Virus record (IMG/VR): IMGVR_UViG_3300023174_004998
Span: 32,551-96,550 of that record
DNA: 64,000 bases
DNA from: a virus
Strand: one strand, 5' to 3'
Part shown: positions 1-64,000 of the stretch, one piece after another
Layout: the number at the start of each line of letters is the position of its first letter
Position numbering within the stretch: the stretch's first letter is position 1
The notes under the pieces: generated by a model
Seen by the model: the letters and a program-made list of their open reading frames with translations, nothing else
The model's database searches: none
What the model was told of the DNA's origin: nothing
Position numbers and translations under genes: made by a program

Positions 1-1529
1 CTACCATTCCAATAAGTGGCCGCAGTCTGGGCCAACACAGCATTAGCTGATGCGGTACTCATATACGGCCATTTCTGTTTGATTAGATCCACGGCGGCCT
101 GCGCTGTCAGCGTGGCCTGCGAGCCCATTTGACTCATGTACACAGCCATCTTTTTGTCATTGTTGGCTTCGTACACAATCATAGTCACTAGATACATCTT
201 GCCATCAGGTGCCTGGAAAATGTTTACTGTGCTGTTGGCTTCATTGGCACCATTGCCCAAGCTGGCGGTCATGGATGCGGCCTGTTTCAAAAAGTCTGTG
301 AATATTTTTTGATGAGCGGCTACATATTTTCCGTCAGAGCTTTTTAGCAGTACCTGTGTGCTGTTATGATTACCTGAAAAGTCCCACGCACTGACCAAGA
401 TATCTGTGCGACCATCACCATTGACATCAAGAAACTTGGGATTGTATGTAGAATAGGTGTTGGTATCGTAGTTGACCAGAGTAGTTGAAGTTACGTCTGT
501 GAATGTGCCACCACCTTGATTGCTTAAAAATTGTATGGCACTACGTTTAACAGTGTAGTCAAACGGACGACTGAAAACTATGACATCAGGACGTCCGTCT
601 GTGTTAAAATCATGCGATACCACACGCACATTGTGATCCAACAATGGTGCCGGGAGATCACCAACATAGTTGTAATTTAGTTGTCCACCTACAATGGTGT
701 ATGAATACATCTTTGTGGTACGAGCATCGCTACAAGCTGGGTTTACAACATTACAAGCATTGTCAGTGACAATGATTTGTTTCTGCCCGTTTTGTAAAAA
801 ATCATCTGCTACAATACTAGAACCACCCCATCGCAAATCGCCAGCATTGCCTCTACTGTCAATGTAAGGTGTAAAGTTGTTTACTCGATTGTTGATAGCC
901 AATGTGGTGTTAGGCCCATAGTCCACAAACAATAAATCTTTAAATCCGTCTCCGTTCATGTCTGCAATGGCACTGTCATGCGCCCAGACATTGGTCAACG
1001 GAATAGAGATACGATTGAAGTGAGAGCCTTGGTTAGAAAAAACATAACCCGGGCCGTAATGTCTCATGTCAGTGCTGGGTGCTACCAACATGTCTTGTCG
1101 CCCTGTGTTAAACAAGTCGGCAAATTTTACACTGGGTTCTGTGCCTAGGATTTCGTTGATACCTCCTGGAAACCATTGTGCTGTTCGGTCAACCAAGGTG
1201 CCGCCTTCCCAGGCCAGCAGTGTAAGTTTACTATTGCTCCAGGTTTCAGGAGTGGCATATTGCGTCTGTCGTCCTGCTAGTATAATGTCATTGCCACTAC
1301 CGGTGATGTTGGCATTGAAGGTATCAAATACCGGAGCCGCACCATCTACTTTGGTCAGTGGATCTATAGCAGTGGCCACTCTCACAGGAGTATGGTATGG
1401 AACTTCTGATCTTAAGTAGCCACCACCGGAGCCTCCACTGCCACCTCCTCCGCCACCCCCTCCACAACCAGAGAGAGCGACTGCAAAAGCAGAGATAGAA
1501 ACTGATAGTATAGTTCTTTTGAACTCCAT
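1..1529 (-). CDS. FG-GAP/VCBS-repeat lipoprotein (3' end outside window)
   Basis: The reading frame is open from ATG 1529 to the window edge, about 509 codons with the C-terminus missing. The N-terminus is a lipoprotein signal: MEFKRT, a hydrophobic stretch, then the lipobox LSGC followed by a run of glycines. The body carries repeats of the type DVNGDGRTDILV (around 410-440), the calcium-binding FG-GAP/VCBS motif of beta-propeller surface proteins. It is therefore probably a lipid-anchored beta-propeller in the host envelope. A phage-encoded lipoprotein could act in superinfection exclusion or envelope modification, but that is inference. It has its own sigma70-like promoter. The glycine run after the lipidated Cys resembles the linkers of bacterial surface lipoproteins, so a host origin is possible. 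Confidence 0.8.
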   Translation of the reverse strand, partial: MEFKRTILSVSISAFAVALSGCGGGGGGGGSGGSGGGYLRSEVPYHTPVRVATAIDPLTKVDGAAPVFDTFNANITGSGNDIILAGRQTQYATPETWSNSKLTLLAWEGGTLVDRTAQWFPGGINEILGTEPSVKFADLFNTGRQDMLVAPSTDMRHYGPGYVFSNQGSHFNRISIPLTNVWAHDSAIADMNGDGFKDLLFVDYGPNTTLAINNRVNNFTPYIDSRGNAGDLRWGGSSIVADDFLQNGQKQIIVTDNACNVVNPACSDARTTKMYSYTIVGGQLNYNYVGDLPAPLLDHNVRVVSHDFNTDGRPDVIVFSRPFDYTVKRSAIQFLSNQGGGTFTDVTSTTLVNYDTNTYSTYNPKFLDVNGDGRTDILVSAWDFSGNHNSTQVLLKSSDGKYVAAHQKIFTDFLKQAASMTASLGNGANEANSTVNIFQAPDGKMYLVTMIVYEANNDKKMAVYMSQMGSQATLTAQAAVDLIKQKWPYMSTASANAVLAQTAATYWNG

Positions 1530-1557
1530 AAAAACCCAGACTAGTTGAACTGTAAGC

Positions 1558-1586
1558 AGTATAACAAAGTCTGGATTTCTAAACAA
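1558..1586 (-). promoter_or_regulatory. Sigma70-like promoter of the lipoprotein gene
   Basis: On the minus strand TTGTTT (1586-1581) and TATACT (1563-1558) are separated by 17 nt, about 30 nt before ATG 1529. The -35 box is a weak match. Confidence 0.45.
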
Positions 1587-1600
1587 CTCAACTGTGGTTT

Positions 1601-1762
1601 TTATACAACAGAATTGGTATTGGATTTTCTCTCTTTGTGTTTGGCCAAGGCATCTGCACTGCGTTGTTGGAAGTCCACCATGCTGTGGTAACCCATCTGA
1701 TAACAAGGGCAATGATTACCCAAAATCTTACGGGCTAGCCAAATTCTAAATTTCTTAACCAT
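1601..1762 (-). CDS. Small conserved-looking phage protein, 53 aa
   Basis: ATG at 1762 to TAA at 1601 encodes 53 residues beginning MVKKFRIWLARKILG, then a Cys-x-Cys (HCPCYQMGYH) and a polar, basic tail. The N-terminus could form a short amphipathic helix. From memory it resembles small proteins common in T4-like cyanophages, but I cannot check this. No function is known. It follows folE in the direction of transcription, after a terminator-like hairpin. No strong ribosome binding site is visible; AAGATTAAGAT precedes the ATG. Confidence 0.55.
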   Translation of the reverse strand: MVKKFRIWLARKILGNHCPCYQMGYHSMVDFQQRSADALAKHKERKSNTNSVV

Positions 1763-1776
1763 ATCTTAATCTTATG

Positions 1777-1813
1777 AAAAAAAGTGTTGGATCATTGCAA
1801 CGAACATGATCCA
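1777..1813 (-). terminator. Rho-independent terminator-like hairpin after folE
   Basis: Minus strand: an 8-bp stem TGGATCAT/ATGATCCA (1813-1806 and 1795-1788) with a 10-nt loop, then four bases and seven T (1783-1777). It lies just beyond the folE stop. Confidence 0.55.
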
Positions 1814-1845
1814 CCATACATAAATTTCGTGTAATATGCGATCAA

Positions 1846-2667
1846 TCATCGTGGTGCAAACTCCTGTTGTAATTTGATATTGTCCATGAACTCTTTTTTG
1901 GTTGCAGGATCTGCTTGGAATACACCTTTTAATACTGTGGTCTGTGTCAAACTGGAGTGAGCCATGATGCCGCGATTCTCACAGCATCCGTGCGTGGCCT
2001 GTATGTACACACCTACGTTTTCGCTGTCTGTGGCTTTCATTATTTCCCTGGCGATGTCGTTACATAGTTCTTCTTGAAGTGTGCCACGACGAGCACACCA
2101 CTGAGCGATCCTAGTATATTTAGACAAGCCAATAAGTTTATTTGCGGCGATGATTCCGATGTAAGCAACACCAGACACAGGCTGATGATGATGACTGCAC
2201 ATAGAACGCAGTTCGCTACGAACAACAAGCATACCTTCATATCTATCTTGGCTATCATTTGGAAAAGCTGTTGCATCTGGTGCTGGATCATATCGACCTC
2301 CCATAATTTCGTTGTAATACATCTTGGCCAAGCGACGTGCTGTGCCTTTTGAGTTTGGATCGTTTTCACGATCAATCAGCAAACGATCAAGCACCAGTTC
2401 AAATGCTTCTGTTGCTTCATCAATTAAGATTTTTTTGTCTGCTTCACTGACATAGTCGCTAATGTTATCCCCGGCCCAGAAGCGTTTCTTATCACGTTTC
2501 ATTTTAAAACGAATAGCATCGCCTAAGTATGCTTCTTGATATCCGCCGTCGCCGGACATGGCGCCTATCCCAGTTTCTATTACTGCATCTTCATAGCCAG
2601 GATGATACGGTGCTTCGTCTACTATTTTTTTAGAATTTTCTAGATCTTCTGATGTAAATGTTGTCAA
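1846..2667 (-). CDS. folE: GTP cyclohydrolase I (FolE)
   Basis: 273 residues; the C-terminal two thirds match GTP cyclohydrolase I. The enzyme converts GTP to dihydroneopterin triphosphate, the first step of both folate and 7-deazaguanine (queuosine/preQ0) synthesis. Visible zinc and catalytic elements are Cys157 with His159-161 (SMCSHHHQPVSG) and the His226/Cys228-Cys229 region (ATHGCCENRG). The N-terminal 70 residues exceed the family core. The start is TTG at 2667, chosen because GGAG lies 7-8 nt upstream and no ATG fits. A clear sigma70-like promoter precedes it. With the QueD-like and TGT-like genes further left, the likely role is making 7-deazaguanine for DNA modification; nucleotide or folate supply is the alternative. 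Confidence 0.92.
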   Translation of the reverse strand: MTTFTSEDLENSKKIVDEAPYHPGYEDAVIETGIGAMSGDGGYQEAYLGDAIRFKMKRDKKRFWAGDNISDYVSEADKKILIDEATEAFELVLDRLLIDRENDPNSKGTARRLAKMYYNEIMGGRYDPAPDATAFPNDSQDRYEGMLVVRSELRSMCSHHHQPVSGVAYIGIIAANKLIGLSKYTRIAQWCARRGTLQEELCNDIAREIMKATDSENVGVYIQATHGCCENRGIMAHSSLTQTTVLKGVFQADPATKKEFMDNIKLQQEFAPR

Positions 2668-2711
2668 TTTATTTCTCCGAGTTAGGGTCGAGGATGACCA
2701 GTCTTGTTGCT

Positions 2712-2740
2712 ATTGTAACAGTTATTTAGATTTTTATCAA
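2712..2740 (-). promoter_or_regulatory. Sigma70-like promoter of folE
   Basis: Minus strand TTGATA (2740-2735), 17-nt spacer, TACAAT (2717-2712), giving a leader of roughly 38 nt before the TTG start. The -35 box overlaps the stop of the upstream gene. Confidence 0.65.
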
Positions 2741-3315
2741 GTCTTAATTGGAATATTTCTACAGTCAGGATAAACTCCGGGTTGTGAGTTTGGCTTAATA
2801 TCAGGCAGTAGTTCTAGTCCTTTAACGCATAATTCCAAAGTAGGGCAGTAGTGGTATCCAAGTATTAGATCGGTTTCAGTTTCCCACGGTATGCGCAGGT
2901 CTCTACCATCTGACCGTTGCCGGCTCATCACACGATATGCTTCTGGGTCATCCAACAAGATAGCACCTACCTTGCCCAACTGTAAGGGTTTGGTCCAGCC
3001 AAAGCTCAAACACTGCATGGTTCCTGGATTGTACATGTTGCGTTCCAATCTCCGAGCACTGTCCCAAATTCTTGTACCATAAAATTGATATTCGCCTGTC
3101 CATTTTTCAGTAATCATTTCATACTCAATATCAAGGTGATGCATGAGCATGGGAACACTGAGATAGGTATATGCTGTAAATTTAGTTTTTTTGACGCCAT
3201 CATATCGCATACACAATTCAAGAGCATGAGTACACCCGTCGGTCAAGACCACATATGGTGCTCCGGTGTAGTCAGCCAAGGCAGATTCAAAATCAAACAG
3301 TGCCTTGAAACTCAT
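2737..3315 (-). CDS. Short DegT/DnrJ/EryC1-type aminotransferase-like protein
   Basis: 192 residues resembling the N-terminal half of PLP-dependent sugar aminotransferases (DegT/DnrJ/EryC1/StrS). It has a cofactor-binding opening (YVVLTDGCTHALELCM) and a segment SFGWTKPLQLGKVGAI whose Lys sits where the family's PLP lysine lies. Family members are about 370-400 aa, so this one is roughly half length. Either it is a reduced phage version or it has lost catalytic function. The start ATG 3315 overlaps the GalE stop (ATGA), so it is translated with GalE and the glycosyltransferase upstream. The context suggests nucleotide-sugar or surface-glycan synthesis. Confidence 0.7.
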   Translation of the reverse strand: MSFKALFDFESALADYTGAPYVVLTDGCTHALELCMRYDGVKKTKFTAYTYLSVPMLMHHLDIEYEMITEKWTGEYQFYGTRIWDSARRLERNMYNPGTMQCLSFGWTKPLQLGKVGAILLDDPEAYRVMSRQRSDGRDLRIPWETETDLILGYHYCPTLELCVKGLELLPDIKPNSQPGVYPDCRNIPIKT

Positions 3316-4258
3316 CTAGTGTACCAAGCCCAGGCATGTTGAACCATGTGCTCCAAAGAAAATTTAGGAGCCCATCCTAGGGAATTAAATCGATCTGCGG
3401 ATGCGGTAAGCACAGCTGGATCTCCTGCACGAACTGGACCAATTTCCAGATCAACACGCTGTCCTGTTATTTTTTCAGCCATGTTGATGATATCGCGATT
3501 ACTGAATCCTTGGTTGGTTCCTAGGTTAAAAATACCAACAGGAACATCAGGGTTCATGGCCATGACATGTGCGTCGGCAAGATCCTCCACATGTATATAA
3601 TCTCTGATGCAAGTGCCATCTGGTGTGGAATAACTGTCACCGTAGAGAGTAAACGTTTTCCCATCTCTAATACTTTCAAGTACTCGAGCAATGATGTGTG
3701 TGGCTCCAGGTGCTTGTCCATGTCGTCCTTGACTATCAGCACCGCAGGCATTGAAATAACGGAATGCCACAAAATCTAAGCCGTATGCTGTGGCATAACT
3801 TTTCATCATGAATTCAACCATGAGTTTACTTTCACCGTAGGGACTGATAGGAATAGCAGGATCTTCTTCCTGGCACGGAGTCATGATAGGTTCACCATAT
3901 GTGGCCGCACTTGAGCTGAATATTACTCGAACATTTTTGTGATGATTTGCAATTAAAAAATCCAATAGAGTTTTGGTCTTGACAAAATTGTTGTGATAGT
4001 ATTCTTCTGGATTCATTACACTGGGACCAACCAAACTGGTTCCAGCACAGTGAATGATAGCATCTGGGCAAAATAACTTAATGGCATCCAGTCCTAGCTC
4101 GCTGGCAAAGTCTCCTGTGTGCCACGAGCATGGTACTGCTATCAAGTTGCCCGGAGGCATCACACGATCCATGGCAAGTACATCATGCCCAGCATCTACT
4201 AATTTGATAGAGTTTCGCCGCCAATATACCCTGCGGCTCCGGTGACCACGACCTTCAT
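3312..4258 (-). pseudogene. galE: UDP-glucose 4-epimerase-like (GalE) with a frameshift near its N-terminus
   Basis: From ATG 4258 the protein starts MKVVVTGAAGYIGG, the NAD-binding GxxGxxG, then hits a stop after 19 codons. The -1 frame continues at once with LVDAGHDVLAMDR and runs to the stop at 3312. One missing base near 4208-4215 explains this. Downstream features are intact: the catalytic YGESK (Tyr-x3-Lys, family YxxxK), FRYFNACGAD and the RDYIHVEDLADAH segment of extended SDR epimerases. The 4258 start overlaps the stop of the glycosyltransferase (ATGA), supporting it as the original start. I see no canonical slippery heptamer, so the break is a sequencing or assembly error or a real mutation. 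An internal start (MDRVM, 4172) would lack the nucleotide-binding glycines. Confidence 0.8.
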
Positions 4259-5454
4259 TGTTCGATCTTCACTACAGGATACTTGGCATGAGCCACATGG
4301 TCACGATATCGAGCACCACTACGCAACCACTTCTCGCCAGAGCCTTCAAGAATGTCAACAATACGATCCACAGTGCCGTTGTTCCAGTCTGATATCAACC
4401 CCATGTTGTGGTGTGGCTTTTCCAGCAACAAGGCCAGTTTGTTGAATGGGTCATCTTCGCTCCAAGGGATATAGAGCCTATCAGGGTCATTTGCAAAAGT
4501 TTCAGGGAAACTGCGATAAGCAGGATATAGAACATTGGCTCCGAGTGTATCTGCTTCACTGACAGTGTTTGAGACCCAATCTTGTAAAGCACAGTTGAAC
4601 AGCACACGAGTATCATTAAGGAGAGCATAGTAGTCATTCTTTGAAAGATTTTCAAAAATCTGTAGTGTGCCTTCATCGCTCATCTTACGGGCACGTTTGA
4701 CATAGTCGGGATTGTTTGAGCGTAACGGTCCGCCGGAAAACACAGCAAAGCTGACATCCTTGTAGACTTTCTGATATTCTTCAGCCAAGTCCATAAAGAA
4801 GCCAGGTTGTTTTTCTTGATCGAATCTAGCGGCAAAGCCCACACGTTTTTGTCGTTGTTCAAATGGTCGGATATTTTCCTTGCCACCAATGCGTTCCAGC
4901 ACTTCTTCCTTGCCAAATGCCAGGCCTGAGATGTTATAGATAGGTGCCTTCCACCCTGCGATACGCATGTGTGCTACCATTTCTTCATTGGTAGCTAACA
5001 CGCCAGTCACAAAGCAGTTGACCATTTTTTCATACGTCGACATCCATTCTGCCATGCCCCAAACATGAACGAAGTCATCAGGATCAATGGCCTGAGCAAG
5101 ACAGCGAACAAAAATACGAGGACGCTGGCTAGGATCCACTTGATCGAGAATATAAGGTAGGCTCTCGATACCGGGCTGAAACATGTCTTCAAAGTAGATA
5201 ACATCTTCATTGGTGACTTCTCCATTGCGCATCATTTGTACCAGATTCATCATTTGGCTCATACCAAAGTAACTGCGGCCGTGTGCATCTAGAACTTGGC
5301 CAACACTGATGCTCTGTGTGTTGTCAATAGTATTGCCAGGCACATAAACTACTTCGAGTCCTCGACGATCAAACACACGTCGATTCCACTCAGTTAGTTG
5401 TAGAGTGTATCGAGCTTCATAACTCTCTAAACCCATGTAAAATAATTTTCTCAT
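4255..5454 (-). CDS. GT-B-type glycosyltransferase-like protein
   Basis: 399 residues. It looks like a glycosyltransferase group 1/GT4-type protein: an N-terminal half with acceptor-domain features, then VGFAARFDQEKQPGFFMDLAEE (the usual position of the second Rossmann domain opening, split here from residues of the first) and a C-terminal DTLGANVLYPAYRSFPE segment. The last matches the family's E-x-x-x-G-x-P-x-x donor-binding region. It overlaps galE by ATGA and the upstream 122-aa gene by four bases, forming a sugar operon with GalE and the DegT-like protein. It could glycosylate phage DNA, virion proteins or host surface glycans; nothing here decides which. Confidence 0.72.
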   Translation of the reverse strand: MRKLFYMGLESYEARYTLQLTEWNRRVFDRRGLEVVYVPGNTIDNTQSISVGQVLDAHGRSYFGMSQMMNLVQMMRNGEVTNEDVIYFEDMFQPGIESLPYILDQVDPSQRPRIFVRCLAQAIDPDDFVHVWGMAEWMSTYEKMVNCFVTGVLATNEEMVAHMRIAGWKAPIYNISGLAFGKEEVLERIGGKENIRPFEQRQKRVGFAARFDQEKQPGFFMDLAEEYQKVYKDVSFAVFSGGPLRSNNPDYVKRARKMSDEGTLQIFENLSKNDYYALLNDTRVLFNCALQDWVSNTVSEADTLGANVLYPAYRSFPETFANDPDRLYIPWSEDDPFNKLALLLEKPHHNMGLISDWNNGTVDRIVDILEGSGEKWLRSGARYRDHVAHAKYPVVKIEQ

Positions 5455-5819
5455 GAAAGATATTCCTTGAATTTTTCTTCGTACACTCGATAGTCAATTT
5501 TTGTAATTTTAATATTTTTTTCCAAAGAAAGCATATCTAATGCCCAATCTAATGCCAAAATGCTGGGGTCATAAACAAACTGGTCACCGTCTTTCAAAGT
5601 ATGGTCATTGAAGATATCCGCTAAACTAGCCAGTACATTTCCTATAAACCAAATCTGATCAATGGGCGAACAATAAACTCCAGTGGGGATGTTTTCAGAA
5701 TCTGGAAAGATTTCGTACACTGCATCTTCAGTCTGTCCCTTGAAAAGTTGTCTTAAATTTTTTACTATTTTTTTATGTAGTATATAATTTTTTAGATCAT
5801 GTATGTAATAATAATTCAT
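5451..5819 (-). CDS. Hypothetical protein, 122 aa
   Basis: Not recognised. The protein begins MNYYYIHDLKNYIL, is rich in aromatic and acidic residues and has no membrane segment or clear metal motif. Its stop overlaps the start of the glycosyltransferase, and AAAGGTAAC lies upstream of ATG 5819 as a ribosome binding site. Translational coupling suggests it works with the sugar operon, but no function can be given. Base composition is more AT-rich than its neighbours. Confidence 0.7.
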   Translation of the reverse strand: MNYYYIHDLKNYILHKKIVKNLRQLFKGQTEDAVYEIFPDSENIPTGVYCSPIDQIWFIGNVLASLADIFNDHTLKDGDQFVYDPSILALDWALDMLSLEKNIKITKIDYRVYEEKFKEYLS

Positions 5820-5848
5820 TGTTACCTTTCGGTTTTTGTTTTAATGAA

Positions 5849-6115
5849 TCACCGACGATCTACACGAGGACGTCGATCATCTCGACGGAAGTCTGGTCGG
5901 TAGCCTGCAAATCTGCGGCTATCCTCAGTCCACATATTTTTGGGTTCTTTGCCCGCTTCCAACTTACGGAACTGCTGGAACGGATATGACCGATTGTTGT
6001 AAAGATCTGCTGGATCATAGCGATAGCCATAGTCCACACAGAAGTTGAGATACTTGTCGAGGTCTTCCCAGACAGCACGACTACGAGGATTGGGTTTGAA
6101 CAGGGTTCGGCCCAT
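5849..6115 (-). CDS. Conserved T4-like phage hypothetical protein, 88 aa
   Basis: The protein has an aromatic core (WEDLDKYLNFCVDYGYRYD) and a very basic Arg/Asp-rich C-terminus. ATG 6115 is preceded by AAGGAAAC. From memory, small proteins of this pattern occur in T4-like cyanophages, without known function. The basic tail could bind nucleic acid. It lies between the QueD-like gene and the sugar operon. Confidence 0.7.
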   Translation of the reverse strand: MGRTLFKPNPRSRAVWEDLDKYLNFCVDYGYRYDPADLYNNRSYPFQQFRKLEAGKEPKNMWTEDSRRFAGYRPDFRRDDRRPRVDRR

Positions 6116-6126
6116 ATTAGTTTCCT

Positions 6127-6576
6127 TTAAATAACAATTGAAAGATTAGGACGGTGAGTATTATACTTAATGAGGCAGCCGTTCTCACCATCTTCGGCCA
6201 CTTCAATCCACACTGCACGACCGGGATAACGGCCTGCAATTTGTAGATACAGATCGTCTGCGATCATCTCGCAAGACTTCCAGTCAAGTTCTAAAACGGA
6301 ACTTTGACCATTATACAGCGACTCGAGCCATCGTTTAAACTGGATGAACTCGATGTCCCGGTCATTGTGGAACACATCGATCCACACCCGGAAATGAAAA
6401 ATGTGCCTATGAGGACTAGCAAGAAACGAAACATCATACTCTCCCGCGGTGCATAACGCTGGGTCTGTAGCCGCCGCAGGATATTTATGGATACCCTCTT
6501 TGCGGAATGTGATCCAGATCTTGCGCTCTGCACTTTGCATGATCCGATCTATGGTTTCTCTTTCGCTGGCAATCAT
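6127..6576 (-). CDS. QueD/6-pyruvoyl-tetrahydropterin-synthase-like protein
   Basis: 149 residues from ATG 6576, chosen because it overlaps the upstream stop as ATGA. The pattern fits the PTPS/QueD fold. There is a first His in GIHKYPAA, then a zinc-like H-x-H pair in SPHRHIFHFRVWIDV. IEFIQFKRWLES follows at the position of the family's DF-x-x-LK, and a C-terminal EDGENGCLI resembles the substrate-binding Glu region. QueD turns dihydroneopterin triphosphate, the FolE product, into carboxytetrahydropterin on the way to preQ0. The pairing with folE supports this. Similarity is structural-pattern level only; an unrelated conserved phage protein remains possible. Confidence 0.55.
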   Translation of the reverse strand: MIASERETIDRIMQSAERKIWITFRKEGIHKYPAAATDPALCTAGEYDVSFLASPHRHIFHFRVWIDVFHNDRDIEFIQFKRWLESLYNGQSSVLELDWKSCEMIADDLYLQIAGRYPGRAVWIEVAEDGENGCLIKYNTHRPNLSIVI

Positions 6577-6800
6577 TCTGCGTTCCTCATTTCTTGAATC
6601 CACTCATCCACACGAGCTTCGGCTTCGGGTTGGCTCATAGCTGGTACTGTGATACGATATGGTGTTCCTGGTCTATGACTGATATCGTAGCGTATAGTTC
6701 CACTTAGAATCATATCGTTTTCGTCACGTAACACAGTGAATTCCTGTAAGTGCTGAGCACGATAAATTGCTTGTTCTGCTAGTTCTTTAACGTCATTCAT
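6573..6800 (-). CDS. Hypothetical protein, 75 aa
   Basis: Not recognised. From ATG 6800 (ATGA overlap with the upstream stop) it starts MNDVKELAEQAIYRAQHLQ, with a helical N-terminus followed by a probable beta-rich middle and an acidic C-terminal helix. It sits in the coupled gene string from the TGT-like gene to the QueD-like gene, which is the only hint of its role. Confidence 0.65.
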   Translation of the reverse strand: MNDVKELAEQAIYRAQHLQEFTVLRDENDMILSGTIRYDISHRPGTPYRITVPAMSQPEAEARVDEWIQEMRNAE

Positions 6801-7312
6801 TTTGATTCCTTTTGTTGGAATGGCCAATCAGTTGATGGAGTTAGTGGAGTGGGTGATACATTTTCTTCTATAGTCTCATTATACGCATCTTCGTCTACTA
6901 AGTCAATCTTTACAGGACCTAAAATGGCAACATGATCGTCTTCAATTTCCCAATTATGATCGCCGTCGTACAACCAAGCAGTACCGCAACGACCATCCTC
7001 GTCTTCTTGATCCCAACGCAGTATGGCTTCAATTTCTTCTTTTTCCTCATCAGTAAAGTCATCATCAAACTCTACCCAAATACCACATAAATCATCAAGT
7101 TCACATCCCCAACCTACATCAGGACGACAATGCACACGATCCATTTCAGTATCATACACTGGGTCATCCTCTTCGCGAAAACCCTGCCCCCAACGCCAAG
7201 TCTCTGTGACCTGGAACCCACGAATGCTACCATCTTTTTTGCGTTCGAACACATCTACAAAGTATTCAACTGATTTCTTTTCCAGTGGAGTAATACGATA
7301 TAGTTTTGCCAT
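6797..7312 (-). CDS. Acidic conserved phage protein, 171 aa
   Basis: The start was moved to ATG 7312 (MAKLYRITPLEKKSVEYF) because the longer frame runs into the preceding gene. The protein is strongly acidic (Asp/Glu-rich from about residue 35 onward) with a TWRWGQGF segment. It has no catalytic motif I can name. Its acidity is compatible with DNA mimicry or a protein-binding role, but this is speculation. It overlaps the next gene by ATGA. Confidence 0.7.
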   Translation of the reverse strand: MAKLYRITPLEKKSVEYFVDVFERKKDGSIRGFQVTETWRWGQGFREEDDPVYDTEMDRVHCRPDVGWGCELDDLCGIWVEFDDDFTDEEKEEIEAILRWDQEDEDGRCGTAWLYDGDHNWEIEDDHVAILGPVKIDLVDEDAYNETIEENVSPTPLTPSTDWPFQQKESK

Positions 7313-7313
7313 G

Positions 7314-7826
7314 TTATAGTACCTTGTCTTGAGTATATTTAGACCAGTCAGTAAACACCGAACGTTTTTGTAAAGCATGCAGACTGTGGCACCACACACC
7401 AGGATTAGTTGCACGGAAATCCTTGTCATCAATCTTGAGTGTGGCATTATATCCAAACTGTTGGATATAAGGTAGCTTGACACTGATCATTGGGATAAAG
7501 TTATGATATTCTACCAAAGCACTTTCTAACAAACCTTCTGCTTGGTTAACATCAAGATCTAGTGTGCAAAGACAATCAGCATCCAAACACGGGCGAATCA
7601 TTCCTTCCCAACTTCTCCAACCATCACCATCATTGGTATCCAACTTTGGAAAACTCTGATTGGCTCCAAAGTAGATATGTGTGCAATCATTGGCCAGGGC
7701 CATATCCATCACAGTGTCAGCATCTTGTACACCTACCACAAACAAAGTTTTTTGTCCGTATGCAGGAGAATGTTCTACTTCTGTGCCTACAAAGAAGTCT
7801 ACTGTTTCGTGTCCAGGTCTATCCAT
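7314..7826 (-). CDS. Conserved T4-like phage protein, 170 aa
   Basis: ATG 7826 gives MDRPGHETVDFFVGTEVEHS. The sequence has an AYGQKTLFVVGVQD strand-loop and a conserved-looking LKIDDKDFRATNPGVWCHSL block. From memory, close relatives are widespread in T4-like cyanophages. The family has no function I can state. It is coupled to the zinc-ribbon protein upstream and lies between the TGT-like and QueD-like genes, so a part in the same DNA-modification pathway is possible. There is no CxxxCxxC, so it is not a QueE radical SAM enzyme. Confidence 0.75.
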   Translation of the reverse strand: MDRPGHETVDFFVGTEVEHSPAYGQKTLFVVGVQDADTVMDMALANDCTHIYFGANQSFPKLDTNDGDGWRSWEGMIRPCLDADCLCTLDLDVNQAEGLLESALVEYHNFIPMISVKLPYIQQFGYNATLKIDDKDFRATNPGVWCHSLHALQKRSVFTDWSKYTQDKVL

Positions 7827-8274
7827 TTTTATTCCTATGAGTTTCACACAGAGTTGAGATCCATCCTTGGCCGCCTGTGGTGCCAGGGTTACCACATTGT
7901 TCACAGGTAACAGCACTCATACTTTCCGCCATACGTACCATACCGTCAATGATATCATCGCCGCCTGTGTAGTAAAAACGCAGTGTGCCAAACTTTTCTT
8001 TGACTTGATCCAGCGTTACTTGCGGAATAGCATCAGGAACTGGTCTCATATCTTCTGGTGGTGCGGTACTGTTAAATCTAATAGCCCAGCCACGTTGTTT
8101 TTCTTTCCAATCAATGTGATGTTGAATATTGCCCATGAGACTGTCTAGTATTTGAAACCAGCCATCGCCACATTCAAAACCCCAACACATGCAGGTTTCG
8201 GTCATAGGCTTGTTGCGATTGACCAGCATCTTGGGATACTTTTCACACAACAGTTTGTCCAGTTCTTGTTTCAT
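7819..8274 (-). CDS. Conserved phage protein with C-terminal zinc-ribbon-like motif, 151 aa
   Basis: It begins MKQELDKLLCEKYPKMLV and contains a Cys-rich MTETCMCWGFECGDGW and a HIDWKEKQRGW segment. A C-terminal CEQCG with a later CETH looks like a C2CH zinc ribbon. The central VKEKFGTLRFYY is a recognisable conserved phage segment. Function is unknown. Its TAATG junction with the TGT-like gene indicates coupled translation. Confidence 0.75.
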   Translation of the reverse strand: MKQELDKLLCEKYPKMLVNRNKPMTETCMCWGFECGDGWFQILDSLMGNIQHHIDWKEKQRGWAIRFNSTAPPEDMRPVPDAIPQVTLDQVKEKFGTLRFYYTGGDDIIDGMVRMAESMSAVTCEQCGNPGTTGGQGWISTLCETHRNKNG

Positions 8275-9815
8275 TACACTTGATTTTCTAGTTGGTCTAG
8301 CAAGGTTTCATCAAATTCTTCTACAGGCACAACTTCTTCTTCGACATCAAATAAGTTATTAAACATAGTGTGAGCATTGGTAGCACGTTTACCAGTAAAG
8401 CCTCTTGTGCCCACTACCCTTTCCCATATTGTAGCATACTCATCAATTATTGCCAAGCTCTTTTGGCGATCACGGGCGGCAAACACTCGATCTATAATAG
8501 GGCGTACATCAAAGTCTGGGTTGATTGGGTGAACCATCATGTCTGGTGACTCGCCTGCATCGTAGCGTCGATTGGCTTCTTGCACTGCTCGAATATGGTG
8601 CCAAACATTATGTCCCATCATCAGTGCGTAACTAAAACTATCCCATGAAGTACGACCTTCTTTGCCAATCTTATTTAGGTCACCAGGTTTGTAGATACAA
8701 ACATCTTTGATGGCCATTCTGGCAGAAATCGGTGAGTCTTCAAACACATCATGTATGTTATCCTGTAACACAGCATCTCTAAAGGTGCGATTGTCTGTAG
8801 CATACTTTTTGTCATCAGCTGTGGGGCTCATCATGTACGACCACTTGCCACGATTGGCTGTACGAAGTTGAGTATAGATCTGTCCGTTGGCAGTGGCCAG
8901 GAACGGTGATGCACAGTCAAACGATATAGTAAAGTTGGCATTGTGATATTTGCGGATAGCACGTTGAATGTCTGTGAGTAGCACAGCCCACTCTAGTTTT
9001 GATGTGCCCAAGAAGTGCATCCAATCGTGTACACCTTTTTCCAACAATCCATCGTGTATCAAATGCACCAAGCGTTTGAGAACCAAGTGTACATCACACA
9101 TGTTCTGACCTCCCATGCCCCAGCCGTTGAAATGCTTGTTTGGGTACTTGTTGGGATCTGAATAGTGTTTCATGAGATCATACCAATGATCAGCTTCGGC
9201 ATGATTACCACCTTGTAATACGTTTAAGATCTTGGTGTCACCGTAGCGATTGGCAATCCAGAACTCGTTGTTGTATTGTGTAGCTGTCACAGCATCTTCA
9301 TAGCTGTGAATACCCGACGCCTTGGCTGCCACTGGATCACGAAATGTCCATGTAGGAATATCCATGGTCATGCCATAAGTGGATATGCCCATTTGCCATT
9401 TAAGAACTTTCTCTCGTTGTTGCTCTGACTTTTTATCTGTAGGGTCTGCCCAACGACCAGGCCACACACCTTTGGCAATCTGGAATCCGCCTGAGTCTGC
9501 TAACATAATAGTGTTAGGATCTCTGTTGCGAACCATGTCTTCTTTGGCATCAAACTTGTTCAAGTCTAAATTGGCGTGTCCAGCTGAATACAACGACCAA
9601 CGATATGGAAACAAGGCCTTGGTTGGATTGAGCCAGTTCATACTTTCCATGTCACCAATTCCCGATGGTAGGCGGCCCGGGTCAAGACCTACTCCGTGTC
9701 GCTCACGTCCAATGTATCCAGCATAAAAACTGCTGATAGCAGGAAGAAACACAGCATAGTCGCTTTGTTTAGCAGTTAAATTGTCCTGTACTAGTTGTTC
9801 TGGTTCTCTGTCCAT
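8274..9815 (-). CDS. tRNA-guanine-transglycosylase-fold protein, DpdA-like (DNA 7-deazaguanine transglycosylase candidate)
   Basis: 513 residues from ATG 9815. The TGT signature is clear: ADSGGFQ (106-112), a VLQGG loop (199-203), GWGMGGQ (231-237) at the base-recognition loop, and HFLGTSKLEWA (268-277). SFDCASPFLATANGQIYT follows, and its Asp300 lines up with the nucleophile of TGT (FDCVxPT). TGT swaps guanine for a 7-deazaguanine in tRNA; the phage/bacterial DpdA branch does this in DNA. No CxCxxC zinc site of bacterial Tgt is visible, and the length exceeds Tgt, both compatible with a DpdA. FolE and a QueD-like protein nearby support a preQ0-type DNA modification. QueE and QueC are not in this window. 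Confidence 0.8.
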   Translation of the reverse strand: MDREPEQLVQDNLTAKQSDYAVFLPAISSFYAGYIGRERHGVGLDPGRLPSGIGDMESMNWLNPTKALFPYRWSLYSAGHANLDLNKFDAKEDMVRNRDPNTIMLADSGGFQIAKGVWPGRWADPTDKKSEQQREKVLKWQMGISTYGMTMDIPTWTFRDPVAAKASGIHSYEDAVTATQYNNEFWIANRYGDTKILNVLQGGNHAEADHWYDLMKHYSDPNKYPNKHFNGWGMGGQNMCDVHLVLKRLVHLIHDGLLEKGVHDWMHFLGTSKLEWAVLLTDIQRAIRKYHNANFTISFDCASPFLATANGQIYTQLRTANRGKWSYMMSPTADDKKYATDNRTFRDAVLQDNIHDVFEDSPISARMAIKDVCIYKPGDLNKIGKEGRTSWDSFSYALMMGHNVWHHIRAVQEANRRYDAGESPDMMVHPINPDFDVRPIIDRVFAARDRQKSLAIIDEYATIWERVVGTRGFTGKRATNAHTMFNNLFDVEEEVVPVEEFDETLLDQLENQV

Positions 9816-10438
9816 TTGTGGTTCTTTGCTCGTGTTATCAATCTGTATCCGCCGTGGTCTATAGGAGCCCACACAAAAAAATCATCGTGTACTTGTTGAG
9901 TAGTTGGCGGTTGCTTGTCCTCAGTTTGTATGCTCCAGTCAGGGAAAATATGAAATCTATGATTGGGTATTTCTACCAAGGTATTCACACCCAACGGTCC
10001 ATAGTGAACACATTTGCCCCACGCACTTCCTAAAATAATCCAATCTTGTACTTCTGGCCAATAGTAATGCCCTTGATGTATAAAAGTTTCTCTTCTACTT
10101 AGGTGCACCGTTTGTTGATCAAATAATTTGTCATGTATGAGTCGAGTTGTGTGACACTCACCGGCATTTTTAATCAAATCAAACAGGGCATTATCATTGA
10201 CCTGACTGTTGATAGTATCAGCGGCCCAATGATAGTTCTTAAGTGTATTATAAATGCTTTTATCTGAATAGTCAATGACTATATTGGTTGTACAGTTTAC
10301 TACACCAGCAATGGGATATTGAGCCAATTGAGTCAGAGCATTTTGATAAAACTCATTGTTGGTGTCATCCTGCCAAACGTCAATGCAAAGCACTCCCCAA
10401 ACCGGAGGTGCTTTGTATCGTACTACATCTCTAATCAC
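9791..10438 (-). CDS. Hypothetical protein, 215 aa
   Basis: Not recognised. It begins MIRDVVRYKAPPVWGVLCID and has a Trp/Tyr/His-rich middle (YYWPEVQDWIILGSAWGKCV). The opening beta-strand GVLCIDVWQDD followed by Asn/Thr-rich text could be a Rossmann-like or isochorismatase-like start, but catalytic residues cannot be assigned. It overlaps gp45 by ATGA and the TGT-like gene by 25 nt, linking replication to the modification genes. Confidence 0.7.
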   Translation of the reverse strand: MIRDVVRYKAPPVWGVLCIDVWQDDTNNEFYQNALTQLAQYPIAGVVNCTTNIVIDYSDKSIYNTLKNYHWAADTINSQVNDNALFDLIKNAGECHTTRLIHDKLFDQQTVHLSRRETFIHQGHYYWPEVQDWIILGSAWGKCVHYGPLGVNTLVEIPNHRFHIFPDWSIQTEDKQPPTTQQVHDDFFVWAPIDHGGYRLITRAKNHKWTENQNN

Positions 10439-11166
10439 TTGCTGAGTGCTGGAAGGATATAATCATAAACAGCAATACCGCTGTCAACTGTGATCTTTGT
10501 AGCACCATCATCACTGATACGCACAGTTTTGTCTCCTGTGAGATTCATGATAGAAATAAACTGTGACACTGGCCATAACCAAGGGCGGGTAAGTTTACCT
10601 GATACGCCTGGTTGAAACACAAAGTCACCTGCGTGTGTGCTATGATCGCCAAAGAAAAACTTCAAGTCGCCGTTTTCTGTCTTGGCCATGAAGTTTGGAG
10701 TCTCTGCGTTGGCCTGTGCCTGCATCTTGAGACGTTGAATAGCGGCCACTGTGGGCTCAAACTCCACTGCCCATGGCACCGGTTTCATTTTAAATTGTTT
10801 GAGCTGTTCTGCAACAACTTCTGACACCATGAAACGATAGTCGTTCTTGAAGTCGCCGACCTTGTTTTCAAAGTGTAAGCCCACTGGACTATCAACACCG
10901 TTGCGGTTTTGCCGGGTCACTGTGATTTGTGCATCTTCTTTGTACTCTTGTAAGTTTAACAAGATTTTGAGCTTGCCAAGATTTGGCATACCAAATGTGC
11001 CAATGAAGTCTGCCACTGGCGTGGCAAACTTGGCCTGCAATACCACGCTCTTGTCTGTGGCTACACCATCAATGGTGGTCTCTTTGTCTGTGCCTGTGAT
11101 CTTGATCAATTCAATACACCCAAGATCATAAGTGTGTTCTACTAAATCTAATAAATTATCTCTCAT
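10435..11166 (-). CDS. 45: Sliding clamp, T4 gp45-like
   Basis: 243 residues with the pattern of the T4-like processivity clamp: an N-terminal helix region, repeated beta-rich halves and the C-terminal end GIAVYDYILPALSK. The trimeric ring tethers gp43 to DNA and, in T4, also activates late transcription through gp55/gp33. The gene is preceded by AGGAGAAAACG and lies between gp43/methyltransferase and the 215-aa unknown. gp44 is far away, at 48-49 kb. Confidence 0.85.
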   Translation of the reverse strand: MRDNLLDLVEHTYDLGCIELIKITGTDKETTIDGVATDKSVVLQAKFATPVADFIGTFGMPNLGKLKILLNLQEYKEDAQITVTRQNRNGVDSPVGLHFENKVGDFKNDYRFMVSEVVAEQLKQFKMKPVPWAVEFEPTVAAIQRLKMQAQANAETPNFMAKTENGDLKFFFGDHSTHAGDFVFQPGVSGKLTRPWLWPVSQFISIMNLTGDKTVRISDDGATKITVDSGIAVYDYILPALSK

Positions 11167-11178
11167 CGTTTTCTCCTA

Positions 11179-12123
11179 TTAAATGCTTGATATTCTGCCT
11201 AGTGTTTGCCCGCCTCGTAAACTGGTTTTAGTTCCGGACTTCTGTAACTCCAACCAACTTACATTATTTTCCAAATCAAAACTTGATGCTATTCTAAAAC
11301 CAATTTTTTCAGCCATGGCCTTGACACGTTTGCCTGGTGTATAACAATAATACGAATTTTCAAAATTGTCAACCCCTATTGGATAATCGCAATTATTGTA
11401 AGTGAATATCACCATACCTCCGGGTCTAAGCAATAGATGTATTTCTTTGAGATACCGTTCAATCAACTCCAGAGGACGGAAGTTAAAAAAATCCACAGCC
11501 ACAATCAATCCAAATTGATGTTGTGGAAGTTGATGAAATATACGTTTCTCATTTTCTTTGACAGTGTAGTATCTTACCCGAGTTTGATATTCCGGGGTCC
11601 ACATCTTCTTGACATTTTTAAATAATTCTGGATCAGTGTCTACCAGGTACAATGGATCACACGCAGTGAGATGTTGAGAAATATCACCGTATGCCGGTCT
11701 TATTTCCATGGCTGGCCATTTCCAATGCCCAAGATCTCTAATCCTGCCAGAGAAGAAGTCCAGTGTTTCTTGTTGATATAAAAGTTTCTTAAAGTTGTGT
11801 CTATCTAAAATATAGTCAGCAGAGTCGTTGACGCCTTCTTGATAAACTGTTTGACTTTTAGCATAGTATGGTTCCTCTACACTTTTAACAAAGCCATCCA
11901 GAGCTTGTTTAAATCGCTGTATGTCCTGATCAATGGTGTCGAGTGTGTCTAATGCTAATTTTTTATTGTCCTTCATAGCGGTCTTGATGTTGTCAAAATC
12001 TATATTTTGCACATCAAGGTCAGTGATTACATGTTGTAGTAGGCTTTCAATTTCATCGTAGACATGCTTGACACTGAGATTGTCAACCATGAACTTATAG
12101 GTGATTAGTCGGCTGAGTTTCAT
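11179..12123 (-). CDS. Class I SAM-dependent methyltransferase-like protein
   Basis: 314 residues. The N-terminal 110 residues are helical and Asp/Lys/Gln-rich, probably coiled coil. The rest resembles a SAM methyltransferase: a YLVDTDPELF acidic strand end, LIVAVDFFNF at motif IV, and HLLLRPGGMVIFTYNN at the post-motif V strand. A classical GxGxG is not obvious. The C-terminus ends in a Ser/Gly/Arg-rich tail. The gene overlaps gp43 by ATGA. Substrate is unknown; DNA, a cap-like structure or a small molecule are possible. Confidence 0.65.
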   Translation of the reverse strand: MKLSRLITYKFMVDNLSVKHVYDEIESLLQHVITDLDVQNIDFDNIKTAMKDNKKLALDTLDTIDQDIQRFKQALDGFVKSVEEPYYAKSQTVYQEGVNDSADYILDRHNFKKLLYQQETLDFFSGRIRDLGHWKWPAMEIRPAYGDISQHLTACDPLYLVDTDPELFKNVKKMWTPEYQTRVRYYTVKENEKRIFHQLPQHQFGLIVAVDFFNFRPLELIERYLKEIHLLLRPGGMVIFTYNNCDYPIGVDNFENSYYCYTPGKRVKAMAEKIGFRIASSFDLENNVSWLELQKSGTKTSLRGGQTLGRISSI

Positions 12124-14780
12124 TCAAATGTAAACAATGATTGGAAAGTGTTTGTTGTGTTGGTAGCTGATCCTAGATCCCATTCTAACACTCCCAACAA
12201 GTTGTTGATCTTTTGATCTACCACAGTGGCTTCCATTTCTGCATCGTCAAATGGCAATTCTTTAAACCATTGCGGCAAGTGCATCTCATCTGTGGGGTAG
12301 CCAATTGAAGTCCATCCCAGGGCATTGCTCTTGAGTTTGCATACAATGGTCTTCATACCATCAACGATTTGCAATGAATAGTTATCGCTGTTCATCCGAC
12401 GCATGTTGTTCCAGTTCATGGCTGCTCGCACATGTCCAGGCATGTTGGCACGACCTTCACGTTCTTCTTTCTTTTGATACTGAGTGAGATTGTTTACACG
12501 TTTGGGACTACCCTTCTCCCAACCTGGCCGCTCGGTAAATTCGTATTTGAATTTGCGTATAATTTCAATGATCTCATCTCGTTGACTACCGTTGAGCACA
12601 CGCTCTAACAAGTCCCACAAAAAGTCTTGAATGACTTTGGGTGTATCGGATCTCTTTAAATCCAAGCCCATGGCTTTGATTGATCCTGTTTTTCCATCAA
12701 CGTCCTTGCGCTTGCCTTCTTTGTCATAGATATTGACGGCATAACGTTTCTTGGTAATGAATAAACTGCGACCTGCTACAAGTTCACGACCGCCTTTGAT
12801 AATTGAACCCATTTCTCTAGGGCAATGAAATGCTCGCTCCATGAAGCCTGGAAAACTATCGTTGACTTGATCAGCAATACTGTCGTAGAGTTGTACGCAC
12901 ATTTCTTTTGACCATTCCATGCGACCTTCTTTGACTTCTTTAGACAATACTGGCCAGGCACTAAAGTATACAGAATCTGTGTCACCATAGATGATAGCTT
13001 CGCCTACGTGATCATACTTGCCAGTGATACATTCGTTGACATAGGCATCCATGTGATAGGCAATGGCACGTCCTGTCAGCGTGGTTGATTGTCCAATGCG
13101 TTTGTCAAAGAATCTACAACCAGGGTTCAAGATGGCACCATACAGTGAATTCAAGTTAATCTTCTTGACCAACTGACGCTTGTCCCAAAACTCTTGCTCT
13201 GCTTTATCTGTAGATTCTTTTAGTTTGGCCTGTAGTTCTTTGCGTTCTCTATACCAACGTGCCAGCAAGCCGGGAATAACACCTTCACTTTCAAAGGTAA
13301 AGATTGTGCCATTGGCCGACAGGATCCAAGGCTGATTGCTATCAAAGATCATCTTCCATACTTCTGGAGCAGAGTGTACAGTTTCTTCTCCATCCTGCCA
13401 GTCTATGGTGATCTCTGTGCCACGTTGTTGTTCCATCACTGCTGTGTATTCAAGGCTTCCAAACAAACCTTCCCAGGCCGCCGCAAAGCTGGACCCAGAG
13501 TTCATTTTGTCCCGGATATACCTATCAGTCATTGTTGGCCGGAGTTGTCCGATAATGGTTTCTGGCGCCATGTTAAGGGCTCTAATAGCCGAGGGATACA
13601 GCGAGTTGATGTCAATGGCACCGACCCATTCGTGGATGCCTTTTTTGGGATAAGCAACATAGGCACCTGCGGCTTGTGTATCTTCATCTGTGAGTCTCTC
13701 TTTGCGGTTGGGAACTACTAGTCCACGTTCGTGGGCTTCATTGATGATGGCCTGTTCAGTTACAGCCACAGCACCCATGGTTGTTTGCAACAACACAGTG
13801 TTGGCATGTGCTAGTTCGTTGGCAAGGTCTAGAAATCGTAACTTTTTGTCCAAGCGGGCAAGCAACATGGTGTCCTGCCTGTTGTAGTCGATGAATGTCT
13901 TGAAGTTTTGATTGTATAGCTGATCCAGCGTTCCCTCAAACTGAGTTTTTCTCTCTCCAAGCTCATGATCGCCGATGGCATCCAGCGAGTAGGAATGACG
14001 TTCTTCATATGTGTATTTCCTATAAAGTTGCATATAGTCCATGTGTACTCGACCAATCAAGTCAAAGGTCAAGTTTTCTGCACCAAAGCGTTCAAAGGTG
14101 CGTTGCTTGGGAAATTGATTCCACAAACACATGCGACGTGTGTCGTCTTTGCTGAGTACACGAGTGATACGTTGTACTGTATACGGTATATCAAAGCCCT
14201 CTGAGTTCCAGCCACTCAACACATCTGCATCGTCGATGAGATCCAAGAACGTGTTCAACATGTCCTCTTCACGATCAAACAGCATGGTATTTTCAAACTG
14301 GCCAGCGATCTCTTTGGCAGTTTCTGCGCTCATTGACTTGGGAGGAATTACCAAGGTAACCAACTGGTCCAACCAATCAAGATACAGAGATATAGCAGTG
14401 ATAGGGTTGAATGGATCGTCAGGCTTGGAGAATCCACGCTCGGGGTCAAAGTCTACCTCAATGTCAAAGAAACATGTTTGCAGTCGAGGTGCATCCTGGC
14501 CTTTGTAGTTGTCTTCAAAGCATCGAAACACAGGATTGATATCCGACTCATAGATACCTTTGCCTGATTGTATGCGTAGTTCTTTGCGGAACTCTTTGTT
14601 GTTGCGGGTGGAAAATCTTGAAACAGGGTTGCCGTAGATACTACGGAACTTGCCTCGAGGATCATCATAGTAGAACACGTATGTGGCTGGGTACTCGCGA
14701 TACTCGCGAAGACCATTCCGGCGTTCTACTACATGAATGCGATCGTGTTCACGATCAAATAGTGCGTCTACGTAACTCAT
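12120..14780 (-). CDS. 43: DNA polymerase, family B, T4 gp43-like
   Basis: 886 residues with all family B motifs. Exonuclease motifs are FFDIEVDFD, LSGWNSEGFDIPY and YNRQDTMLL. Polymerase motifs are A (DINSLYPSAIRALN), B (KKINLNSLYGAILN) and C (YGDTDSVYF). Both activities should be intact. The ATG at 14780 has CTGGAG seven nt upstream. The gene is followed by a methyltransferase and gp45. Its own sigma70-like promoter overlaps the end of the DsbA-like gene, giving it early expression. Confidence 0.95.
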   Translation of the reverse strand: MSYVDALFDREHDRIHVVERRNGLREYREYPATYVFYYDDPRGKFRSIYGNPVSRFSTRNNKEFRKELRIQSGKGIYESDINPVFRCFEDNYKGQDAPRLQTCFFDIEVDFDPERGFSKPDDPFNPITAISLYLDWLDQLVTLVIPPKSMSAETAKEIAGQFENTMLFDREEDMLNTFLDLIDDADVLSGWNSEGFDIPYTVQRITRVLSKDDTRRMCLWNQFPKQRTFERFGAENLTFDLIGRVHMDYMQLYRKYTYEERHSYSLDAIGDHELGERKTQFEGTLDQLYNQNFKTFIDYNRQDTMLLARLDKKLRFLDLANELAHANTVLLQTTMGAVAVTEQAIINEAHERGLVVPNRKERLTDEDTQAAGAYVAYPKKGIHEWVGAIDINSLYPSAIRALNMAPETIIGQLRPTMTDRYIRDKMNSGSSFAAAWEGLFGSLEYTAVMEQQRGTEITIDWQDGEETVHSAPEVWKMIFDSNQPWILSANGTIFTFESEGVIPGLLARWYRERKELQAKLKESTDKAEQEFWDKRQLVKKINLNSLYGAILNPGCRFFDKRIGQSTTLTGRAIAYHMDAYVNECITGKYDHVGEAIIYGDTDSVYFSAWPVLSKEVKEGRMEWSKEMCVQLYDSIADQVNDSFPGFMERAFHCPREMGSIIKGGRELVAGRSLFITKKRYAVNIYDKEGKRKDVDGKTGSIKAMGLDLKRSDTPKVIQDFLWDLLERVLNGSQRDEIIEIIRKFKYEFTERPGWEKGSPKRVNNLTQYQKKEEREGRANMPGHVRAAMNWNNMRRMNSDNYSLQIVDGMKTIVCKLKSNALGWTSIGYPTDEMHLPQWFKELPFDDAEMEATVVDQKINNLLGVLEWDLGSATNTTNTFQSLFTFE

Positions 14781-14860
14781 TTTTCTCCAGGTGGCTTATG
14801 GCCCACTCATGCCGTTCTTCATGCCCGTGTCGTGGGCGAGGCGCTGTTGTGATAACAGTA

Positions 14861-14888
14861 ATTATAGAGTTTTGCCGACAGTGGTCAA
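14861..14888 (-). promoter_or_regulatory. Sigma70-like promoter of gp43
   Basis: Minus strand TTGACC (14888-14883), 16-nt spacer, TATAAT (14866-14861), about 80 nt before ATG 14780. Confidence 0.6.
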
Positions 14889-15122
14889 AATTGTTTCCAA
14901 CAAAGCATGGTCTTGTTGCTCGCGACCAAATTCAGCCTTGTGTGCCAACTTGATGGCTTTTTTGAGAATGTTGGGTTTGATATCCATTTCTTCTGCCACA
15001 GCCTTGATAGTGTCACTGAGTCCACCATTGAGTGTTTCGATCTCGTGCATGACCTGCATGCCTTCGTTGATGATCTGTGTAAGTTTGGCTTTTTGTTCGC
15101 CTGAAAAAACTCGATTGTCCAT
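14862..15122 (-). CDS. DsbA-like dsDNA-binding protein, 86 aa
   Basis: A small all-helical protein with LNGGLSDTIKAVAEEMDI and a KPNILKKAIKLAHKAEF helix. This recalls T4 DsbA, a DNA-binding protein near late promoters, and its cyanophage relatives. Similarity is by pattern and size only. It has a strong sigma70-like promoter and AAGGAG upstream of ATG 15122. It is transcribed towards gp43. Confidence 0.6.
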   Translation of the reverse strand: MDNRVFSGEQKAKLTQIINEGMQVMHEIETLNGGLSDTIKAVAEEMDIKPNILKKAIKLAHKAEFGREQQDHALLETILTTVGKTL

Positions 15123-15146
15123 GTTTAAAAATCTCCTTGTTCAGCT

Positions 15147-15175
15147 ATTATATAACAGATCTTTTGGAAAGTCAA
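15147..15175 (-). promoter_or_regulatory. Strong sigma70-like promoter
   Basis: Minus strand TTGACT (15175-15170), 17-nt spacer, TATAAT (15152-15147), 25 nt before ATG 15122. The remaining intergenic DNA to 15278 holds only a small GC-rich inverted repeat around 15236-15252, without a T-run. Confidence 0.75.
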
Positions 15176-15278
15176 ACAGTTTTGGTAAAGATGCTCACTT
15201 TTGACTTACTAACGGGTAGCGAATCCTTTTCAGTCAGGCCAGCAGCCGGCCACGCACCATAGCGGTCCTAAGGTGTGT

Positions 15279-15917
15279 TCATGCCCATGCCACCATTTTG
15301 AATCTTTCTTGGGGTATGCCAAAGTAATTGCATTTCCAATCACTCTGTGCAAAGAAATCCAAATGATGCCATTGGTCTTTGTGCTTCAGTATATCTCGAC
15401 CGGCCTGTTGCCAATTGATACTGTTTATTTTTTGTTCCATCTTTTGTCGAACTGCATCCACTTCTACAAAATCAAAACCGTCGTATTCCCAATGTAGAAC
15501 TTCAAACGCATTGCCTTCACGATCCACCCAGTCTATAGAAAAGTCTAGTCCCCATTTTGGCCTTAACTGTATGAGCTTGTGGCACAAGGGCATTTGCTCA
15601 CTCCACTGTAGAAGTTGTTCTCGCGCCCGATCGGCATATCCCTTGCGTTCAAATAGATAGCTGTGATTCAACACAGCACCTTCTATGCGATGGCCTTGTT
15701 CAAACCAAGGTGTCTTGATAGCATGCCGATGTTCTCTATGATTGAAGAATTTGGTTTTATTGCAGTTGGCAAATCTCTTTTCCAACGGACAAAGATCAAA
15801 TCCATTTTGATCAAACAGTGCAAAGTCTTCGACCAATGGCACAAACAGCATAGAGTCAGTGGCTGAATGCCAATACCCATCTGGGTCAAACTTATTGTTG
15901 GTCAGGCGTAGCATTTC
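15279..15917 (-). CDS. Hypothetical protein, 212 aa
   Basis: Not recognised. Rich in Trp, His, Asp and Phe, with a charged RPKWGLDFSIDWVDREG block that looks like a beta-hairpin with conserved acids. I take ATG 15917 (MLRLTNNKFDPDGYW); an ATG at 15959 would add 14 residues but deepen the overlap with the GIY-YIG gene. The overlap of about 26 nt keeps it in the capsid-internal polycistron. Confidence 0.65.
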   Translation of the reverse strand, partial: EMLRLTNNKFDPDGYWHSATDSMLFVPLVEDFALFDQNGFDLCPLEKRFANCNKTKFFNHREHRHAIKTPWFEQGHRIEGAVLNHSYLFERKGYADRAREQLLQWSEQMPLCHKLIQLRPKWGLDFSIDWVDREGNAFEVLHWEYDGFDFVEVDAVRQKMEQKINSINWQQAGRDILKHKDQWHHLDFFAQSDWKCNYFGIPQERFKMVAWA

Positions 15918-16425
15918 TTGGTGTAGGATACCTAGTGGCACTGGGTCGGGTGGGATCATGCTGATAGTTGCAGGCAGGATTGAGCCAGGCAGTGAGTCGG
16001 TCTTCTATGGCCTTGAGTTCTTGTTTCAACTGTGCCTGATTACCGTGTTGTGCCACAGTGGTTATGGGATAGAAACGTAGTTGTACATCTTTTAAATCAT
16101 TGATACCATACCCAGCCGCGGCAAATCGATCGGCAAACTGTTTCCAGTTGTGCATCTGTGCAGCCGAAGTACATTGATCCAATAACTTCTGGATGTGTTT
16201 GTGCCAACGTGCTGTGAAGTTGTCAGCGGCGGCAATGCCCACATAGAAGTAGCCCCAGTCAGGATGTTTCCAAACATAGATGCCCGACTTCTTTGTTTCT
16301 GCTGGACGGTCATTGCGCAGACGTATGGTCAAGCCAGGACGGCCTTCTCGCTGTTTGACCAAGGAATAGATATCGTAGAAATTGTAGGTAACACTACGAC
16401 CCAATTGTATTTCGTTCAATCTCAT
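15892..16425 (-). CDS. GIY-YIG nuclease-domain protein
   Basis: 177 residues with SGIYVWKHP and YFYVGI at the two GIY-YIG strands, followed by a helical ARWHKHIQ containing the usual Arg. A downstream Glu (IEDRLTAWLNP) is a candidate metal ligand. The N-terminus MRLNEIQLG resembles the MRxxEI starts of the neighbouring capsid-internal proteins, though without the E at the expected cleavage point. It could be an injected nuclease or a free-standing endonuclease. The Pro/Thr/Arg tail looks disordered. It overlaps a 23-aa ORF by ATGA. Confidence 0.7.
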   Translation of the reverse strand: MRLNEIQLGRSVTYNFYDIYSLVKQREGRPGLTIRLRNDRPAETKKSGIYVWKHPDWGYFYVGIAAADNFTARWHKHIQKLLDQCTSAAQMHNWKQFADRFAAAGYGINDLKDVQLRFYPITTVAQHGNQAQLKQELKAIEDRLTAWLNPACNYQHDPTRPSATRYPTPRNATPDQQ

Positions 16426-16493
16426 ACTGGTGAGTAAGGGTTGCGATGACGATCATAACCATCGTCTTCTGGATACACTGGATATTCGTTCAT
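16422..16493 (-). CDS. Possible 23-aa peptide
   Basis: ATG 16493 to TGA 16422 encodes 23 residues rich in Tyr, Pro and Asp, with AGGAAG nine nt before the ATG and ATGA coupling to the next gene. It fills the gap between two capsid-internal genes exactly. It may be a real peptide or only a coupling leader. Confidence 0.4.
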   Translation of the reverse strand: MNEYPVYPEDDGYDRHRNPYSPV

Positions 16494-16494
16494 G

Positions 16495-17127
16495 TTATCT
16501 TCCTGCATTGCGTATGGCTGCACCGTTGTTGAAACTCTGGCTCCAGGAGTTAGCAGTACGATTACCTTTGCGAGCACTCCACTCGTAGCCTGCACGATGC
16601 CCTGAACAGTCTTTGGTGCATTGACTGCCTTTGAACATCAGCTCGTTTAGCTGTTCTTCTGTAAGACTTTCATCTAGTTCGTCATCCCCAAACTCCATGT
16701 GGTCATATGGGCCCCAGGGTTTGCCTGTACGACTATCTAGTTCACCTGATTCGTCACCGTGTTCATAGTAGTCATCGCTGTAGATTTCCACACCATCGAA
16801 TGTGCCATTGTAGCCAATGTTAAACCTGCGTGTGACACCGTCAGGACAAACAATGCCACGTTGTAACAATCGTTCTATGTCTTCTTGACTCTTGATACCT
16901 TTTTGCAAGTTGCCAGTATCATACACACCGTTGTACCAAGCTGATGCTAGAGTTCTAAAATAGTCTCCAGAATCACTGCCGCCTCCGGGTGCAAACTCAT
17001 TTAAGTCTTCGTTCTTCTTGCGACCTTGGCAATGAGCACGTTGGCTGAAACCTTTGGGGTTAGAGCAATCTATAGAGCGTTTGTATTTCCGGCTCCATTT
17101 TTCTGAGATGAATTCTTCAGCTCTCAT
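16495..17127 (-). CDS. Putative capsid-internal protein with capsid-targeting N-terminus and basic Cys modules
   Basis: 210 residues from ATG 17127 (ATGA overlap). It starts MRAEEFISE, like the T4 capsid-targeting sequence MKTYQEFIAE removed by gp21 after I/L-x-E. Then comes a basic module (KWSRKYKRSIDC, NPKGFSQRAHCQGRKK) and a second likely cleavage point LNE at 42-44 followed by FAPGGGS, a junction also found in the 1,798-aa protein. The C-terminal module has SQCTKDCSGHRAGYEWSARK and SWSQSFNNGAA. Processing would release a 35-residue basic Cys peptide and a larger acidic part. The proteins probably reside inside the capsid with DNA; function after ejection is unknown. Confidence 0.7.
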   Translation of the reverse strand: MRAEEFISEKWSRKYKRSIDCSNPKGFSQRAHCQGRKKNEDLNEFAPGGGSDSGDYFRTLASAWYNGVYDTGNLQKGIKSQEDIERLLQRGIVCPDGVTRRFNIGYNGTFDGVEIYSDDYYEHGDESGELDSRTGKPWGPYDHMEFGDDELDESLTEEQLNELMFKGSQCTKDCSGHRAGYEWSARKGNRTANSWSQSFNNGAAIRNAGR

Positions 17128-17531
17128 TTGGTCACCGGTCCACCTTCGACCCAAGCATCGCAGGTGCGCTTGGCTGCACACTTAAATTTTAGAAACTTGC
17201 AATATCCTAGATCGCCAGCATCTATGGTGTCATGTGGATCTGACCCTGGTTCACTGCCAATGCCCCTGGCTATACAATCCAGCATGTCAGGACTCATATC
17301 AAAGGCCGCACAGTTGCCACAGCGGTTGTTCTTTACTGATTCAATATCGTTGGTGTTCCAACGGTCGGCCAGTTCAGCCCAGTATTCTTCATTGGGCTCG
17401 TTGGGATTTAGCGGACCATAGTGATATTCATCTATGGCCTTTTGACGATTCTTGAGATTGAGATCAATGCTCTGCGTGGCTGGTGGACAGCCTTTTTCTA
17501 GAGCTTCTAACAAGTTGATATAGTTTCTCAT
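17124..17531 (-). CDS. Cys-rich putative capsid-internal protein, 135 aa
   Basis: Starts MRNYINLLEALEKG; LLE followed by A is a possible prohead-protease site. The C-terminal half has six cysteines in the order CGNC, LDCIARG, YCKFLKFKC and RTCDAW, suggesting an iron-sulfur or zinc site. From memory, similar Cys-rich phage proteins exist without assigned function. It overlaps both neighbours by ATGA, in the capsid-internal polycistron. Confidence 0.65.
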   Translation of the reverse strand: MRNYINLLEALEKGCPPATQSIDLNLKNRQKAIDEYHYGPLNPNEPNEEYWAELADRWNTNDIESVKNNRCGNCAAFDMSPDMLDCIARGIGSEPGSDPHDTIDAGDLGYCKFLKFKCAAKRTCDAWVEGGPVTK

Positions 17532-18136
17532 TTTGTTGATTTAGCTTCAGCACGGTCTTGTGCTTTGAGAGGTAAACTTACAGGGTATTGATAACAAGCT
17601 TCTGGGTTACCCTGACCAGCTTCGGTCAAGAATGATGTAGCTGCCGGAACTTGTCCCGATGGGCATGAACACACAGCAATGCCATCAGCACCTTTGACAC
17701 AGTTCCAACTGAAACAGTTGCTGGACTTGGCGCCAAGATTCAAACTGGCATCACACTTTTGTACAGTGGCTTTTTGTTTCCATGGTAATGAACTAAAGTT
17801 GCTGGCTTCTTGTGGGTAAAACAGTTTGGGAGCAAACAAACTCCAAACATTTTTATCACTAGTAGGCGCACATGAACCTTTCATATTGCCAGCTGAGGTA
17901 TCAGCAATAGCATGGCCTTTGAGTATGGGGCAACGGCATTCTACTTCAGGATATGGCACACCATTGTTGCCAGTGATCATTTTTGGTGTTCCATCTTTGT
18001 TCATGACTGGTTTGCAAGTGCTGGCGGCACACAGCGCATATTCGCCATCACAGAGTGTAATACCAGCAGTGGGCAATTGAGCCAACACAGGGGTTGACAG
18101 CATTATGAATGCTACTATTGCTAATAATTGTTTCAT
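17528..18136 (-). CDS. Secreted Cys-rich protein with Sec signal peptide
   Basis: 202 residues. The N-terminus is a classical signal peptide: MKQLLAIVAFIMLSTPVLA with cleavage expected after the second Ala of VLA. The mature part has about 11 cysteines, often in C-x-C or pairs, consistent with periplasmic disulfide bonds. No domain is recognised. An exported protein is unusual amid capsid-internal genes. It may act in the host periplasm during infection. Its stop overlaps the next start by ATGA. Confidence 0.75.
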   Translation of the reverse strand: MKQLLAIVAFIMLSTPVLAQLPTAGITLCDGEYALCAASTCKPVMNKDGTPKMITGNNGVPYPEVECRCPILKGHAIADTSAGNMKGSCAPTSDKNVWSLFAPKLFYPQEASNFSSLPWKQKATVQKCDASLNLGAKSSNCFSWNCVKGADGIAVCSCPSGQVPAATSFLTEAGQGNPEACYQYPVSLPLKAQDRAEAKSTK

Positions 18137-18149
18137 TGTTTTCCTTTGA

Positions 18150-18251
18150 TTAAGTTTTTAATAACTGCTTGAGTTTGTCCAACGCGGCATTGAAGTTCTC
18201 TGCTATTATTGTAAATGCTTGTCCTTCTACAGTAAAGTTATATGTTCTCAT
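18150..18251 (-). CDS. Small protein, 33 aa
   Basis: ATG 18251 to TAA 18150, 33 residues starting MRTYNFTVEGQAFTIIAEN and ending in a Leu/Lys helix. AAGGAG lies eight nt upstream, within the end of the preceding gene. No known function. The opening resembles small phage beta-hairpin plus helix proteins. Confidence 0.5.
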   Translation of the reverse strand: MRTYNFTVEGQAFTIIAENFNAALDKLKQLLKT

Positions 18252-18252
18252 T

Positions 18253-18783
18253 TCATGCTCCTTTGTTTTTGATCCAGTCATCTGGAGTCTTGTTGTGCTT
18301 GGCTACAAAACGATCATGTAGCTGTTTGGCAGTTATTTTTGATTTTTTAGCGATGGACTGCATCATGTGATCAATGGCATCGTAACTGGTGGGATTTTTT
18401 AAAACCTTTTCTAAATCCTTGACCTCGTCTTCACGCACCCGGGTAGCTACGTTCTTAGCTGGGCCTCGGCGTTCGGGATTGGGATCTTCTCTACGCTTCT
18501 TGGCCGCGGCTGATGCACGTTTCTTTTTGCCCAGTGCATAGGCCTTGGATCTTGGCAAACACTTGGGTTTACCTTCCGAATCATCGCCACGGGCACAGTC
18601 GCCACGAATCTTGCCATCGGGCCCAAAGCGTACCCATTTTTCCTTGAACCACTTCTTGAGATCCTCTTCCATTTGCTGTTCGCTCACAGGCACACAGTTA
18701 GGCACCATGCGGTCACCTTTTTTCTTCATGCCTGCTTGACGATATCCAGTCCAGCAAGCTTCGAGGATTTCTTGATATCTCAT
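18253..18783 (-). CDS. Basic putative capsid-internal protein with DUF5872-like module
   Basis: 176 residues starting MRYQEILEA, which mirrors MKTYQEFIAEA of T4 internal proteins; cleavage would follow ILE. Next is a Cys/Lys module (CWTGYRQAGMKKKG, then VPNCVP). A block KKWVRFGPDGKIRGDCAR with KPKCLPRSKAYALGKKKR resembles the short DUF5872 domain of viral proteins; that identification is from memory. The remainder is Lys/Arg/Ala-rich, with a KHNKTPDDWIK end. Very basic overall, as expected for a protein packed with DNA. Overlaps the next gene by ATGA. Confidence 0.65.
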   Translation of the reverse strand: MRYQEILEACWTGYRQAGMKKKGDRMVPNCVPVSEQQMEEDLKKWFKEKWVRFGPDGKIRGDCARGDDSEGKPKCLPRSKAYALGKKKRASAAAKKRREDPNPERRGPAKNVATRVREDEVKDLEKVLKNPTSYDAIDHMMQSIAKKSKITAKQLHDRFVAKHNKTPDDWIKNKGA

Positions 18784-21700
18784 TTTTTCTTACCGCCATT
18801 GCCCCAGTTGTCAGCACCTTTTTTACGACACTGTACTAAAGCACCTGAAGCATAGGCACTGGGCCAAACTTTGTAACGTGATTTAACTTTATTGTAGCAA
18901 GCGTCTTGTTTTTCATCCAACTGGTCTTCGCCCAGTTCTATGTCACGACGATCTTTGGCTCTTTTCTTAGCATAGTCGGTTTGTGGATTCTTTGGTTGAC
19001 GTGCAACTGGTTTGCCGGCATCTACATCACGTTCACGAGCACGACGCTTTTGATAATCAGTTTGACCTTCCGCCACACCTTGCTGACTCAGTGCTTGACG
19101 TGCTTGTTTCAAGCGCACCAAGGCAGTGCTTTCACCTAACATTGAATCTTCGTCTTCACGATACACGGCCTTCTTCATGGCCAAGAACTTTTGCAGTGCT
19201 GCCAAGTCTTTGGTGTATTTGTCTTTGAGATCTTGGAATTGACGATCTGTTTCTGGCACAGGATACAGTTCTTCCATTTCAATATCTGCTTGCAGGCCAG
19301 GGTAGATACCGCCACGCACATTCTGTGCCTTTAAGAACAGCTTGTCGATCTGTTCTTTCATCTGGATTAACTCATCCAACAATGCTATGTGACGTCTAAG
19401 ACTTAGAAATTCTTCATGACGTTGAGTACGTTGAGCATTTGATGGACGACCACGACGTGGTCCAGCAGGTGTATTGAGATCAACTGCGGCCGGCGCTGGC
19501 TGTGCAGGTTGTTGTAGACTGCGCAACACTGACATGGCCTTGTCATTGAGTGCTTCTTTGATGTAGCCTTGCTTGATACCAACTTTGAGCAAATCGCCAA
19601 TACGTTGTTGTATCGCGGCCTTGGCTTCTGGATCACTCATCAGCGCGATGTCTTTTTGTAGTTCACGCATCACACGCATTTTTTCTGCCCAGTCGCTCAC
19701 AGTCGTGATGGCATTGTATCCTGAACGATTTAAATCTTCAGTTTCACGTATCTTGATACCTTGGCTTTGTGCGCGGCCTTCTAACTCAGCAATCTTCAAA
19801 CGGATGGCTTCTTTCTCACCAGGAGAAGCATTGGCCATCTGACGGAATAGTCGATCACGTGCATTTAAAAACTCTTCACGTTGTTTATTGCTACCGCCTG
19901 GTGTGGGTTGTGCAATGTTGAACTTGTCCATGCGTTGATTTTCACGTGCGATACCAGTCCAGTTAATAGTACCTGTGGGCCAGCGTACACCAATTTCCAT
20001 GGAAGGATATTTCTTCTTTAGAGCTTGTGCATGAGCAAAGGCTTTGTTGGAACTGTGGTGCTGTTTGAGATCACTGACAATACCATCCTTGCGACGTACC
20101 ACACGGAAGTCGCCCACTGGTTCTTCTTCCCCAGCTGATTGTTCTCTGCGTTTGAAATTTTGTGAAGCCTGCTGACCCGCTTTCCATTGCTGTTCAATGT
20201 CTAGGTCTTTGAAACGACCTTCTTCAACATAGTCTTCCTCATCAGCATAGTCATTGTATTTGACATTGGAAGCATGAAACGCATGTTTACCAAAATTGTA
20301 GAGATCCACTATGACAAAGTGCTTGTCACGGCCAAAGCCTGAGACATCACCAGTCTTGCCAGCATGCTCTACGTTGCCACCAATGATCACAGGATCACCA
20401 ATGTGTAATTCTTCATTGCTTTCGTTCATACCAACTGCTTTGCCAAAATCTCCCATGTCTACTCCTTGCAGTGCGGCTGCCATTGGGTCCACTGCGGCAT
20501 CTGATTTTTTCTTTCGAGCACGACTGATAGGAATCACTTTTCCATCATCCTTGGGTATTTCCACATACGGTGGTGCCTGTATCACAGTTGGTTCAGCGAT
20601 TTTCTTGGGAGCGGTTTTCTTGGGAGCGGCTTTCTTACGAACTGCTGGTTTCTTTTTCTTCTCAGGAGCAGGCTGTGCCACGTCTGTTGGTTGTTGCTGT
20701 GGTTGAGTAGCAACTTCTGGTTCTGCGGGTTTCTCTGCGGCCTTTGGTTGTGTTGCTTGCGGTTCTTCAGGTTTCACAGCAGGCTTGGCCGGAACTTCAG
20801 GAGCAGTTTTGGCTACCACTGGTTCTGGTTGTTGTTTGAGTTGTTGTATTTCTTGATCTTGTTGTTGCACCACAGCGGCCAACTGTTGCATCTGTTGATC
20901 TTGAGAATCGTTGTCTTTGCGTAGTTGATCAATTTCAGCTTGTGCGGCCTGCGATTTTTCTAATTCGTCCTGTACAAAGGCTTCAATGTCACTGCCGGCC
21001 GCACTTTGACGAGCACGGGCCAGCTGGAAAGCTCTGGCCACTCGGGGATTTACCATGCTCTTACGATCTAATTCTGTTATTTCAGAATTTTTTTTTTGAG
21101 CTTCAGCTTCTTTGATTTTGGGAGTGCCCATGCCAGGCAGATCCATCTGGCCTGGAGGAACAGGTTCTGTGCCTGGTGCAACATAGGCAGGAACTTTCTT
21201 AGGCATCATACCTTTGGCACGCAATTTGTCAATGTAGTCAACCATGGCCAACTTGTCACCAAATGTATTAAGAATGATGTTGACTTTTTGCTGTGGCTTC
21301 ATACGGCCAAAGTCTTTTAATATAGCATAGATCTGCGAACGATAAAGAGTAAGAGGGCGATCGCCAGCAAATTCGAATTCACTGTAGGGCTTGTTTTCCA
21401 TGTAGTCTTTGATCATGCGTTCCCAATTGATCTTGCCTGCTGTTTGTGTAGTAGGACGATCTGGATTGGCCATGGCGATCTCTTCTACAGCTTGATCTTC
21501 TTCCATCTGTCCGGGCATGGTATCACCTGTGACACCACGTTCGCCAGGAATACTACCTTGGAAATTCTTTTGTTTGTCAATGAGTTGACGCAGTTGTTTC
21601 ATGTGCTGATCAAACTTCACAGGATCTGCAAGATGATTCAAGAACTCTTCCTGACGACCTGCTTTGTTAAATGCTTTGTACTTGGCAAATATCCAACGTG

Positions 21701-21836
21701 TTTCCATTGGATCTAGAGTGATTGTTTCACCGCCAATGTTGAGTACAGCATCCTGTCCTGATTGGGAGGCCTGCATCAAGGCTCGTAAATTATCGTAGCC
21801 TGTGGTAGTATCTTCGATCAAGTTCAGTAAATTCAT
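18780..21836 (-). CDS. Large putative capsid-internal scaffold-like protein, 1,018 aa
   Basis: Starts MNLLNLIED, with LIE near the position of a protease site. About residues 270-440 are coiled coil followed by Gln/Pro/Ala/Lys low-complexity sequence. Near 480-540 there is a small beta-barrel-like region (GDPVIIGGNVEHAGKTGDV) resembling KOW/SH3-type folds. The C-terminal region is Lys/Arg/Asp-rich and ends after QLDE with a basic Cys module (KQDACYNKVKSRYKVWPSAY, then QCRKKGADNWG). Its composition fits a prohead core or internal head protein cut at several LxE sites. No enzymatic motif was seen. TAATG overlap with the upstream gene. Confidence 0.65.
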   Translation of the reverse strand: MNLLNLIEDTTTGYDNLRALMQASQSGQDAVLNIGGETITLDPMETRWIFAKYKAFNKAGRQEEFLNHLADPVKFDQHMKQLRQLIDKQKNFQGSIPGERGVTGDTMPGQMEEDQAVEEIAMANPDRPTTQTAGKINWERMIKDYMENKPYSEFEFAGDRPLTLYRSQIYAILKDFGRMKPQQKVNIILNTFGDKLAMVDYIDKLRAKGMMPKKVPAYVAPGTEPVPPGQMDLPGMGTPKIKEAEAQKKNSEITELDRKSMVNPRVARAFQLARARQSAAGSDIEAFVQDELEKSQAAQAEIDQLRKDNDSQDQQMQQLAAVVQQQDQEIQQLKQQPEPVVAKTAPEVPAKPAVKPEEPQATQPKAAEKPAEPEVATQPQQQPTDVAQPAPEKKKKPAVRKKAAPKKTAPKKIAEPTVIQAPPYVEIPKDDGKVIPISRARKKKSDAAVDPMAAALQGVDMGDFGKAVGMNESNEELHIGDPVIIGGNVEHAGKTGDVSGFGRDKHFVIVDLYNFGKHAFHASNVKYNDYADEEDYVEEGRFKDLDIEQQWKAGQQASQNFKRREQSAGEEEPVGDFRVVRRKDGIVSDLKQHHSSNKAFAHAQALKKKYPSMEIGVRWPTGTINWTGIARENQRMDKFNIAQPTPGGSNKQREEFLNARDRLFRQMANASPGEKEAIRLKIAELEGRAQSQGIKIRETEDLNRSGYNAITTVSDWAEKMRVMRELQKDIALMSDPEAKAAIQQRIGDLLKVGIKQGYIKEALNDKAMSVLRSLQQPAQPAPAAVDLNTPAGPRRGRPSNAQRTQRHEEFLSLRRHIALLDELIQMKEQIDKLFLKAQNVRGGIYPGLQADIEMEELYPVPETDRQFQDLKDKYTKDLAALQKFLAMKKAVYREDEDSMLGESTALVRLKQARQALSQQGVAEGQTDYQKRRARERDVDAGKPVARQPKNPQTDYAKKRAKDRRDIELGEDQLDEKQDACYNKVKSRYKVWPSAYASGALVQCRKKGADNWGNGGKKK

Positions 21837-22654
21837 TATTGTTCTTCCAAGTAATCTTCGTTTTGTGTTGTACGCATACGACGTCTGTTGAGATACATCT
21901 CACAGGCCATCACAGCATGATCCAGGCTTTCAAACTTTGCTGAATGCGGTTTATTCTTTATGGTAATACGGAAACCATCATCTTCGTTTCCGTGTATCTT
22001 GATTTCTTTACCATCATCAGTGACGATGGTTTTCACAGCAGAAGTGATCTTGTCAATGTCCTGCGGTACTTTGTCTTTGAGATCAGAGTCTGATTTGATT
22101 TCTTTTGATAGATCAGATAGATAGTCGCCCAGTTTCTTTTTTACAGTGGAGATGACATCCTCAGTGGCCTTGGCTTCCGACAAACTTGAACCGGCCAGTA
22201 TTTGTTCAACACTGCGCACATAGGCTGATACATCACTGCTGCCAATTTCGTCTACATCGCCCACAAACTCAGCAACATCACGTGCGGCATCCATCACTGC
22301 CTGTGGACCATAACGGCCCAACAAACTGGTGTGTTGCATCATGATACGATGCAAGATAGCACGTTCTACTGGGTTGTCATTATCTTCGCTTTCCAAAAAT
22401 GATTTGGTATCTGGATCCACACCATCAGGAGTCTCATCTGCTCCAGTGTCACCTACTTCGCTACCCCAACCTGTTTCGTCCCCTTCGCCAACCAAATAAC
22501 CTTGTGTGGCGTTCTTGCCAGGATATGGGCCTGACAACTGTGGTGACGTGTTACGAGGCTTAAACAACGCAGGTAATTGCTTGACGCTTTTTTGTGCGGC
22601 GTCAATGCTTTCTATGCGATTGAACGATTCAAGTATCTTGCGTAGGTCTGCCAT
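21836..22654 (-). CDS. Putative capsid-internal protein, 272 aa
   Basis: ATG 22654 is preferred over an upstream ATG inside the dps gene. The protein starts MADLRKILESFNRIE and is acidic, with long helical segments and a GDVDEIGSSDVSAYVRSVEQ region. The C-terminal half carries a KKLGDYLSDLSKEIKSD helix and a beta-rich DDGFRITIKNKPHSAKFESL end. No enzyme motif. Position and helical content suggest a prohead core or internal protein, but the targeting signal is less clear than in neighbours. Confidence 0.6.
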   Translation of the reverse strand: MADLRKILESFNRIESIDAAQKSVKQLPALFKPRNTSPQLSGPYPGKNATQGYLVGEGDETGWGSEVGDTGADETPDGVDPDTKSFLESEDNDNPVERAILHRIMMQHTSLLGRYGPQAVMDAARDVAEFVGDVDEIGSSDVSAYVRSVEQILAGSSLSEAKATEDVISTVKKKLGDYLSDLSKEIKSDSDLKDKVPQDIDKITSAVKTIVTDDGKEIKIHGNEDDGFRITIKNKPHSAKFESLDHAVMACEMYLNRRRMRTTQNEDYLEEQ

Positions 22655-22656
22655 GA

Positions 22657-23097
22657 TTATGCTCTTGCGTCTTTTAAGAAACTCTTGAGTTGCCATGCAT
22701 ACTTGCCATGACTGTCTTGACGTTCTGCCATGAAGTTGGCAATGTCCTCACGTCCTTCGGCCTGTGCGACTTGAAATACTTGCATCACAATGCTCTTCAT
22801 TGTTTCTGTATCTGCCAATAATTCTTCTAACATTAGTCGAGCACGTGGAATCTTTGTCTGTCCAGGAATTTGACTGAGTTCATTGAAACGCTCTAGGCTG
22901 CCTGGTGCATAGTCTTCCAAGGTGCGAATGTACTCAGCAATCTTGTCTACAGCACCATATGCATCTGCATAGATTTCAGCAAAAAATTCGTGCAATTGAG
23001 CAAAGTCTGGACCTTCCACATTCCAGTGGAACATCTGTGCTTTTAAGTAATAAGCAAAATTACTGGCTAATAGAGTTTTCAAATCGTCTGACAGCAT
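22657..23097 (-). CDS. Dps-like ferritin (DNA-protection protein)
   Basis: 146 residues matching the Dps/bacterioferritin-like four-helix fold. The Dps ferroxidase ligands are all in place: His24 (MFHWNVEGPDF), His36 (QLHEFF), Asp51 and Glu55 (GAVDKIAEYI). Dps oxidises Fe(II) with peroxide and coats DNA as a dodecamer. It lies between capsid-internal genes under a late-type promoter. That suggests packaging with or protection of phage DNA rather than early metabolism. It lacks a targeting N-terminus. Length is typical for the family. Confidence 0.88.
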   Translation of the reverse strand: MLSDDLKTLLASNFAYYLKAQMFHWNVEGPDFAQLHEFFAEIYADAYGAVDKIAEYIRTLEDYAPGSLERFNELSQIPGQTKIPRARLMLEELLADTETMKSIVMQVFQVAQAEGREDIANFMAERQDSHGKYAWQLKSFLKDARA

Positions 23098-23242
23098 TGG
23101 GTTTCTTCTTTCTAGAATTCTTTTTATATTTATCCGCAGGCACTATAGGCTGGGTTCTTGACAACACAGCACCCATGGGCATGGCAACAGTGGCTATGCC
23201 GCCGCTAACCGTGGTTTCTGCTATAAATTCATGCGCTCTCAT
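23060..23242 (-). CDS. Small putative capsid-internal protein, 60 aa
   Basis: From ATG 23242: MRAHEFIAE, an almost exact analogue of the T4 capsid-targeting sequence MKTYQEFIAE, then TTVSGGIATVAMPMGAV and a basic tail (KYKKNSRKKKPNAVRR). Cleavage after IAE would leave a 51-residue peptide. It resembles T4 IPI-IPIII in layout: short, cleaved and basic. Its end overlaps the dps start by 38 nt. Confidence 0.7.
   Translation of the reverse strand: MRAHEFIAETTVSGGIATVAMPMGAVLSRTQPIVPADKYKKNSRKKKPNAVRRFENSISQ
23127..23134 (-). promoter_or_regulatory. T4 late-promoter-like octamer before dps
   Basis: Minus strand GATAAATA, 29 nt before ATG 23097, resembling the T4 late -10 element TATAAATA. It lies inside the 60-aa gene. 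Confidence 0.5.
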
Positions 23243-23528
23243 TGACGATCTCAAAGGTTTTTGAGTCAATGACTTGTGCAGGGCCATTGGATACTTTTAA
23301 GTTGCGTATTTTAAATTGACAGTCTGGATCGCCAAGATTATCTACTCTTATAGTGTATTTTCCTGGTGGCGCATCTAGAGATATATTTTCTTCAAGATAC
23401 TGTGTACCGCCCCAGATATAGGTACGCTCTGTGAATAGCTCATGATTCACATATAATCGATAAACTGGGGGCACCTTTTTCCAATCACAAAAAAGGTCTA
23501 GGTTTACTTTTACAAAATGTTTACGCAT
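23229..23528 (-). CDS. Hypothetical beta-sandwich-like protein, 99 aa
   Basis: ATG 23528 (MRKHFVKVNLDLFC) is chosen because a late-type octamer ends five nt upstream. The sequence alternates hydrophobic and polar residues, with YRLYVNHELFTERTYIW and APPGKYTIRVDNLG, a beta-sandwich pattern. It resembles the 148-aa protein at 34.9-35.3 kb in style (VNPSEF... GIELWIDKAKFFD). Possibly virion associated; function unknown. Confidence 0.55.
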   Translation of the reverse strand: MRKHFVKVNLDLFCDWKKVPPVYRLYVNHELFTERTYIWGGTQYLEENISLDAPPGKYTIRVDNLGDPDCQFKIRNLKVSNGPAQVIDSKTFEIVNESA

Positions 23529-23533
23529 ACAGA

Positions 23534-23541
23534 TATTTACC
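23534..23541 (-). promoter_or_regulatory. Late-promoter-like octamer, leaderless spacing
   Basis: Minus strand GGTAAATA followed by TCTGT and ATG 23528. The spacing of five nt would place the transcription start at or next to the ATG. Confidence 0.5.
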
Positions 23542-23556
23542 GCATGCGTAATTGTG

Positions 23557-24297
23557 TCATTTATGAAAGTTGTCGTACCAGCTGGCTTGCCTACTGAGTT
23601 GTATACCACGTTGGCGTTCAGCTTTGTTGCCTGATTTTTTCATTTTGTTGGCTTTGGCTCGCAGGCGCTTTAGATCTGTTTGACTTAACTTTTCTCCAGA
23701 ACCCTTGCCCAAATAGGCAGCGGCTTTGCGTTTGATGCTACCTGGGCGGCTACCGGGCTTGGCAGCTCCGGTAAAATCTTCCACGGTATTGAGATAGGAT
23801 ACAAGTGTTTCGTTCATGCCAGACTCCTGAAAAATAGGACCTTGAACAGTGTTACCACGCTGTCCAACAATGACTTGATTAAGGTGTTGTGCCCATTCTG
23901 GATTTGCATCAAAATGGCGTCGACGTAGTCCCAAAGGAAATAAATGTACTTCCACAGGATCGTCACCTTCGCTTTGCAGTATGGCCATCATTCTATGGCG
24001 GCCATCATGCCCAACTACTCTAGCTGGTTTAGATAAATTGTTTGATTCCCAGCCCTCGGGTATGTCTATTTCCAAGAACGGTGCGCCAATGCCTTCTGTA
24101 TCTTTGTGTTGTTTGACATATTCTACAGCTTCTTGATCTTGTGGAGTATTGGGCATGGGCAATGCCAACTTTAAGAAAGTACTGGGACGCATGGCTACTC
24201 GCAGTCCAAAGTAGTCAATTTCTTGATTCTTGGGAACACTACCAATGCCTGATTGGTTGTTGATCTTGTATTCGTCAATAAACTCGTGGGATCTCAT
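23557..24297 (-). CDS. Putative capsid-internal protein with ParB/Srx-like core, 246 aa
   Basis: Starts MRSHEFIDEYKINN, a capsid-targeting-like sequence with cleavage expected after IDE. A central region has KPARVVGHDGRHRMMAIL, reminiscent of the ParB/sulfiredoxin-type GHHR motif, followed by DPVEVHLFPLG. The C-terminus is a basic module (RKAAAYLGKGSGEKLSQTDL, then LKRLRAKANKMKKSGNKAER and RQASWYDNFHK). Such a protein may be packaged and ejected. The ParB-like reading is tentative. Confidence 0.6.
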   Translation of the reverse strand: MRSHEFIDEYKINNQSGIGSVPKNQEIDYFGLRVAMRPSTFLKLALPMPNTPQDQEAVEYVKQHKDTEGIGAPFLEIDIPEGWESNNLSKPARVVGHDGRHRMMAILQSEGDDPVEVHLFPLGLRRRHFDANPEWAQHLNQVIVGQRGNTVQGPIFQESGMNETLVSYLNTVEDFTGAAKPGSRPGSIKRKAAAYLGKGSGEKLSQTDLKRLRAKANKMKKSGNKAERQRGIQLSRQASWYDNFHK

Positions 24298-24614
24298 TAG
24301 CGCACCCGTAACACAGGATTGCGCCCGTGGTAGTTTTCGTTGTGATACACAGTATTCAACAACAGCTTGTTGGGATCAAAGGCCGACCTCATCATGCCAA
24401 GATGTATGTTGTGGTGACTGTCAAAAACATTGAACTGTGTGTTAGGTTCCAACTCTTTGATGTGTCTGCGAGCACGATCTAATCTGTTGAGTATGCCTAC
24501 GATTATGGGCATAGAGATTCCACGCTTTTCAGCACGATTGTCCAAGTGCGGACTCACACGTATGCGGAATCCACCTGCGTTGAGATCTTCAGTGACAAAT
24601 TCTTGAGCTTTCAA
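24297..24614 (-). CDS. Putative capsid-internal small protein, possibly toxin-like, 105 aa
   Basis: TTG start at 24614 (TTGA overlap) gives MKAQEFVTEDLNAGG, again targeting-like with VTE. The rest has His-rich LDNRAEKRGISMPIIVGIL, FNVFDSHHNIHLGMMRS and NTVYHNENYHGRNPVLRVR. The His/Arg pattern and alpha-then-beta layout recall small ribonuclease toxins, but I cannot assign a family. Confidence 0.55.
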   Translation of the reverse strand: MKAQEFVTEDLNAGGFRIRVSPHLDNRAEKRGISMPIIVGILNRLDRARRHIKELEPNTQFNVFDSHHNIHLGMMRSAFDPNKLLLNTVYHNENYHGRNPVLRVR

Positions 24615-24793
24615 CGCACTCTCCTGATGGCACCAATGTGATGATCTTCTATACCATACTGTGCTTTCAATAACTGGCGTGCTTCTGCTTGATTGTGAGC
24701 ATACACTGACACTTCAATCCTACCTGTGTAGTTGGGATTGCTGATGGTAATTTTAGCCAACCAACGGTGTCCTGTGAGTTCTTTTGCTCGCAT
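24611..24793 (-). CDS. Small putative capsid-internal protein, 60 aa
   Basis: Starts MRAKELTGHRW, related to the MRAxEF family but lacking the Glu expected at the cleavage point. It has a beta-alpha pattern (RIEVSVYAHNQAEARQLLKA) and an Arg-rich end. Overlaps the next gene by TTGA. Function unknown. Confidence 0.6.
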   Translation of the reverse strand: MRAKELTGHRWLAKITISNPNYTGRIEVSVYAHNQAEARQLLKAQYGIEDHHIGAIRRVR

Positions 24794-24806
24794 AATGTAT
24801 TACTTA

Positions 24807-25697
24807 TTAGTTTGTCTCAAAGTTCTTTTGAACGCGATATGTTTCGTCCGGGAACTTGGCCAAGTAAGCGTCAATCATGTGATCGAAACTACTGCCAAAT
24901 CTGGCTTTCAAACTTTTCAAGCTCACTGCCTGATCTTTTTCGTTCATGAACTGACCTGTTTGTTCGTTGTTGATGATATAGTCTTCACCACGATCGTGAT
25001 ATATTTCCAAATAATCACTGTCATTGTACACAGGCAGATCGCCAATGCTGTAGTCAAACCACAGCTGATACTTTTCACCTGGATGTTGAGGTTGTTGCGG
25101 TACAACTATCAGCAGGGGTGTGTTTTCAGCATAGTTGTTGAAATAGTTCTTGCCTTTGGTTGCCGCTGTACACCAGCGTGTGCCTTGCCCATAGTAACAG
25201 GCCGCGGCTTGATCGTAGGGCATGATCACTCGAACTTGCTGATCCTGATATATTTCTTCAGCCTGTCCTTTGTCTTTTAACTCAGGTGCTTCGGGATCTG
25301 GATATTCATCCATCACACTCATGAAGTCACCAAAGTTACTGTAGCCCAAGATATCATTTCTGGGTGCTGGTATTTTTTTTCTGCGAGTTAATACATAGAA
25401 CTTTTCCAAATATTCACGCACCTGTGTGAGTACATCTTCAAGAAATGTTTCACCTTTGATGTAGGTACGAGCCAACCAAGGCATGTACTGTTTGTTGGGT
25501 GAAGGGTCTGCCAGTTCCAACATGCGGATCAAAGCTTCTATAGTATCATCGTCGCTGTCTTGTGGGCCAAGATCACGACCCAGTACTCTGCGTATGCGGC
25601 CCGGCCCTTCTCTACGGAATGTGTTCAGCACTTGAGTTCCCAGGCGTTGCTTGGTTATGTCACGGCTGTATTCTAATAGGAATTCCTGGGCTCTCAT
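24807..25697 (-). CDS. Putative capsid-internal protein with GTxWCTA motif, 296 aa
   Basis: From ATG 25697 (ATGA overlap): MRAQEFLLEYSRD, targeting-like with LLE. A helical middle leads to a core with YYGQGTRWCTAATKGKNYFN and TPLLIVVPQQ, then EKYQLWFDY. The GTxWCTA signature is familiar from large phage proteins of unknown function and faintly resembles the HCV/WCT core of PcfJ-like proteins. No catalytic function can be named. Confidence 0.6.
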   Translation of the reverse strand: MRAQEFLLEYSRDITKQRLGTQVLNTFRREGPGRIRRVLGRDLGPQDSDDDTIEALIRMLELADPSPNKQYMPWLARTYIKGETFLEDVLTQVREYLEKFYVLTRRKKIPAPRNDILGYSNFGDFMSVMDEYPDPEAPELKDKGQAEEIYQDQQVRVIMPYDQAAACYYGQGTRWCTAATKGKNYFNNYAENTPLLIVVPQQPQHPGEKYQLWFDYSIGDLPVYNDSDYLEIYHDRGEDYIINNEQTGQFMNEKDQAVSLKSLKARFGSSFDHMIDAYLAKFPDETYRVQKNFETN

Positions 25698-25894
25698 TTC
25701 TTTCGCCCCGATTTCATATTGGCACACCAATGGTACATCTTGGCACGTTCGCCAGAAGCATTTTTAGCACGTCGACGTAGATCAGTTACACTGCCCGAGC
25801 AACTGGCACCTGCACGTTTTACACGGCCTGGGCGACTTTTTCCTTTGACCCGACCGTCGGCAAAGTTTTCCGTTACAAATTCATGTGCTCTCAT
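25694..25894 (-). CDS. Small basic putative capsid-internal protein, 66 aa
   Basis: Starts MRAHEFVTENF; cleavage after VTE leaves a 57-residue, very basic peptide with RPGRVKRAGASCSGSV, DLRRRAKNASGE and YHWCANMKSGRKK. It has two cysteines and many Lys/Arg, the composition expected for DNA condensation inside the head. ATGA overlaps on both sides. Confidence 0.7.
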   Translation of the reverse strand: MRAHEFVTENFADGRVKGKSRPGRVKRAGASCSGSVTDLRRRAKNASGERAKMYHWCANMKSGRKK

Positions 25895-26667
25895 AAACTA
25901 AAAGGATCCATTATAACTAAATGACCATCGCTTCTACGGCGCAGGTTTTCTATGTTGCTCAAATCTAACGGTGCATGACCGCCCAAGGCGTCAATGAGAT
26001 CTTCAGTGGCCATGAGCAACCCTTGGACTTCGTCGTCATCCAACTCAGGAGGCATTGGGTTATTCTGTTGATAAGCATCAGCATATCCACGTGCCGCCGC
26101 GTTCATCAAATCTTCAAGGTATTCCAATGTGGCTTCTTCATTGGCCACATAGTCCAGATATTCCATTTCATACACAAAATAAGTTTCACCGTTGAGAGAG
26201 AATTCACCTGTGTTGTAGATACGAGGATAGTAGGGATTGCGCTGATTGCGTAGGAAAAACGCTACATAATCTCGAACAATCTTTTCACGTTCAGGATCAC
26301 CAATGCCCAGCACTTTGACCACTGTGTTCCTAGGACTGACAAATGCCATCTGATCGCGGCCTTCGCCAGCAAACTGATACCCACGTTTGAAAAAGTAGTC
26401 TTCAATGTGTTGGCTGACTGTGAGTTCGTCATCAGCGTTGATTTCTGTAAGTCCTTTTTTCTTGGCAAAGTCAATTTGACGCAACATGGCATTGATGTCT
26501 ACTGGATCACGCCCACGTACTTTTAAATCTGTTTCTAAGTCCTGTGGTGATGGATCATCTTTTCTCAGCATGCCTGGGTGGCGAGCAAGACTGGGCCTTT
26601 TAGTAGTAGGCGGCACAATGGGGGTGACAGGAGTTATGACTTCAGTTACAAACTCTTGGGCTCTCAT
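25891..26667 (-). CDS. Protein-kinase-like putative capsid-internal protein, 258 aa
   Basis: ATG 26667 (ATGA overlap) gives MRAQEFVTEV, targeting-like. The body follows a kinase fold: a Gly-rich GEGRDQ (101-106), a VVKVLG strand with Lys118, and a YFVYEMEYL hinge (163-171). Next come LDLSNIENL with Asp235 and Asn238, like the catalytic-loop D-x-x-x-N, and HLVIMDPFSL with Asp254 at the DFG position. It could phosphorylate host proteins on ejection. It ends four residues past the DPF, so the usual C-lobe helices are missing. The assignment rests on these motifs. Confidence 0.6.
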   Translation of the reverse strand: MRAQEFVTEVITPVTPIVPPTTKRPSLARHPGMLRKDDPSPQDLETDLKVRGRDPVDINAMLRQIDFAKKKGLTEINADDELTVSQHIEDYFFKRGYQFAGEGRDQMAFVSPRNTVVKVLGIGDPEREKIVRDYVAFFLRNQRNPYYPRIYNTGEFSLNGETYFVYEMEYLDYVANEEATLEYLEDLMNAAARGYADAYQQNNPMPPELDDDEVQGLLMATEDLIDALGGHAPLDLSNIENLRRRSDGHLVIMDPFSL

Positions 26668-27257
26668 GATCCCATCCACCGTGCTATCATTGTGGTGCGA
26701 GCACTTGAATACACACCAGTGCCACGTCGAGTGCTACGCATGCTTCGGCTACCAGGTTCTACAGGAAATGTAAAACGAGTCCAAGTTTTGTTTTGATCTA
26801 CTACGTTGTCTCCAGGCCGTGGACGATATTCTGGAGTGCGTTCCATGGTATAGCCTTTGACTTCTACTCCTGGTATGGAGTTTAACATAAGCCACATGGC
26901 TTGTCCGTGCTTGGTTTGTGTGTCTCCAGCTTCCAATGTAAGTTTGAGTATGTTGAGAGCAATACCATACAGAGCCTTGCCCAATCCTCGACCACGATAG
27001 TCAGGATCTGTGGCCACAGTTTCCACTTGCCAGGTTTTCAATGGATCAAGAGTTGCGCCAAGATCCAGTTCCGCAACCAGGGTGTCACCGTCAAAGATCA
27101 TGATTTCCATAAATTCAGGATCTTTTTTGTTTACAGCATAGGTATAGCCACTGCCGCCTGGCAAAGGTTTTTTCTTTATTTTATAGTCAGGTTGTCTCAA
27201 TGTGTCTTTGTCACCAAAGTCACCTTGTGGTATGCGGGCTATTTCGTAAAATCTCAT
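26664..27257 (-). CDS. GNAT N-acetyltransferase, putative capsid-internal
   Basis: 197 residues from ATG 27257 (ATGA overlap). VETVATDPDYRGRGLGKAL contains the acetyl-CoA loop R-G-x-G-x-G/A (88-95) at the end of beta-4. DPEFMEIMIFDGDTLVAEL provides the preceding strands. The start MRFYEIARIP is of the MRxxEI type but has no clear protease site. The C-terminus is Arg/Ser-rich. Substrate is unknown: host protein, tRNA or antibiotic-like molecule. Confidence 0.8.
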   Translation of the reverse strand: MRFYEIARIPQGDFGDKDTLRQPDYKIKKKPLPGGSGYTYAVNKKDPEFMEIMIFDGDTLVAELDLGATLDPLKTWQVETVATDPDYRGRGLGKALYGIALNILKLTLEAGDTQTKHGQAMWLMLNSIPGVEVKGYTMERTPEYRPRPGDNVVDQNKTWTRFTFPVEPGSRSMRSTRRGTGVYSSARTTMIARWMGS

Positions 27258-30200
27258 ATCATCACCGGTAATACATCCAAGGCACCAGAGTAGTTGTTTT
27301 CTCTGGCCCACATTGATGCTATCCTGTTGGCATCACCTTGATTGTTGCCCGCTCCACTGAATCTATACAGTTCACGGCCAGCACCATCTACAACTTGCCA
27401 CTGCCCAGAAAATTGATTACCAAATGGTGCACCACTGGATTGAGGGAAGTTTTGTGCAACATCTGGTTCAATGTCTTGCACATGGCGTCGAAGCTCTGCA
27501 GACCAATCACCTATTCCTCCTGCAGGTTGCGGTTCACCTATTCTAGCTTTTAAATCTCGAGAGTCTTGAGCATTGTCTGCGGCTCGCTTGACATCCTGTG
27601 GTTGAATTTCTAAATCGTCAGCATTCTCAAAGTCGTGAAGTACAGCCACTCGGGCTAATAGTTTTTGTGCTTGATCTTGATCAACACGCAGTATACTATC
27701 AATCACACGACCTGTGGGTTTGTAAACAACATCCCAATTGCTTTTTTGTTTGGGTTCTTTGATGCGCTTGGCCATTTGAGCGCGAGCACTTAACTTTTTC
27801 TCTGGCTCAGGAGTGTTGTCGGGTCTGCGATATACCTCGTAATCGTCAGAAAGTCGATCTCCGTATTCGGCCTGGACCTTTTCTTTGGCACGATCAATGT
27901 CACCAGCTCTAACAGTCAGTATGATGTCACCGTAGCTATCCATGACATCAAACCAAGGTTGTTTTAACCGCACATCCAACTGACGTGGGTCGTTGCTGTA
28001 TTTTCTGGTATATTGATCGTATGCAGTATCGTAGTCACGAGCATAAAATGTATCAATGATTCCATCAGGACTATTTTTATTAGCCATGTCGTAGACTTCG
28101 TATTCTTGTTTGCCAGTGGTAGGTATTTCTTTTTGTAGTACAGTATCAGCCCACTGTTTCTTGAGTTGTTCTTTGTCAATGGTACCTGCTGAGTATTCAG
28201 AAAACAGTTTCAGTGCGTCATTCTGCGCACCTGGTGATATTAACTTGTAGAGTTTTTTAGCATACTCTCGGCGCTCAAGATCTGGACGGCTGGCAATGTA
28301 CATGGCACGAGCAAAACGCAACATGGTATCTTTGATATCGTCCCATTCGCCACGACTCTCCATGGAGAGATAATCGCCACCCGGTGATCGGAATTCAATA
28401 TAGCCATCCTGTATGTGCGCCGATGTGTATTTGCTAGTACCCACACCTTGCTGAACATAACGAGCAGCCAACTCAATGAGATTCTTCTGTACTAACTCCA
28501 ATGCGCCCATTGGATCTGTTTTGGCTTCTGTGAGGTCGCCACGATTTCTAGCACCCTGTATGTTTTGTTTGAGTTTGCCCATGGCCGAAGCCGCATAGGT
28601 ATTCGAAGCACGACCAAACTTGTCCAGTATGTACTCGTCACCCATGAACAGCACTAATTTAACATAGTCAACATCTCCGCCCACATAGGGTATAGATATG
28701 CCCATGTGCAGGCCTGTGCTGGAGTTGGTGTAGGCATCAGCTTCGTTTTGTGCCCACTCTATTACGTCTTTGAGCTTGTCAATGGTTTCCAACAATGGCA
28801 TAGGTGGACTAACAATTTCCAGCCCCATGTCGTCGCCGTCATCAGGATCTAAACTACCGTCGGGTTCAATGATCCAGCGACCTTCTTTGCGTGTGGTTGA
28901 GTGATAGTTTCCGCTGACTTTGACTTCCATGCCCACCGCTTGTTGAAGACTATCGCCAATTTCACTCCAGTCACGGTCTCCACCTCCGGATCCACCTCCG
29001 GTCCAGTAAGGCCAGTCAAGAGTATTTGAGTTGGCAATATCGCTCATGTAACCATAGCGATCGCGCAAGAAATCACGCTCATCGTAGTCACCTGAGTCTC
29101 GCATCATTTCAAAATAGTATTCGCGAGCATTGTCATAGTATTCGCCTTGGCTCTCTACTTCACTAATGACTTCAGTTTCAAAATCTTCATGTGCGGCATC
29201 TGAGGCTTCTTGATACTTTTGATACAATTCGTTTTGTTTGGCATAAGCTGTTTGATCACTGCTTCTTGTAAATCTTGGTGCATCCTCGCCAGCTTGTAAT
29301 ATTGCTTGTGAATCATCGTCGGGAAACAGTTCATCTATTTTGTCAGCAATGCGTTTTTCACGTTCTTCGTCATCACTCCAGACATTGGTTTCCATGTAGT
29401 CTCGGACTTGATCTTCAGCGTTTTCGCTCCAAGACTCTGCAATTTGTTCATCTGCCCATTCAACAAATTCTTCAAAAAGTGTGTCGCGCAGATCTCGAGC
29501 ACCGCGACCACTTAGACCATAACCCCAGTCATCGTTGGAAAAGAAGTCTATGACATGATCAATATCGTCTGCACGTTCATCATAGTCATAGTCCGGCTCC
29601 ATATCACCTTCGTCATCGTCACGCTTGGTATCACGGAAGATCAATTCAGCTTCAAAGCCAGCACGTATGCCTTGTGCTTCAGGACTACGAGCCCAGGCTT
29701 CCAAGGTGCCGGTGTTCATCCTTACTTCGTTTATGGGTTCAAATTCGCCAGACTCTTTGAATTCTTTCAGGGCATTGGCCAAGTTCTTCATCAACAAGTC
29801 AGGACGACCTTGACTGTCTGTTTGCAAGCCTAATTTATTGGCTTCCTTGCCCAACTGTCCAGGTTTGATGTCCACTGTGAGTGCTGTTTTAAATCTTGGA
29901 TCTCGGGCCTGTTTCTTTGTGGGAATATAACCTGATGCATTTTCACGCACAGGTGCAGGACCTTGTATCACAACCACAGCACGGAACTGACCACCTAGGT
30001 CATCGGCTTCATGTTCTACAGGGCGCCATTCGCCTATGGAAATAGGACCATATCTTCGGTTAGCGTCTGCGTAAGCGGCGTTGAGTGCGGCTTGATAAGC
30101 GTCTTCACGTGTACGTCCAATGCCGTTGGCTGCCACACGTTCACCTTGTGCTTGTGGTCCACCCCAGATGCGTTTTCCACCCACACGTATTTCTTGATTG

Positions 30201-32650
30201 CCACGTGCTAGATCTCTTGCTATGCCTTTTAATTCTTCTTCGGCTCCTGCCTTGGTAAAGGTCTTGGGAGCATTGTATATCACACGCCCTAGATCATACG
30301 CAGGGCTCTGTGCTTTGGCAGCAGGCGATCCCAGGGCCATGGCTCCAGCCACAGCGGCAGTGCCCAGAGCTTTGCCTAGGCCTTCGTCTAGATCATCCAA
30401 TCTCCGTTGCCATTCTATTTCTTCTGGTGTACGAGGATCTTTCCAGTCGGGATTTTTTGTCAAATCCTGTAGTTCATAGGTATTAGCGCCCATTGGAACC
30501 AAGCCCAGGTACTGATGACTGTTGGGGGCCAAAAACGTTTGATCACTGCGCCAGCCACCTTGTTCCATGCCTTTGGCAGTTTTATACCAGGGTCGCCAAC
30601 TATACTTAAACCTGACCAGGTTGCGTCCATCAATAATCTGTTGAGAAACAACCTGTCTGAGCACTGCCTGTGTGCGGTATTGAGTATTTTGCTCTCTATC
30701 AGCCCAGGGATACCATACAATCTTGGCCTTTTTCTTCAACAAGGCACGTATCTGATCCCCCAAGGGATTGTGCAAGTCTGCTTCAGTGCGTTTTCTGGGA
30801 TGCCAGCTATCATCGTCGTCTTCGTCCTCCCAACGATCGCCATCATTTTTTGGTGGCTTGATCGGAGGTGATATTGATCCACCGCCTGGAGCAAATTCGG
30901 ACAAGTTCTGTTGACGATACATCTGATACATTTTTACATAGTCTTGTTCTTGTCGAGTCAACGGACGACCTAATTTGACCTTAGCAATTATGAATCGATA
31001 GTATTGTTCAGCATCGCGATCTTTACTGACAGGAGTGGCAATAGTCTCACCCACGTTGTAGGTAGGATCAGTCTTTTGTCGTGGCATACCTGCGGGCTGG
31101 TTGGGATCCACAGGGTCAATGTCTGTAGTATCAAGTCCTAATCTTTTTAAATGGTCGATATACTTGTGTTCGGTATTTTCATCACCAAAACTTACAATGG
31201 TACTAGGTGGCCCTTTACCAAACTCGCTGGGGTCAACTTGATCTAGATTGGCAATGTGTTTGCCAAGTTTATACCAGTCGTACACATCTGAAACATCCAC
31301 ACGCACTGTGCCTCGGGGCATGGTGGGTTTGAATTCTGGGCCAGGCGGAGTCTGATCACCATATTGTGCGGCCACGCTGTCACCATCTTCGCTCACAGTG
31401 CTGGCAAAGAACTCAGGATATTTGTTTTGAAAATGGCGCATGATAATACCTGCTTCGGTATTGGCTTCATTTTCGTAGGGGCTTCCTGTGCGACCTGCTG
31501 TGTCAGGCATTGATTTGCCCAGGCGTTCGTGCTGACGATAGTGCGTCAACTCATGTGCCAAGGTACGCAGTATGTCCATGACATGACGATCTTTGGTTTC
31601 CACTTCCACAGTTTTGTGATCATCTACATAGTGACCCATGGAGTGGATGTCGTGGCTGAGTTCACCTTTGCGTAACTTGATTTTGGGAAGTTGTTTTAAT
31701 TTCAAATACTTGGCAGCAAAGTGTACAAAACGACGTACCACCTTGTCCAATGGAATCGCTTTCTTTTCAACATTTACTGTGGATTCTTTTACTGACTCAC
31801 CGCCACCACCATCACCACCGCCATCACCACCGCCATCTGTGGCAGCATCGGTTTGTCCATAATAATGATAGCCTGGATAATAGTATCCGCCGAAGGCGCC
31901 GTACTTAAATGTTTTCTTCTTCTTCTTTTTCTTTCGGCGCTCATCAAGACTGAGTTTGGTATCTTCGAGAGCAGCCTTGTGATCAAATATCTTTTGTATC
32001 AAGCCCTGTTTACGCAGTATTTTATAAGCAAGATTTTCTGGACCAAATTCACCATGCTTGTCTAAGCCTGCTTGACGATATTTCTTCAAGGTATCTGTGA
32101 TGTGTGTGACTCGATCTAGGTCATTGGTGGATAATGCAAGCTCAATCAGTTTCTTTAATTTTTCGTATTTTTGTTGTGTGGATTTCTCGTCGAGATTGCC
32201 CCGGCGCTGAACAGGAATACGATTCCAGTCATTGTCAATGATGCTATACTCGCCCAGGCTACGCACAGGTTTGTTCGAGTCTTGAACATAGAGCTCAACG
32301 TCATAGCCTCTGATTTTTATATCGTGTTGATCGTTGTATTGATATTTTTTAGCATTAAAAAGCTCTTGATAAACATCGTCAGGATTGAGCCGGCTGAAAT
32401 CAACTAATAAGTGTAGGTCAATGTCGGAATGAGGAGTATAAGAGAAAGCGGCGTTGGAGCCACTCACAGTGATATCTTCTATGGCCAGATCATCGATGCC
32501 CATAAAGGTCTTAAAATCATCAGCGATTTTAAGCAGGGCATCGCGCACTTCGGGGCGCATGGTCTTGCCGTCCCAAAGTGCTGGATTAAGCTCAGTGTGA
32601 AACTTTACCGCGTCTGACAGGCGGTAGCTGTCTAATTCGTAGATGTCCAT
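27254..32650 (-). CDS. Giant multidomain protein: nucleotidyltransferase, metallopeptidase, amidoligase-like; probable polyprotein
   Basis: 1,798 residues. Residues 20-130 form a pol-beta-type nucleotidyltransferase (VSGSNAAFSYTPHSDIDLHL, GS and DxD). A Lys run (239-245) and Gly/Asp linker (271-283) follow. At 365-369 HELTH with a downstream Glu (ENEANTEAG) marks a zinc metallopeptidase. After NLSE (581-584) comes FAPGGGS. After DLDE (752-755) lies a hydrophobic stretch ending SPAAKAQS. After PINE (971-974) an amidoligase-like domain begins (GFEAEL, WIIEPDGSLD, GLEIVSPP, TGLHMGIS). After DLTE (1371-1374) a further part follows. These LxE/IxE points fit prohead-protease cleavage. The C-terminal 400 residues are unrecognised. 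Confidence 0.8.
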   Translation of the reverse strand: MDIYELDSYRLSDAVKFHTELNPALWDGKTMRPEVRDALLKIADDFKTFMGIDDLAIEDITVSGSNAAFSYTPHSDIDLHLLVDFSRLNPDDVYQELFNAKKYQYNDQHDIKIRGYDVELYVQDSNKPVRSLGEYSIIDNDWNRIPVQRRGNLDEKSTQQKYEKLKKLIELALSTNDLDRVTHITDTLKKYRQAGLDKHGEFGPENLAYKILRKQGLIQKIFDHKAALEDTKLSLDERRKKKKKKKTFKYGAFGGYYYPGYHYYGQTDAATDGGGDGGGDGGGGESVKESTVNVEKKAIPLDKVVRRFVHFAAKYLKLKQLPKIKLRKGELSHDIHSMGHYVDDHKTVEVETKDRHVMDILRTLAHELTHYRQHERLGKSMPDTAGRTGSPYENEANTEAGIIMRHFQNKYPEFFASTVSEDGDSVAAQYGDQTPPGPEFKPTMPRGTVRVDVSDVYDWYKLGKHIANLDQVDPSEFGKGPPSTIVSFGDENTEHKYIDHLKRLGLDTTDIDPVDPNQPAGMPRQKTDPTYNVGETIATPVSKDRDAEQYYRFIIAKVKLGRPLTRQEQDYVKMYQMYRQQNLSEFAPGGGSISPPIKPPKNDGDRWEDEDDDDSWHPRKRTEADLHNPLGDQIRALLKKKAKIVWYPWADREQNTQYRTQAVLRQVVSQQIIDGRNLVRFKYSWRPWYKTAKGMEQGGWRSDQTFLAPNSHQYLGLVPMGANTYELQDLTKNPDWKDPRTPEEIEWQRRLDDLDEGLGKALGTAAVAGAMALGSPAAKAQSPAYDLGRVIYNAPKTFTKAGAEEELKGIARDLARGNQEIRVGGKRIWGGPQAQGERVAANGIGRTREDAYQAALNAAYADANRRYGPISIGEWRPVEHEADDLGGQFRAVVVIQGPAPVRENASGYIPTKKQARDPRFKTALTVDIKPGQLGKEANKLGLQTDSQGRPDLLMKNLANALKEFKESGEFEPINEVRMNTGTLEAWARSPEAQGIRAGFEAELIFRDTKRDDDEGDMEPDYDYDERADDIDHVIDFFSNDDWGYGLSGRGARDLRDTLFEEFVEWADEQIAESWSENAEDQVRDYMETNVWSDDEEREKRIADKIDELFPDDDSQAILQAGEDAPRFTRSSDQTAYAKQNELYQKYQEASDAAHEDFETEVISEVESQGEYYDNAREYYFEMMRDSGDYDERDFLRDRYGYMSDIANSNTLDWPYWTGGGSGGGDRDWSEIGDSLQQAVGMEVKVSGNYHSTTRKEGRWIIEPDGSLDPDDGDDMGLEIVSPPMPLLETIDKLKDVIEWAQNEADAYTNSSTGLHMGISIPYVGGDVDYVKLVLFMGDEYILDKFGRASNTYAASAMGKLKQNIQGARNRGDLTEAKTDPMGALELVQKNLIELAARYVQQGVGTSKYTSAHIQDGYIEFRSPGGDYLSMESRGEWDDIKDTMLRFARAMYIASRPDLERREYAKKLYKLISPGAQNDALKLFSEYSAGTIDKEQLKKQWADTVLQKEIPTTGKQEYEVYDMANKNSPDGIIDTFYARDYDTAYDQYTRKYSNDPRQLDVRLKQPWFDVMDSYGDIILTVRAGDIDRAKEKVQAEYGDRLSDDYEVYRRPDNTPEPEKKLSARAQMAKRIKEPKQKSNWDVVYKPTGRVIDSILRVDQDQAQKLLARVAVLHDFENADDLEIQPQDVKRAADNAQDSRDLKARIGEPQPAGGIGDWSAELRRHVQDIEPDVAQNFPQSSGAPFGNQFSGQWQVVDGAGRELYRFSGAGNNQGDANRIASMWARENNYSGALDVLPVMI

Positions 32651-32658
32651 CGTACATC

Positions 32659-32666
32659 TATTTATT
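32659..32666 (-). promoter_or_regulatory. Late-promoter-like octamer before the giant protein
   Basis: Minus strand AATAAATA ends eight nt before ATG 32650; a second TCTAAATA overlaps it upstream (32670-32663). The octamer overlaps the stop of the glycosyltransferase gene. Confidence 0.45.
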
Positions 32667-33624
32667 TAGATTTAGCTTTGGCCTTTTTTGTTGAAGGGTT
32701 GGTTTTTGCCACTACTTTGGCAGCAGGTTGTGGTGCCGGAACCTTGACAGTTTCATAGTTTGAAAAATCACTGGTCATGGGCTGATTGGCCTGCTGTGCT
32801 TGTTGTGCTTGCTGTTGTGCGGCCACTACCATTTGTCCTGCATCATGTTCCTTTTTCAAGGCTTCATACAGGGCTGGTTGTGTGGCATAATCAAACACAT
32901 AGGTTCCTGTGTGTTTCAGCAACACACGCTTGTCTACCCAAACTTCGCCACCAAAGTCACGCCAGTTTTCACAGAAAGTCCAGTCTTCTGAATAGTAACG
33001 GTTCTCACGAACTGCTGTGTCAAAGTAGGTCTTCATGTGTGGATCAAGTTCTTTGGGCAAGCCAATGTCATTGGCAAATGTTTTGACTGCAGGATGACGA
33101 TTTAGTTTTTCAAACACATGGCGCTTGATCAACATAAAGCCTGTGCCTGTTTTTGATACTTCTTGTAGCGGACCGTCTTCTTTGGCACCTTCAAAACCAT
33201 TTACTACCCACTTAACGGGCATGGTCTTCATTGGGTATAAACCACCAATGACGTCTTTGTCAGCATTGAGCATGACCAACAAGTGCCATGGCTCCCAGCC
33301 AATGTCAGCATCAATGAACATCAAGTGGGTGGATGTTGGTGTGTTGAGGAATTTGGCAACTAGAGTATTTCTAGCACGTGAAATCAATGACTCATTGGTC
33401 ATGGTTTCTATAGTCCAATCCAAGCCCAATTGACGGCAAGTGTTTGACCATTTGATATAGCTCATGAATGTGCTTTCTGTGAGCATGCCTCCATAGCAGG
33501 GCATACAAATATGCACACGCTGTTGGCGCAAATAATCAATGTTTACTTGAATCTGTTGTTGGCCAGGCTGAGCCTGTTCTTGTGGAGCCTGTTCAGGCTG
33601 TTGTGGGTTTTGTTGTTCGGACAT
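32662..33624 (-). CDS. GT-A-type glycosyltransferase-like protein
   Basis: 320 residues. A Gln/Pro-rich N-terminal 28 residues precede a GT-A-like core: VHICMPCYGG, then SLISRARNTLVAKFL and THLMFIDADIGWEPWH with the DxD-type DAD. GTGFMLIKRHVFEKL and a C-terminal EDWTFCENWRDFGGEVWVD follow. The C-terminal 60 residues are Gln/Ala/Pro/Lys low complexity. From memory, relatives are common in T4-like marine phages. It may glycosylate virion proteins or DNA. Two promoters, sigma70-like and late-like, precede it, suggesting expression throughout infection. Confidence 0.75.
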   Translation of the reverse strand: MSEQQNPQQPEQAPQEQAQPGQQQIQVNIDYLRQQRVHICMPCYGGMLTESTFMSYIKWSNTCRQLGLDWTIETMTNESLISRARNTLVAKFLNTPTSTHLMFIDADIGWEPWHLLVMLNADKDVIGGLYPMKTMPVKWVVNGFEGAKEDGPLQEVSKTGTGFMLIKRHVFEKLNRHPAVKTFANDIGLPKELDPHMKTYFDTAVRENRYYSEDWTFCENWRDFGGEVWVDKRVLLKHTGTYVFDYATQPALYEALKKEHDAGQMVVAAQQQAQQAQQANQPMTSDFSNYETVKVPAPQPAAKVVAKTNPSTKKAKAKSK

Positions 33625-33649
33625 GTTTTCCTCTGAAATAATGTGCGTA

Positions 33650-33657
33650 TATTTAGT
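33650..33657 (-). promoter_or_regulatory. Late-promoter-like octamer of the glycosyltransferase
   Basis: Minus strand ACTAAATA, 25 nt before ATG 33624, with AGAGGAAA as ribosome binding site in between. Confidence 0.55.
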
Positions 33658-33662
33658 TTACT

Positions 33663-33692
33663 ATTATACGACAAATTATTTCATTGGGTCAA
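33663..33692 (-). promoter_or_regulatory. Sigma70-like promoter in tandem with the late promoter
   Basis: Minus strand TTGACC (33692-33687), 18-nt spacer, TATAAT (33668-33663), just upstream of the late octamer. The -35 box lies within the end of the nucleotidyltransferase gene. Confidence 0.6.
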
Positions 33693-34857
33693 TGATAGTG
33701 TTCCAATTTGTGACATTATGGATAAGCCGCATACCGCCGTTGTCCATACGCAAGCGATAGCCCAGGCGTTGCAGTTCTTGACGCAATGGTGCCAATCTAG
33801 GACCTGGATTCTGCACAGTTTCATCCTTGGCTATGTCAATGATTTTGGTGGCCAATTGATGTGCTTGATCTACATCGGGTGGAGCTGAACGGTCTGCAGG
33901 GAATTGTACCACATCACCTTCTTCAATGTAGTCGGGATTTTCATCCAGGGCAACCTTGCTCATGTCAACTTCTTTGCCACGTGCCAAGGGTCTACGACCT
34001 TGTTTTTGCATGAAACGCTCGTATTCTGCCAGGGCGTCTACCAAACTCTTGACCACACCACCCTGGTACAGCACATACTGTAGACCCGAGTAGTTTTTGC
34101 CTTTGACCATGTTGACCATTTCAGCAAATTTACGAGCAAGGTTATTGACCATGCTGGATTCGTCCCAGGTGCCCATGCCACCATCGGGTATGATCTGATG
34201 TCCTGCATCGGGATCATTGACCAACACAGCTTCGTCTACAGCCTTTTCTGGCACAGCACCCATGACAGTATCTAGTATTTCTACTACTTTTGCTACCTTG
34301 ACGTCATTGTCTGCGGCCAGTGGGTACAGCACACGCACCAAATTGGCTTTTTGTTCTGCTGTCATGCCAGGCCATTTTGCACGTATTTCTGTAGCTGATG
34401 TCATGCCTGCACCAAATTGCACAGTGGGCAAGTAGGTCATGTAAGCATGATTTTTCATGGGCTCAAGGCCCGTGCGCTTGTAGGGTTGCAGATAAGGACT
34501 CAGTCCTTTGCGAGGACCACGTGTGATAATCTGTCCAGGTTGTCCAGGCTGTGGATTTTGATCGCGATCTTTTTCACTGCGAACAAAGATCAACTGTGTT
34601 TCTGCAGGGTCAAAATGCTGAGTAATTTCTTCAGCACTGAAAGGTGATCGTACTTGAATAAATCTATTGCCTGGAATACCTGCTTGTTGTGCCAGGAATT
34701 TTTTTGTTTTAAAAGGAAATGGGCGACCGGTGGTGTCGTCTGTGGCCGCTACATAGACTTCTGCTGAAGGAAATGCTTCACGTGCGGCATCATACAAGGC
34801 TTTGTGTCCTGCATGATAAGGGTGGAATCCACCAGGAATGATCACTAATTTTTTCAT
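33676..34857 (-). CDS. Cytidylyltransferase-like nucleotidyltransferase, 393 aa
   Basis: The N-terminus IPGGFHPYHAGHKALYDAA carries the HxGH signature of the HIGH nucleotidyltransferase superfamily (CoaD, NadD, TagD). MTSATEIRAKWPG sits where that family has its ISSTxIR nucleotide-binding loop. Residues 1-190 form the catalytic domain. The remainder is unknown: an acidic helix-rich part, then a Pro/Asp-rich linker and a C-terminal beta-rich end. It may activate a nucleotide or cofactor precursor such as NAD or a lipid head group. A late octamer with leaderless spacing precedes it. Confidence 0.75.
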   Translation of the reverse strand: MKKLVIIPGGFHPYHAGHKALYDAAREAFPSAEVYVAATDDTTGRPFPFKTKKFLAQQAGIPGNRFIQVRSPFSAEEITQHFDPAETQLIFVRSEKDRDQNPQPGQPGQIITRGPRKGLSPYLQPYKRTGLEPMKNHAYMTYLPTVQFGAGMTSATEIRAKWPGMTAEQKANLVRVLYPLAADNDVKVAKVVEILDTVMGAVPEKAVDEAVLVNDPDAGHQIIPDGGMGTWDESSMVNNLARKFAEMVNMVKGKNYSGLQYVLYQGGVVKSLVDALAEYERFMQKQGRRPLARGKEVDMSKVALDENPDYIEEGDVVQFPADRSAPPDVDQAHQLATKIIDIAKDETVQNPGPRLAPLRQELQRLGYRLRMDNGGMRLIHNVTNWNTIIDPMK

Positions 34858-34862
34858 ACCAG

Positions 34863-34870
34863 TATTTATG
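34863..34870 (-). promoter_or_regulatory. Late-promoter-like octamer, leaderless spacing
   Basis: Minus strand CATAAATA, then five nt (CTGGT) and ATG 34857. No Shine-Dalgarno is possible in the gap. Confidence 0.55.
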
Positions 34871-34873
34871 GAT

Positions 34874-35320
34874 TTACATGTTCTCTAACAGCCAGAGGTA
34901 AACTGGTGTAGAAAATTTCAATTGGGCATGACCGTTGCACCCAAAATTCCCATAAAAAGGATGCACAGCTATGGTTTCAATACCGTTGGTGCTGTGTACA
35001 TATTCTGCCTTTTCATACAGCAATTGATCAATCTTTATATCATCCAAACATATATTAGAAATATTGATCAATGCATCAGATATGATTGATCCATCTTCAT
35101 TGATTTTGGTGTGCTCGTTGGATTTGTTTTTGTTTTTATTTTTAAATTTTATTTTAAAGGAGTGATTTCCATCTTCAACTTCAAATTCATGTTCAACATG
35201 ATGGGTACCCGGTGCAATTAAACTATCAAAGAATTTTGCTTTGTCAATCCATAATTCTATGCCCAGATTATGAAATTCAGAGGGATTGACAATATCTAAA
35301 CTTAATTTAATTTTTTCCAT
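34874..35320 (-). CDS. Hypothetical protein, 148 aa
   Basis: Not recognised. Beta-rich and AT-rich, with a run KFKNKNKNKSNEH and a C-terminal HPFYGNFGCNGHAQLKF. The first 60 residues (LDIVNPSEFHNLGIELWIDK) look like a carbohydrate-binding or adhesin-type beta-sandwich, as does the 99-aa protein at 23.2-23.5 kb. It follows two small structural-looking genes under one late promoter. Confidence 0.65.
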   Translation of the reverse strand: MEKIKLSLDIVNPSEFHNLGIELWIDKAKFFDSLIAPGTHHVEHEFEVEDGNHSFKIKFKNKNKNKSNEHTKINEDGSIISDALINISNICLDDIKIDQLLYEKAEYVHSTNGIETIAVHPFYGNFGCNGHAQLKFSTPVYLWLLENM

Positions 35321-35677
35321 TTAATAGGTAAGTGTGACTGAATTGATAGTGCCGCTGGTAAATTCTCGCACTCGGATGCGCATCCAAGTAAAGTTGCCTT
35401 TGACTGACAAGCTAAGGTTGTATGTGCCTGGGCCCACGCCCTGTATTGCAAACCAGGCATCATCGTTGCCGGGATCGGCATCTAGAGTGGCCTGTATATC
35501 CATCACACCAACAAAACCGTTGGTGTTAAACATCAAGCTCTGGACACCTGCGGGCTGGCGATAGTAGCCCACGGCTTTTTGTCGCTCTCCAGCCCAGTCC
35601 TCGGAGCTGCCATCATAATTGCCAGATGGGGTTCCGTGTACTGTTGTGGGTATCAGTACTAAATCTTGAGTTTTCAT
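35321..35677 (-). CDS. Hypothetical virion-like protein, 118 aa
   Basis: Not recognised. Beta-strand-rich with Gly/Thr/Asn (FNTNGFVGVMDIQATLD, GPGTYNLSLSVKGNFTW), the composition of a small virion decoration or fibre protein. Its ATG overlaps the stop of the 54-aa gene (ATGA). Confidence 0.65.
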   Translation of the reverse strand: MKTQDLVLIPTTVHGTPSGNYDGSSEDWAGERQKAVGYYRQPAGVQSLMFNTNGFVGVMDIQATLDADPGNDDAWFAIQGVGPGTYNLSLSVKGNFTWMRIRVREFTSGTINSVTLTY

Positions 35678-35838
35678 TCTGTTGCAATCTCAACCAGCAC
35701 CGCTTGCCCAGCCAATTCTTGGATTACTGCTTCCAAGCTGGTCACTGTTTCTGGACTCATAATGGGTGCGGCTTGTTCTGAGTCTTTGAGCAATTTGCTG
35801 ACTTTGACTACAATGATTTCTTCGTGTAATTTTGCCAT
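35674..35838 (-). CDS. Small helical protein, 54 aa
   Basis: ATG 35838 to TGA 35674 encodes 54 residues starting MAKLHEEIIVVKVSKLLKD, with a charged helical C-terminal half. It is the first gene after a late-type octamer and is coupled by ATGA to the 118-aa gene. From its size it could be a chaperone-like or decoration-associated protein. Confidence 0.65.
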   Translation of the reverse strand: MAKLHEEIIVVKVSKLLKDSEQAAPIMSPETVTSLEAVIQELAGQAVLVEIATE

Positions 35839-35844
35839 AGTGTA

Positions 35845-36507
35845 TTATTTATCGCGTAGGAGTTTTAGGGTTTTTCTTATGGCCCTGGGCAAAATAAGCC
35901 CCAGCATCATGATAATGCCCCGTCCGTTGTGATCAATAAATGCGTTGTCATTGATATAATGATGTTTTTGACTGCCAGACAGGAATCTTTTTAACCCAGG
36001 ACCAATGCGTATGTCTGTTTGATTGGCTAAAAAATTACGCAGAGATTCTTTTTGTTCCGCTGTCATGCGCCCTGCAAAGAAATAACTACGCCATTCGTGT
36101 TCGCTGGATTTTATTAAAATACTGTCTCTGGGTATGTCCAGCTTGACTTGTTTCATGCTGGCAGGTGTTAGATATTCTAACTGTTCCATTTCTCTCAACA
36201 TGGTCAAATCACTGCTGTACACATAGCCCCAGTCATTGTAAATTACCAATTTGTAGTCCTGTTTGGCCAACAAGTAATCACACAGAGTATGACAGTTGGT
36301 GCGATTCTCTGCGGTAATCTCACCACGGTTCCCACGCCAACTTCCTCCAAAGTTTGGATTCCTAGACCGCCAGTTTGATCTGTAATCTAACTCGCGATCA
36401 ATATAAGCATGGTCAAGTTCACGCAGAGCACTCATTTCTTCAAGTTTGAAATTGAAGCAGTACTCATACTGGTCAAAGAACAGTCGATCTTTGCTGACAG
36501 TTTTCAT
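35845..36507 (-). CDS. Conserved T4-like phage hypothetical protein, 220 aa
   Basis: I place the start at ATG 36507 (MKTVSKDRLFFDQYEYCF), just after the Clp stop, rather than the in-frame ATG inside clp. The sequence has YKLVIYNDWGYVYSSDLTML and a C-terminal DHNGRGIIMMLGLILPRAI followed by Lys/Arg. From memory the pattern occurs in T4-like cyanophages without function. The C-terminal hydrophobic stretch could be membrane associated. Confidence 0.65.
   Translation of the reverse strand: MKTVSKDRLFFDQYEYCFNFKLEEMSALRELDHAYIDRELDYRSNWRSRNPNFGGSWRGNRGEITAENRTNCHTLCDYLLAKQDYKLVIYNDWGYVYSSDLTMLREMEQLEYLTPASMKQVKLDIPRDSILIKSSEHEWRSYFFAGRMTAEQKESLRNFLANQTDIRIGPGLKRFLSGSQKHHYINDNAFIDHNGRGIIMMLGLILPRAIRKTLKLLRDK
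35846..35853 (-). promoter_or_regulatory. Late-promoter-like octamer
   Basis: Minus strand GATAAATA, seven nt before ATG 35838, overlapping the stop of the 220-aa gene. Confidence 0.5.
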
Positions 36508-36508
36508 A

Positions 36509-38782
36509 TTAAGACGTCGGTTGGTCAAGGACTATGATTCCATCTTTGTCCACCACACCAGGTGTGGTGTTATCTGTGGCATGAGAAAACACCACAGCGT
36601 CATTGTTCCAGTCAACTGTGACTGCACAATCTTTCAGTCGCTCAAACAAGATTTTCTTACTCAGCGGTACTTTGATTAACTCATCAATTTTGCGACTCAG
36701 CGGACGAGCACCCATTTTGGGATCATAGCCCACGGTGACCAAATGATCGATCATGGCTTCTGTCAGTGCCAGGTTGATCTTCTTTTCAACCAAACTGCGC
36801 TTGAGTTCATCCACAAACTTGACCACTACTTTCTTGATTGACAGCGTATCCAGTTTGTTGAACTTGCAGATCATGTCCAAACGATTGCGTAGCTCGGGCT
36901 TGAAGTAGTCTTTGACAGCACGATCCTCTTCGCCACTCTTGTCTAGGCTCTGTCCAAAGCCAATGTTGTTGTTTTCGTTGTCGCGGGCACCCAAGTTTGA
37001 AGTCATGATAATGATGCAGTTTTTGACATCTACTTTTTTACCGTTGCTACCTGTGATGGTACCTTCGTCCATCATCTGCAAGAAGATATTGGCCACATCA
37101 GGGTGTGCCTTTTCAACTTCATCGAACAGCAACACTGAGAATGGATGCTTGCTCAAGTCATTGATCAGTTTGCCGCCGCCCAGCTGGCTGTCATCGTAGC
37201 CCACAAAGCCCGGAGGCGCACCCAACAACGAACTCACTGTGTGGCGATCTTGATATTCACTCATGTCATAGCGCAGGAGATGCATGTCTAGATTCTCTGC
37301 CAGGAGTTTGGCCAGTTCTGTTTTACCTGTACCAGTGGGCCCTAGGAACAAGAAACAGCCCACAGGACGACGTTGGCTGGCAATACCTGCATAGTTGACA
37401 TAGATGCGTTCCAGCACAGAGTCAACCACAGAATCTTGTCCGTACAGTCGTTGCTTGATGTTTGACTCCAACTCCATGACCTTGGCATTGACATCATTCT
37501 TCACACGATCTGCTGGAATACTGGTCACTCGGCCCACTTGATCCTGGATCATTTCTGCCGTGATCGTGACTTTACCTTGGTCCTTCACCCGCTCTCTAGC
37601 ACACGATGCATCAATGAGGTCAATGGATTTGTCTGGATTCTTTTTGTCGTAGAGATAACGTGTGGCCAATTCCACTGCACGGTCAATGGCCTTGGCATCA
37701 ATTGCGACATTGTGAAACTCTTCCAGTCTAGGTTGCAGACCTTGCAAGATACGCACAGTGGTTGCCGCATCTGGCTCGTCAATGCTCACACGATAGAACC
37801 TACGCATCAAGGCACGGTCCTTTTCAAAGCTCTCGTAGTATTCTTCCCAGGTGGTTGACGCAATGACTTTGAGTATGCCTTTGGTTATGGCAGGCTTGAT
37901 CATGTTGGCAAAGTCCAGTGTGGACGACCCTGACGATCCTGCACCGCGCATGGTGTGTGCTTCGTCAATGAACAGCACTACATTCTTTTTCTGTTCCAAG
38001 GCCATGATAACTGATTTGAGCTTTTCTTCGAACTCTCCACGGTACTTGGATCCAGCCAGCAAGCTACCAATTTCCAGGCTCCATACTTCATGATCTTTGA
38101 GGAACTCGGGCACTTGTTTCGAGTGAATCATTGTGGCCAGGCCTTCAGCAATGGCAGTTTTGCCCACGCCAGGATCTCCCACCATGAGCACGTTGGCTTT
38201 GAACTTCTTGGCCAGCACAGTGATAATTTCATTGAGTTCTGTTGACCGCCCAATCAAGGGTTCTAGTTTGTTCTCGCTGGCCCGGGCACTGAGATTGATA
38301 CAGTGTTCTTCCAGGATTTCGTCTGCTTGATCGTCTGTGAGCAGACCATCCTTGTTATTGTAGTTGGCTTGCCAGAATTCAATGAACGTCTTTTTCTCAA
38401 TGCCGTACTTGAGAAAATAATAGTGTGCATGGCTGTTGCTTTCATTCATGATGGCCAACCATAGATCTATGGTTGTGACCTGTCTGCGCCCTGTAAACAA
38501 CACCTGTGTCAGCGCACGATTAAACACACGTTCTAGTGCATTGGTCTTCTTGGGGTCTTTGTCTCGTTCCATAGACAAGTGGACCATGGAGTCAATGTAG
38601 GCTTCAAGATCGCCATCCAGTTCCGCGACCATGGCGCCAAACTTTACCAATACTGCATTGAAGGGAGCATGCCGTATCAAGGCCAAGGCCAGGTGTTCTA
38701 GAGTCACATACTCGTGATGTTTGATACGGGCCAGTTTCTGCGCCTGGGCCAGTATCTGTTCGATTTCAGGATTCTGTTGCAT
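36509..38782 (-). CDS. ClpA/ClpB-family AAA+ unfoldase
   Basis: 757 residues: an N-terminal Clp_N-type helical domain (1-145) and two AAA+ modules. D1 has GDPGVGKT (202-209) and VLFIDEAH (269-276). D2 has GPTGTGKT (481-488), VLLFDEVEKAH (550-560) and the pore-loop region GFVGYDD. Between D2 elements lies TSNLGARDNENNNIGFGQ, with IGF (607-609) where ClpA carries its IGL ClpP-docking loop. There is no ClpB middle-domain insertion. The phage protein could therefore redirect host ClpP or act alone as a disaggregase. The ATG has AAAGGAG upstream. Overlaps the def gene. Confidence 0.9.
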   Translation of the reverse strand: MQQNPEIEQILAQAQKLARIKHHEYVTLEHLALALIRHAPFNAVLVKFGAMVAELDGDLEAYIDSMVHLSMERDKDPKKTNALERVFNRALTQVLFTGRRQVTTIDLWLAIMNESNSHAHYYFLKYGIEKKTFIEFWQANYNNKDGLLTDDQADEILEEHCINLSARASENKLEPLIGRSTELNEIITVLAKKFKANVLMVGDPGVGKTAIAEGLATMIHSKQVPEFLKDHEVWSLEIGSLLAGSKYRGEFEEKLKSVIMALEQKKNVVLFIDEAHTMRGAGSSGSSTLDFANMIKPAITKGILKVIASTTWEEYYESFEKDRALMRRFYRVSIDEPDAATTVRILQGLQPRLEEFHNVAIDAKAIDRAVELATRYLYDKKNPDKSIDLIDASCARERVKDQGKVTITAEMIQDQVGRVTSIPADRVKNDVNAKVMELESNIKQRLYGQDSVVDSVLERIYVNYAGIASQRRPVGCFLFLGPTGTGKTELAKLLAENLDMHLLRYDMSEYQDRHTVSSLLGAPPGFVGYDDSQLGGGKLINDLSKHPFSVLLFDEVEKAHPDVANIFLQMMDEGTITGSNGKKVDVKNCIIIMTSNLGARDNENNNIGFGQSLDKSGEEDRAVKDYFKPELRNRLDMICKFNKLDTLSIKKVVVKFVDELKRSLVEKKINLALTEAMIDHLVTVGYDPKMGARPLSRKIDELIKVPLSKKILFERLKDCAVTVDWNNDAVVFSHATDNTTPGVVDKDGIIVLDQPTS

Positions 38783-39215
38783 GTTGCTCCTTTGCTCTAT
38801 CGTGCATGGTTATTCCATCTAAATGATCTAACTCGTGCTGGAAACATCTTGCTTCCAGCCCTTGTAATTGTTCTTCAATCCAGGTGCCCTGTGCGTTTTG
38901 GTAACGCACAGAAACAGCACTGGGTCTCTTTATTTTACACTCATCTTGGGGAAAACTCAAGCATCCTTCGATGTATTCGGTTAAATCAGCACTGCTATCT
39001 GTGATTTCTGGATTGAAACAGGCTCTTTGGATCTGATCAATCTCCATGACAAACAGTCTCCGGCTTACTCCTATCTGTGGAGCAGCCAACCCAATACCGT
39101 TGTTCTTTTTCATCAGCGAAAACATCTGAGTGGCCAAAAATGAATTCTGTGCTGGATGATCAAAGTCCGCAAAGGGTTTGGCAGGTCGGTACAAAACTTT
39201 GTTAGTGAGTTTCAT
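38766..39215 (-). CDS. def: Peptide deformylase
   Basis: 149 residues with the three deformylase motifs: GIGLAAPQIG, EGCLSFP (metal Cys) and QHELDHLDG (HExxH). It removes N-formyl from nascent proteins. Phage deformylases are typically short, as here. It lies between clp and dnaJ, forming a protein-quality-control group. Its ATG is five nt from a late-type octamer that overlaps the dnaJ stop. Confidence 0.93.
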   Translation of the reverse strand: MKLTNKVLYRPAKPFADFDHPAQNSFLATQMFSLMKKNNGIGLAAPQIGVSRRLFVMEIDQIQRACFNPEITDSSADLTEYIEGCLSFPQDECKIKRPSAVSVRYQNAQGTWIEEQLQGLEARCFQHELDHLDGITMHDRAKEQHATES

Positions 39216-39219
39216 AAAA

Positions 39220-40023
39220 TTATTTATTGGCCTGTCTTTTGTTCAATACGTCAATGATTTCATCGGGAATATCATCAGGCAACACGGCCTGTAGTTTGAC
39301 TATAAGGTCTCCGGTGGTGTGTCCTTCTCGATCTATACCGCGGCCACGACCTCTTAACATGGTACCTGGTCGAGTGCGTGGCGGAACAGTCAACACCAGA
39401 TCTCGTCCTTGAATGTCGCTGAGTTTTAATTCAGTTCCTGTGATCAAGTCCCAAAAATCCACAGGACGTTCACAGTAAAGATCTAATCCGTTGCGTTGCC
39501 AGTCTGGATGCCCGTGTACACGATAGTTCACTATGAGATCATGACCGCCTGGCGCCAATTTGGGATACCGCACATTTTCATTGTCTTGTATGCCCTTGGG
39601 TATGTGTATCTCCAGTGTTATGTTACCTTGTGGTGTACCCACGCTGACAGTCCTAGGTCCGCCTGTAACAGCATCTACCAAGGGTATCCATATACTCACA
39701 CGTTGATTTCTTTGTGTTTGCTGTTGTCTAGGGCCCATGCGAGCACCAAACATTTCAAATATACTATCAAAATCAAAAGGTCCCCCGGCTCCATGGAACG
39801 GACTGCCATTGACATTGATACGCACATGCGGATGTGGATTATCGTATTGTTGCTTTTTTTGTGGGTCGCCCAAGGTAGCATAGGCTTCTTGTATGGCCTG
39901 GAACTTGACTTGATCACCGCCGCGGTCAGGATGATGCTTCATGGCCGCTTTGCGGTATGCTCGTTTTATTTCATCATCAGTGGCGTTGCGCTGTACACCC
40001 AGCGTTTGGTAATAGTCTATCAT
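39220..40023 (-). CDS. dnaJ: DnaJ/CbpA-type co-chaperone
   Basis: 267 residues. The J domain (1-65) has the HPD tripeptide in KHHPDRGG. A Gly/Phe-rich linker (75-95) and C-terminal peptide-binding domains follow (residues 105-260, with [19 protein letters not shown]). The Cys-rich zinc domain of true DnaJ is absent, so it is CbpA-like. It would recruit host DnaK to phage proteins. It is the first gene after a terminator. Confidence 0.93.
39221..39228 (-). promoter_or_regulatory. Late-promoter-like octamer of def, leaderless spacing
   Basis: Minus strand AATAAATA, then five nt (ATTTT) and ATG 39215. It overlaps the dnaJ stop codon. Confidence 0.5.
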
Positions 40024-40030
40024 ACAAAAG

Positions 40031-40066
40031 AAAAAGGCAGTATAACTTAATTATACTACCTTTTTT
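40031..40066 (-). terminator. Rho-independent terminator between the exported protein and dnaJ
   Basis: A ten-base-pair stem (GGTAGTATAA / TTATACTGCC with one G-U) around loop TTAAG, flanked by A-run and T-run. It works in either direction. A TATAAT-like sequence lies within the stem, so an embedded promoter for dnaJ is possible too. Confidence 0.75.
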
Positions 40067-40080
40067 GGGCAAAAGCAAGA

Positions 40081-40299
40081 TTATTTTTTATCTGGTACTG
40101 CTGTACCTTCGTGCTTTTTATGCTGTTTTACTTCTTTGCAATTCTGTCTTGGCGAACCGTCTTTGTTTTTCAGTGGCTTGCCTTCTTTGTCTTTGACATC
40201 CACGCAGACTTTTTTGGTTTCGGGTTTTTTGTCATCGGCTGCCTGGGCTGGGTATGCCACGGCCAATGCCAGACCTGCCGCAAATATAATATGTTTCAT
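40081..40299 (-). CDS. Small exported protein with Sec signal peptide, 72 aa
   Basis: MKHIIFAAGLALAVAYPAQA is a clear signal peptide with an AQA cleavage site. The mature 52 residues are Lys-rich with two cysteines (KVCVDVKDKEG, RQNCKEV). It sits downstream of the lysis genes and before a terminator. A periplasmic role in lysis or host manipulation is possible, but unproven. Confidence 0.75.
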   Translation of the reverse strand: MKHIIFAAGLALAVAYPAQAADDKKPETKKVCVDVKDKEGKPLKNKDGSPRQNCKEVKQHKKHEGTAVPDKK

Positions 40300-40302
40300 A
40301 GA

Positions 40303-40419
40303 TTATCCTTTTTTAAACAGGCCCAGGACCTTGGCCTGGATTGTTTTTGCAAAATCAGGTTGGGGGAAGTTCCAACCTATAAATGCTCCTAGTGCTAACC
40401 AAAATATAGTTTCTAACAT
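40303..40419 (-). CDS. Small membrane protein, 38 aa
   Basis: ATG 40419 to TAA 40303; MLETIFWLALGAFIGWNFP is a single membrane segment, with a basic C-terminus. AAAGGAG lies upstream. It is of the size of small phage membrane proteins often next to holins, and resembles, from memory, a widespread short T4-like cyanophage protein. Confidence 0.65.
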   Translation of the reverse strand: MLETIFWLALGAFIGWNFPQPDFAKTIQAKVLGLFKKG

Positions 40420-40437
40420 TGTTATTCTCCTTTGTTG

Positions 40438-40914
40438 TTATCTTTCTGGGAACGGTGGCTGTACTGGTGCTGGCTTGCCGCCAAAGCCCGGGGTAACTGG
40501 TGCTCCAAAGCTGGGTGCTGGTGTGCTCACTGCTGGGCTGCCAAAGCCAGGAGCAGTGCTCACAGTGTTGCCACCTAGCGGTGCACCACCAAAGCTGGGT
40601 GCTGGTGTAGCAGTGGGCGGTAATGTTGCACCGGCTTTGTCATTGAGTTTTTCCTGTGTACGACCATATGCGGCAATACCAAGGATGGCGCCCATGGCCA
40701 TGTGGAACAGGCCTGCACCTTGTAGTGTGATCGGGCTCCATTGTGTTTCCACACGGCCCCCACCTATGACTTGTACCAGGCTCCATAAGATGGGAAATGC
40801 CACAAAGTCAGCCATACACACCAACATGTACATCCACCCCATGGCTGGACGCCATTTTGAATTCATCCAGTCTTCGTTCTTTTTTGCGCTTTCGCTTTTG
40901 ACTTCTTCTGACAT
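40438..40914 (-). CDS. Holin, 3-TM type, with Pro/Gly-rich tail
   Basis: 158 residues. After a charged N-terminus come two to three hydrophobic segments (about 24-46 and 66-82, the first containing RPAMGWMYMLVCMADFVAF), matching the R-P-x3-W pattern of the 3-TM holin family. The last 65 residues are Pro/Gly/Ala repeats, including FGAPV and FGGKP-like units. Next to an Rz/Rz1 pair and a GH19 endolysin, a holin role is likely. The long tail is unusual. Confidence 0.75.
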   Translation of the reverse strand: MSEEVKSESAKKNEDWMNSKWRPAMGWMYMLVCMADFVAFPILWSLVQVIGGGRVETQWSPITLQGAGLFHMAMGAILGIAAYGRTQEKLNDKAGATLPPTATPAPSFGGAPLGGNTVSTAPGFGSPAVSTPAPSFGAPVTPGFGGKPAPVQPPFPER

Positions 40915-40932
40915 ATCTAGCTCCTTCTAAAT

Positions 40933-41544
40933 TTATTTTGTGATATCGTTATATATTTTTTGTTGTGCTCGATACCATTCCTGCCACGCTTTTAATTTTT
41001 CTGCGTTTTCGTGGCAGGCTCCGTAGTTTTCAATGACTCTGTCGAGGAGCCTACTGGCTTCAACTCCCGAGGGGGTTCCATCAGTTGCGGCGGAACGCTG
41101 GGGAACTTCATTGCGACTGGCACTGTCGTGCAAGCTGACAGTGCTACGAGGCAAACTGCACTGAGCATCCAGTTGCTTGCCCGCGACTTCTTTGACAATT
41201 TCTCTGTTGATATAAACATTTTCTTTGACTACCTTTATCTTTTCAACTATTTTAGTTTCGATCACAGTGTTCACTTGTTGTGATTTCTCTTCGGCAATTC
41301 GAACTCGTTCTTTCATTTCGGCTATCATTTCTCTGTAGCCTATACCACCATAAAAATAAGCGGCAACAACAAGAGCTGCCACACCTGCCAACTCTGCGGG
41401 CAATCGATAACGACCCATGAGCGGTATCCAGCTGACCAACTTGCTGGCCACATACAGTACAACACCTGCCGCAAACAATAGATAAGTGACCCAGACGAAT
41501 ATACTGTCAGGAATCAACTGCAACATCCATTGTAACTGCCACAT
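40933..41544 (-). CDS. Rz: Rz-like inner-membrane spanin
   Basis: 203 residues: two hydrophobic segments (about 14-36 and 50-66) followed by a coiled-coil region (EMKERVRIAEEKSQQVNTV) and a C-terminal EWYRAQQKIYNDITK. A separate lipoprotein ORF lies within it in another frame, as in lambda Rz/Rz1. The second hydrophobic segment is unlike classical Rz, which has one; a holin/spanin mix is possible. It follows the endolysin with one base between. Confidence 0.75.
   Translation of the reverse strand: MWQLQWMLQLIPDSIFVWVTYLLFAAGVVLYVASKLVSWIPLMGRYRLPAELAGVAALVVAAYFYGGIGYREMIAEMKERVRIAEEKSQQVNTVIETKIVEKIKVVKENVYINREIVKEVAGKQLDAQCSLPRSTVSLHDSASRNEVPQRSAATDGTPSGVEASRLLDRVIENYGACHENAEKLKAWQEWYRAQQKIYNDITK
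40992..41219 (-). CDS. Rz1: Rz1-like outer-membrane lipoprotein spanin, nested in Rz
   Basis: 75 residues entirely inside the Rz gene in a shifted frame. The N-terminus is positively charged with a hydrophobic stretch LSAVCLVALSAC, giving lipobox ALSAC with Cys30. The mature part is Pro/Thr/Ser-rich (FPSVPPQLMEPPRELKP), typical of Rz1. The start may be ATG 41219 or the internal ATG before LSAV. Confidence 0.75.
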   Translation of the reverse strand: MFISTEKLSKKSRASNWMLSAVCLVALSACTTVPVAMKFPSVPPQLMEPPRELKPVGSSTESLKTTEPATKTQKN

Positions 41545-41545
41545 T

Positions 41546-42172
41546 TTAGACGCCTAACACATGCTTGGCATGCTCGTAGTGTTTCTTTCGATCTTCCAGC
41601 CCAATGGTACCGCCGTTGATGCGTTTGGTCATTGTTAAGATATCATCCTTGTCAGCATACTGATTGAGGTTGTTGGTTTCCCAGAACCAACAGGCTGATT
41701 GCACAGCACCTTCAAAAGTTTGCAGGTACTCAGCGGCTTCTTCCACTGGGATGTCAAGACTGCCAGCAAAAAAAGCATAGTTGTCACGCCCGGTGAGCTG
41801 TATCAGTCCACGACCACAATAGCGGAAACCATCACCGGATATTTCGTCACCGTTGCCCATGCGATTGGCGTACACGCGATTGGCAATGGCTTCTTGTTTG
41901 TTGTGCAAGTTGGCATAGTGATTTGCGGTGGCATCGTCAGGAAAATACTTGGGAAATACTTTACGCAGTGTTGCGGCTTTGTAGTTTAAGTTTTCTTTAA
42001 GGAACACAAATCCGCCTGACTCGTGAGCACACTGAGCTATAAAAGCAGCCACACGTTGTGGAGTGTCTATTCCGTACTCAGGCAGTATTTCATTGAGTGC
42101 TTCGCACCAATGATCCAAGTAGGGATTTTTAGGTATAAGTTGTGCTAATTGATCTCTTGTTATAACAGACAT
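41546..42172 (-). CDS. GH19 chitinase-type endolysin
   Basis: 208 residues from ATG 42172, which has AAGGAG upstream; a longer in-frame start has no support. The family features are AAFIAQCAHESGGFVFLKEN with catalytic Glu in HESGG, FRYCGRGLIQLTGRDNY and FWETNNLNQYAD, ending with MTKRINGGTIGLEDR. It should cut peptidoglycan glycan strands. A late octamer precedes it, and the spanin and holin genes follow. Confidence 0.92.
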   Translation of the reverse strand: MSVITRDQLAQLIPKNPYLDHWCEALNEILPEYGIDTPQRVAAFIAQCAHESGGFVFLKENLNYKAATLRKVFPKYFPDDATANHYANLHNKQEAIANRVYANRMGNGDEISGDGFRYCGRGLIQLTGRDNYAFFAGSLDIPVEEAAEYLQTFEGAVQSACWFWETNNLNQYADKDDILTMTKRINGGTIGLEDRKKHYEHAKHVLGV

Positions 42173-42191
42173 TGTTTTACTCCTTGTTGTA

Positions 42192-42199
42192 TATTTAGT
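42192..42199 (-). promoter_or_regulatory. Late-promoter-like octamer of the lysis cassette
   Basis: Minus strand ACTAAATA, 19 nt before ATG 42172, with AAGGAG between. Confidence 0.55.
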
Positions 42200-43308
42200 T
42201 AAAAACTGGGTTGGTATAGGCCAGCATGGTTTTGACTGCGTAAACGGTTGATTTCCAGATTGTAGAGTTCGCCTTTTTCCCAAAGGTCTGGATCATAAAC
42301 ATGGGTTTTAATATTGTCAGATAGCCGTGTCAAGATTTCAACTGTGGGCTCGTGATCTTCTAACTCAATCAAGGCATCAATGTAGCGCCAGGCTGAGTCA
42401 GTCAATACCCAAGGCCAATTTATGGGATTGAGATAGTCAGGGTAATTGCACAGTTGTATGAACTGTGTGCGACCATTGGGCCTATGGTAATTTTTTCTAA
42501 TGTCTCTAGTAAAGGCCAGCAGTGGACCAAGTTGGAAAAGATTTAATCTTGAAATCACTGTGGAAAAATTTAAACTGTGACCATGCTCGGCCAACCAGCG
42601 TATGTTGTGTTCTACTTGTGCCCAGTCAGTGCCATGCCGTATAATTTCAGCTGTGGGACCTACAGCGTCAATACTCACTGTGAAATTTACATTGGGCATG
42701 TCTCGAGCAATCTCCAACCAGTAATGATCACGGAAGCTACCATTGGTAATAATCTGTATATTTGTATCCAGTTTGGCAGTGCGTACAAGGTCAATGATTT
42801 CTCGTACTTCGGGCAACAAGGTAGGTTCACCACCTGTGAACATCAATCTTTTTATCTGTGGCAAGTGACTGACAATCCAGTTCTTGTCGCTTACTGTGGC
42901 TGTTTTTTCTGGTGGTACTTGGTATAAGAATTGTAAAAATTCTGAACGTTTGACATCGGCAGCAATGCCATTGCTGAAGAAAGGTTCGCAGGTGCGACAT
43001 TTGAAATTACAAACATTGCTGGATCGATAATCTATGTAATCTATCTCAGTGCTGTGGACTGGCTCTTCGTAGTCCTTTAGTGCGCCAAGACGAGTGCTGG
43101 TGCCTTGCTGTTGTTCGTTGCGAATGCACTGAGCACAGCCAGGATCCACTGTGCCCGACAGTATGTTTTGTTGTATCTGTTTTAATTCGTTTCCGGCAAT
43201 CCATTGATCTATAGAGACATTGGTCACACGGGTGTAGCTACAACAAGGCTTTACACCTCGGGGTTCTACAAATACATGTCGGAAAGGTAACGGGCAGTAG
43301 GTACTCAC
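42199..43308 (-). CDS. Twitch/SPASM-type radical SAM protein
   Basis: 369 residues from GTG 43308, the only start in frame with the conserved N-terminus CPLPFRHVFVEPRGVKPCC, a Cys cluster seen in twitch-type proteins. The radical SAM site is NVCNFKCRTCEPFF (C-x3-C-x2-C), followed by FTGGEPTLLPEV, the GGE SAM-binding motif. A further Cys pair lies in PGCAQCIRNEQ. It probably modifies a peptide or protein. Substrate unknown. A late octamer lies four nt upstream of the GTG. Confidence 0.85.
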   Translation of the reverse strand: MSTYCPLPFRHVFVEPRGVKPCCSYTRVTNVSIDQWIAGNELKQIQQNILSGTVDPGCAQCIRNEQQQGTSTRLGALKDYEEPVHSTEIDYIDYRSSNVCNFKCRTCEPFFSNGIAADVKRSEFLQFLYQVPPEKTATVSDKNWIVSHLPQIKRLMFTGGEPTLLPEVREIIDLVRTAKLDTNIQIITNGSFRDHYWLEIARDMPNVNFTVSIDAVGPTAEIIRHGTDWAQVEHNIRWLAEHGHSLNFSTVISRLNLFQLGPLLAFTRDIRKNYHRPNGRTQFIQLCNYPDYLNPINWPWVLTDSAWRYIDALIELEDHEPTVEILTRLSDNIKTHVYDPDLWEKGELYNLEINRLRSQNHAGLYQPSF

Positions 43309-43312
43309 CCAC

Positions 43313-43320
43313 TATTTACA
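43313..43320 (-). promoter_or_regulatory. Late-promoter-like octamer
   Basis: Minus strand TGTAAATA, four nt from GTG 43308, overlapping the stop of the upstream gene. Confidence 0.4.
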
Positions 43321-43855
43321 GTAGGCCGGCGGCTGCTTGTAAACTTTTGATGTCAGGTTCGCGATCGTAGATCTGTTTCACTGGAATGCCTGATGCGGCT
43401 CGCATTTCATTGAGTTCACTGTCGACTTTTTTGCGATATTCGCCGGGTGAGCCAGGAACTTGTTGATTGTAGGCTTCCACTGACCAAGGTGTGTCTTTGC
43501 CACGATAGTGCATGGTCCATTGACTGGAATTTTCATATTCGGTCAGCGTGGAAAAATCTTCCAATATCTCATTGAGTTTTTCTCCGGTACTGGATCTGCG
43601 TTTCATTTCAACATAGACAAGATAACGATTGGGCTTGATTTCACCAGGACTCATGTCTGCATCTATCACAAAGTCATAGCCCTTTTCAAACCAGTTGACC
43701 AGGTCTTTGGCAGCCTGTTGATCACGCACAAAAAAGCTGGCCACAACTATTTCTTCATCGTCGCCCATCTTTGATGAAAACTCATCGATGTGTATGGTGG
43801 GCTTCATCATGCCCAGCATGTCTTTAAAGTGTAGGCCTTCAGATAGCTGGGGCAT
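43316..43855 (-). CDS. Conserved T4-like phage protein, 179 aa
   Basis: ATG 43855 (MPQLSEGLHFKDMLGMM) is preferred; AGGA lies upstream. The protein has HIDEFSSKMGDDEEIVVASF, IDADMSPGEIKPNRYLVYVE and TEYENSSQWTMHYRGKDTPW blocks. From memory, relatives are common in T4-like cyanophages near structural genes; probably virion related. Function unknown. Overlaps the 199-aa gene by 17 nt. Confidence 0.7.
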   Translation of the reverse strand: MPQLSEGLHFKDMLGMMKPTIHIDEFSSKMGDDEEIVVASFFVRDQQAAKDLVNWFEKGYDFVIDADMSPGEIKPNRYLVYVEMKRRSSTGEKLNEILEDFSTLTEYENSSQWTMHYRGKDTPWSVEAYNQQVPGSPGEYRKKVDSELNEMRAASGIPVKQIYDREPDIKSLQAAAGLL

Positions 43856-44438
43856 TTGGTAATCCTCCAGGAGCCTGTAGTTGAGCTTGTGCGGCTTGTG
43901 CATTGCCAGCATCTTGATATTGTTCTTGATCTAGATCTTGTTCATAGGCTTGATCCAGTTCTTCAAGATCCACGGTTTGATCTTCCAGTTCAATACTACC
44001 AGTTTTGATGTCATTCATTAGATGCTTGGGCATGACGATTTCCACCAACCATACAGGTTTTTCAGTGAGTCTAGCAGTGTGTGTACCTGGCTGATAATCG
44101 TCAGGTTTACGTATTTTCATTGGAACTTTGATCTTGGTCTTTTTGAAGCGTACATCGCAATCAAAAGGCAGTAATCTGCGAGCACCACGTGGGTCAGGCA
44201 TGAGTTCACCGGGCCACATGAATATACAGCCCACTTTGTATTTGCCAATGTCTGGACCTGCCACTAGCTCGCCTAGATCCCAGTTTTTAAAAGCATAGAT
44301 ATCTAGTTCGTCCAGCACACGTTCAAAGTCCAACAGCGTGGACAAGCTACCGTCTGACAGATAAAGATCGCGGATGTTTTCAGCCACTAACCAGTAGTCT
44401 TGATCGTCTTTGAAGATTTTTTCGTCTTTTAATTCCAT
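43839..44438 (-). CDS. Conserved T4-like phage protein, 199 aa
   Basis: Contains ELVAGPDIGKYKVGCIFMWP, RGARRLLPFDCDVRFKKTKI and VWLVEIVMPKHLMNDI, a conserved beta-rich pattern of T4-like phages. The C-terminus is acidic and then Gln/Ala-rich. From memory it is common in cyanophages with unknown, possibly head or tail assembly, function. It is the first gene of its operon with a leaderless-spaced late octamer. Confidence 0.72.
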   Translation of the reverse strand: MELKDEKIFKDDQDYWLVAENIRDLYLSDGSLSTLLDFERVLDELDIYAFKNWDLGELVAGPDIGKYKVGCIFMWPGELMPDPRGARRLLPFDCDVRFKKTKIKVPMKIRKPDDYQPGTHTARLTEKPVWLVEIVMPKHLMNDIKTGSIELEDQTVDLEELDQAYEQDLDQEQYQDAGNAQAAQAQLQAPGGLPNAPAI

Positions 44439-44443
44439 GCAAG

Positions 44444-44451
44444 TATTTACC
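44444..44451 (-). promoter_or_regulatory. Late-promoter-like octamer, leaderless spacing
   Basis: Minus strand GGTAAATA, five nt (CTTGC) from ATG 44438. The remaining divergent intergenic DNA to 44618 also holds the phoH signals. Confidence 0.55.
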
Positions 44452-44558
44452 TGGCTACGTGTTTTGTGTTTTTTTGCGAGACCTTAGGTCTGAGTGGAGC
44501 CTAATACTTAGCATCAATATTTCTGAATTCTGTCTTGTTTTATGGCCCGAAACAAACA

Positions 44559-44566
44559 CCTAAATA
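44559..44566 (+). promoter_or_regulatory. Late-promoter-like octamer before phoH
   Basis: Plus strand CCTAAATA, three nt before an in-frame-unrelated ATG at 44570 that would encode an 18-aa leader, and 52 nt before the phoH start. Confidence 0.4.
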
Positions 44567-44618
44567 TCTATGTCAGATCAAGCTGACAAAAAACAAAATG
44601 TTCAAAGGAGAATCAACA

Positions 44619-45350
44619 TTGAGTAGAGCAAGAGGAGCGAAAGCTCAGAAACGTATTCACACCCAAGAAAACACCATCAACTTCAATCAAGCACTAAAAA
44701 CACAGCTCAGACAAATTGAGCTCGTACCAAAAACCCGCAATCAAGAATCCCTTATATTAAACCTGTTAGATCCCACCCAGCACATAGTGGTGGCTGTGGG
44801 TCCTGCCGGAACGGGCAAGACTTATTTGGCCATGCAAGCGGCCATCAAGGCTCTCAAAACAGGTCAATGCGAAAGGATAGTTCTTACCCGTCCTGCGGTA
44901 GGTGTAGAAGATGAACGTCATGGATTCCTGCCCGGAGATTTAATCTCAAAAATGGAGCCTTGGACCAGACCACTCTTGGATGTGTTGCGTGAGTATTACA
45001 ATCCCCGCGAAATCGTCAAAATGATGGACGACCAGATCATAGAAATATCCCCGCTGGCTTACATGCGAGGACGCACTTTCAAATCTAGTTGGATCATTGC
45101 TGACGAGATGCAAAATGCAACTCCAGGACAAATGAAAATGCTTTTGAGTCGGATTGGATCCGGGTCAAAGATAGTGGTTACGGGAGACGTTGAACAGACC
45201 GATCGCACAGCGAAAGAAAATGGCCTACTAGATCTCTGTGAGAGACTGAAAGCGCAAAACGCAAATGGCCTATGTGTCAACACACTAGGAAAACGGGATA
45301 TCCAACGTCACCCAATTATTGATACTGTGCTAGGACTTTATGCAGAATAG
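44619..45350 (+). CDS. phoH: PhoH-like ATPase
   Basis: About 243 residues with Walker A GPAGTGKT (61-68) and Walker B-like SSWIIADEMQNA. The C-terminal half has the family's SRIGSGSKIVVTGDVEQTD. I choose TTG 44619, which has AAAGGAG eight nt upstream; ATG 44598 in the same frame lacks a ribosome binding site. PhoH is an RNA/ATP-associated protein frequent in aquatic phages; its role in infection is unsettled. It is one of two plus-strand genes and converges with the HAD gene. Confidence 0.92.
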   Translation: MSRARGAKAQKRIHTQENTINFNQALKTQLRQIELVPKTRNQESLILNLLDPTQHIVVAVGPAGTGKTYLAMQAAIKALKTGQCERIVLTRPAVGVEDERHGFLPGDLISKMEPWTRPLLDVLREYYNPREIVKMMDDQIIEISPLAYMRGRTFKSSWIIADEMQNATPGQMKMLLSRIGSGSKIVVTGDVEQTDRTAKENGLLDLCERLKAQNANGLCVNTLGKRDIQRHPIIDTVLGLYAE

Positions 45351-45952
45351 GAGGAGCCAGTAACCTGGCGGAATATTTCTGCCCAGTTTTTGCAAACTGT
45401 AATACCTGGGTGGTCGTTGTTCATGTTGTGACCATGCTCTAGTAGGATAGGCCGTAGGCCAGCTTTGTATCCTGCTACAGCATTCTCAGTCTTGTCCTCG
45501 ACCCACCAGCATCCAGTGCCTTCATATTCTTCCAAGGCGTCGTCCTTGTGGGCACCAGTGTCAAGACAGACTATGCGTTCAAATGCTGTGGCGCCATAGA
45601 TCTTGTGCAGGTTCATCTCTCTCAGCTTCTGGGCATTGGGATCCATGCTGAGACTGGTGATACAGTGAAACCTATATCCATATTCTTCATGCAGTCTTTT
45701 TACATAGTACACTGAATCACGCAAGGCCGGCAAGAACCCAATGGCCGCCGATTCGTTGAACAGTTTGATTAGTTTGCGTACCTGCTCTTTTGGTATGTCA
45801 TAGCGTATGGCCATGTCATAGTTGAGTTTTGAACCTGGTACTTCTTGAAATCCATGCTCTTGCATCCAAACATTGAATGCCCACTCCCAATCGAGCAGTA
45901 CACCGTCGCAGTCAACTAGGATCAGCTGGTTTAGGTTTTTCCACTTTTTCAT
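45338..45952 (-). CDS. HAD-superfamily phosphatase-like protein
   Basis: 204 residues from ATG 45952. The N-terminal LILVDCDGVLLDW carries the nucleophile motif DxDGV. CITSLSMDPNAQ holds the motif II Ser/Thr, and VEDKTENAVAGYKAG the motif III/IV acidic region. It resembles 5'-nucleotidase-type or small phage HAD proteins. Substrate unknown. The tail overlaps phoH by 13 nt. A strong sigma70-like promoter lies immediately upstream, leaving no leader. Confidence 0.82.
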   Translation of the reverse strand: MKKWKNLNQLILVDCDGVLLDWEWAFNVWMQEHGFQEVPGSKLNYDMAIRYDIPKEQVRKLIKLFNESAAIGFLPALRDSVYYVKRLHEEYGYRFHCITSLSMDPNAQKLREMNLHKIYGATAFERIVCLDTGAHKDDALEEYEGTGCWWVEDKTENAVAGYKAGLRPILLEHGHNMNNDHPGITVCKNWAEIFRQVTGSSYSA

Positions 45953-45959
45953 ATAACTT

Positions 45960-45988
45960 ATTATACTACCAATCTGTTTTGCAGTCAA
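45960..45988 (-). promoter_or_regulatory. Strong sigma70 promoter of the HAD gene
   Basis: Minus strand TTGACT (45988-45983), exactly 17 nt, TATAAT (45965-45960). The expected start point falls at or next to ATG 45952, so the mRNA would be leaderless. Confidence 0.75.
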
Positions 45989-46002
45989 CCGCTGTACAGT
46001 TA

Positions 46003-46010
46003 GTTAAATA
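46003..46010 (+). promoter_or_regulatory. Late-promoter-like octamer, leaderless spacing
   Basis: Plus strand GTTAAATA, five nt (CTTTT) from ATG 46016, divergent to the HAD promoter. Confidence 0.5.
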
Positions 46011-46015
46011 CTTTT

Positions 46016-47470
46016 ATGATTGATTTGGTTATTATTTCGGTGCCTGGTGTGGTCAGCAGATTACCTCCGGCAGCTCCAGCATTGCTCAAAGCCAGTGTAG
46101 AATCTGCTGGGTTTAGTTGCCGTACCATCGATTATAGCATTCGACTTTATCAAGAAGACGTAGACATTGATGCGTTAGAAACATATTTCAGCACAGGACT
46201 CAACACAGAATGCAAACCCATTGCTGAAAAAATAATTGAAACCTGGGTGAAAGATTTGTTAAGTTTCAATCCTAGGTATATAGGAATCAGCGTATTCACA
46301 TATCAAAATCGTATAGCCACTGAATTATTTTGTCAGGCAATACGAAAAGTTTCAGATGCAAAAATAGTGTTGGGAGGCCAAGGACTCAGCGACGGTGGCA
46401 TAGAAGGCGCCTGTGGTTTTGGCAAAAAGATGACTGATAAAAATCTCGCCGACTTTTACATTCGCAGTGAAGGAGAAGTTAGTTTAGTTGAACTGCTCAA
46501 AAATAATACCACGTATCCAGGTATCAATTCAAATTCTTTCAAACAGATTGATGATCTAGATTCATTGCCCTTTCCAAACTATGACGACTATGAAATTGAT
46601 CAATACAAATCTCCAATACTGCCAATAACTGGCAGTCGAGGTTGCGTGAGATCCTGTTCTTTCTGTGACATACACGAACATTGGAAGTACCGATATCGCA
46701 GTGGGCAAAGCATGGCCGACGAGATAATATATCTCAATCAACGATACTCAGTGAATAATTTTAATTTTACAGACAGCTTGATCAACGGAAATCTTAGAGA
46801 ATTTAAAAAATTTACAAAGATACTTGCTGAATATAATTCCAACCGGACGCAAAAAATCACTTGGAACAGTCAGTTCATTGTGAGATCAGACAAAGAAGTC
46901 AATGAAGAGTATTGGAAAGATGCTGCCAATTCAGGAGCAAAAAATCTGTATATTGGAGTTGAGACTGGCAGTGATTCTGTGAGACATCACATGAATAAAA
47001 AATTTAACAATCAAGATCTTGACTACACTATGAAAATGCTTGAGAAGTACAAGATTACATGTACATTTTTGATGATAGTAGGATACCCTACAGAAACAGA
47101 TCAAGACTTTCAGGAAACACTGGATATGTTTACAAAGTACAAATATCTAGCACCGCATATCATTGTTGATATCAACGTTGGTAGCACAATGAGCATATTG
47201 CCCGGGACTCCTTTGTATTACCAAGCCGACGAGTTAAACCTTGAGTTAGACAAGTACGAAAACAATTGGGTAGCACTTGACAATCCTGATCTGACCTTGG
47301 ACAAACGATTAGAGCGTCGAGCCAAATTAAAACAACACCTATTGGATTCTGGTTATCATCTACGTCGAGATTCAACTGAGCACATGATGCAAATCTTAGA
47401 TGACAAAAAAGAAATGTTTAAAAAACGTTTAGAACTTAAAAAAATAATAAAAATTAAAAATATTTCTTAA
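46016..47470 (+). CDS. B12-binding-type radical SAM protein
   Basis: 484 residues. The N-terminal 150 residues resemble a cobalamin-binding Rossmann domain (RYIGISVFTYQN, KIVLGGQGLSDGG), though the DxHxxG signature is not visible. The radical SAM domain has SRGCVRSCSFCDI (C-x3-C-x2-C), a YIGVETGSDSV strand and FLMIVGYPTETDQDF. The C-terminus is Lys-rich. It resembles BchE/PhpK-like methyl-transferring or other radical enzymes. The substrate is unknown. It is oriented opposite to its neighbours and AT-rich, suggesting recent acquisition. Confidence 0.8.
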   Translation: MIDLVIISVPGVVSRLPPAAPALLKASVESAGFSCRTIDYSIRLYQEDVDIDALETYFSTGLNTECKPIAEKIIETWVKDLLSFNPRYIGISVFTYQNRIATELFCQAIRKVSDAKIVLGGQGLSDGGIEGACGFGKKMTDKNLADFYIRSEGEVSLVELLKNNTTYPGINSNSFKQIDDLDSLPFPNYDDYEIDQYKSPILPITGSRGCVRSCSFCDIHEHWKYRYRSGQSMADEIIYLNQRYSVNNFNFTDSLINGNLREFKKFTKILAEYNSNRTQKITWNSQFIVRSDKEVNEEYWKDAANSGAKNLYIGVETGSDSVRHHMNKKFNNQDLDYTMKMLEKYKITCTFLMIVGYPTETDQDFQETLDMFTKYKYLAPHIIVDINVGSTMSILPGTPLYYQADELNLELDKYENNWVALDNPDLTLDKRLERRAKLKQHLLDSGYHLRRDSTEHMMQILDDKKEMFKKRLELKKIIKIKNIS

Positions 47471-47742
47471 TTATCATTGGTTGGCGGTAGTGCATGTCCA
47501 TTTTCTTGAAACATGCGTTCAATGGTAGCTGTATAATGTTTGTAATAGTAACTGACAATGGTATCCCAGTCTTTGGCACCAGTGATGCCGCCGAGACTAC
47601 ACAGCAAAACTTTTTGATCTTTGAAATCCAAAATCACACTTGACGTTTGCCAATCTTTAGACTTGAGTCTCTTAGAGATGGCCATGACTTCATCAATCTT
47701 GCCCGACGGTTTGGTATAATAGGTAAACAGTAAATATCTCAT
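47467..47742 (-). CDS. Conserved T4-like phage hypothetical protein, 91 aa
   Basis: MRYLLFTYYTKPSGKIDE, then a KDWQTSSVILDFKDQKVLLC segment and KDWDTIVSYYYKHY. From memory, this is a frequent T4-like cyanophage protein of unknown function. It converges with the radical SAM gene and is the last gene after the FkbM methyltransferase. Confidence 0.75.
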   Translation of the reverse strand: MRYLLFTYYTKPSGKIDEVMAISKRLKSKDWQTSSVILDFKDQKVLLCSLGGITGAKDWDTIVSYYYKHYTATIERMFQENGHALPPTNDN

Positions 47743-47743
47743 G

Positions 47744-48478
47744 TCATTCCAATGGTTTTTCGTTAGGTACAGCTAGTAAATCAAAAATTTCAGTTGTTTC
47801 AATGTTATAGTGGCTGTAGATATACTTTTCATTGTGCCCTTTTACAATTGATCTTAGATGATAATTATGTTCTTTAAAAAAATTGTACACATCAATTGGA
47901 CGAATTGAATAAGCATCGGTTGTCAACATTCCCGAAAACTCAAACATAATGTAAGGGCGGTGTTTTTTAATAAAATCACTGCCTGCTCTAATTATTTTTA
48001 AATCGTGTCCTTCTGCATCAATTTTAACAAATGGTATTTGAAATTTTTCAGGGATGCTGAGTTGATCCATGGTAGTAACACTGCATCGAACTGTGTTGTA
48101 ATTGACATTATCAAATCCAAATATAGACTTGTCTAAAAAATTTGTCCCAGCGTTGTCTGTTTTTTTGTGTACAAAAAAATCACTTTCGCCAACATAGTCG
48201 CTTAAGGCCTGATCCCAGATCACTATGTTTGTGTTGTTTTTAAATCGATCGCATAGATACTGATATGTTGTAGGAGCTGGGTCAAATGCCCAGATCTCAT
48301 CATCAGATGAAATATGCTTTTTAATTTGATCTGTGATGTCACCTACGTTGGCACCAATGTCTATCCACAAAGTGGGGCCACTGTATTGCTTTTTTAAATC
48401 ATAACAAAATCTGGATACCCATTCTCTTTGATCTACCTGGTAAGTATCAATATCAGTGTAGTTGGGAATCCAATACAA
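47744..48478 (-). CDS. FkbM-family methyltransferase
   Basis: 244 residues. WIDIGANVGDITDQIKKH is SAM motif I, EIWAFDPAPTTYQYL the motif II acidic region, and IPFVKIDAEGHDLKIIRAG the FkbM DxEGxE-type signature, followed by YIMFEFSGML. FkbM enzymes typically O-methylate sugars or small molecules. It overlaps nothing but sits two nt from gp44, perhaps modifying a glycan or DNA sugar. Confidence 0.88.
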   Translation of the reverse strand: MYWIPNYTDIDTYQVDQREWVSRFCYDLKKQYSGPTLWIDIGANVGDITDQIKKHISSDDEIWAFDPAPTTYQYLCDRFKNNTNIVIWDQALSDYVGESDFFVHKKTDNAGTNFLDKSIFGFDNVNYNTVRCSVTTMDQLSIPEKFQIPFVKIDAEGHDLKIIRAGSDFIKKHRPYIMFEFSGMLTTDAYSIRPIDVYNFFKEHNYHLRSIVKGHNEKYIYSHYNIETTEIFDLLAVPNEKPLE

Positions 48479-48480
48479 TT

Positions 48481-49398
48481 TTATAATCCTGTTAGTTCTA
48501 CCAAAGTGGCACTGAGATTGATTTCTTGATCAGCTACCAATGGAATATTGACATAGCCATTACGGATAATCACAATGGCCTGATCTTGTTTGTGTACATC
48601 TTTGGTCCAGAGATCTAAATTATCATACATCCAACGGAAAACATCTTCCATTTCTTCAGGACGCACAGTGGAGCATATTAACTTTCTAGCTTCTAAGATC
48701 TTGCCTGCTTTGAACAAATTTACTGCATCAATCTTCCAGTCACGCACTCCACCTTCGTCGCCGTGTGGAGCAGTGAGTTGCCCTTCCTGGCTGTTCATCT
48801 GGCAAAGATTCAAACACTTTCGCATGTCTGGGTATGTTGCTTTGACATAGGTGTCGAGTGTGTCTAAATCAAACTCTACTGACTCTGAGACCAAAACAGT
48901 GGCCATACGTGCTGTAAATTCAGTAACGTCAACACGCTCAATATGAAATCCTTGGCATCTTGAATGAAGTGCGGGGATGACACGATTAGGATAGTTACAA
49001 GTAAGAATAAAACGAGCCGAAGCATGATAGGTCTCCATGACACCACGTAGTGCGGCCTGACCATTGGGACTGATGTAATCAGCCTCGTCTAGCAACACAA
49101 TTTTAAATGCACCAAATGGCATTGTTTGCACAAAGCCCGTGATTTTGTCGCGGATAGTGTCTACAGAGTTTTCACGCGACGCATTGATCTCTAATACATC
49201 ATAGTCATCAATGCCCAAGTTGTTGATCAAGATTTTTGCCAAGGTAGTTTTGCCCACACCCGGCGCACCACTAAACAACAAGTGCGGAATAGATTTAGAT
49301 TTAACCCAACCTGCCACTTGTTGTCGTTGTGCGTCATCGCGGAATACATAACCGTCTAGGTCACGTGGGCGATATTTTTCTGTCCAAAGTTCTTTCAT
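48481..49398 (-). CDS. 44: Clamp-loader ATPase, T4 gp44-like
   Basis: 305 residues from ATG 49398 (ATGA overlap). It is an RFC-small-subunit-type AAA+ protein with MKELWTEKYRPRDLDGYVF, Walker A SGAPGVGKTTLA (43-54), LLDEADYISP and the SRC motif in ALHSRCQG. It loads gp45 with gp62 in T4; a gp62 gene is not seen in this window. Confidence 0.93.
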   Translation of the reverse strand: MKELWTEKYRPRDLDGYVFRDDAQRQQVAGWVKSKSIPHLLFSGAPGVGKTTLAKILINNLGIDDYDVLEINASRENSVDTIRDKITGFVQTMPFGAFKIVLLDEADYISPNGQAALRGVMETYHASARFILTCNYPNRVIPALHSRCQGFHIERVDVTEFTARMATVLVSESVEFDLDTLDTYVKATYPDMRKCLNLCQMNSQEGQLTAPHGDEGGVRDWKIDAVNLFKAGKILEARKLICSTVRPEEMEDVFRWMYDNLDLWTKDVHKQDQAIVIIRNGYVNIPLVADQEINLSATLVELTGL

Positions 49399-49595
49399 TC
49401 TGCTCTTCCTGTAGTGCAACTATCGCTCCACAATTCTTGTGCCTGCTTGCGATATTGTTCAAGTTCATATTCGTTTAGTTTAACACGATATGCTTCCTCT
49501 GTCAAGGCATGCCAGCCACAACATTTACCCGTTGGGCTCCGGCCGCAACCACAGGATGTTCCGCCATCTTTGATTTGGTCTGCTCTTATTTGCAT
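49395..49595 (-). CDS. Small CDGSH-like Fe-S protein candidate, 66 aa
   Basis: Contains SCGCGRSPTGKCCGWH, close to the CDGSH pattern C-x-C-x2-S-x-x-x-P-x-C-D-G-x-H but with one residue fewer before the third Cys and CG rather than CDG. A helical Glu-rich C-terminus follows. AAAGGAAAT precedes the ATG. If real, it would bind a 2Fe-2S cluster with 3 Cys + 1 His; a zinc site is an alternative. Confidence 0.55.
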   Translation of the reverse strand: MQIRADQIKDGGTSCGCGRSPTGKCCGWHALTEEAYRVKLNEYELEQYRKQAQELWSDSCTTGRAE

Positions 49596-49603
49596 TATTT
49601 CCT

Positions 49604-49750
49604 TTAACGTATTAAGTTTTTGATAGTTTTTATTAAATTATAAAATCTTGTACGGTAAATGTCAACATATGAGGGATGATGCGGGCATCGACCTTGACGC
49701 CAGGCGCAATCAGGAGTGTAGTATTGCCCGCAGTGTTTACAACGATCCAT
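49604..49750 (-). CDS. Small zinc-ribbon-like protein, 48 aa
   Basis: ATG 49750 to TAA 49604, beginning MDRCKHCGQYYTPDCAW and with RCPHHP, giving C-x2-C plus C-x6-C-x-H-H. A basic/aromatic tail follows. TAATG overlaps the groES-like stop. It is probably a small zinc-binding regulator or structural protein. Confidence 0.65.
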   Translation of the reverse strand: MDRCKHCGQYYTPDCAWRQGRCPHHPSYVDIYRTRFYNLIKTIKNLIR

Positions 49751-50124
49751 TATCTTCCAGAAACGGCTTCTGACATAGTGTCATCAGATCCTGGGTGTTC
49801 GTCGGAGACCAACAGTATGTCTTTGGGATCTATTTTGCGAATGGTTTTTTTGCCTTCGTTGTCTTCGATGTCCAAACCGCGAGTCCACCGACCGTGTGCT
49901 ACACAAATCCATTGTCCCACTGTGACATCTTGTTGCTCAGGGCCAATTTCGTACACTCGGCCCCAACGTGGTCGAATGCCTTCGGATTTTCCATTGTCGT
50001 TCATCAGAATAATTCCACTGGAAAGCTGTCGCCCAGTGAACTCCATGTCGCACACTAAAATGTTATCGCGCAGAGCTTTGATTTTTTCAATTCGATGTGG
50101 TTCAAATGCGGCTTTGGTATTCAT
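49750..50124 (-). CDS. GroES-like co-chaperonin (T4 gp31-like role)
   Basis: 124 residues with the cpn10 pattern: KALRDNILVCDMEFTGR at the first strand, SSGIILMNDNG at the mobile-loop/strand region, and WGRVYEIGPEQQDVTVGQWICV. T4-like phages use such a protein with GroEL to fold the major capsid protein. The C-terminus extends about 25 residues beyond the domain. Overlaps the next gene (TAATG). Confidence 0.85.
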   Translation of the reverse strand: MNTKAAFEPHRIEKIKALRDNILVCDMEFTGRQLSSGIILMNDNGKSEGIRPRWGRVYEIGPEQQDVTVGQWICVAHGRWTRGLDIEDNEGKKTIRKIDPKDILLVSDEHPGSDDTMSEAVSGR

Positions 50125-50579
50125 TAGATTTTATTCACTCCTGATTTTTCTTGAGCTTGTTGTCTTGGGGTTTTCAAAGGTTCTTGTTTGATCTGTCGAG
50201 CCTTGGCAATAGCGGCTGCCAGACCACCTTCTGGCAATCCTGATGTTTCCACCGGTGCTGGCTCTTCAATCACTGGTTCCTGGAATTCTTCAACTTCAGG
50301 CGCTGAAGTTTCTTGTGATAACACATCTGCTTCGGCCATTTCTCTAGCATGTCTACGACTGGTAGGAACTTGAGAATCTGATACGTTGGTAACTTGACGA
50401 TTGTATTGTCGATTTACCTGTTGGTTTCTTGACGCCACAGACCTATTGTTGCTGTCAAGTACATCACCGCGAGCATTGACCCGCATGTTTCCAACTGCAC
50501 GAGTATTTTCGTTTTGCAGTAATAATGCACCAAGATCTACGATCTTTCCTTGTGCAGTTCTATAAACTTTTTTTGTCAT
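50124..50579 (-). CDS. Conserved T4-like phage protein, 151 aa
   Basis: ATG 50579 has AAGGAG nine nt upstream. The N-terminal domain (KVYRTAQGKIVDLGALLLQ, AVGNMRVNARGDVLDSNN) is, from memory, well conserved in T4-like cyanophages. The C-terminal half is Glu/Pro-rich and probably disordered. Function unknown; likely virion or assembly related because it is coupled to the GroES-like gene. Confidence 0.72.
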   Translation of the reverse strand: MTKKVYRTAQGKIVDLGALLLQNENTRAVGNMRVNARGDVLDSNNRSVASRNQQVNRQYNRQVTNVSDSQVPTSRRHAREMAEADVLSQETSAPEVEEFQEPVIEEPAPVETSGLPEGGLAAAIAKARQIKQEPLKTPRQQAQEKSGVNKI

Positions 50580-50607
50580 TTGACACTCCTTGGATATGTT
50601 GGTGTAT

Positions 50608-51126
50608 TTAACGCAAGAATTCTCTAGCATCTAAATCATAATACATGGAATTGATCCTGTGTACACCCAACAAATACAGCACATAACTGGCTACCGAACT
50701 ACCTCGCCCAACTCCCCAAATCACATGATTTTCTTGCATGACATCCACTAGATATTTTAGATATCGTAGCAAATTGAACAAATCACGCTCTTGGAATAAC
50801 AATAACTCTTCGCCTACTCGCTGTAGCTCAACATCAGTTTTGCATAAGTTTAACACATGAGACGCAATGTCTAATTGCTTGTACTCATCGGGCATGTACC
50901 ATGTGCTCTGGCAAAGATGATCATAGGCTTCTTGAGTGAGATCATCTTTCGCCGGTTGACAGTATTCCAAAAAGGTTGGCACATTTTCCAGTATATGCGC
51001 CATGCTTTCAAGATCGATCTTGTCCACCAGCATGCCTTGAAACACAGCGAGATCATGCCCCTGCATCAAAAGATTGCAGACATCATCTTCTGTGTATATT
51101 TGTTCACCAAACTTATTCTTTATCAT
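50608..51126 (-). CDS. Fragment related to DNA polymerase III alpha (DnaE), 172 aa
   Basis: The C-terminal part (WGVGRGSSVASYVLYLLGVH, then YYDLDAREFLR) matches the PGRGSGAGSLV...FERFL segment of bacterial DnaE, just before the catalytic aspartates. The N-terminal part is helical, resembling the thumb/palm lead-in. It stops before DxDxD and lacks a PHP domain, so it cannot be a full polymerase. Similar short pieces are, from memory, seen in T4-like cyanophages. ATGA overlap with the upstream gene shows it is expressed. Confidence 0.75.
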   Translation of the reverse strand: MIKNKFGEQIYTEDDVCNLLMQGHDLAVFQGMLVDKIDLESMAHILENVPTFLEYCQPAKDDLTQEAYDHLCQSTWYMPDEYKQLDIASHVLNLCKTDVELQRVGEELLLFQERDLFNLLRYLKYLVDVMQENHVIWGVGRGSSVASYVLYLLGVHRINSMYYDLDAREFLR

Positions 51127-51706
51127 CTTTGCGAAATGCTACCACAATGTTTTCTTTGTCGTTTTCTTCTTGGTCCCAGTTTAGTTCAAGACTTGGCCAG
51201 TTAGCAGTTTTGGTAGCAATACTGACCACTTTGCCCGCTGTTGGTTTGACGTCAGAACAAACAGGATCAGATGAATTCCACCAACCGCGTTCTTGAAAAG
51301 GGCCAATGGTTTCTGTTTCTGTTTGACTGTAAGTGATATTTTCTCCCAGTTCAGAACTGAGTTTTAGTTGTGTCATCAGTATCCGACCTTCCATTACCGA
51401 ATCTAACTTAGAGTATAACATCATCCCAATGATCTGGTCAACGGGTTGTTCGGGCAAACTTACCGTTCTCAACCCAGCGGCTTCTAGGCGTTTGATCGCG
51501 GCCTTTTCTCGACTGTCAACAAAAACAGAATTCTGCATTTGCACAAACAAAATATATTTGAGTCTTTCCAGTGCAATGTTTTGTTCTCTATGATCCTTGG
51601 TTCCTGTTACCATTTCACATCGCACCGAATAGCAGTTAAACATTACCTGGTCATTCCAGTAAACTGCTGATAGAAATTCTGCTGGGTATTCTATTTTGAC
51701 GTTCAT
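51113..51706 (-). CDS. Conserved T4-like phage hypothetical protein, 197 aa
   Basis: Contains MNVKIEYPAEFLSAVYWND, QNIALERLKYILFVQMQNSV and PVDQIIGMMLYSKLDSVMEG blocks, from memory conserved among T4-like cyanophages. The C-terminus has WWNSSDP and is acidic. Possibly an RNA- or virion-related protein; function unknown. Confidence 0.72.
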   Translation of the reverse strand: MNVKIEYPAEFLSAVYWNDQVMFNCYSVRCEMVTGTKDHREQNIALERLKYILFVQMQNSVFVDSREKAAIKRLEAAGLRTVSLPEQPVDQIIGMMLYSKLDSVMEGRILMTQLKLSSELGENITYSQTETETIGPFQERGWWNSSDPVCSDVKPTAGKVVSIATKTANWPSLELNWDQEENDKENIVVAFRKDDKE

Positions 51707-51933
51707 GATATTTTGATTTTGTCGTTGAAATTCTGTTGTGCTTCTTCGTACTGCTTCTGCTGTTTTTCTCTCAATTTATTTTGATAACTTTCAATGGCCA
51801 TTCTTATTTGATTGCAAAGTTGACTGTTGCCTGAGCGATAGGCAATGTTAAGTTTGGTATGCAACTCGTTGACTTTTTCAAGAAGCTGGTCAGGAGTTAG
51901 GTCATCTAAATTACTAATGAGAGGATGTTCCAC
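51703..51933 (-). CDS. Small coiled-coil protein, 76 aa
   Basis: Helical throughout, with heptad-like DLTPDQLLEKVNELHTKLN and a Gln/Glu/Lys-rich second half. From memory, a frequent small T4-like phage protein. ATGA overlap with the 197-aa gene; starts one base after the mazG stop. Confidence 0.65.
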   Translation of the reverse strand: MEHPLISNLDDLTPDQLLEKVNELHTKLNIAYRSGNSQLCNQIRMAIESYQNKLREKQQKQYEEAQQNFNDKIKIS

Positions 51934-52374
51934 TTATAGGTCTCCAGGTTTTCTATTTTCTGAATAGTAGGGATCAAATGTACCACCGGGGTATCGACTT
52001 TCTAGTTTGCGTACATTTTCAGCTATGACATCATTGGGATCAAGATTGAGTGCTCTGCAAGCATTGATCCAATACCACATGATATCTCCCAGCTCACGTT
52101 TCATGTGAAACACAGCTTCTTCATTGAGTGCTTTGCCCTGGAAGAAAATCTTTTTGGGAATCTCGCAAAATTCCCCTGTTTCGGCTGCCATACCCAAGGC
52201 ACCAGTGAGCAACAGCGACACATTGACGTCTGGACCCTGAGTCATTACACCATCTACAACTTCATGATTGGTGTTGATTCTATCCAGGGTGTCGGTAAAC
52301 ACGTCTAAGTCATTGCTGGCTGGGCTGGTTACCGTTTCAACAAATTTGGTATATCGATTTAAATCAATTTGCAT
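51934..52374 (-). CDS. mazG: MazG-like nucleotide pyrophosphohydrolase
   Basis: 146 residues with the MazG helical pattern: AETGEFCEIPKKIFF (E-x2-E-type metal ligands) and KRELGDIMWYWINACRALN (ELGD). It hydrolyses NTPs or alarmones such as ppGpp; phage MazG proteins are common in aquatic T4-like phages. It is the first gene of a cluster leading to gp44, behind a hairpin that sequesters its ribosome binding site. Confidence 0.88.
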   Translation of the reverse strand: MQIDLNRYTKFVETVTSPASNDLDVFTDTLDRINTNHEVVDGVMTQGPDVNVSLLLTGALGMAAETGEFCEIPKKIFFQGKALNEEAVFHMKRELGDIMWYWINACRALNLDPNDVIAENVRKLESRYPGGTFDPYYSENRKPGDL

Positions 52375-52383
52375 AAATGAAAA

Positions 52384-52412
52384 CTCCTCTACACTATATT
52401 AGCATAGAGGAG
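52384..52412 (-). terminator. Hairpin terminator that also carries the mazG ribosome binding site
   Basis: Minus strand CTCCTCTA...TAGAGGAG, a perfect 8-bp stem with 13-nt loop, followed by TTTTC and ATG 52374. The second arm contains GAGGAG, the mazG ribosome binding site. Confidence 0.6.
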
Positions 52413-52424
52413 TGACGTTGTCAA
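52396..52424 (-). promoter_or_regulatory. Sigma70-like promoter of the mazG cluster
   Basis: Minus strand TTGACA (52424-52419), 17-nt spacer, TAATAT (52401-52396). The -10 lies in the hairpin loop. The -10 match is weak. Confidence 0.4.
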
Positions 52425-52433
52425 TGATTTTGG

Positions 52434-53339
52434 TTAAGCAACAACAGGGTAAACATCAGTGACATCTGGTCCGGTACTGGTGCAATACCAAGTTCCACCA
52501 ATATAAGTCAGCGTTGCTGATTGGCCTTGTCCGGTAAAGGTCACATTGCCTGCGGCAGCATTTTTCCATCCTGCTGAGGCCACTGTGAGCACTTGCGTGG
52601 TTGGCGATGCATTGCCACAAATTACCAATTTGGTTTGCCCAGTGTAGCCATTGGCTATGTTACCTGCCCAGCTGCCACTCTTGTTGATAATGGAAGTGGT
52701 TGTTGCCAGGCTCAAACTGATATTGGATGTGAGTGTTTCCAGTGATGGCAAATAGATTGGATCAGAGTTGCGGCTGAGATCTTCCACGGCTATGGTGGAG
52801 CCACCATCGCTGGTTGAAAACTTCAAGCTATAAGTACCGGCACGGTTGTAAGTTATCACATTGCTGGCATAGCCCTGCAACGTGGCGGTACCAATGCTTA
52901 CTGCGGCAGGTATGGTCACTGTGTAAGGTGTAGAACCTTGTGTGAGTTGTACTGTCCACTCTGCGTAGTTTCCTGCGCTGGGTATGTTTACAAATGCCAA
53001 ACTGATGTTGCCTGTGAGTTGGCCAATTTTGTAATAACTGCCTGCAGAAAAATCTATATTGATTGTTCCAGTAGTATCTGTTGGTGCGATGCGAGTATAT
53101 CGTGTACCTTGCAGTTTTGCATTTTTAATTACAGAACCGCCCATGTCATTGTCTAGGGTAGTTCCAGTCAAGGCAGCTTTCAATACTACTTTGGATTGCA
53201 GATCGTCAATTTCGTCGGCTGCGAATTCAAAGTTGGTTTTGATGTTCGTGAAATTATCACGAAATCCTTGAGAATCGTTGTCCTGACCTGCTACTGGGTA
53301 CGCAGTATCTATGTTGTTTGGGTTGATATTTGATGACAT
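52434..53339 (-). CDS. Virion structural (fibre/baseplate-type) protein, 301 aa
   Basis: Starts MSSNINPNNIDTAYPVAGQD with DSQGFRDNFTNIKTNFEFA, the T4-like N-terminal pattern shared in form with the other fibre genes (PNDGxGD...AF...NF). The rest is Gly/Thr/Ser-rich beta sequence. It is probably a tail fibre or whisker-type protein. A late octamer and AGGA precede it. Confidence 0.75.
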   Translation of the reverse strand: MSSNINPNNIDTAYPVAGQDNDSQGFRDNFTNIKTNFEFAADEIDDLQSKVVLKAALTGTTLDNDMGGSVIKNAKLQGTRYTRIAPTDTTGTINIDFSAGSYYKIGQLTGNISLAFVNIPSAGNYAEWTVQLTQGSTPYTVTIPAAVSIGTATLQGYASNVITYNRAGTYSLKFSTSDGGSTIAVEDLSRNSDPIYLPSLETLTSNISLSLATTTSIINKSGSWAGNIANGYTGQTKLVICGNASPTTQVLTVASAGWKNAAAGNVTFTGQGQSATLTYIGGTWYCTSTGPDVTDVYPVVA

Positions 53340-53362
53340 TTTTAGTCCTAGTTTAATAGGTA

Positions 53363-53370
53363 TATTTACC
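53363..53370 (-). promoter_or_regulatory. Late-promoter-like octamer
   Basis: Minus strand GGTAAATA, 23 nt before ATG 53339, with AGGA between. Confidence 0.6.
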
Positions 53371-53399
53371 TAGAATTGCGTTAGGTAGTAAGTTATCCA

Positions 53400-56279
53400 T
53401 CACTGTGGAGATCCACCTAAAATATTGTATTTTGGATACACTAGATGTTTGTTGTAAACATCAGTTAATCCATAATTGTCCTCGGGCACGATAAACACTG
53501 TACTGCCGCCATCAAATATAGTTTGCTGGCTGGCTGTTTCAGGTATCAAGCTCCAGGTAATACGTGACAGGCCTGTGGTGGGTGCCGCTGGCAAGTACAA
53601 CTCAGTGTTTGCAAACTGATCTCCACGTGTGACCACCAGAAAATCATAGGTTGTATAGGTTTCCAGCAATTCCAAAGACACATAATTTCCGCCAATTACA
53701 TTCATTCGATATCGAGCCAATCGATCAATTGTGGGTAGCACAATTGGCGCTTCGTCAAATTCAGCGTCATCAAATGGTTGTTGATCATAGGTTGCAGGGT
53801 AATCAGAGAAAGCTTCAGCGTCAGTCATACCATTGGGGAAGTCTTCCTGTTTTTGGAATATCAAAGTACGTCCATTTAGTTGCTGTCCATTGGCTCCATC
53901 AATGCCGCCCAGGGCCGCTATGCGTTGTAGTGTTTGATTGTTGATATCTACATAGGCCAACTGTGTGGCATAATCTACATCGCCTTGATAAACCAAATTT
54001 GAAGGACGAGTCACGCGATCAAATGTTGTGGCTTCAGCAGGTGACGGATTCCATGACTTGGTCACTGGATCCCAATTGATGCTGTATTGACGGTCAAGGA
54101 TATATCGATCAACCATGAAATCAATGAGGTTTAATCTCTCTCCCCATTGGGTTCGTATATTGTAGGCCAACTGTTCGCCTTTGCCTGGTTGGCAGTATGC
54201 AATAACACAGGCTTTTGTAAACCCTAAAACACGACCATTGGCCTGTCTAGAAGTCATCCATAGCGGAAGTACCTGAGAGTACTGTCCCACTGTGTCAATG
54301 ACTTGATCTCTCATCTCAACAAGACTGTTGGGATATACTTTGTCTATGGTGCCCGGTCCATCAGGGTTGGGTATGGGGAATGCAGTGGGCACTGTTTGTG
54401 GAGGACTTTCTCCTGCACTGTTGACTCCAGAATCCTGTACTTCGCTGTAAACAACTTCATAGACTACATCGCCTGTGTTTGCTCGGCGAGCCTGGGCTAC
54501 TTTAAACTCTCCCAGCACCAACTGCTTGCGGAAATGATTGAGCTCCAGTGCCTGGACATATTGTTCTATAGTTGAGCTGGTCAACCCAAACGCATGTTGA
54601 TAAATGATACGTGTGGGCAAAGCAAAGTAAGGATCATCAGGTCGATACAAAAAGCTAGGTTGTATGATGTCTTGGTTCTGCAACAGGCTGTCAAGTAATT
54701 GTCGATCAGCTTCTCCAGGCATGGCCTGTATGTAGAGACTTTCGTAGGGTTCGTTGTACACCCGTTTGACTCTAATAGAAAAAGTCTTAAACACAGATAC
54801 CAACCCATCCTGACTGTAGGCGTTTACTGTAAAAGTAAATGTTGAATCAAAGGTGGTTTCTCTTGTTATTAGTCTGGTTATTTGTTCTTTGTCAAAGGTA
54901 GTGGTTCCGCCGTCAAGCGCAAAAGTATTAAAGCTCACACGACCTGCAATGTTGCCCGAAGGTAAGAGTTGTAGGCCTTGCGGTAATTTATTGTAAACTC
55001 CCAGTCCTTCTTCAAAGGTTGGGTAGCCTTCGTAGCCACCAGGTTTGAATTGATAAAACAGCTGACGGCCACTGGCATTCACTGCTTGTATCTGTAGCAG
55101 ACTTATAGCGCCGTTTTCGATCACACCAAGGTCACTGGGGGTGAGCCAGGTCACGGCAGTTTCTACGTCACCTATGGTAGTGATGCTGTAAGGATATGCC
55201 GGAGAGATTATAGTTGGGTTATCACGTTTATAAACATAGATTGAAAAGTTAAATGCAGTCTCTGTGGCGCCTTGATTGGGCAAGTACCCATACAACCATC
55301 CAGTGGTTTGATCCAAGGAAAGCCCTGGGGGCAAATCTGATGAATCACCCAGGGCGATTTCGTATTCCAAGGCATCGCCATCAAGATCAATGGCTTGGAA
55401 CTGATAGGCAAAGAAGTTGGAATGTCGATACGTTCCAATGTTTCCATTTGTGGGATAATTTGTGATAAATGGTGTGCGTTGTGGCAACACATCAGCAGTG
55501 ATGTATTCGTACACAGGAGGCACATAGTGATCTATTTGCACTGCAAAGTCAACCAAAAAGTCTGTGGTATCAGCAGTCATGGAATCTTTTGAAATCACAA
55601 ACATCTCATAGGTTCGCTGTGTGCGGTCTTTGCCATCAGAAATCTGCAAAGTAAATTCGTAGTTTTTGCTGATTGAACGTGAACTAAAGTCCCAAGGAAA
55701 CTGATCGTAAGAAGTTCCTGCTCGATCGTAGCCTGCAATAGCAGTGTCGGGTAACGGAGCCACTGGGGTTATGTAACCCGAAATCAATCCTGAATTATCA
55801 ATGGTGAGTCCAGGAGGCAGTTCGCCATCTTCCAGAGTTAGTGTAATGCGATCGCCAGGATCTTGATCCGTGAATTGAATCTGATAGTTCACTGTGGTTC
55901 CGTCATAGAACAATCCAAGACCGCCTGAGGGTGTGACAAATCTTGGAAGATCCTGCCCTGACACTGTGATGCTAAAGGTACGGTCAGCTAGACGTATAAT
56001 TCCGCCAGGAACTTCCACATAGGCTCGAACAGCAAAACGACTGGTGACATTTTCACTGACTTCAACAGGCACACCTTGAACTTTGGCAAAGGCCTGTGGC
56101 ACACCCTCGACAGTGCCATTGGTTTTGACTTGTATGCCTTCGGGCAGGCTACCAGCTATGAGCTTGTATTTGACTATACCTCCGTCGGGGTCCACTGCCA
56201 CAACAGGTGTAGAAAAAAACAAACCTTCAGCAACTGTGCCTAGGTCACCTGGTGGAGAAATCCATACTGGTTGTGCCAT
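53400..56279 (-). CDS. Large virion adhesin with Ig-like (He_PIG/cadherin-type) repeats, 959 aa
   Basis: Repeated blocks of the form LPEGIQVKTNGTVEGVPQ, LPPGLTIDNSGLISGYI, LPPGLSLDQTTGWLYGYL and LPQGLQLLPSGNIAGRV mark at least four putative Ig-like He_PIG domains (within residues 1-480). The C-terminal half is Gln/Asp-rich and unlike these. Such proteins form phage tail-fibre or neck adhesins. It is flanked by fibre genes. Confidence 0.85.
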   Translation of the reverse strand: MAQPVWISPPGDLGTVAEGLFFSTPVVAVDPDGGIVKYKLIAGSLPEGIQVKTNGTVEGVPQAFAKVQGVPVEVSENVTSRFAVRAYVEVPGGIIRLADRTFSITVSGQDLPRFVTPSGGLGLFYDGTTVNYQIQFTDQDPGDRITLTLEDGELPPGLTIDNSGLISGYITPVAPLPDTAIAGYDRAGTSYDQFPWDFSSRSISKNYEFTLQISDGKDRTQRTYEMFVISKDSMTADTTDFLVDFAVQIDHYVPPVYEYITADVLPQRTPFITNYPTNGNIGTYRHSNFFAYQFQAIDLDGDALEYEIALGDSSDLPPGLSLDQTTGWLYGYLPNQGATETAFNFSIYVYKRDNPTIISPAYPYSITTIGDVETAVTWLTPSDLGVIENGAISLLQIQAVNASGRQLFYQFKPGGYEGYPTFEEGLGVYNKLPQGLQLLPSGNIAGRVSFNTFALDGGTTTFDKEQITRLITRETTFDSTFTFTVNAYSQDGLVSVFKTFSIRVKRVYNEPYESLYIQAMPGEADRQLLDSLLQNQDIIQPSFLYRPDDPYFALPTRIIYQHAFGLTSSTIEQYVQALELNHFRKQLVLGEFKVAQARRANTGDVVYEVVYSEVQDSGVNSAGESPPQTVPTAFPIPNPDGPGTIDKVYPNSLVEMRDQVIDTVGQYSQVLPLWMTSRQANGRVLGFTKACVIAYCQPGKGEQLAYNIRTQWGERLNLIDFMVDRYILDRQYSINWDPVTKSWNPSPAEATTFDRVTRPSNLVYQGDVDYATQLAYVDINNQTLQRIAALGGIDGANGQQLNGRTLIFQKQEDFPNGMTDAEAFSDYPATYDQQPFDDAEFDEAPIVLPTIDRLARYRMNVIGGNYVSLELLETYTTYDFLVVTRGDQFANTELYLPAAPTTGLSRITWSLIPETASQQTIFDGGSTVFIVPEDNYGLTDVYNKHLVYPKYNILGGSPQ

Positions 56280-56282
56280 GTT

Positions 56283-56546
56283 TTACCAACTTGTGTCAAG
56301 CTGAATTCTGCCCCAGATCACTGACGATCCGTCATAATTTTGGAAGCAGACATAAAGATACCCTGAATCATAGGCCAGCTGTCCTTCGCTGTCGCCCACA
56401 GATCCTGAGCTGATTACTGGAGCATTGTTACTGATAAATGTGTTTAAATATGCAAAATTATTGTTGCATTTTTCAAAAGCCACACGTATGCCATCACCAG
56501 TTCCGTCGTTGGGTGTCGTTCCTACGTTGATTACTTCTATCGCCAT
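56283..56546 (-). CDS. Short fibre-N-terminal-like protein, 87 aa
   Basis: MAIEVINVGTTPNDGTGDGI then RVAFEKCNNNFAYLN is the same N-terminal attachment motif as the 1,099-aa fibre, here followed by only about 45 further residues (ISSGSVGDSEGQLAYD, YDGSSVIWGRIQLD). It may be a small baseplate/fibre connector. Late octamer and GAGG upstream. Confidence 0.7.
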   Translation of the reverse strand: MAIEVINVGTTPNDGTGDGIRVAFEKCNNNFAYLNTFISNNAPVISSGSVGDSEGQLAYDSGYLYVCFQNYDGSSVIWGRIQLDTSW

Positions 56547-56567
56547 TATTCATACCTCGCTTTACGA

Positions 56568-56575
56568 TATTTATG
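56568..56575 (-). promoter_or_regulatory. Late-promoter-like octamer
   Basis: Minus strand CATAAATA, 21 nt before ATG 56546, just downstream of the terminator of the preceding fibre gene. Confidence 0.6.
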
Positions 56576-56609
56576 GCTTTTACTGTGATGCTAATTCTGC
56601 TGAGATCAC

Positions 56610-56640
56610 AAAAAAACCCGCACACAGTACGGGTTTTCGT
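56610..56640 (-). terminator. Rho-independent terminator after the 757-aa fibre gene
   Basis: Minus strand stem AAAACCCG/CGGGTTTT with nine-nt loop and a T-run, 14 nt after the fibre stop. Confidence 0.8.
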
Positions 56641-56653
56641 TGGAACAAAGTGC

Positions 56654-58927
56654 TTATCCTATGTACCAATTTGTGCCATCTGACCACACAGGTACAGCAT
56701 TGCCAGCACCACCAACTGCTAAATTGCCCCAGGTTCTAGTGTCAGCATCTGTGACAAAGGTTCTTGCTCCCATGCCAGCATTGGCTGCCAAGTTTAAAGT
56801 GGCAACAGTGACAGGGTTGGTTTTGGTATAGCCTTCATCAACCACGATATTTCCAATGACCTGATGTAGGTCACCAGTGGCGTAGATACGCACAACTTCT
56901 TGCTGTACAGTGGTATTTGGTGCTGTAGTGTTAAAAGCAATAAATGAGCCGTGATTGCTGGGACTCCAGTTACCCAGGGCGCCCATTGTGATTTGAGCTG
57001 CCGGGTTAGTTAGAACACTGCCATCGTAGCCTTTGCCGGTGAATATGGCCAGGCGATCTTGGTTTTGCACAGCCTGAGGAGCTGTGGGTGTGCCTCGGCT
57101 AAATGTGCCTGTAAATGCACCACCAAGAGAAGCATTATTTCCAAAGGTATCAACTTCAATGCGGTTGAAACTGTTGGCTTCGTCACCCACTACTCGCAAC
57201 AATGCACCTGTGGTATTTCCTGAAATGGTTACTGTACCGTTGCCATCAGGGTGAATATTGATATTGCCGTTGCTGCCAAGTGGCGTTTCAATGTATCCGT
57301 TGGCAGGTATTTCTAAATTACCAGTGACATCAAATGTCCACTGTGCAGTATTGCCTACATAGTCATCAGCATTGATCACTATATTACCAGTAGATTCCAG
57401 TTTTACATACTTTGCGTCAGCGCCAAAGTATTGATCAAAGAAAGCATTGTTGCCTGTGTCCAAGTGTATGTGGGTGACATAATCACCACCACGCACACGT
57501 AGATATTGTAGATTACCTGGGCTGTCTGCGCCTGGAGCCAAATACAAGCCACTTCCGCCGCTTGTGTCGCCGGTACCTATGACAATGTTGTCATCAAATG
57601 TGACATTGCCTGTGTTTACAGGCCCACCACTGAATGGATCACCGTTGGCATAGTTGATGCTTGCGGTGTTACTCGGTAGAGTCAGGTTGCCATTTGCACC
57701 AAATGTCCAGTTGTTGGCACCGGTATACAACTCAATGCCGCCACCACCGGTGTTGTAGATAGAAACTGGTTGTGTGGTTGAACCTTCTTGGCCTGGTATG
57801 GTAATACCAGTATTGCCTTCAATAGCCGGGTCAATACGGATACCAACCGCACCACTCACACCATTGCCGCTGAATTCACCAATGGTCCACTGGCCATCTA
57901 GCCAGGCACCTATGTTGCCCATACCAAAACGTTGTGATGCAATGGGCCAACTGGATCCACTGTTGTCTGGGAAAGTTAGTGTTCCAGTGTTGTCAAAGGT
58001 CCAGTTTTTTGATCCTATTGCAACAATTACGTTGCCGTATTTGGCTTGACCGTTGCCCGATATACCACCATTGATTTGAACATCGCCACCTTGACCGGTC
58101 GTGCCATACCCACCATTGATACTAAAAAGGCCACCATCAGTTTGACCTGTACCGCCAGCGAGACTAATTTGTCCACCGTATCCGTTAGCACTATATCCAC
58201 CGCCAATTGTTATGTCTCCACCGTAATTAAATCCATCTCCACCGGCAATGTTTACATAACCACCGCCACCAGCTGATACATTGTCAGCATCACCTGCGTA
58301 AATCTTAATGTCACCGCCATTGGTTTCAGCATCACCAGCCCACAAGTAAACATCACCGCCTTCGCCGGTACCATTACCGCGTTGGCCTTGAATGATCAGG
58401 CGTTGTGCATTTACGTTTGCGGCTGGGGTAGGGCCTGTGATAATGGCTTGTTGTCCTGCATCACCAAATTGTAGCACCTGACCTGATTGAACACCGCCGT
58501 TGTGTAAGTCAACTGTCAATGTTGGGAATTTTGTGGTACCGTTGGTATTAAATGCAAATTGAGCATTACCATAGTCTAAACTAACAAAAAATCCGTCTTC
58601 GCCGTTGATGTACATAGTTTGGCTGTAGGATCCAGTGTTACCTGCTTCTTCCAAGTATGTAAACTCAGGGCCGCCGTCTGGACCGCCATATAGATGTGGA
58701 TACCCGTCATTGTCAACAGTTGCATTGTTGCCATCAAATATCCAGTTGCCAATGTTGGCAGCGCCGCCACTGGCCATGAATGGCAAATCGTTCCAGACAG
58801 TGATACCGTCACCCACTTTCCATGTTAGTGTGTCGGTTACAATACCGGCTTCGCCCAGTGCTAATACTGGATTGGCGGCACTCCAGTTTGCCGCTGTATC
58901 TCTGCGTAGTTTAATAAGTGTTGACAT
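56654..58927 (-). CDS. Tail fibre with Mtd-N-like start, 757 aa
   Basis: The N-terminus (LIKLRRDTAANWSAANPVLA, then EAGIVTDTLTWKVGDGITVW) matches the N-terminal domain of phage major-tropism-determinant-like fibres. A middle of Gly/Asn-rich repeats (GGDIKIYAGDADN, GGGYVNIAGG) forms a beta-helix. The C-terminal tip (GAGNAVPVWSDGTNWYIG) is nearly identical to that of the 1,099-aa fibre. It is a likely receptor-binding fibre. Confidence 0.85.
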   Translation of the reverse strand: MSTLIKLRRDTAANWSAANPVLALGEAGIVTDTLTWKVGDGITVWNDLPFMASGGAANIGNWIFDGNNATVDNDGYPHLYGGPDGGPEFTYLEEAGNTGSYSQTMYINGEDGFFVSLDYGNAQFAFNTNGTTKFPTLTVDLHNGGVQSGQVLQFGDAGQQAIITGPTPAANVNAQRLIIQGQRGNGTGEGGDVYLWAGDAETNGGDIKIYAGDADNVSAGGGGYVNIAGGDGFNYGGDITIGGGYSANGYGGQISLAGGTGQTDGGLFSINGGYGTTGQGGDVQINGGISGNGQAKYGNVIVAIGSKNWTFDNTGTLTFPDNSGSSWPIASQRFGMGNIGAWLDGQWTIGEFSGNGVSGAVGIRIDPAIEGNTGITIPGQEGSTTQPVSIYNTGGGGIELYTGANNWTFGANGNLTLPSNTASINYANGDPFSGGPVNTGNVTFDDNIVIGTGDTSGGSGLYLAPGADSPGNLQYLRVRGGDYVTHIHLDTGNNAFFDQYFGADAKYVKLESTGNIVINADDYVGNTAQWTFDVTGNLEIPANGYIETPLGSNGNINIHPDGNGTVTISGNTTGALLRVVGDEANSFNRIEVDTFGNNASLGGAFTGTFSRGTPTAPQAVQNQDRLAIFTGKGYDGSVLTNPAAQITMGALGNWSPSNHGSFIAFNTTAPNTTVQQEVVRIYATGDLHQVIGNIVVDEGYTKTNPVTVATLNLAANAGMGARTFVTDADTRTWGNLAVGGAGNAVPVWSDGTNWYIG
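56657..56713 (-). repeat. Fibre-tip repeat, copy 1
   Basis: 57 nt encoding the last residues of the 757-aa fibre; nearly identical to 59924-59980 with about five mismatches. Recombination or gene conversion between fibre tips is suggested. Confidence 0.85.
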
Positions 58928-59131
58928 TTAAGCTGTGCCTCCGTTGAGTATGCCATCAACCAAGGGATCATACACAAAATCCGCAAATTGGTTGTCTGCT
59001 ACAAATTGTGCCGAGCCTGATTCTATGGCAGTGGCTGAACTCCAGTAACTTCCCATCCATGTGTAGATCACGGCGTTGCTGGGCACATATACTTGCCCCA
59101 GTGTGGGATTTGCTGGCATTTGAATGTTCAT
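58928..59131 (-). CDS. Small fibre-associated protein, 67 aa
   Basis: ATG 59131 with AGGAAA upstream; MNIQMPANPTLGQVYVPSNA, then a TWMGSYWSSATAIESG segment. A longer in-frame reading on the same strand reaching into the LamG gene has no coding support. It ends one base before the next gene's start and may be a fibre or hinge subunit. Confidence 0.7.
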   Translation of the reverse strand: MNIQMPANPTLGQVYVPSNAVIYTWMGSYWSSATAIESGSAQFVADNQFADFVYDPLVDGILNGGTA

Positions 59132-59150
59132 ATCTATTTCCTGTATCTTG

Positions 59151-59158
59151 TATTTACC
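59151..59158 (-). promoter_or_regulatory. Late-promoter-like octamer
   Basis: Minus strand GGTAAATA, 19 nt before ATG 59131. Confidence 0.6.
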
Positions 59159-59184
59159 GTTTTTTAGTATTGTGTTCCGTGGGT

Positions 59185-59916
59185 TTATAACCCAAATCTT
59201 GCGCGATAGAAGTTGAAGTTTTGAGCAATTTCTGCGCCGCTTAGTGCTGAGTTGTAGACATTGACAATGGCCAACCCGCCGCCCCACAACCCACCTGGAT
59301 CCCAACGAGTCATCAAACCATAGCCAATTGCAGGATTGGCGGCACCGCCTGGTGGTTCTGTAGCAGTTCGTACCAGGGTGTTGTTTACATACAGGTTGAG
59401 AGTGGTGCCATCGAATGTGCCCACAATTTGATACCATGCTCCGGGTGAGAGTGAATACGACGGAGTACCGTGGAAGCCACCACCGTACCACCAGGCATTT
59501 AACTCACTGTCAGCCCCGCTGCCATTGCCCCAACCCAGTCCAAGATTGATAGTGCCGCCCGCATATTGATATTCTGTGAATATGTTGGGTCCAGAAGAAG
59601 TGTTGGTTCCATCATAGTAGTGCCACACTTCAATACTCCAGTTAGCTAGTGTGCCCAAGGTTGAGTAACTTCGTGCATATTGACCACTGCTGGGCGTAAA
59701 CTGTATGTATCCACCATTGGCACTGTTATAGGTAGGACCATTTATCAGTGTAAACGGCATTGATCCCACTGTGTCAGTCCAGACAGTGCCTGTGCCGGGA
59801 TAACTGGCAGGATTGCCAGCGTCAAGACTCAAGACTTGATTAGTCAACGGCCCCACTGATGGTGCTAATGTAATACCTGCACCTAGTGTGATTCCTGAAC
59901 CTACTGTTATGGTCAT
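59185..59916 (-). CDS. LamG/concanavalin A-like lectin fibre protein, 243 aa
   Basis: A Concanavalin A-like jelly roll (LamG): LSLDAGNPASYPGTG and VWTDTVG at the start, then NWSIEVWHYYDGTN and WYQIVGTFDGTTLNLYVNNT, and IAQNFNFYRARFGL at the end. It likely binds a host glycan. It is coupled to the 1,099-aa fibre gene, four nt upstream. Confidence 0.85.
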   Translation of the reverse strand: MTITVGSGITLGAGITLAPSVGPLTNQVLSLDAGNPASYPGTGTVWTDTVGSMPFTLINGPTYNSANGGYIQFTPSSGQYARSYSTLGTLANWSIEVWHYYDGTNTSSGPNIFTEYQYAGGTINLGLGWGNGSGADSELNAWWYGGGFHGTPSYSLSPGAWYQIVGTFDGTTLNLYVNNTLVRTATEPPGGAANPAIGYGLMTRWDPGGLWGGGLAIVNVYNSALSGAEIAQNFNFYRARFGL

Positions 59917-59920
59917 GGCA

Positions 59921-62900
59921 TTAACCTATGTACCAATTCGTTCCATCTGACCACACAGGCACAGCATTGCCGGCACCACCTGATACCTGTGCTCCAAAGT
60001 TACCTGCGGCTGCCAAGTTGGCATCATTGACAAATGCCCGACCTCCGGCCAGAGCAGTTAAGTTGGCAAGTGCAACCGGAGCAGTTATAACTCCATGGGC
60101 TGTTACATTTCCTGGCATTGTCAAGTTGCCAGTATTAGTAAAGTTCCAGTTGTATGTTCCGGCTGTGCGTAGAGTTAGATTAGCACCTTGAGTAAACATA
60201 CCAGTACCACTAGCATTACGCAAGTCAACATCTGGCGTATAAACATCATTGACTTTGAAGTTTTGTGGACTAGCTACAGTGCCAGACAATAATGTATTGT
60301 CACTTAATAAAGTAAATCTTGCTGTGTTATTAGCTAGAGCACCTTGAATAAGATTGGCACTAACTACATTGGCACCAGTGATGTTGCCGCCAGTCATGGT
60401 GATATCACCGCCCGATCCTGTGGTAACAACATTGCCAGCCGTGATGTTGCCGGTGGCAGTGACAGCAATGGCTGATACACTACTGAATCCTGACAGGTAA
60501 GGTGCTGGACTTGCTCCTGATCCAACAATTCCTGTGGTCATGATGATGTTGCCAGGAACGGTTAAATTACCAGTGTCGTCAAAGTTCCAAACTTGTGGAG
60601 TTGCGCCATCGTCTGTTCGAATAGAAACTTCACCATCATTACCAACAAAAACATTGGCACCTGTATCGCGTCCGATGACAATTGAATTATCATTGCTGGC
60701 AATGTGAATATCTGGGCCACCGGTTAGATAAATGTCTAAGTATGAACTGGCCGAAGCAGAGTCTGGAGCAATCAGTATATTGCCACTACCAAGTATGTTG
60801 CCAGGAACAGTTAAATTACCGGTGGTATCAAAATCCCATGTACCGCCGGTGGATTGAACATGTACACCAGCTGGGTCAGCCACTACAAAGGATTCGTCGG
60901 CATAATTCATTCTTACATAACCAGCACCACCGTTATTGTTATATAAATCAATACCATTGGTGTAACCACTTCTGCCAATCTGACCAGATGATGCTGGCAA
61001 TGTCAAGATACCTGTGCCATCAAACGTCCATTGGTTGCTGTTGTTGTTGGTATACAGTCGTATGGTCCCTGGTGTACCATTGCCTACCTTATTACCACCA
61101 CGTAGTTGAATGTCGCCCCCATCATAGTTTTGACCAGGGGTATTGGGATTGTCATAGGCATCACCACCACGGATCTGAACATCAAATCCATCTCCGGGTT
61201 GATTACTACTGCGATCACCACCCTGTATCTGTACATCACCCAGGGGTGCTATGATTATATCTTCACCGTCTTGTGCTGTGGTCAGTTTGAGTCCATAGTA
61301 AACGCTACTGATCACGGCATCACTATTGTCATCATCGTAGCCCACATCAATGGCATTGTCAAAAGGATCAATGTTGACATAGGTAGTACCACCGTCTGCG
61401 CCAATGGTCACACCAGGACCAACAAAAGCAATGATGCTGGCAGCCACAGGTGTCACAGGTGCCACAGCTATAGCATTGTAAGTGGTATCAGCATAGTTAG
61501 AATACCAAGGCAATGGTTGGAACTGATCCACCCATTTTTCACCGTTGCTCAAGCCCCACACTCCGCCGGGGAAGTTTAGGCTAGCACCTTCGTTGCCAGG
61601 ACCACCCATGACCAATAACAGTTGATCGGGCGTGGCCAAGTTGACTTGCAGTTCCCATTGTATGGCAGGATAGTTTTCTTCACCACTGGTGTCAATACTG
61701 CCTTCATAGCCTATGACAAATATGTCTGTGCCGTCGGCATACCCATAGTAATATTTTTGCAGGCTGAGGTCCATGGCACCCATGTAGATAGCCGGCACTG
61801 GCACTATGCCAGGGCCCACTGAGTGATAGTCATCGTAACTGTCTGGGCCAAATGTCAAGTAGCTGTTGCTGACTAGCCGTACATTGCCTGAGCTGTAGCT
61901 GTTGCCCAAGAACTCAAGAGGAAAGTCAACTGGAATTGAGTAGGAATCGTCATCATCGTCTAGGCCGTCGACCACTGTGAATCCAGGGTTGCTGTTGCCG
62001 TACAAACTGCCGTTGCCATAGGTTACCATGTTGGGAACTAAAGAAACTCCGCCACCACTGACTACATTGCCGCCAACTTCCAACTGATTGTCGCTGTTGA
62101 GTGTGAGGGGTACAGAATTGATGTAAATGGTGTTGTTGCTGACCCAAAGATCTTTCCACTGGAAAGTTTCGCTACCAAGACTATAAACACTATTACCAGC
62201 TGGTATGATGTTGCCCACGTTGGTGACAGTGATATCATCAAAGCTGACATTGCCCACATAAGTTGTAGTATCTGGAACCAGGCTAGGACTCATGTCAATG
62301 AAAGCATTGGCGTACTTGACATAAGCACGGCCGTCCACTGAGTTCCACCATATGCCACCTGTGCTCAAGGTAGGTGCTGTGTTGGAGATAGTGGCACCAA
62401 TGCCTGTGAGTTGGCTACCATTGCCTAAGAAATATCCAGCAGTAATGTTACCCGTGGTTGAGATAGAATTTGCGCCAAATCCATTGGCAAGGAAATTTGA
62501 TACATTGGCATTGCCATACATGCCTGTGAGTTGGCTACCATTGCCTATAAAATAGTTGGCCGCAACGTTGCCTGTAAAGTTGCCATTGATTGCGGCAATG
62601 TTTCCGTAGACTGTGGCACTGCTCACAGCCAGGCTGGTTCCGGTGACAGGGCCGCCTACTTGTAATCCTATGTTTGTGGTCCAGACATTGTTGCCAGATT
62701 CATAAAGCAACGTGGCTATGTCATCGTTGGCACCTACAGTGACGCCCGACCTGTTGGCCGCTGAATCTGTGGTGGCTGTGTTTGCCAACTGTATTGTTTT
62801 GGTGTCAGTGGTTATGTTACCAATTTGTATGGTATTGCCAACCACTGTGAGATTGCCACCAATGTAAGCATCACCTGGAACTGTTAATCCGCTGTTTATT

Positions 62901-63220
62901 GCAAGGTTGTTGGCATCAATGTTGCCAACATACAGCCCGCGCCAGCGATTTGTGGTTGAACCCAAAAACCAAGTGTTATTCGCACCAGGAATAGTGTTGT
63001 TGTTTAGGCGTATGTTGCCCGTACCGTTTGGGCTCAGTGCAAGATCTTGATTGACCTGCAGGGTGGAAATGGTATTTCCCTGTATTCGAACGTTGGAATC
63101 AACGGGTCCTTGCGCCCAGACGTTGGAAAAATTGTCATTTACTTTGTCGAACGCTGTGCGTAGATTGTCGCCTTCTCCATCGTTTGGAGCCGCGCCAATA
63201 TTGATAATCTGCTGGGTCAT
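59921..63220 (-). CDS. Large tail fibre with repeats, 1,099 aa
   Basis: N-terminus MTQQIINIGAAPNDGEGDNL and RTAFDKVNDNFSNVW is the T4-like fibre attachment motif. The body is Gly/Asn/Thr-rich with YFIGNGSQLTG / YFLGNGSQLTG repeats and beta-helix blocks. The C-terminal tip (GGAGNAVPVWSDGTNWYIG) is shared with the 757-aa fibre. ATG 63220 has AAGGA upstream and a late octamer. It is a receptor-binding or long tail fibre. Confidence 0.88.
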   Translation of the reverse strand: MTQQIINIGAAPNDGEGDNLRTAFDKVNDNFSNVWAQGPVDSNVRIQGNTISTLQVNQDLALSPNGTGNIRLNNNTIPGANNTWFLGSTTNRWRGLYVGNIDANNLAINSGLTVPGDAYIGGNLTVVGNTIQIGNITTDTKTIQLANTATTDSAANRSGVTVGANDDIATLLYESGNNVWTTNIGLQVGGPVTGTSLAVSSATVYGNIAAINGNFTGNVAANYFIGNGSQLTGMYGNANVSNFLANGFGANSISTTGNITAGYFLGNGSQLTGIGATISNTAPTLSTGGIWWNSVDGRAYVKYANAFIDMSPSLVPDTTTYVGNVSFDDITVTNVGNIIPAGNSVYSLGSETFQWKDLWVSNNTIYINSVPLTLNSDNQLEVGGNVVSGGGVSLVPNMVTYGNGSLYGNSNPGFTVVDGLDDDDDSYSIPVDFPLEFLGNSYSSGNVRLVSNSYLTFGPDSYDDYHSVGPGIVPVPAIYMGAMDLSLQKYYYGYADGTDIFVIGYEGSIDTSGEENYPAIQWELQVNLATPDQLLLVMGGPGNEGASLNFPGGVWGLSNGEKWVDQFQPLPWYSNYADTTYNAIAVAPVTPVAASIIAFVGPGVTIGADGGTTYVNIDPFDNAIDVGYDDDNSDAVISSVYYGLKLTTAQDGEDIIIAPLGDVQIQGGDRSSNQPGDGFDVQIRGGDAYDNPNTPGQNYDGGDIQLRGGNKVGNGTPGTIRLYTNNNSNQWTFDGTGILTLPASSGQIGRSGYTNGIDLYNNNGGAGYVRMNYADESFVVADPAGVHVQSTGGTWDFDTTGNLTVPGNILGSGNILIAPDSASASSYLDIYLTGGPDIHIASNDNSIVIGRDTGANVFVGNDGEVSIRTDDGATPQVWNFDDTGNLTVPGNIIMTTGIVGSGASPAPYLSGFSSVSAIAVTATGNITAGNVVTTGSGGDITMTGGNITGANVVSANLIQGALANNTARFTLLSDNTLLSGTVASPQNFKVNDVYTPDVDLRNASGTGMFTQGANLTLRTAGTYNWNFTNTGNLTMPGNVTAHGVITAPVALANLTALAGGRAFVNDANLAAAGNFGAQVSGGAGNAVPVWSDGTNWYIG
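59924..59980 (-). repeat. Fibre-tip repeat, copy 2
   Basis: 57 nt encoding the C-terminal tip of the 1,099-aa fibre; nearly identical to 56657-56713. Confidence 0.85.
62400..62427 (-). repeat. Intragenic 28-nt repeat, copy 1
   Basis: Identical to 62520-62547, exactly 120 nt (40 codons) away, encoding the GNGSQLTG repeat of the fibre. Confidence 0.8.
62520..62547 (-). repeat. Intragenic 28-nt repeat, copy 2
   Basis: Second copy of the fibre repeat at 62400-62427, in the same frame. Confidence 0.8.
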
Positions 63221-63238
63221 CTGCCTATTCCTTTTTAC

Positions 63239-63246
63239 TATTTACC
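63239..63246 (-). promoter_or_regulatory. Late-promoter-like octamer of the large fibre
   Basis: Minus strand GGTAAATA, 18 nt before ATG 63220, with AAGGA in between. Confidence 0.6.
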
Positions 63247-63270
63247 GGAAAAGGCAGTTTGGGAATATTG

Positions 63271-63594
63271 CTAGTAAGGTGAGAAGCTAGATCCGCACCC
63301 ACAAGTAGTGGTTGCATTGGGATTGTTGATCACAAAATTTGAACCCATGACATCGTCTTTGTAGTCTATTTCAGCGCCTTGCAAGTAGCCCCAACTCATT
63401 GAATCTACCAAGATTTTTACGTTGTCGTACTCAAAGTCAAAGTCGTCTTCGTTTTGTGTTTCGTCTAGTGTGAAACCATATTGCATGCCACTACATCCAC
63501 CGCCCTGCACAAATACACGCAGTTTAAGATTGGGATTGTTTTCTTCTGCTAGAATGTCTTTTAATTTTTCTACTGCTGAGGCTTGTACTTGCAT
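63271..63594 (-). CDS. A-type Fe-S carrier (HesB/IscA/ErpA-like)
   Basis: 107 residues with the three conserved Cys of the family: [12 protein letters not shown] and [10 protein letters not shown]. Residues 1-20 ([16 protein letters not shown]) form the first helix. It carries or transfers Fe-S clusters. Such genes occur in T4-like cyanophages. It lies two nt after the SOD-like gene, suggesting a redox or Fe-S maintenance pair. Confidence 0.9.
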
Positions 63595-63596
63595 GA

Positions 63597-64000
63597 TTAA
63601 GCTATCACTCCGATGCGTTCATTTATAATGTCCCAATTGATAATTTTCCAAATATTATTGAGATAGGCTTCTTTGTCCCATTGGTAATCCAGGGCCCAGG
63701 CATGTTCCCACCAATCAATAAGTAGGGCTATATCTGTACGAACAGCATGATTCTTTATGGTCTTGATATCACCACTGGTGCTCAAATACACCCAACCGGA
63801 TCCTTGGATCTTCATGGCTGTTTCTTTGACAGCATCTTTGAATGCATCAAAGTCCTTGAATTTCATTTCAATGAGTTGTAGGCTGGAACCCTTGGGTCGG
63901 TTTGGGCTTTTAGGAGCCCTAAGCTGAGGGAAGAACATATTGTGTAAAAAACTGCCAGCACGATTAAAATCCGCATTGCCTTCTCCTGCGTTGTAGAGTT
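63597..64000 (-). CDS. Fe/Mn superoxide dismutase-like protein (5' end outside window)
   Basis: The frame is open to the window edge (about 133 codons visible). The C-terminal Fe/Mn-SOD part shows [11 protein letters not shown] with the second His ligand, then [12 protein letters not shown] and [17 protein letters not shown] with Asp and His metal ligands (DxWEHAY of SODs). [15 protein letters not shown] ends the protein. It would dismute superoxide. Sequence divergence is higher than in host SODs, so activity is not certain. Confidence 0.85.

Follow-up and report, generated by a model that had tools for sequence, protein, structure and literature searches.

Giant bacterial viruses of one uncultivated group appear to mark a large and exchangeable collection of enzymes with a short signal for packing into the phage head and for cutting there. 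The block of genes concerned lies in a 64,000-nt stretch (the window) of IMG/VR record IMGVR_UViG_3300023174_004998, positions 32,551 to 96,550, and was compared with related loci. The favoured reading, given a probability of roughly 0.8, is that T4-type capsid-targeting leaders and prohead-protease sites mark both single effectors and polyproteins cut in trans. The block would be cargo for the phage head, with MRAxEF as the capsid-targeting sequence that carries a protein into the prohead scaffold core and [IVL]xE as the cleavage site of a gp21-type prohead protease, the leader being removed as the head matures. Longer proteins with [ILV]xE sites between their modules would be polyproteins, which this protease cuts in trans to yield small domains. 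After maturation the pieces, predicted to include kinase-like, RegB-like RNase, acetyltransferase, ADP-ribosyltransferase-like, cell-wall hydrolase and basic DNA-binding-like modules, would remain beside the packaged DNA and most probably reach the host cell via the tail. Packaging and cleavage in this phage are strongly inferred, no virion proteomics being available for the group, while ejection and effector function are inferred by analogy with T4.

A shared leader peptide in the window and in its relatives

The initial annotation described at least eight proteins with a common N-terminus. All eight were found, on the minus strand: M[RK]xxEF[IVL]xE opens seven window proteins, and MRYQEILE, a looser variant, opens one more (Table 1). 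The gene of the MKAQEFVTE protein has a TTG start after AGGAG, whereas its homologues have ATG. The resemblance to T4 holds for the EFxxE part but not for the full spacing, since MKTYQEFIAE has one residue more between Met and Glu and the exact pattern MKTxxEFIxE is absent from the window leaders. Beyond residue 9 the leader proteins have pI values from 4.7 to 11.5, a small basic mature form being a T4-type trait. Genes of the block without a leader encode a Dps-like protein, a signal-peptide protein and a 1798-aa protein.

Table 1 Genes of the block. Start codons lie at the higher coordinate; slashes denote predicted cuts.
Coordinates	Strand	Protein	Length (aa)	Remarks
16495..17127	-	Leader protein MRAEEFISE/KWSRKYKRSIDC...	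210	At least two modules; second supported site ELDE/SLTEEQL after residue 153
17124..17531	-	MRNYINLLEALEKG...	135	Possible looser leader ending LLE; weak, from sequence
18253..18783	-	MRYQEILE/ACWTGY...	176	Fused basic modules; internal sites QMEE/DLKKWFKEKW after residue 40, VRE/DEVKDLEK after residue 118
18780..21836	-	MNLLNLIE/DTT...	1018	C-terminal basic module; candidate junctions YIKE/ALNDKA (residue 761), ELGE/DQLDEKQDACYN (residue 970)
21836..22654	-	MADLRKILE/SFNRIES...	272	Supported junction SLSE/AKATEDVISTVKKKLGDYL
22657..23097	-	Dps/ferritin-like protein		No leader; Pfam Ferritin E=1.6e-20
23060..23242	-	Leader protein MRAHEFIAE/TTVSGGIATVAMPMG	60	Basic
23557..24297	-	Leader protein MRSHEFIDE/YKINNQSG	246	ParB-like body, by eye
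24297..24614	-	Leader protein MKAQEFVTE/DLNAGG	105	TTG start; RegB/RelE-fold candidate endoribonuclease
24807..25697	-	Leader protein MRAQEFLLE/YSRDITKQ	296	GTRWCTA family; PA5oct gp279 homologue
25694..25894	-	Leader protein MRAHEFVTE/NFADGRVKGKSRPGRV	66	pI 11.5
25891..26667	-	Leader protein MRAQEFVTE/VITP...GLTE/INADDELTV	258	Second part protein-kinase-like fold
26664..27257	-	GNAT acetyltransferase MRFYEIARI...	197	Pfam Acetyltransf_1 E=7e-6; incomplete leader, no Glu at residue 9
27254..32650	-	Multidomain protein	1798	Nucleotidyltransferase-like N-terminus, HEXXH metallopeptidase-like part, amidoligase domain; alignment-supported junctions PVRE/NASGYIPTKK (residue 903, 26 supports), PINE/VRMNTGTLEAW (residue 975)

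The claim that the match is too regular for chance was borne out by a search with the leader DNA pattern ATGMRNNNNNNNGARTTYVTN and its reversed form as control, which gave 6 matches against 0 in the window's record, all within this block, and 63 against 4 over 16 contigs of the group. The conservation of the leader is evident at 84 related loci, where the seed M[KR]xxEF was found in 115 distinct ORFs, with Glu at residue 9 in 85 (74%) and I, V or L at residue 7 in 93 (81%). About a quarter of the MRAxEF proteins lack Glu 9, and some of these may be packed uncut, or not packed. Alignment of 44 unrelated leader proteins gave the consensus MRAxEFxxE followed by almost only x. In the 343-kb relative G002 the pattern [x][FY][ILVM]xE occurs near the N-terminus of 7 of 436 ORFs; these seven form two clusters, and the pattern peaks only at positions 5-6. 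Codons of the leader vary synonymously at A3 (GCA32/GCC26/GCT18/GCG6), E5 (GAA60/GAG28) and F6 (TTT67/TTC29), the Arg2 codon being mostly AGA; as the bodies are unrelated, the conserved entity is therefore the peptide.

Relatives have a second leader locus, between tail tube/head closure and terminase, whose proteins show the exact T4 spacing (MKTFAEYLTE, MKTLREYITE). No near DNA match of the region was found among cultured phages. A ATGMRNNNNNNNGARTTYVTN-type search of cultured relatives and T4 gave 6 matches against 8 in the control, and the array is therefore not general to Rak2-like phages. Phosso and Atu_ph07, the cultured phages closest by DNA polymerase, lack it, and Atu_ph07 (first 390 kb) has no N-terminal peak. 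T4-type late promoters TATAAATA are absent from the window and unlinked to the array in G002. PADLOC matched nothing.

The bodies behind the leader belong to many families and folds without relation to one another, among them kinase-, RegB-, ADP-ribosyltransferase-, GNAT- and GH19-like domains as well as NUDIX and PARP, often matched only weakly to known enzymes, and the function of each is inferred. Of the activities expected at the outset, a kinase-like fold and a GNAT domain were recovered, but the GNAT protein, which begins MRFYEIARI, lacks the Glu. The AlphaFold model of the RegB-like protein has pLDDT <50 for leader residues 1-8 and a fold that begins at residue 11; its body matched a RegB-type endonuclease in BFVD (2.4e-5), whereas its fold match in the PDB stayed above E=0.001 (HigB2, 0.03). 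PDB sequence searches with two bodies gave nothing meaningful.

Cleavage-type sites inside larger proteins

Bodies of leader proteins were also found fused inside larger proteins, where MRAxEF is gone. In 65 of 73 non-redundant fused cases [ILVMF]xE stands exactly at the junction (offset 0), against 0-7 at other offsets, and lighter deduplication left it there in 75 of 90. An alignment-boundary scan independent of leaders peaked at the same place (241 versus ~29). The sequence around the internal junctions differs, and only the xE part, not MRAxEF, is common. These sites are established as sequence features and, resting on sequence comparison, provide the strongest new evidence beyond the original leader observation. 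With larger proteins carrying such internal sites, the arsenal is probably in part a set of polyproteins. No prior description of internal junction sites of this type was found in the available open-access literature passages. For cyanophage gp114-type proteins that share basic modules the rule was exact in only 4 of 14, and it is not claimed there.

Modules recur in differing protein contexts across phages, and one polypeptide may unite disparate domains, namely kinase-GNAT-PARP-basic (L041), HAD-GNAT-basic (L004) and ART-like-GH19 (L014). The body of the MRSHEFIDE protein occurs fused as KFTE/YKINNQSG in L003 and KINE/YKINNQSG in L006, and the module of the 66-aa protein ends many fused proteins in relatives, with [ILVM]xE just before it. 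Relatives of the 1798-aa protein start MRLxEF, and a search of bacterial genomes for them, meant to identify the host, found none; the protein has a HELTH motif, and its match to the phrog_87 metallo-protease is only weak (E=0.0065).

Protease, virion homologues and alternative readings

A gp21-type protease, which the initial annotation had proposed to look for, was detected in relatives but not in the window's own record. Nine of 14 long relatives encode an S77 protease (E 1e-24 to 1e-28) in the head operon, with the aligned His/Ser/Asp kept, whereas the search of the record (96.5 kb) found none, and no control exceeded the cut-off. As the record lacks head genes, the protease of this phage is inferred from relatives. 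Their major capsid proteins have YLKE/NASAGST at the expected maturation position, so that in relatives both the protease and the capsid site are documented, and the [ILV]xE site type agrees with the published gp21 rule, L/I-x-E. The counterpart of the 60-aa protein in relatives, MRAREFIKE/NASAGATSSGSV, resembles this capsid sequence, and the leader family MRAREFIKE/NASAGATSSG has the same type of site as YLKE/NASAG.

Virion presence of one leader-protein family is supported by homology. PA5oct gp279 is a homologue of the 24807-25697 protein (E=1e-13), though without a clear leader, and gp282 is one of the relatives' second-locus MKTFAEYLTE protein (MKTxxEY[IL]TE type); both are annotated in the PA5oct record as detected by ESI-MS/MS. 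Proteomics of MIJ3 detected four major proteins only. The proposal of a T4-like capsid-targeting sequence with a gp21 site is thus strengthened by peptide-level conservation on unrelated bodies in relatives, by their S77 protease and capsid site, and by the PA5oct homologue; removal of the leader during head maturation is inferred, with indirect support from the junctions and the capsid site.

It remains possible, though unlikely, that leader and junctions do direct packaging and cleavage, but of structural or scaffold parts (core proteins, DNA-condensing basic proteins) that stay in the head and are not injected. Several bodies are indeed short and very basic (pI 10-11.5), the NASAG module resembles a capsid protein arm, and T4 IPIII affects head assembly (PMC9026906); against this, many bodies are enzyme-like (kinase fold, RegB fold, GNAT, NUDIX, GH19, PARP) and vary from phage to phage, which host-directed accessory functions fit better, and the T4 internal proteins and Alt are ejected (PMC9026906, PMC12373910). 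A destination other than the head (tail, membrane or replication compartment), with [ILV]xE read by a different protease, seems quite improbable: the group has no cleavage data and one leader locus adjoins tail genes in relatives, but the site type follows the gp21 rule and occurs at the expected maturation position of the relatives' capsid proteins, PA5oct virions were reported to contain a homologous family, and a further conserved protease is unnecessary.

A role of the shared N-terminus at the level of DNA or RNA alone, with none in the protein, for instance as a translation start enhancer or a cassette-swap recombination joint, would suit the swapping of genes between phages, the first 9 codons in common and the prevalent AGA; this is largely refuted by the free variation of third positions at A3, E5 and F6 and by internal junctions that retain xE alone amid different sequence. 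Equally hard to credit is common descent only, with paralogues retaining an ancestral N-terminus: shared modules do join some bodies in one large set, but the bodies represent many unrelated families and different folds, and internal modules lose the leader yet keep xE.

Relation to known systems and significance

The arsenal, read as packaged and cleaved effectors, combines T4 internal proteins and polyvalent proteins, both already known. As in T4 IPI-IPIII and Alt (PMC9026906, PMC12373910), a short N-terminal leader with E-F-I-x-E and the L/I-x-E rule are accompanied by a gp21-type protease and by bodies that vary between related phages; in IPIII, targeting depends on residues 4 and 7, and processing on residues 8 and 10 (PMC9026906). 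Unlike in T4, the bodies here are far more numerous, larger and enzyme-like, and fused modules carry internal cleavage sites. The polyvalent proteins encoded by phages and by conjugative elements (Iyer et al. 2017, PMC5512222) likewise mix ART, GNAT, kinase, ParB, nucleotidyltransferase and metallopeptidase domains, shuffle them and are predicted to be co-injected with DNA. Their release was proposed to occur via embedded zincin-like or assemblin-like peptidases, the zincin-like peptidase being their commonest domain, whereas here sites for a stand-alone prohead protease separate the modules and many proteins are single leader proteins.

In the giant phages phiKZ, 201phi2-1 and SPN3US, too, a protease related to gp21 cleaves head proteins after a Glu, and some of these proteins, SPN3US gp53 and gp54, have identical N-termini (PMC5694885). 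However, several of their propeptides exceed 100 residues, the SPN3US motif is A-x-E and their cargo includes RNA polymerase, while the present group has a protease from the T4-like S77 family. PA5oct (Wroclawvirus) has gp279, gp281 and gp282 at the same location near terminase, but the N-termini of its virion proteins diverge (MKLFEVFTLYED, MKSFRDYYDAS) and no MRAxEF array was seen.

It is fairly probable that these jumbo phages employ the head-maturation protease for polyprotein processing in general: effector modules by the dozen, exchangeable and each bounded by [ILV]xE, would be loaded singly with an MRAxEF leader or as fused chains, cut in trans within the prohead into small pieces and injected as a mixture of host-modifying enzymes. 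Proteins injected by phages are hard to determine and are known for few phages; with one short signature at leaders and junctions, head-packed and possibly injected candidates become readable from sequence, with exact predicted mature ends that can be tested by mass spectrometry. Two previously separate ideas, T4 internal proteins and polyvalent proteins, are linked via one protease, and a large collection of natural tags for capsid packing is indicated, together with many untested candidate enzymes for host takeover or counter-defence.

Leader peptides and their distribution

The eight N-termini that the initial annotation had read as T4-like capsid-targeting sequences were all located in the window. 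Six of them match a strict DNA pattern, for which the reversed control gave no match in the same record, and across 16 contigs of the group the pattern and its control matched 63 and 4 times, respectively. The window comprises bases 32551-96550 of a record of 96,550 bases, whose family B DNA polymerase is nearest to those of jumbo T4-like myoviruses (50% for Sinorhizobium phage Phosso, 47% for Agrobacterium phage Atu_ph07, ~42% for CBB, GAP32 and 121Q); no DNA-level match to the region was found among cultured phages. With the 1798-aa protein as query, a scan of IMG/VR yielded 55 related loci, on contigs as long as 355 kb.

With M[KR]xxEF alone as seed, 115 distinct ORFs were recovered from 84 loci, carrying I/V/L at residue 7 in 93 cases and Glu at residue 9 in 85. 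The seed M....F[ILV].E returned ORFs with Lys/Arg at residue 2 in 91/92 and Glu at residue 5 in 85/92; these counts are not fully independent, as many ORFs derive from related contigs. Alignment of 44 leader proteins gave the consensus MRAxEFxxE and almost nothing beyond it (mean column identity 8%), while the leader codons vary synonymously, indicating selection on the peptide. About one quarter of the MRAxEF proteins, HAD- and NUDIX-type included, lack Glu 9; these may be packed uncut, like T4 IPIII when its residue 10 is Asp (PMC9026906), or may represent something else.

In the long relative G002 (343 kb; 436 called ORFs), aromatic-aliphatic-x-Glu occurs near the start of seven ORFs, all of which sit in two clusters. 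One follows the 1798-aa protein, arranged as in the window; the other lies between tail tube/head closure genes and terminase. In the second cluster, the leaders MKTFAEYLTE and MKTLREYITE are spaced like T4 MKTYQEFIAE, and MRAREFVTE and MRAREFITE come next. An adjacent pair of small MRAREF/MRAHEF genes lies near terminase in loci L076, L079, L080 and L082; the pair is kept in G002 and in G003, G006 and G008, its second gene (VIPGLSAADPYKNYRF) being well conserved and without a name.

Features of the window and of the same record (L001); leader-block genes are all on the minus strand, and a slash marks the predicted cut
Location	Strand	Feature
17528-18136		Cys-rich protein of the same gene row, apparent signal peptide (MKQLLAIVAFIMLSTPVLAQ)
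18253-18783		Supported junctions QMEE/DLKKWF, VRE/DEVKDL; basic cysteine-containing modules
18780-21836		Basic cysteine-containing modules
22657-23097		Dps/ferritin-like protein within array, no leader
24297-24614		RegB-like body
24807-25697		Homologue of PA5oct gp279 (E=1e-13)
25891-26667		Kinase-like second half; supported junction GLTE/INADDEL
26664-27257		GNAT
27254-32650	-	1798-aa protein; supported junctions PVRE/NASGYIP, PINE/VRMNTG
L001:691-3805	-	Outside window: three periplasmic solute receptors in a row, in a phage (DctP/TRAP, E=5.5e-40; two TctC-type tripartite tricarboxylate, E=1e-22 and 4e-7)
L001:5562-6613	-	AhpC-type peroxiredoxin and adjoining carboxymuconolactone-decarboxylase-family (AhpD-like) protein

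Junctions inside larger proteins

In related phages, the bodies of leader proteins were also found as internal parts of larger proteins. Profiles covering only the body, from after the leader Glu onwards, were made, and the residues directly before internal bodies were read: [ILVMF]xE stood exactly at the body start in 75 of 90 cases. With similar contexts removed it was exactly at the junction in 65 of 73, other offsets from -10 to +10 giving 0 to 7. Of the 11 module families having internal cases, 10 showed exact junctions, and among the 67 cases with Glu, P3 was V/I/L/M in 64. A further scan, blind to leaders, considered solely where local alignments between shuffled-context proteins begin; here 241 alignments opened with [ILV]xE as their first triplet, ~29 being expected.

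Modules moved inside a larger protein have lost the MRAxEF part and retained xE, so that the targeting half appears separable from the cutting half. Mutations likewise separate the two in T4 IPIII, where positions 4 and 7 serve targeting, and 8 and 10 processing (PMC9026906).

Cyanophage gp114-type proteins, encoded beside terminase small subunit or structural genes, also contain the basic cysteine-containing modules (phrog_727, 3477, 38880); the junction rule is only weakly met there. Residues 1-235 of the 1798-aa protein form a nucleotidyltransferase-like domain with matches in phages of the Maribacter and Lak groups and in many cyanophages; most of the matching proteins lack the remainder of the 1798-aa protein.

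Protease, capsid protein and virion homologues

An S77 (gp21-type) prohead protease is encoded by 9 of 14 long relatives, and alignment with T4 gp21 showed the invariant His of NHP/DHP, Ser of GVSSRG and Asp of VDxV. In G002 it occupies the classical order of portal, small core proteins, protease, scaffold and major capsid protein, names being assigned from sequence and order. At the place of T4 gp23 FLTE/AEIGG, the group's capsid proteins have NTRKYLKENASAGST (YLAESATAGAT in one), and their exact cleavage point is inferred from this comparison. Members of one 60-aa leader family begin MRAREFIKE/NASAGATSSGSV, thus presenting the same Glu-Asn step. Besides the gp279 homologue of the window, a second-cluster protein of relatives is homologous to gp282 of Pseudomonas phage PA5oct; gp279 and gp282, one on each side of the terminase gene, carry an ESI-MS/MS note in their sequence record.

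Predicted bodies and overall reading

The RegB-like body was modelled as a compact domain (pLDDT 81) with leader residues 1-8 disordered (below 50); among predicted viral structures it matches a RegB-type site-specific RNA endonuclease (E=2.4e-5), and its PDB matches, to HigB2/RelE toxins, are weak. The second half of 25891-26667 has fold matches among protein kinases (PknB E=9e-5, probability 1.0) and aminoglycoside phosphotransferases, at low TM-scores of 0.35-0.45, which therefore indicate the fold class only. In relatives, leaders precede ART- or PARP-like, NUDIX, HAD, GH19 and HTH bodies, some ART-like assignments being made by eye (Y-H-G/Y-T motif) and lacking support from Pfam. In L014, the GH19 case, the hydrolase shares one protein with an ART-like part and a TAT-like segment (E=0.019). 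No body matched PADLOC models. What some bodies might do is best guessed from T4 Ip1-3, which are injected and block type IV restriction enzymes (PMC12373910); no target is claimed.

The targeting leader, the protease, the site rule, the site in the capsid protein, the junctions and one homologous family detected in virions all point the same way, and the simplest account is an expanded T4-type system of head loading and maturation, although packaging, cleavage, ejection and body activity have not been shown in this group. Such a system would work like T4 internal proteins and polyvalent proteins at once, while differing from each.

Follow-up and report, generated by a model that had tools for sequence, protein, structure and literature searches.

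The open reading frame (ORF) at positions 50608-51126 (minus strand, 172 aa) of the window, by which we mean the whole analysed stretch of 64,000 nucleotides from the 96.5-kb virus record IMGVR_UViG_3300023174_004998, is quite probably the N-terminal half (N-half) of a phage-specific, minimal DNA polymerase III (Pol III) alpha subunit encoded in trans, the two halves of which would most likely rebuild one active site used in gap filling or repair. The earlier note had considered this ORF a lone DnaE fragment without catalysis; the catalytic half (C-half) proved to be a separate gene, of family phrog_11778, which all large related genomes examined contained wherever the corresponding region was covered. 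Homology, the precise split point, the conservation of active-site residues and the joint occurrence of both halves were computed here, and from them we infer the assembly of the halves into an active enzyme and its role.

Identity and conservation of the N-half

The ORF was complete from ATG to stop and comprised a helical lead-in followed by the first part of the palm. Its residues 6-172 matched positions 12-171 of phrog_11127, a family of 171 aa annotated as DNA polymerase (1.7e-42), which represents a full-length family match, and residues 101-171 matched positions 24-94 of the 260 in the Pfam Pol III alpha model PF07733 with 30 bits, above the curated cut-off of 23.9 bits. NCBIfam models of Pol III alpha or error-prone DnaE were matched far under their full-length cut-offs, as expected because the N-half is a piece only; one further NCBIfam match, to DUF126, was at chance level. 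The family C palm motif PGRGS, already claimed in the earlier note, was present as GVGRGSS at residues 138-144 (50695-50715, minus strand), and corresponds to the triphosphate-binding GS motif of a Pol beta-like palm. The C-terminus (...LDAREFLR) lay immediately ahead of the place of PDIDIDF and, because the chain ends just before that position, the 172-aa ORF holds no catalytic aspartates, as the same note had stated.

Relatives of the N-half were encoded in 104 phage records (tblastn, E <= 0.01), mostly of large phages (PA5oct, Paride, Atu_ph07, Phosso, Munch, GAP32, CBB, RaK2, and 121Q). The family was found in phages of many hosts, with ~36-54% identity over the matched part. Matches in Enterococcus phages (E ~5e-3) were set apart by their annotation, which indicated another kind of Pol III alpha gene. 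In IMG/VR, 93 loci with an N-half relative were found and 80 were kept for analysis; the length of the N-half ranged from 157 to 183 aa in all 80. G138, G140, R141, G142, S143, and S144 (GxGRGSS) were invariant across 68 N-half sequences, and the Arg that precedes FLN in bacterial alpha (R390 in the aligned E. coli sequence) was replaced in the N-half family by a conserved Glu. Comparison with the two closest relatives, 80% identical, gave a dN/dS of ~0.08 (dN 0.155 and 0.121, dS 1.9 and 1.6), an approximate value since synonymous sites were near saturation, indicating purifying selection.

Genomic context of the N-half

The start of the N-half was overlapped by 14 bases by an upstream ORF of 197 aa with no assigned function (51113-51706, minus strand), for which no PHROG match was obtained; a similar ORF was recognised in 29/84 related loci. 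An upstream frame ended near the start of the N-half in 69/80 loci, often 4 or 14 bases into it. Downstream, on the same strand, lay an ORF of family phrog_14844 with no assigned function (50124-50573, 149 aa from the ATG at 50573; a similar ORF in 81/84 related loci), a gp31/GroES-like head-morphogenesis co-chaperonin (49750-50124; phrog_931, 1.9e-12; 82/84 loci) and the large subunit of a gp44/RFC-type clamp loader (48481-49419; 77/84 loci). A MazG-like pyrophosphatase was encoded at 51934-52374 (minus strand; PF03819, 2.3e-8; 41/84 loci), so that the proximity of both gp44 and mazG pointed out in the earlier note was corroborated. The N-half was accompanied by both the gp44-type clamp loader and the gp31/GroES-like protein in each of the 51 long loci. 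Gene order in annotated phages was mazG, N-half, gp31-like, gp44, and PhoH, interspersed with other genes; in Munch the order was N-half, chaperonin, and clamp loader.

The family B DNA polymerase that had been ascribed to this phage was real. It is a protein of 886 aa encoded at 12120-14780 (minus strand; PF00136, 3.2e-33; phrog_262, 6.7e-195), presumed to be the main replicase, and it shares the genome of the N-half with the RFC-type clamp loader. In PA5oct-like phages (L003; LR588166.1, MIJ3) an intein or homing endonuclease divides the family B polymerase (PMC6892783), which is a different kind of split from that between the Pol III alpha halves.

The catalytic C-half

A search of the relatives with PF17657 (Pol III fingers) yielded weak matches to another small protein, encoded at a remote locus. 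This C-half, of ~190 aa and belonging to phrog_11778, was located tens to hundreds of kb from the N-half in related genomes. After M and a few residues it started with DIDID, followed by HNxGVY, KxDFLN, RPxK, and FKKSHA, which is the order of motifs in the remainder of the alpha core; D4, D6, D8, R12, H35, K67, D69, R137, P138, K140, and H170 were invariant in 93 C-halves. The N-half ended in ...EFL(R/K) and the C-half opened at DIDID, the break being placed in the linker between them. No natural fusion or adjacency of the two halves occurred among the loci examined; the case for their partnership consequently depends on the fold, the position of the split and the co-occurrence of the halves.

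The closest of the large relatives, a record of 343.6 kb whose N-half is 81% identical, carried the C-half at 5849-6418. A profile search found no C-half in the 96.5-kb record of the present phage. It is unlikely to have been overlooked through divergence: the profile scored 3e-71 or better in every record where a C-half was found, and its surroundings were absent as well, with a match in the 96.5-kb record for only one of the 26 ORFs in the 20 kb around the C-half of the nearest relative (weak, a paralogue). Because these surroundings are also missing, the C-half of this phage most likely lies in the unsequenced part of its genome, the record being a fragment if the phage resembles its relatives. 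As to a neighbouring frame completing the polymerase, a possibility raised in the earlier note, none was present in the window or in the rest of the record, but the completing gene does exist, at a remote position, in the relatives.

Upstream of the C-half gene, a zinc-finger-like protein with no assigned function (phrog_11058; L202:5118-5849 and homologues) was encoded in genomes G001 and G003 and in Munch, and an ORF related to it occupied the upstream side in genome G004.

Comparison with Pol III alpha

Profile searches of the PDB aligned the N-half to residues 325-392 of E. coli alpha and the C-half, collinearly, to residues 403-420, 608-641, and 739-767; single blocks of the C-half are weak alone and the argument is founded on their order and on the motifs. 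No other PDB family outscored Pol III alpha for either half. Between the aligned blocks E. coli alpha was longer by ~100 residues in the thumb region and by ~87 residues in the fingers (641 to 739). The thumb and much of the fingers, domains looked for in a family C enzyme, were absent from both halves by alignment, including the YQEQ/RRAxxKK part of the fingers, and no PHP match was obtained in either half. The catalytic aspartates, looked for in the same chain, sat in the separate C-half. No further DnaE palm or fingers piece above the Pfam cut-off was detected in four deposited complete phage genomes.

Predicted structures gave a concordant picture. For the AlphaFold model of the N-half (pLDDT 83.7), PDB ranks 1-12 were all Pol III alpha chains, with Foldseek E-values that were weak (0.17 at best) yet uniformly for this protein. 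For the model of one C-half (pLDDT 91.7), ranks 1-11 were Pol III alpha chains, the best being the Taq ternary complex 3E0D (E 9.5e-4). As in bacterial DnaE (E. coli 2HNH, Taq 3E0D), the N-half holds the palm start with PGRGS and the C-half the three aspartates and the KxD, RPG-like and KSHA motifs. In contrast to bacterial DnaE, the split enzyme consists of two chains, lacks the PHP, thumb, clamp-binding, OB, and tau-binding parts, and has largely reduced fingers.

Joint occurrence of the two halves

Among 18 records with an N-half, the C-half was found in 10/10 above 140 kb and in one of 127 kb; the seven without it measured 68-138 kb. Conversely, 5 of 17 records with a C-half contained the N-half, and two more were matched only via a PHP-less DnaE-like protein (see below). 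The neighbour gp44 was checked in 14 of these 17 records: all four with gp44 had the N-half (4/4), in contrast with none of the ten without it (0/10). Two large records with a C-half and no N-half (280 and 199 kb) also lacked gp44 and, because this neighbour was missing too, they probably do not cover the N-half region. Each large genome tested that had one half carried the other, except where the record lacked the flanking region. The numbers of phage records with N-half and C-half agreed almost one for one by host genus (Escherichia 34/34, Pseudomonas 11/11, Salmonella 8/8, and Erwinia 8/8), with the exception of the weak N-half matches in phages of Enterococcus, a genus of which no record appeared among those named for the C-half.

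Discussion

We propose that the N-half would supply the triphosphate-binding part of the palm (GVGRGSS), and that the C-half, encoded by a distant gene outside the 96.5-kb record, would supply the metal-binding aspartates, the KxD lysine, and reduced fingers. The two chains would most likely associate and rebuild one nucleotidyltransferase site, an assembled pair being the simplest reading because neither half alone has the full site. Working beside the family B replicase, the split enzyme would most likely serve in gap filling or repair rather than in bulk replication, since it has lost the thumb, the PHP domain, the parts that bind clamp and tau, and much of the fingers; ordinary processive polymerisation by the pair is doubtful given the ~100 thumb and ~87 fingers residues that it lacks. 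Counted against the split enzyme were the absence of the C-half from the record, the lack of any fusion or adjacency, the conserved Glu where bacterial alpha has Arg ahead of FLN, the loss of thumb and fingers segments, and the weak Foldseek E-values of the N-half.

The halves might also rebuild a nucleotidyltransferase site that is not a template-directed DNA polymerase and instead transfers nucleotides to small molecules, proteins or ends, or that serves as a regulatory dNTP-binding module of the phage replisome. Such a reading would fit the loss of the thumb and of the YQEQ/RRAxxKK part of the fingers, which leaves little more than a Pol beta-like palm that includes the GS motif and the aspartates, the position of the N-half gene beside a clamp-loader gene in 51/51 long loci, and the presence of a full family B replicase in the genome. 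However, KxD, RPxK, and the FKKSHA fingers helix are retained and invariant or nearly so, as expected if a template-primer is bound, and the neighbours of the C-half point to no other substrate. We regard this as possible but rather unlikely, and assign the same limited likelihood to its specific form, a reconstituted palm-only nucleotidyltransferase with no DNA polymerisation job, e.g., a dNTP sensor or an end-modifying factor tied to the clamp loader; if true, the Pol III fold would have been put to a new use.

Clearly less probable is a non-catalytic role of the N-half on its own, as an effector that would bind nucleotides, primer-template, the host clamp or host Pol III. The ORF itself is devoid of catalytic residues and is retained under purifying selection, but a conserved gene of the same phages encodes exactly the missing remainder, and the triphosphate-binding motif is invariant although an inhibitor need not keep it; the binding of the host clamp or inhibition of the host replisome proposed in the earlier note received no support from our analysis. 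That the ORF is what decay has left of a dnaE gene acquired from a host or a phage is extremely improbable, although its short length and weak similarity to bacterial DnaE might suggest it. The single length class of all 80 relatives, the low dN/dS, the spread over many hosts in spite of modest identity, and the conserved synteny led us to reject decay, in line with the earlier view that this DnaE-related piece is kept.

The split, minimal Pol III alpha preferred here was already described in 2021, and this phage adds another member. Iyer et al. (Viruses 2021; PMC7824862) reported a minimal Pol III alpha made of two distantly encoded proteins, one with the NTP-binding part and the other with the parts that bind metal and template, in jumbo phages equipped with a family B polymerase as well; they suggested one-strand synthesis or repair. 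Equating their split enzyme with phrog_11127 (N-half) and phrog_11778 (C-half) by its description and the phages named there, our case has in common with their group 2.2 jumbo phages the N-half family, a family B polymerase together with an RFC-type clamp loader and, most likely, the same kind of partner encoded at a distance. Relative to what is described there, it differs only in being another uncultivated phage, with the C-half most likely beyond the sequenced fragment. The same N-half corresponds to CBB_328 of Pectobacterium phage CBB, a truncated alpha of 172 aa (PMC5259590), and to gp316 of Agrobacterium phage Atu_ph07, called a Pol III alpha subunit (PMC6102473); the passages on these two proteins mention no catalytic partner, in contrast with the present case. 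No experimental work on the split enzyme was found in the papers examined.

Some phages with a C-half (L090, L288, and L289) additionally encoded, ~5-6 kb from it, a DnaE-like protein of 563-574 aa that forms a single chain and has no PHP domain. Genome G002 contained this protein (L090:496-2187, minus strand) together with both split halves and the family B polymerase. It resembles the split pair in having a family C palm and fingers and no PHP domain, and differs from it in consisting of one chain that retains an insert the size of a thumb and the fingers motif RRAFAKK. Its presence qualifies the statement in PMC7824862, as worded for such phages, that they have no other Pol III domains.

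The present instance contributes joint-occurrence and structural evidence and no new principle. Where a phage of this kind shows a lone DnaE piece, the other half should be looked for. The class of enzymes as a whole, if active, would represent a family C core cut down to ~360 residues and divided between two chains, with a bearing on the origin of Pol III alpha.
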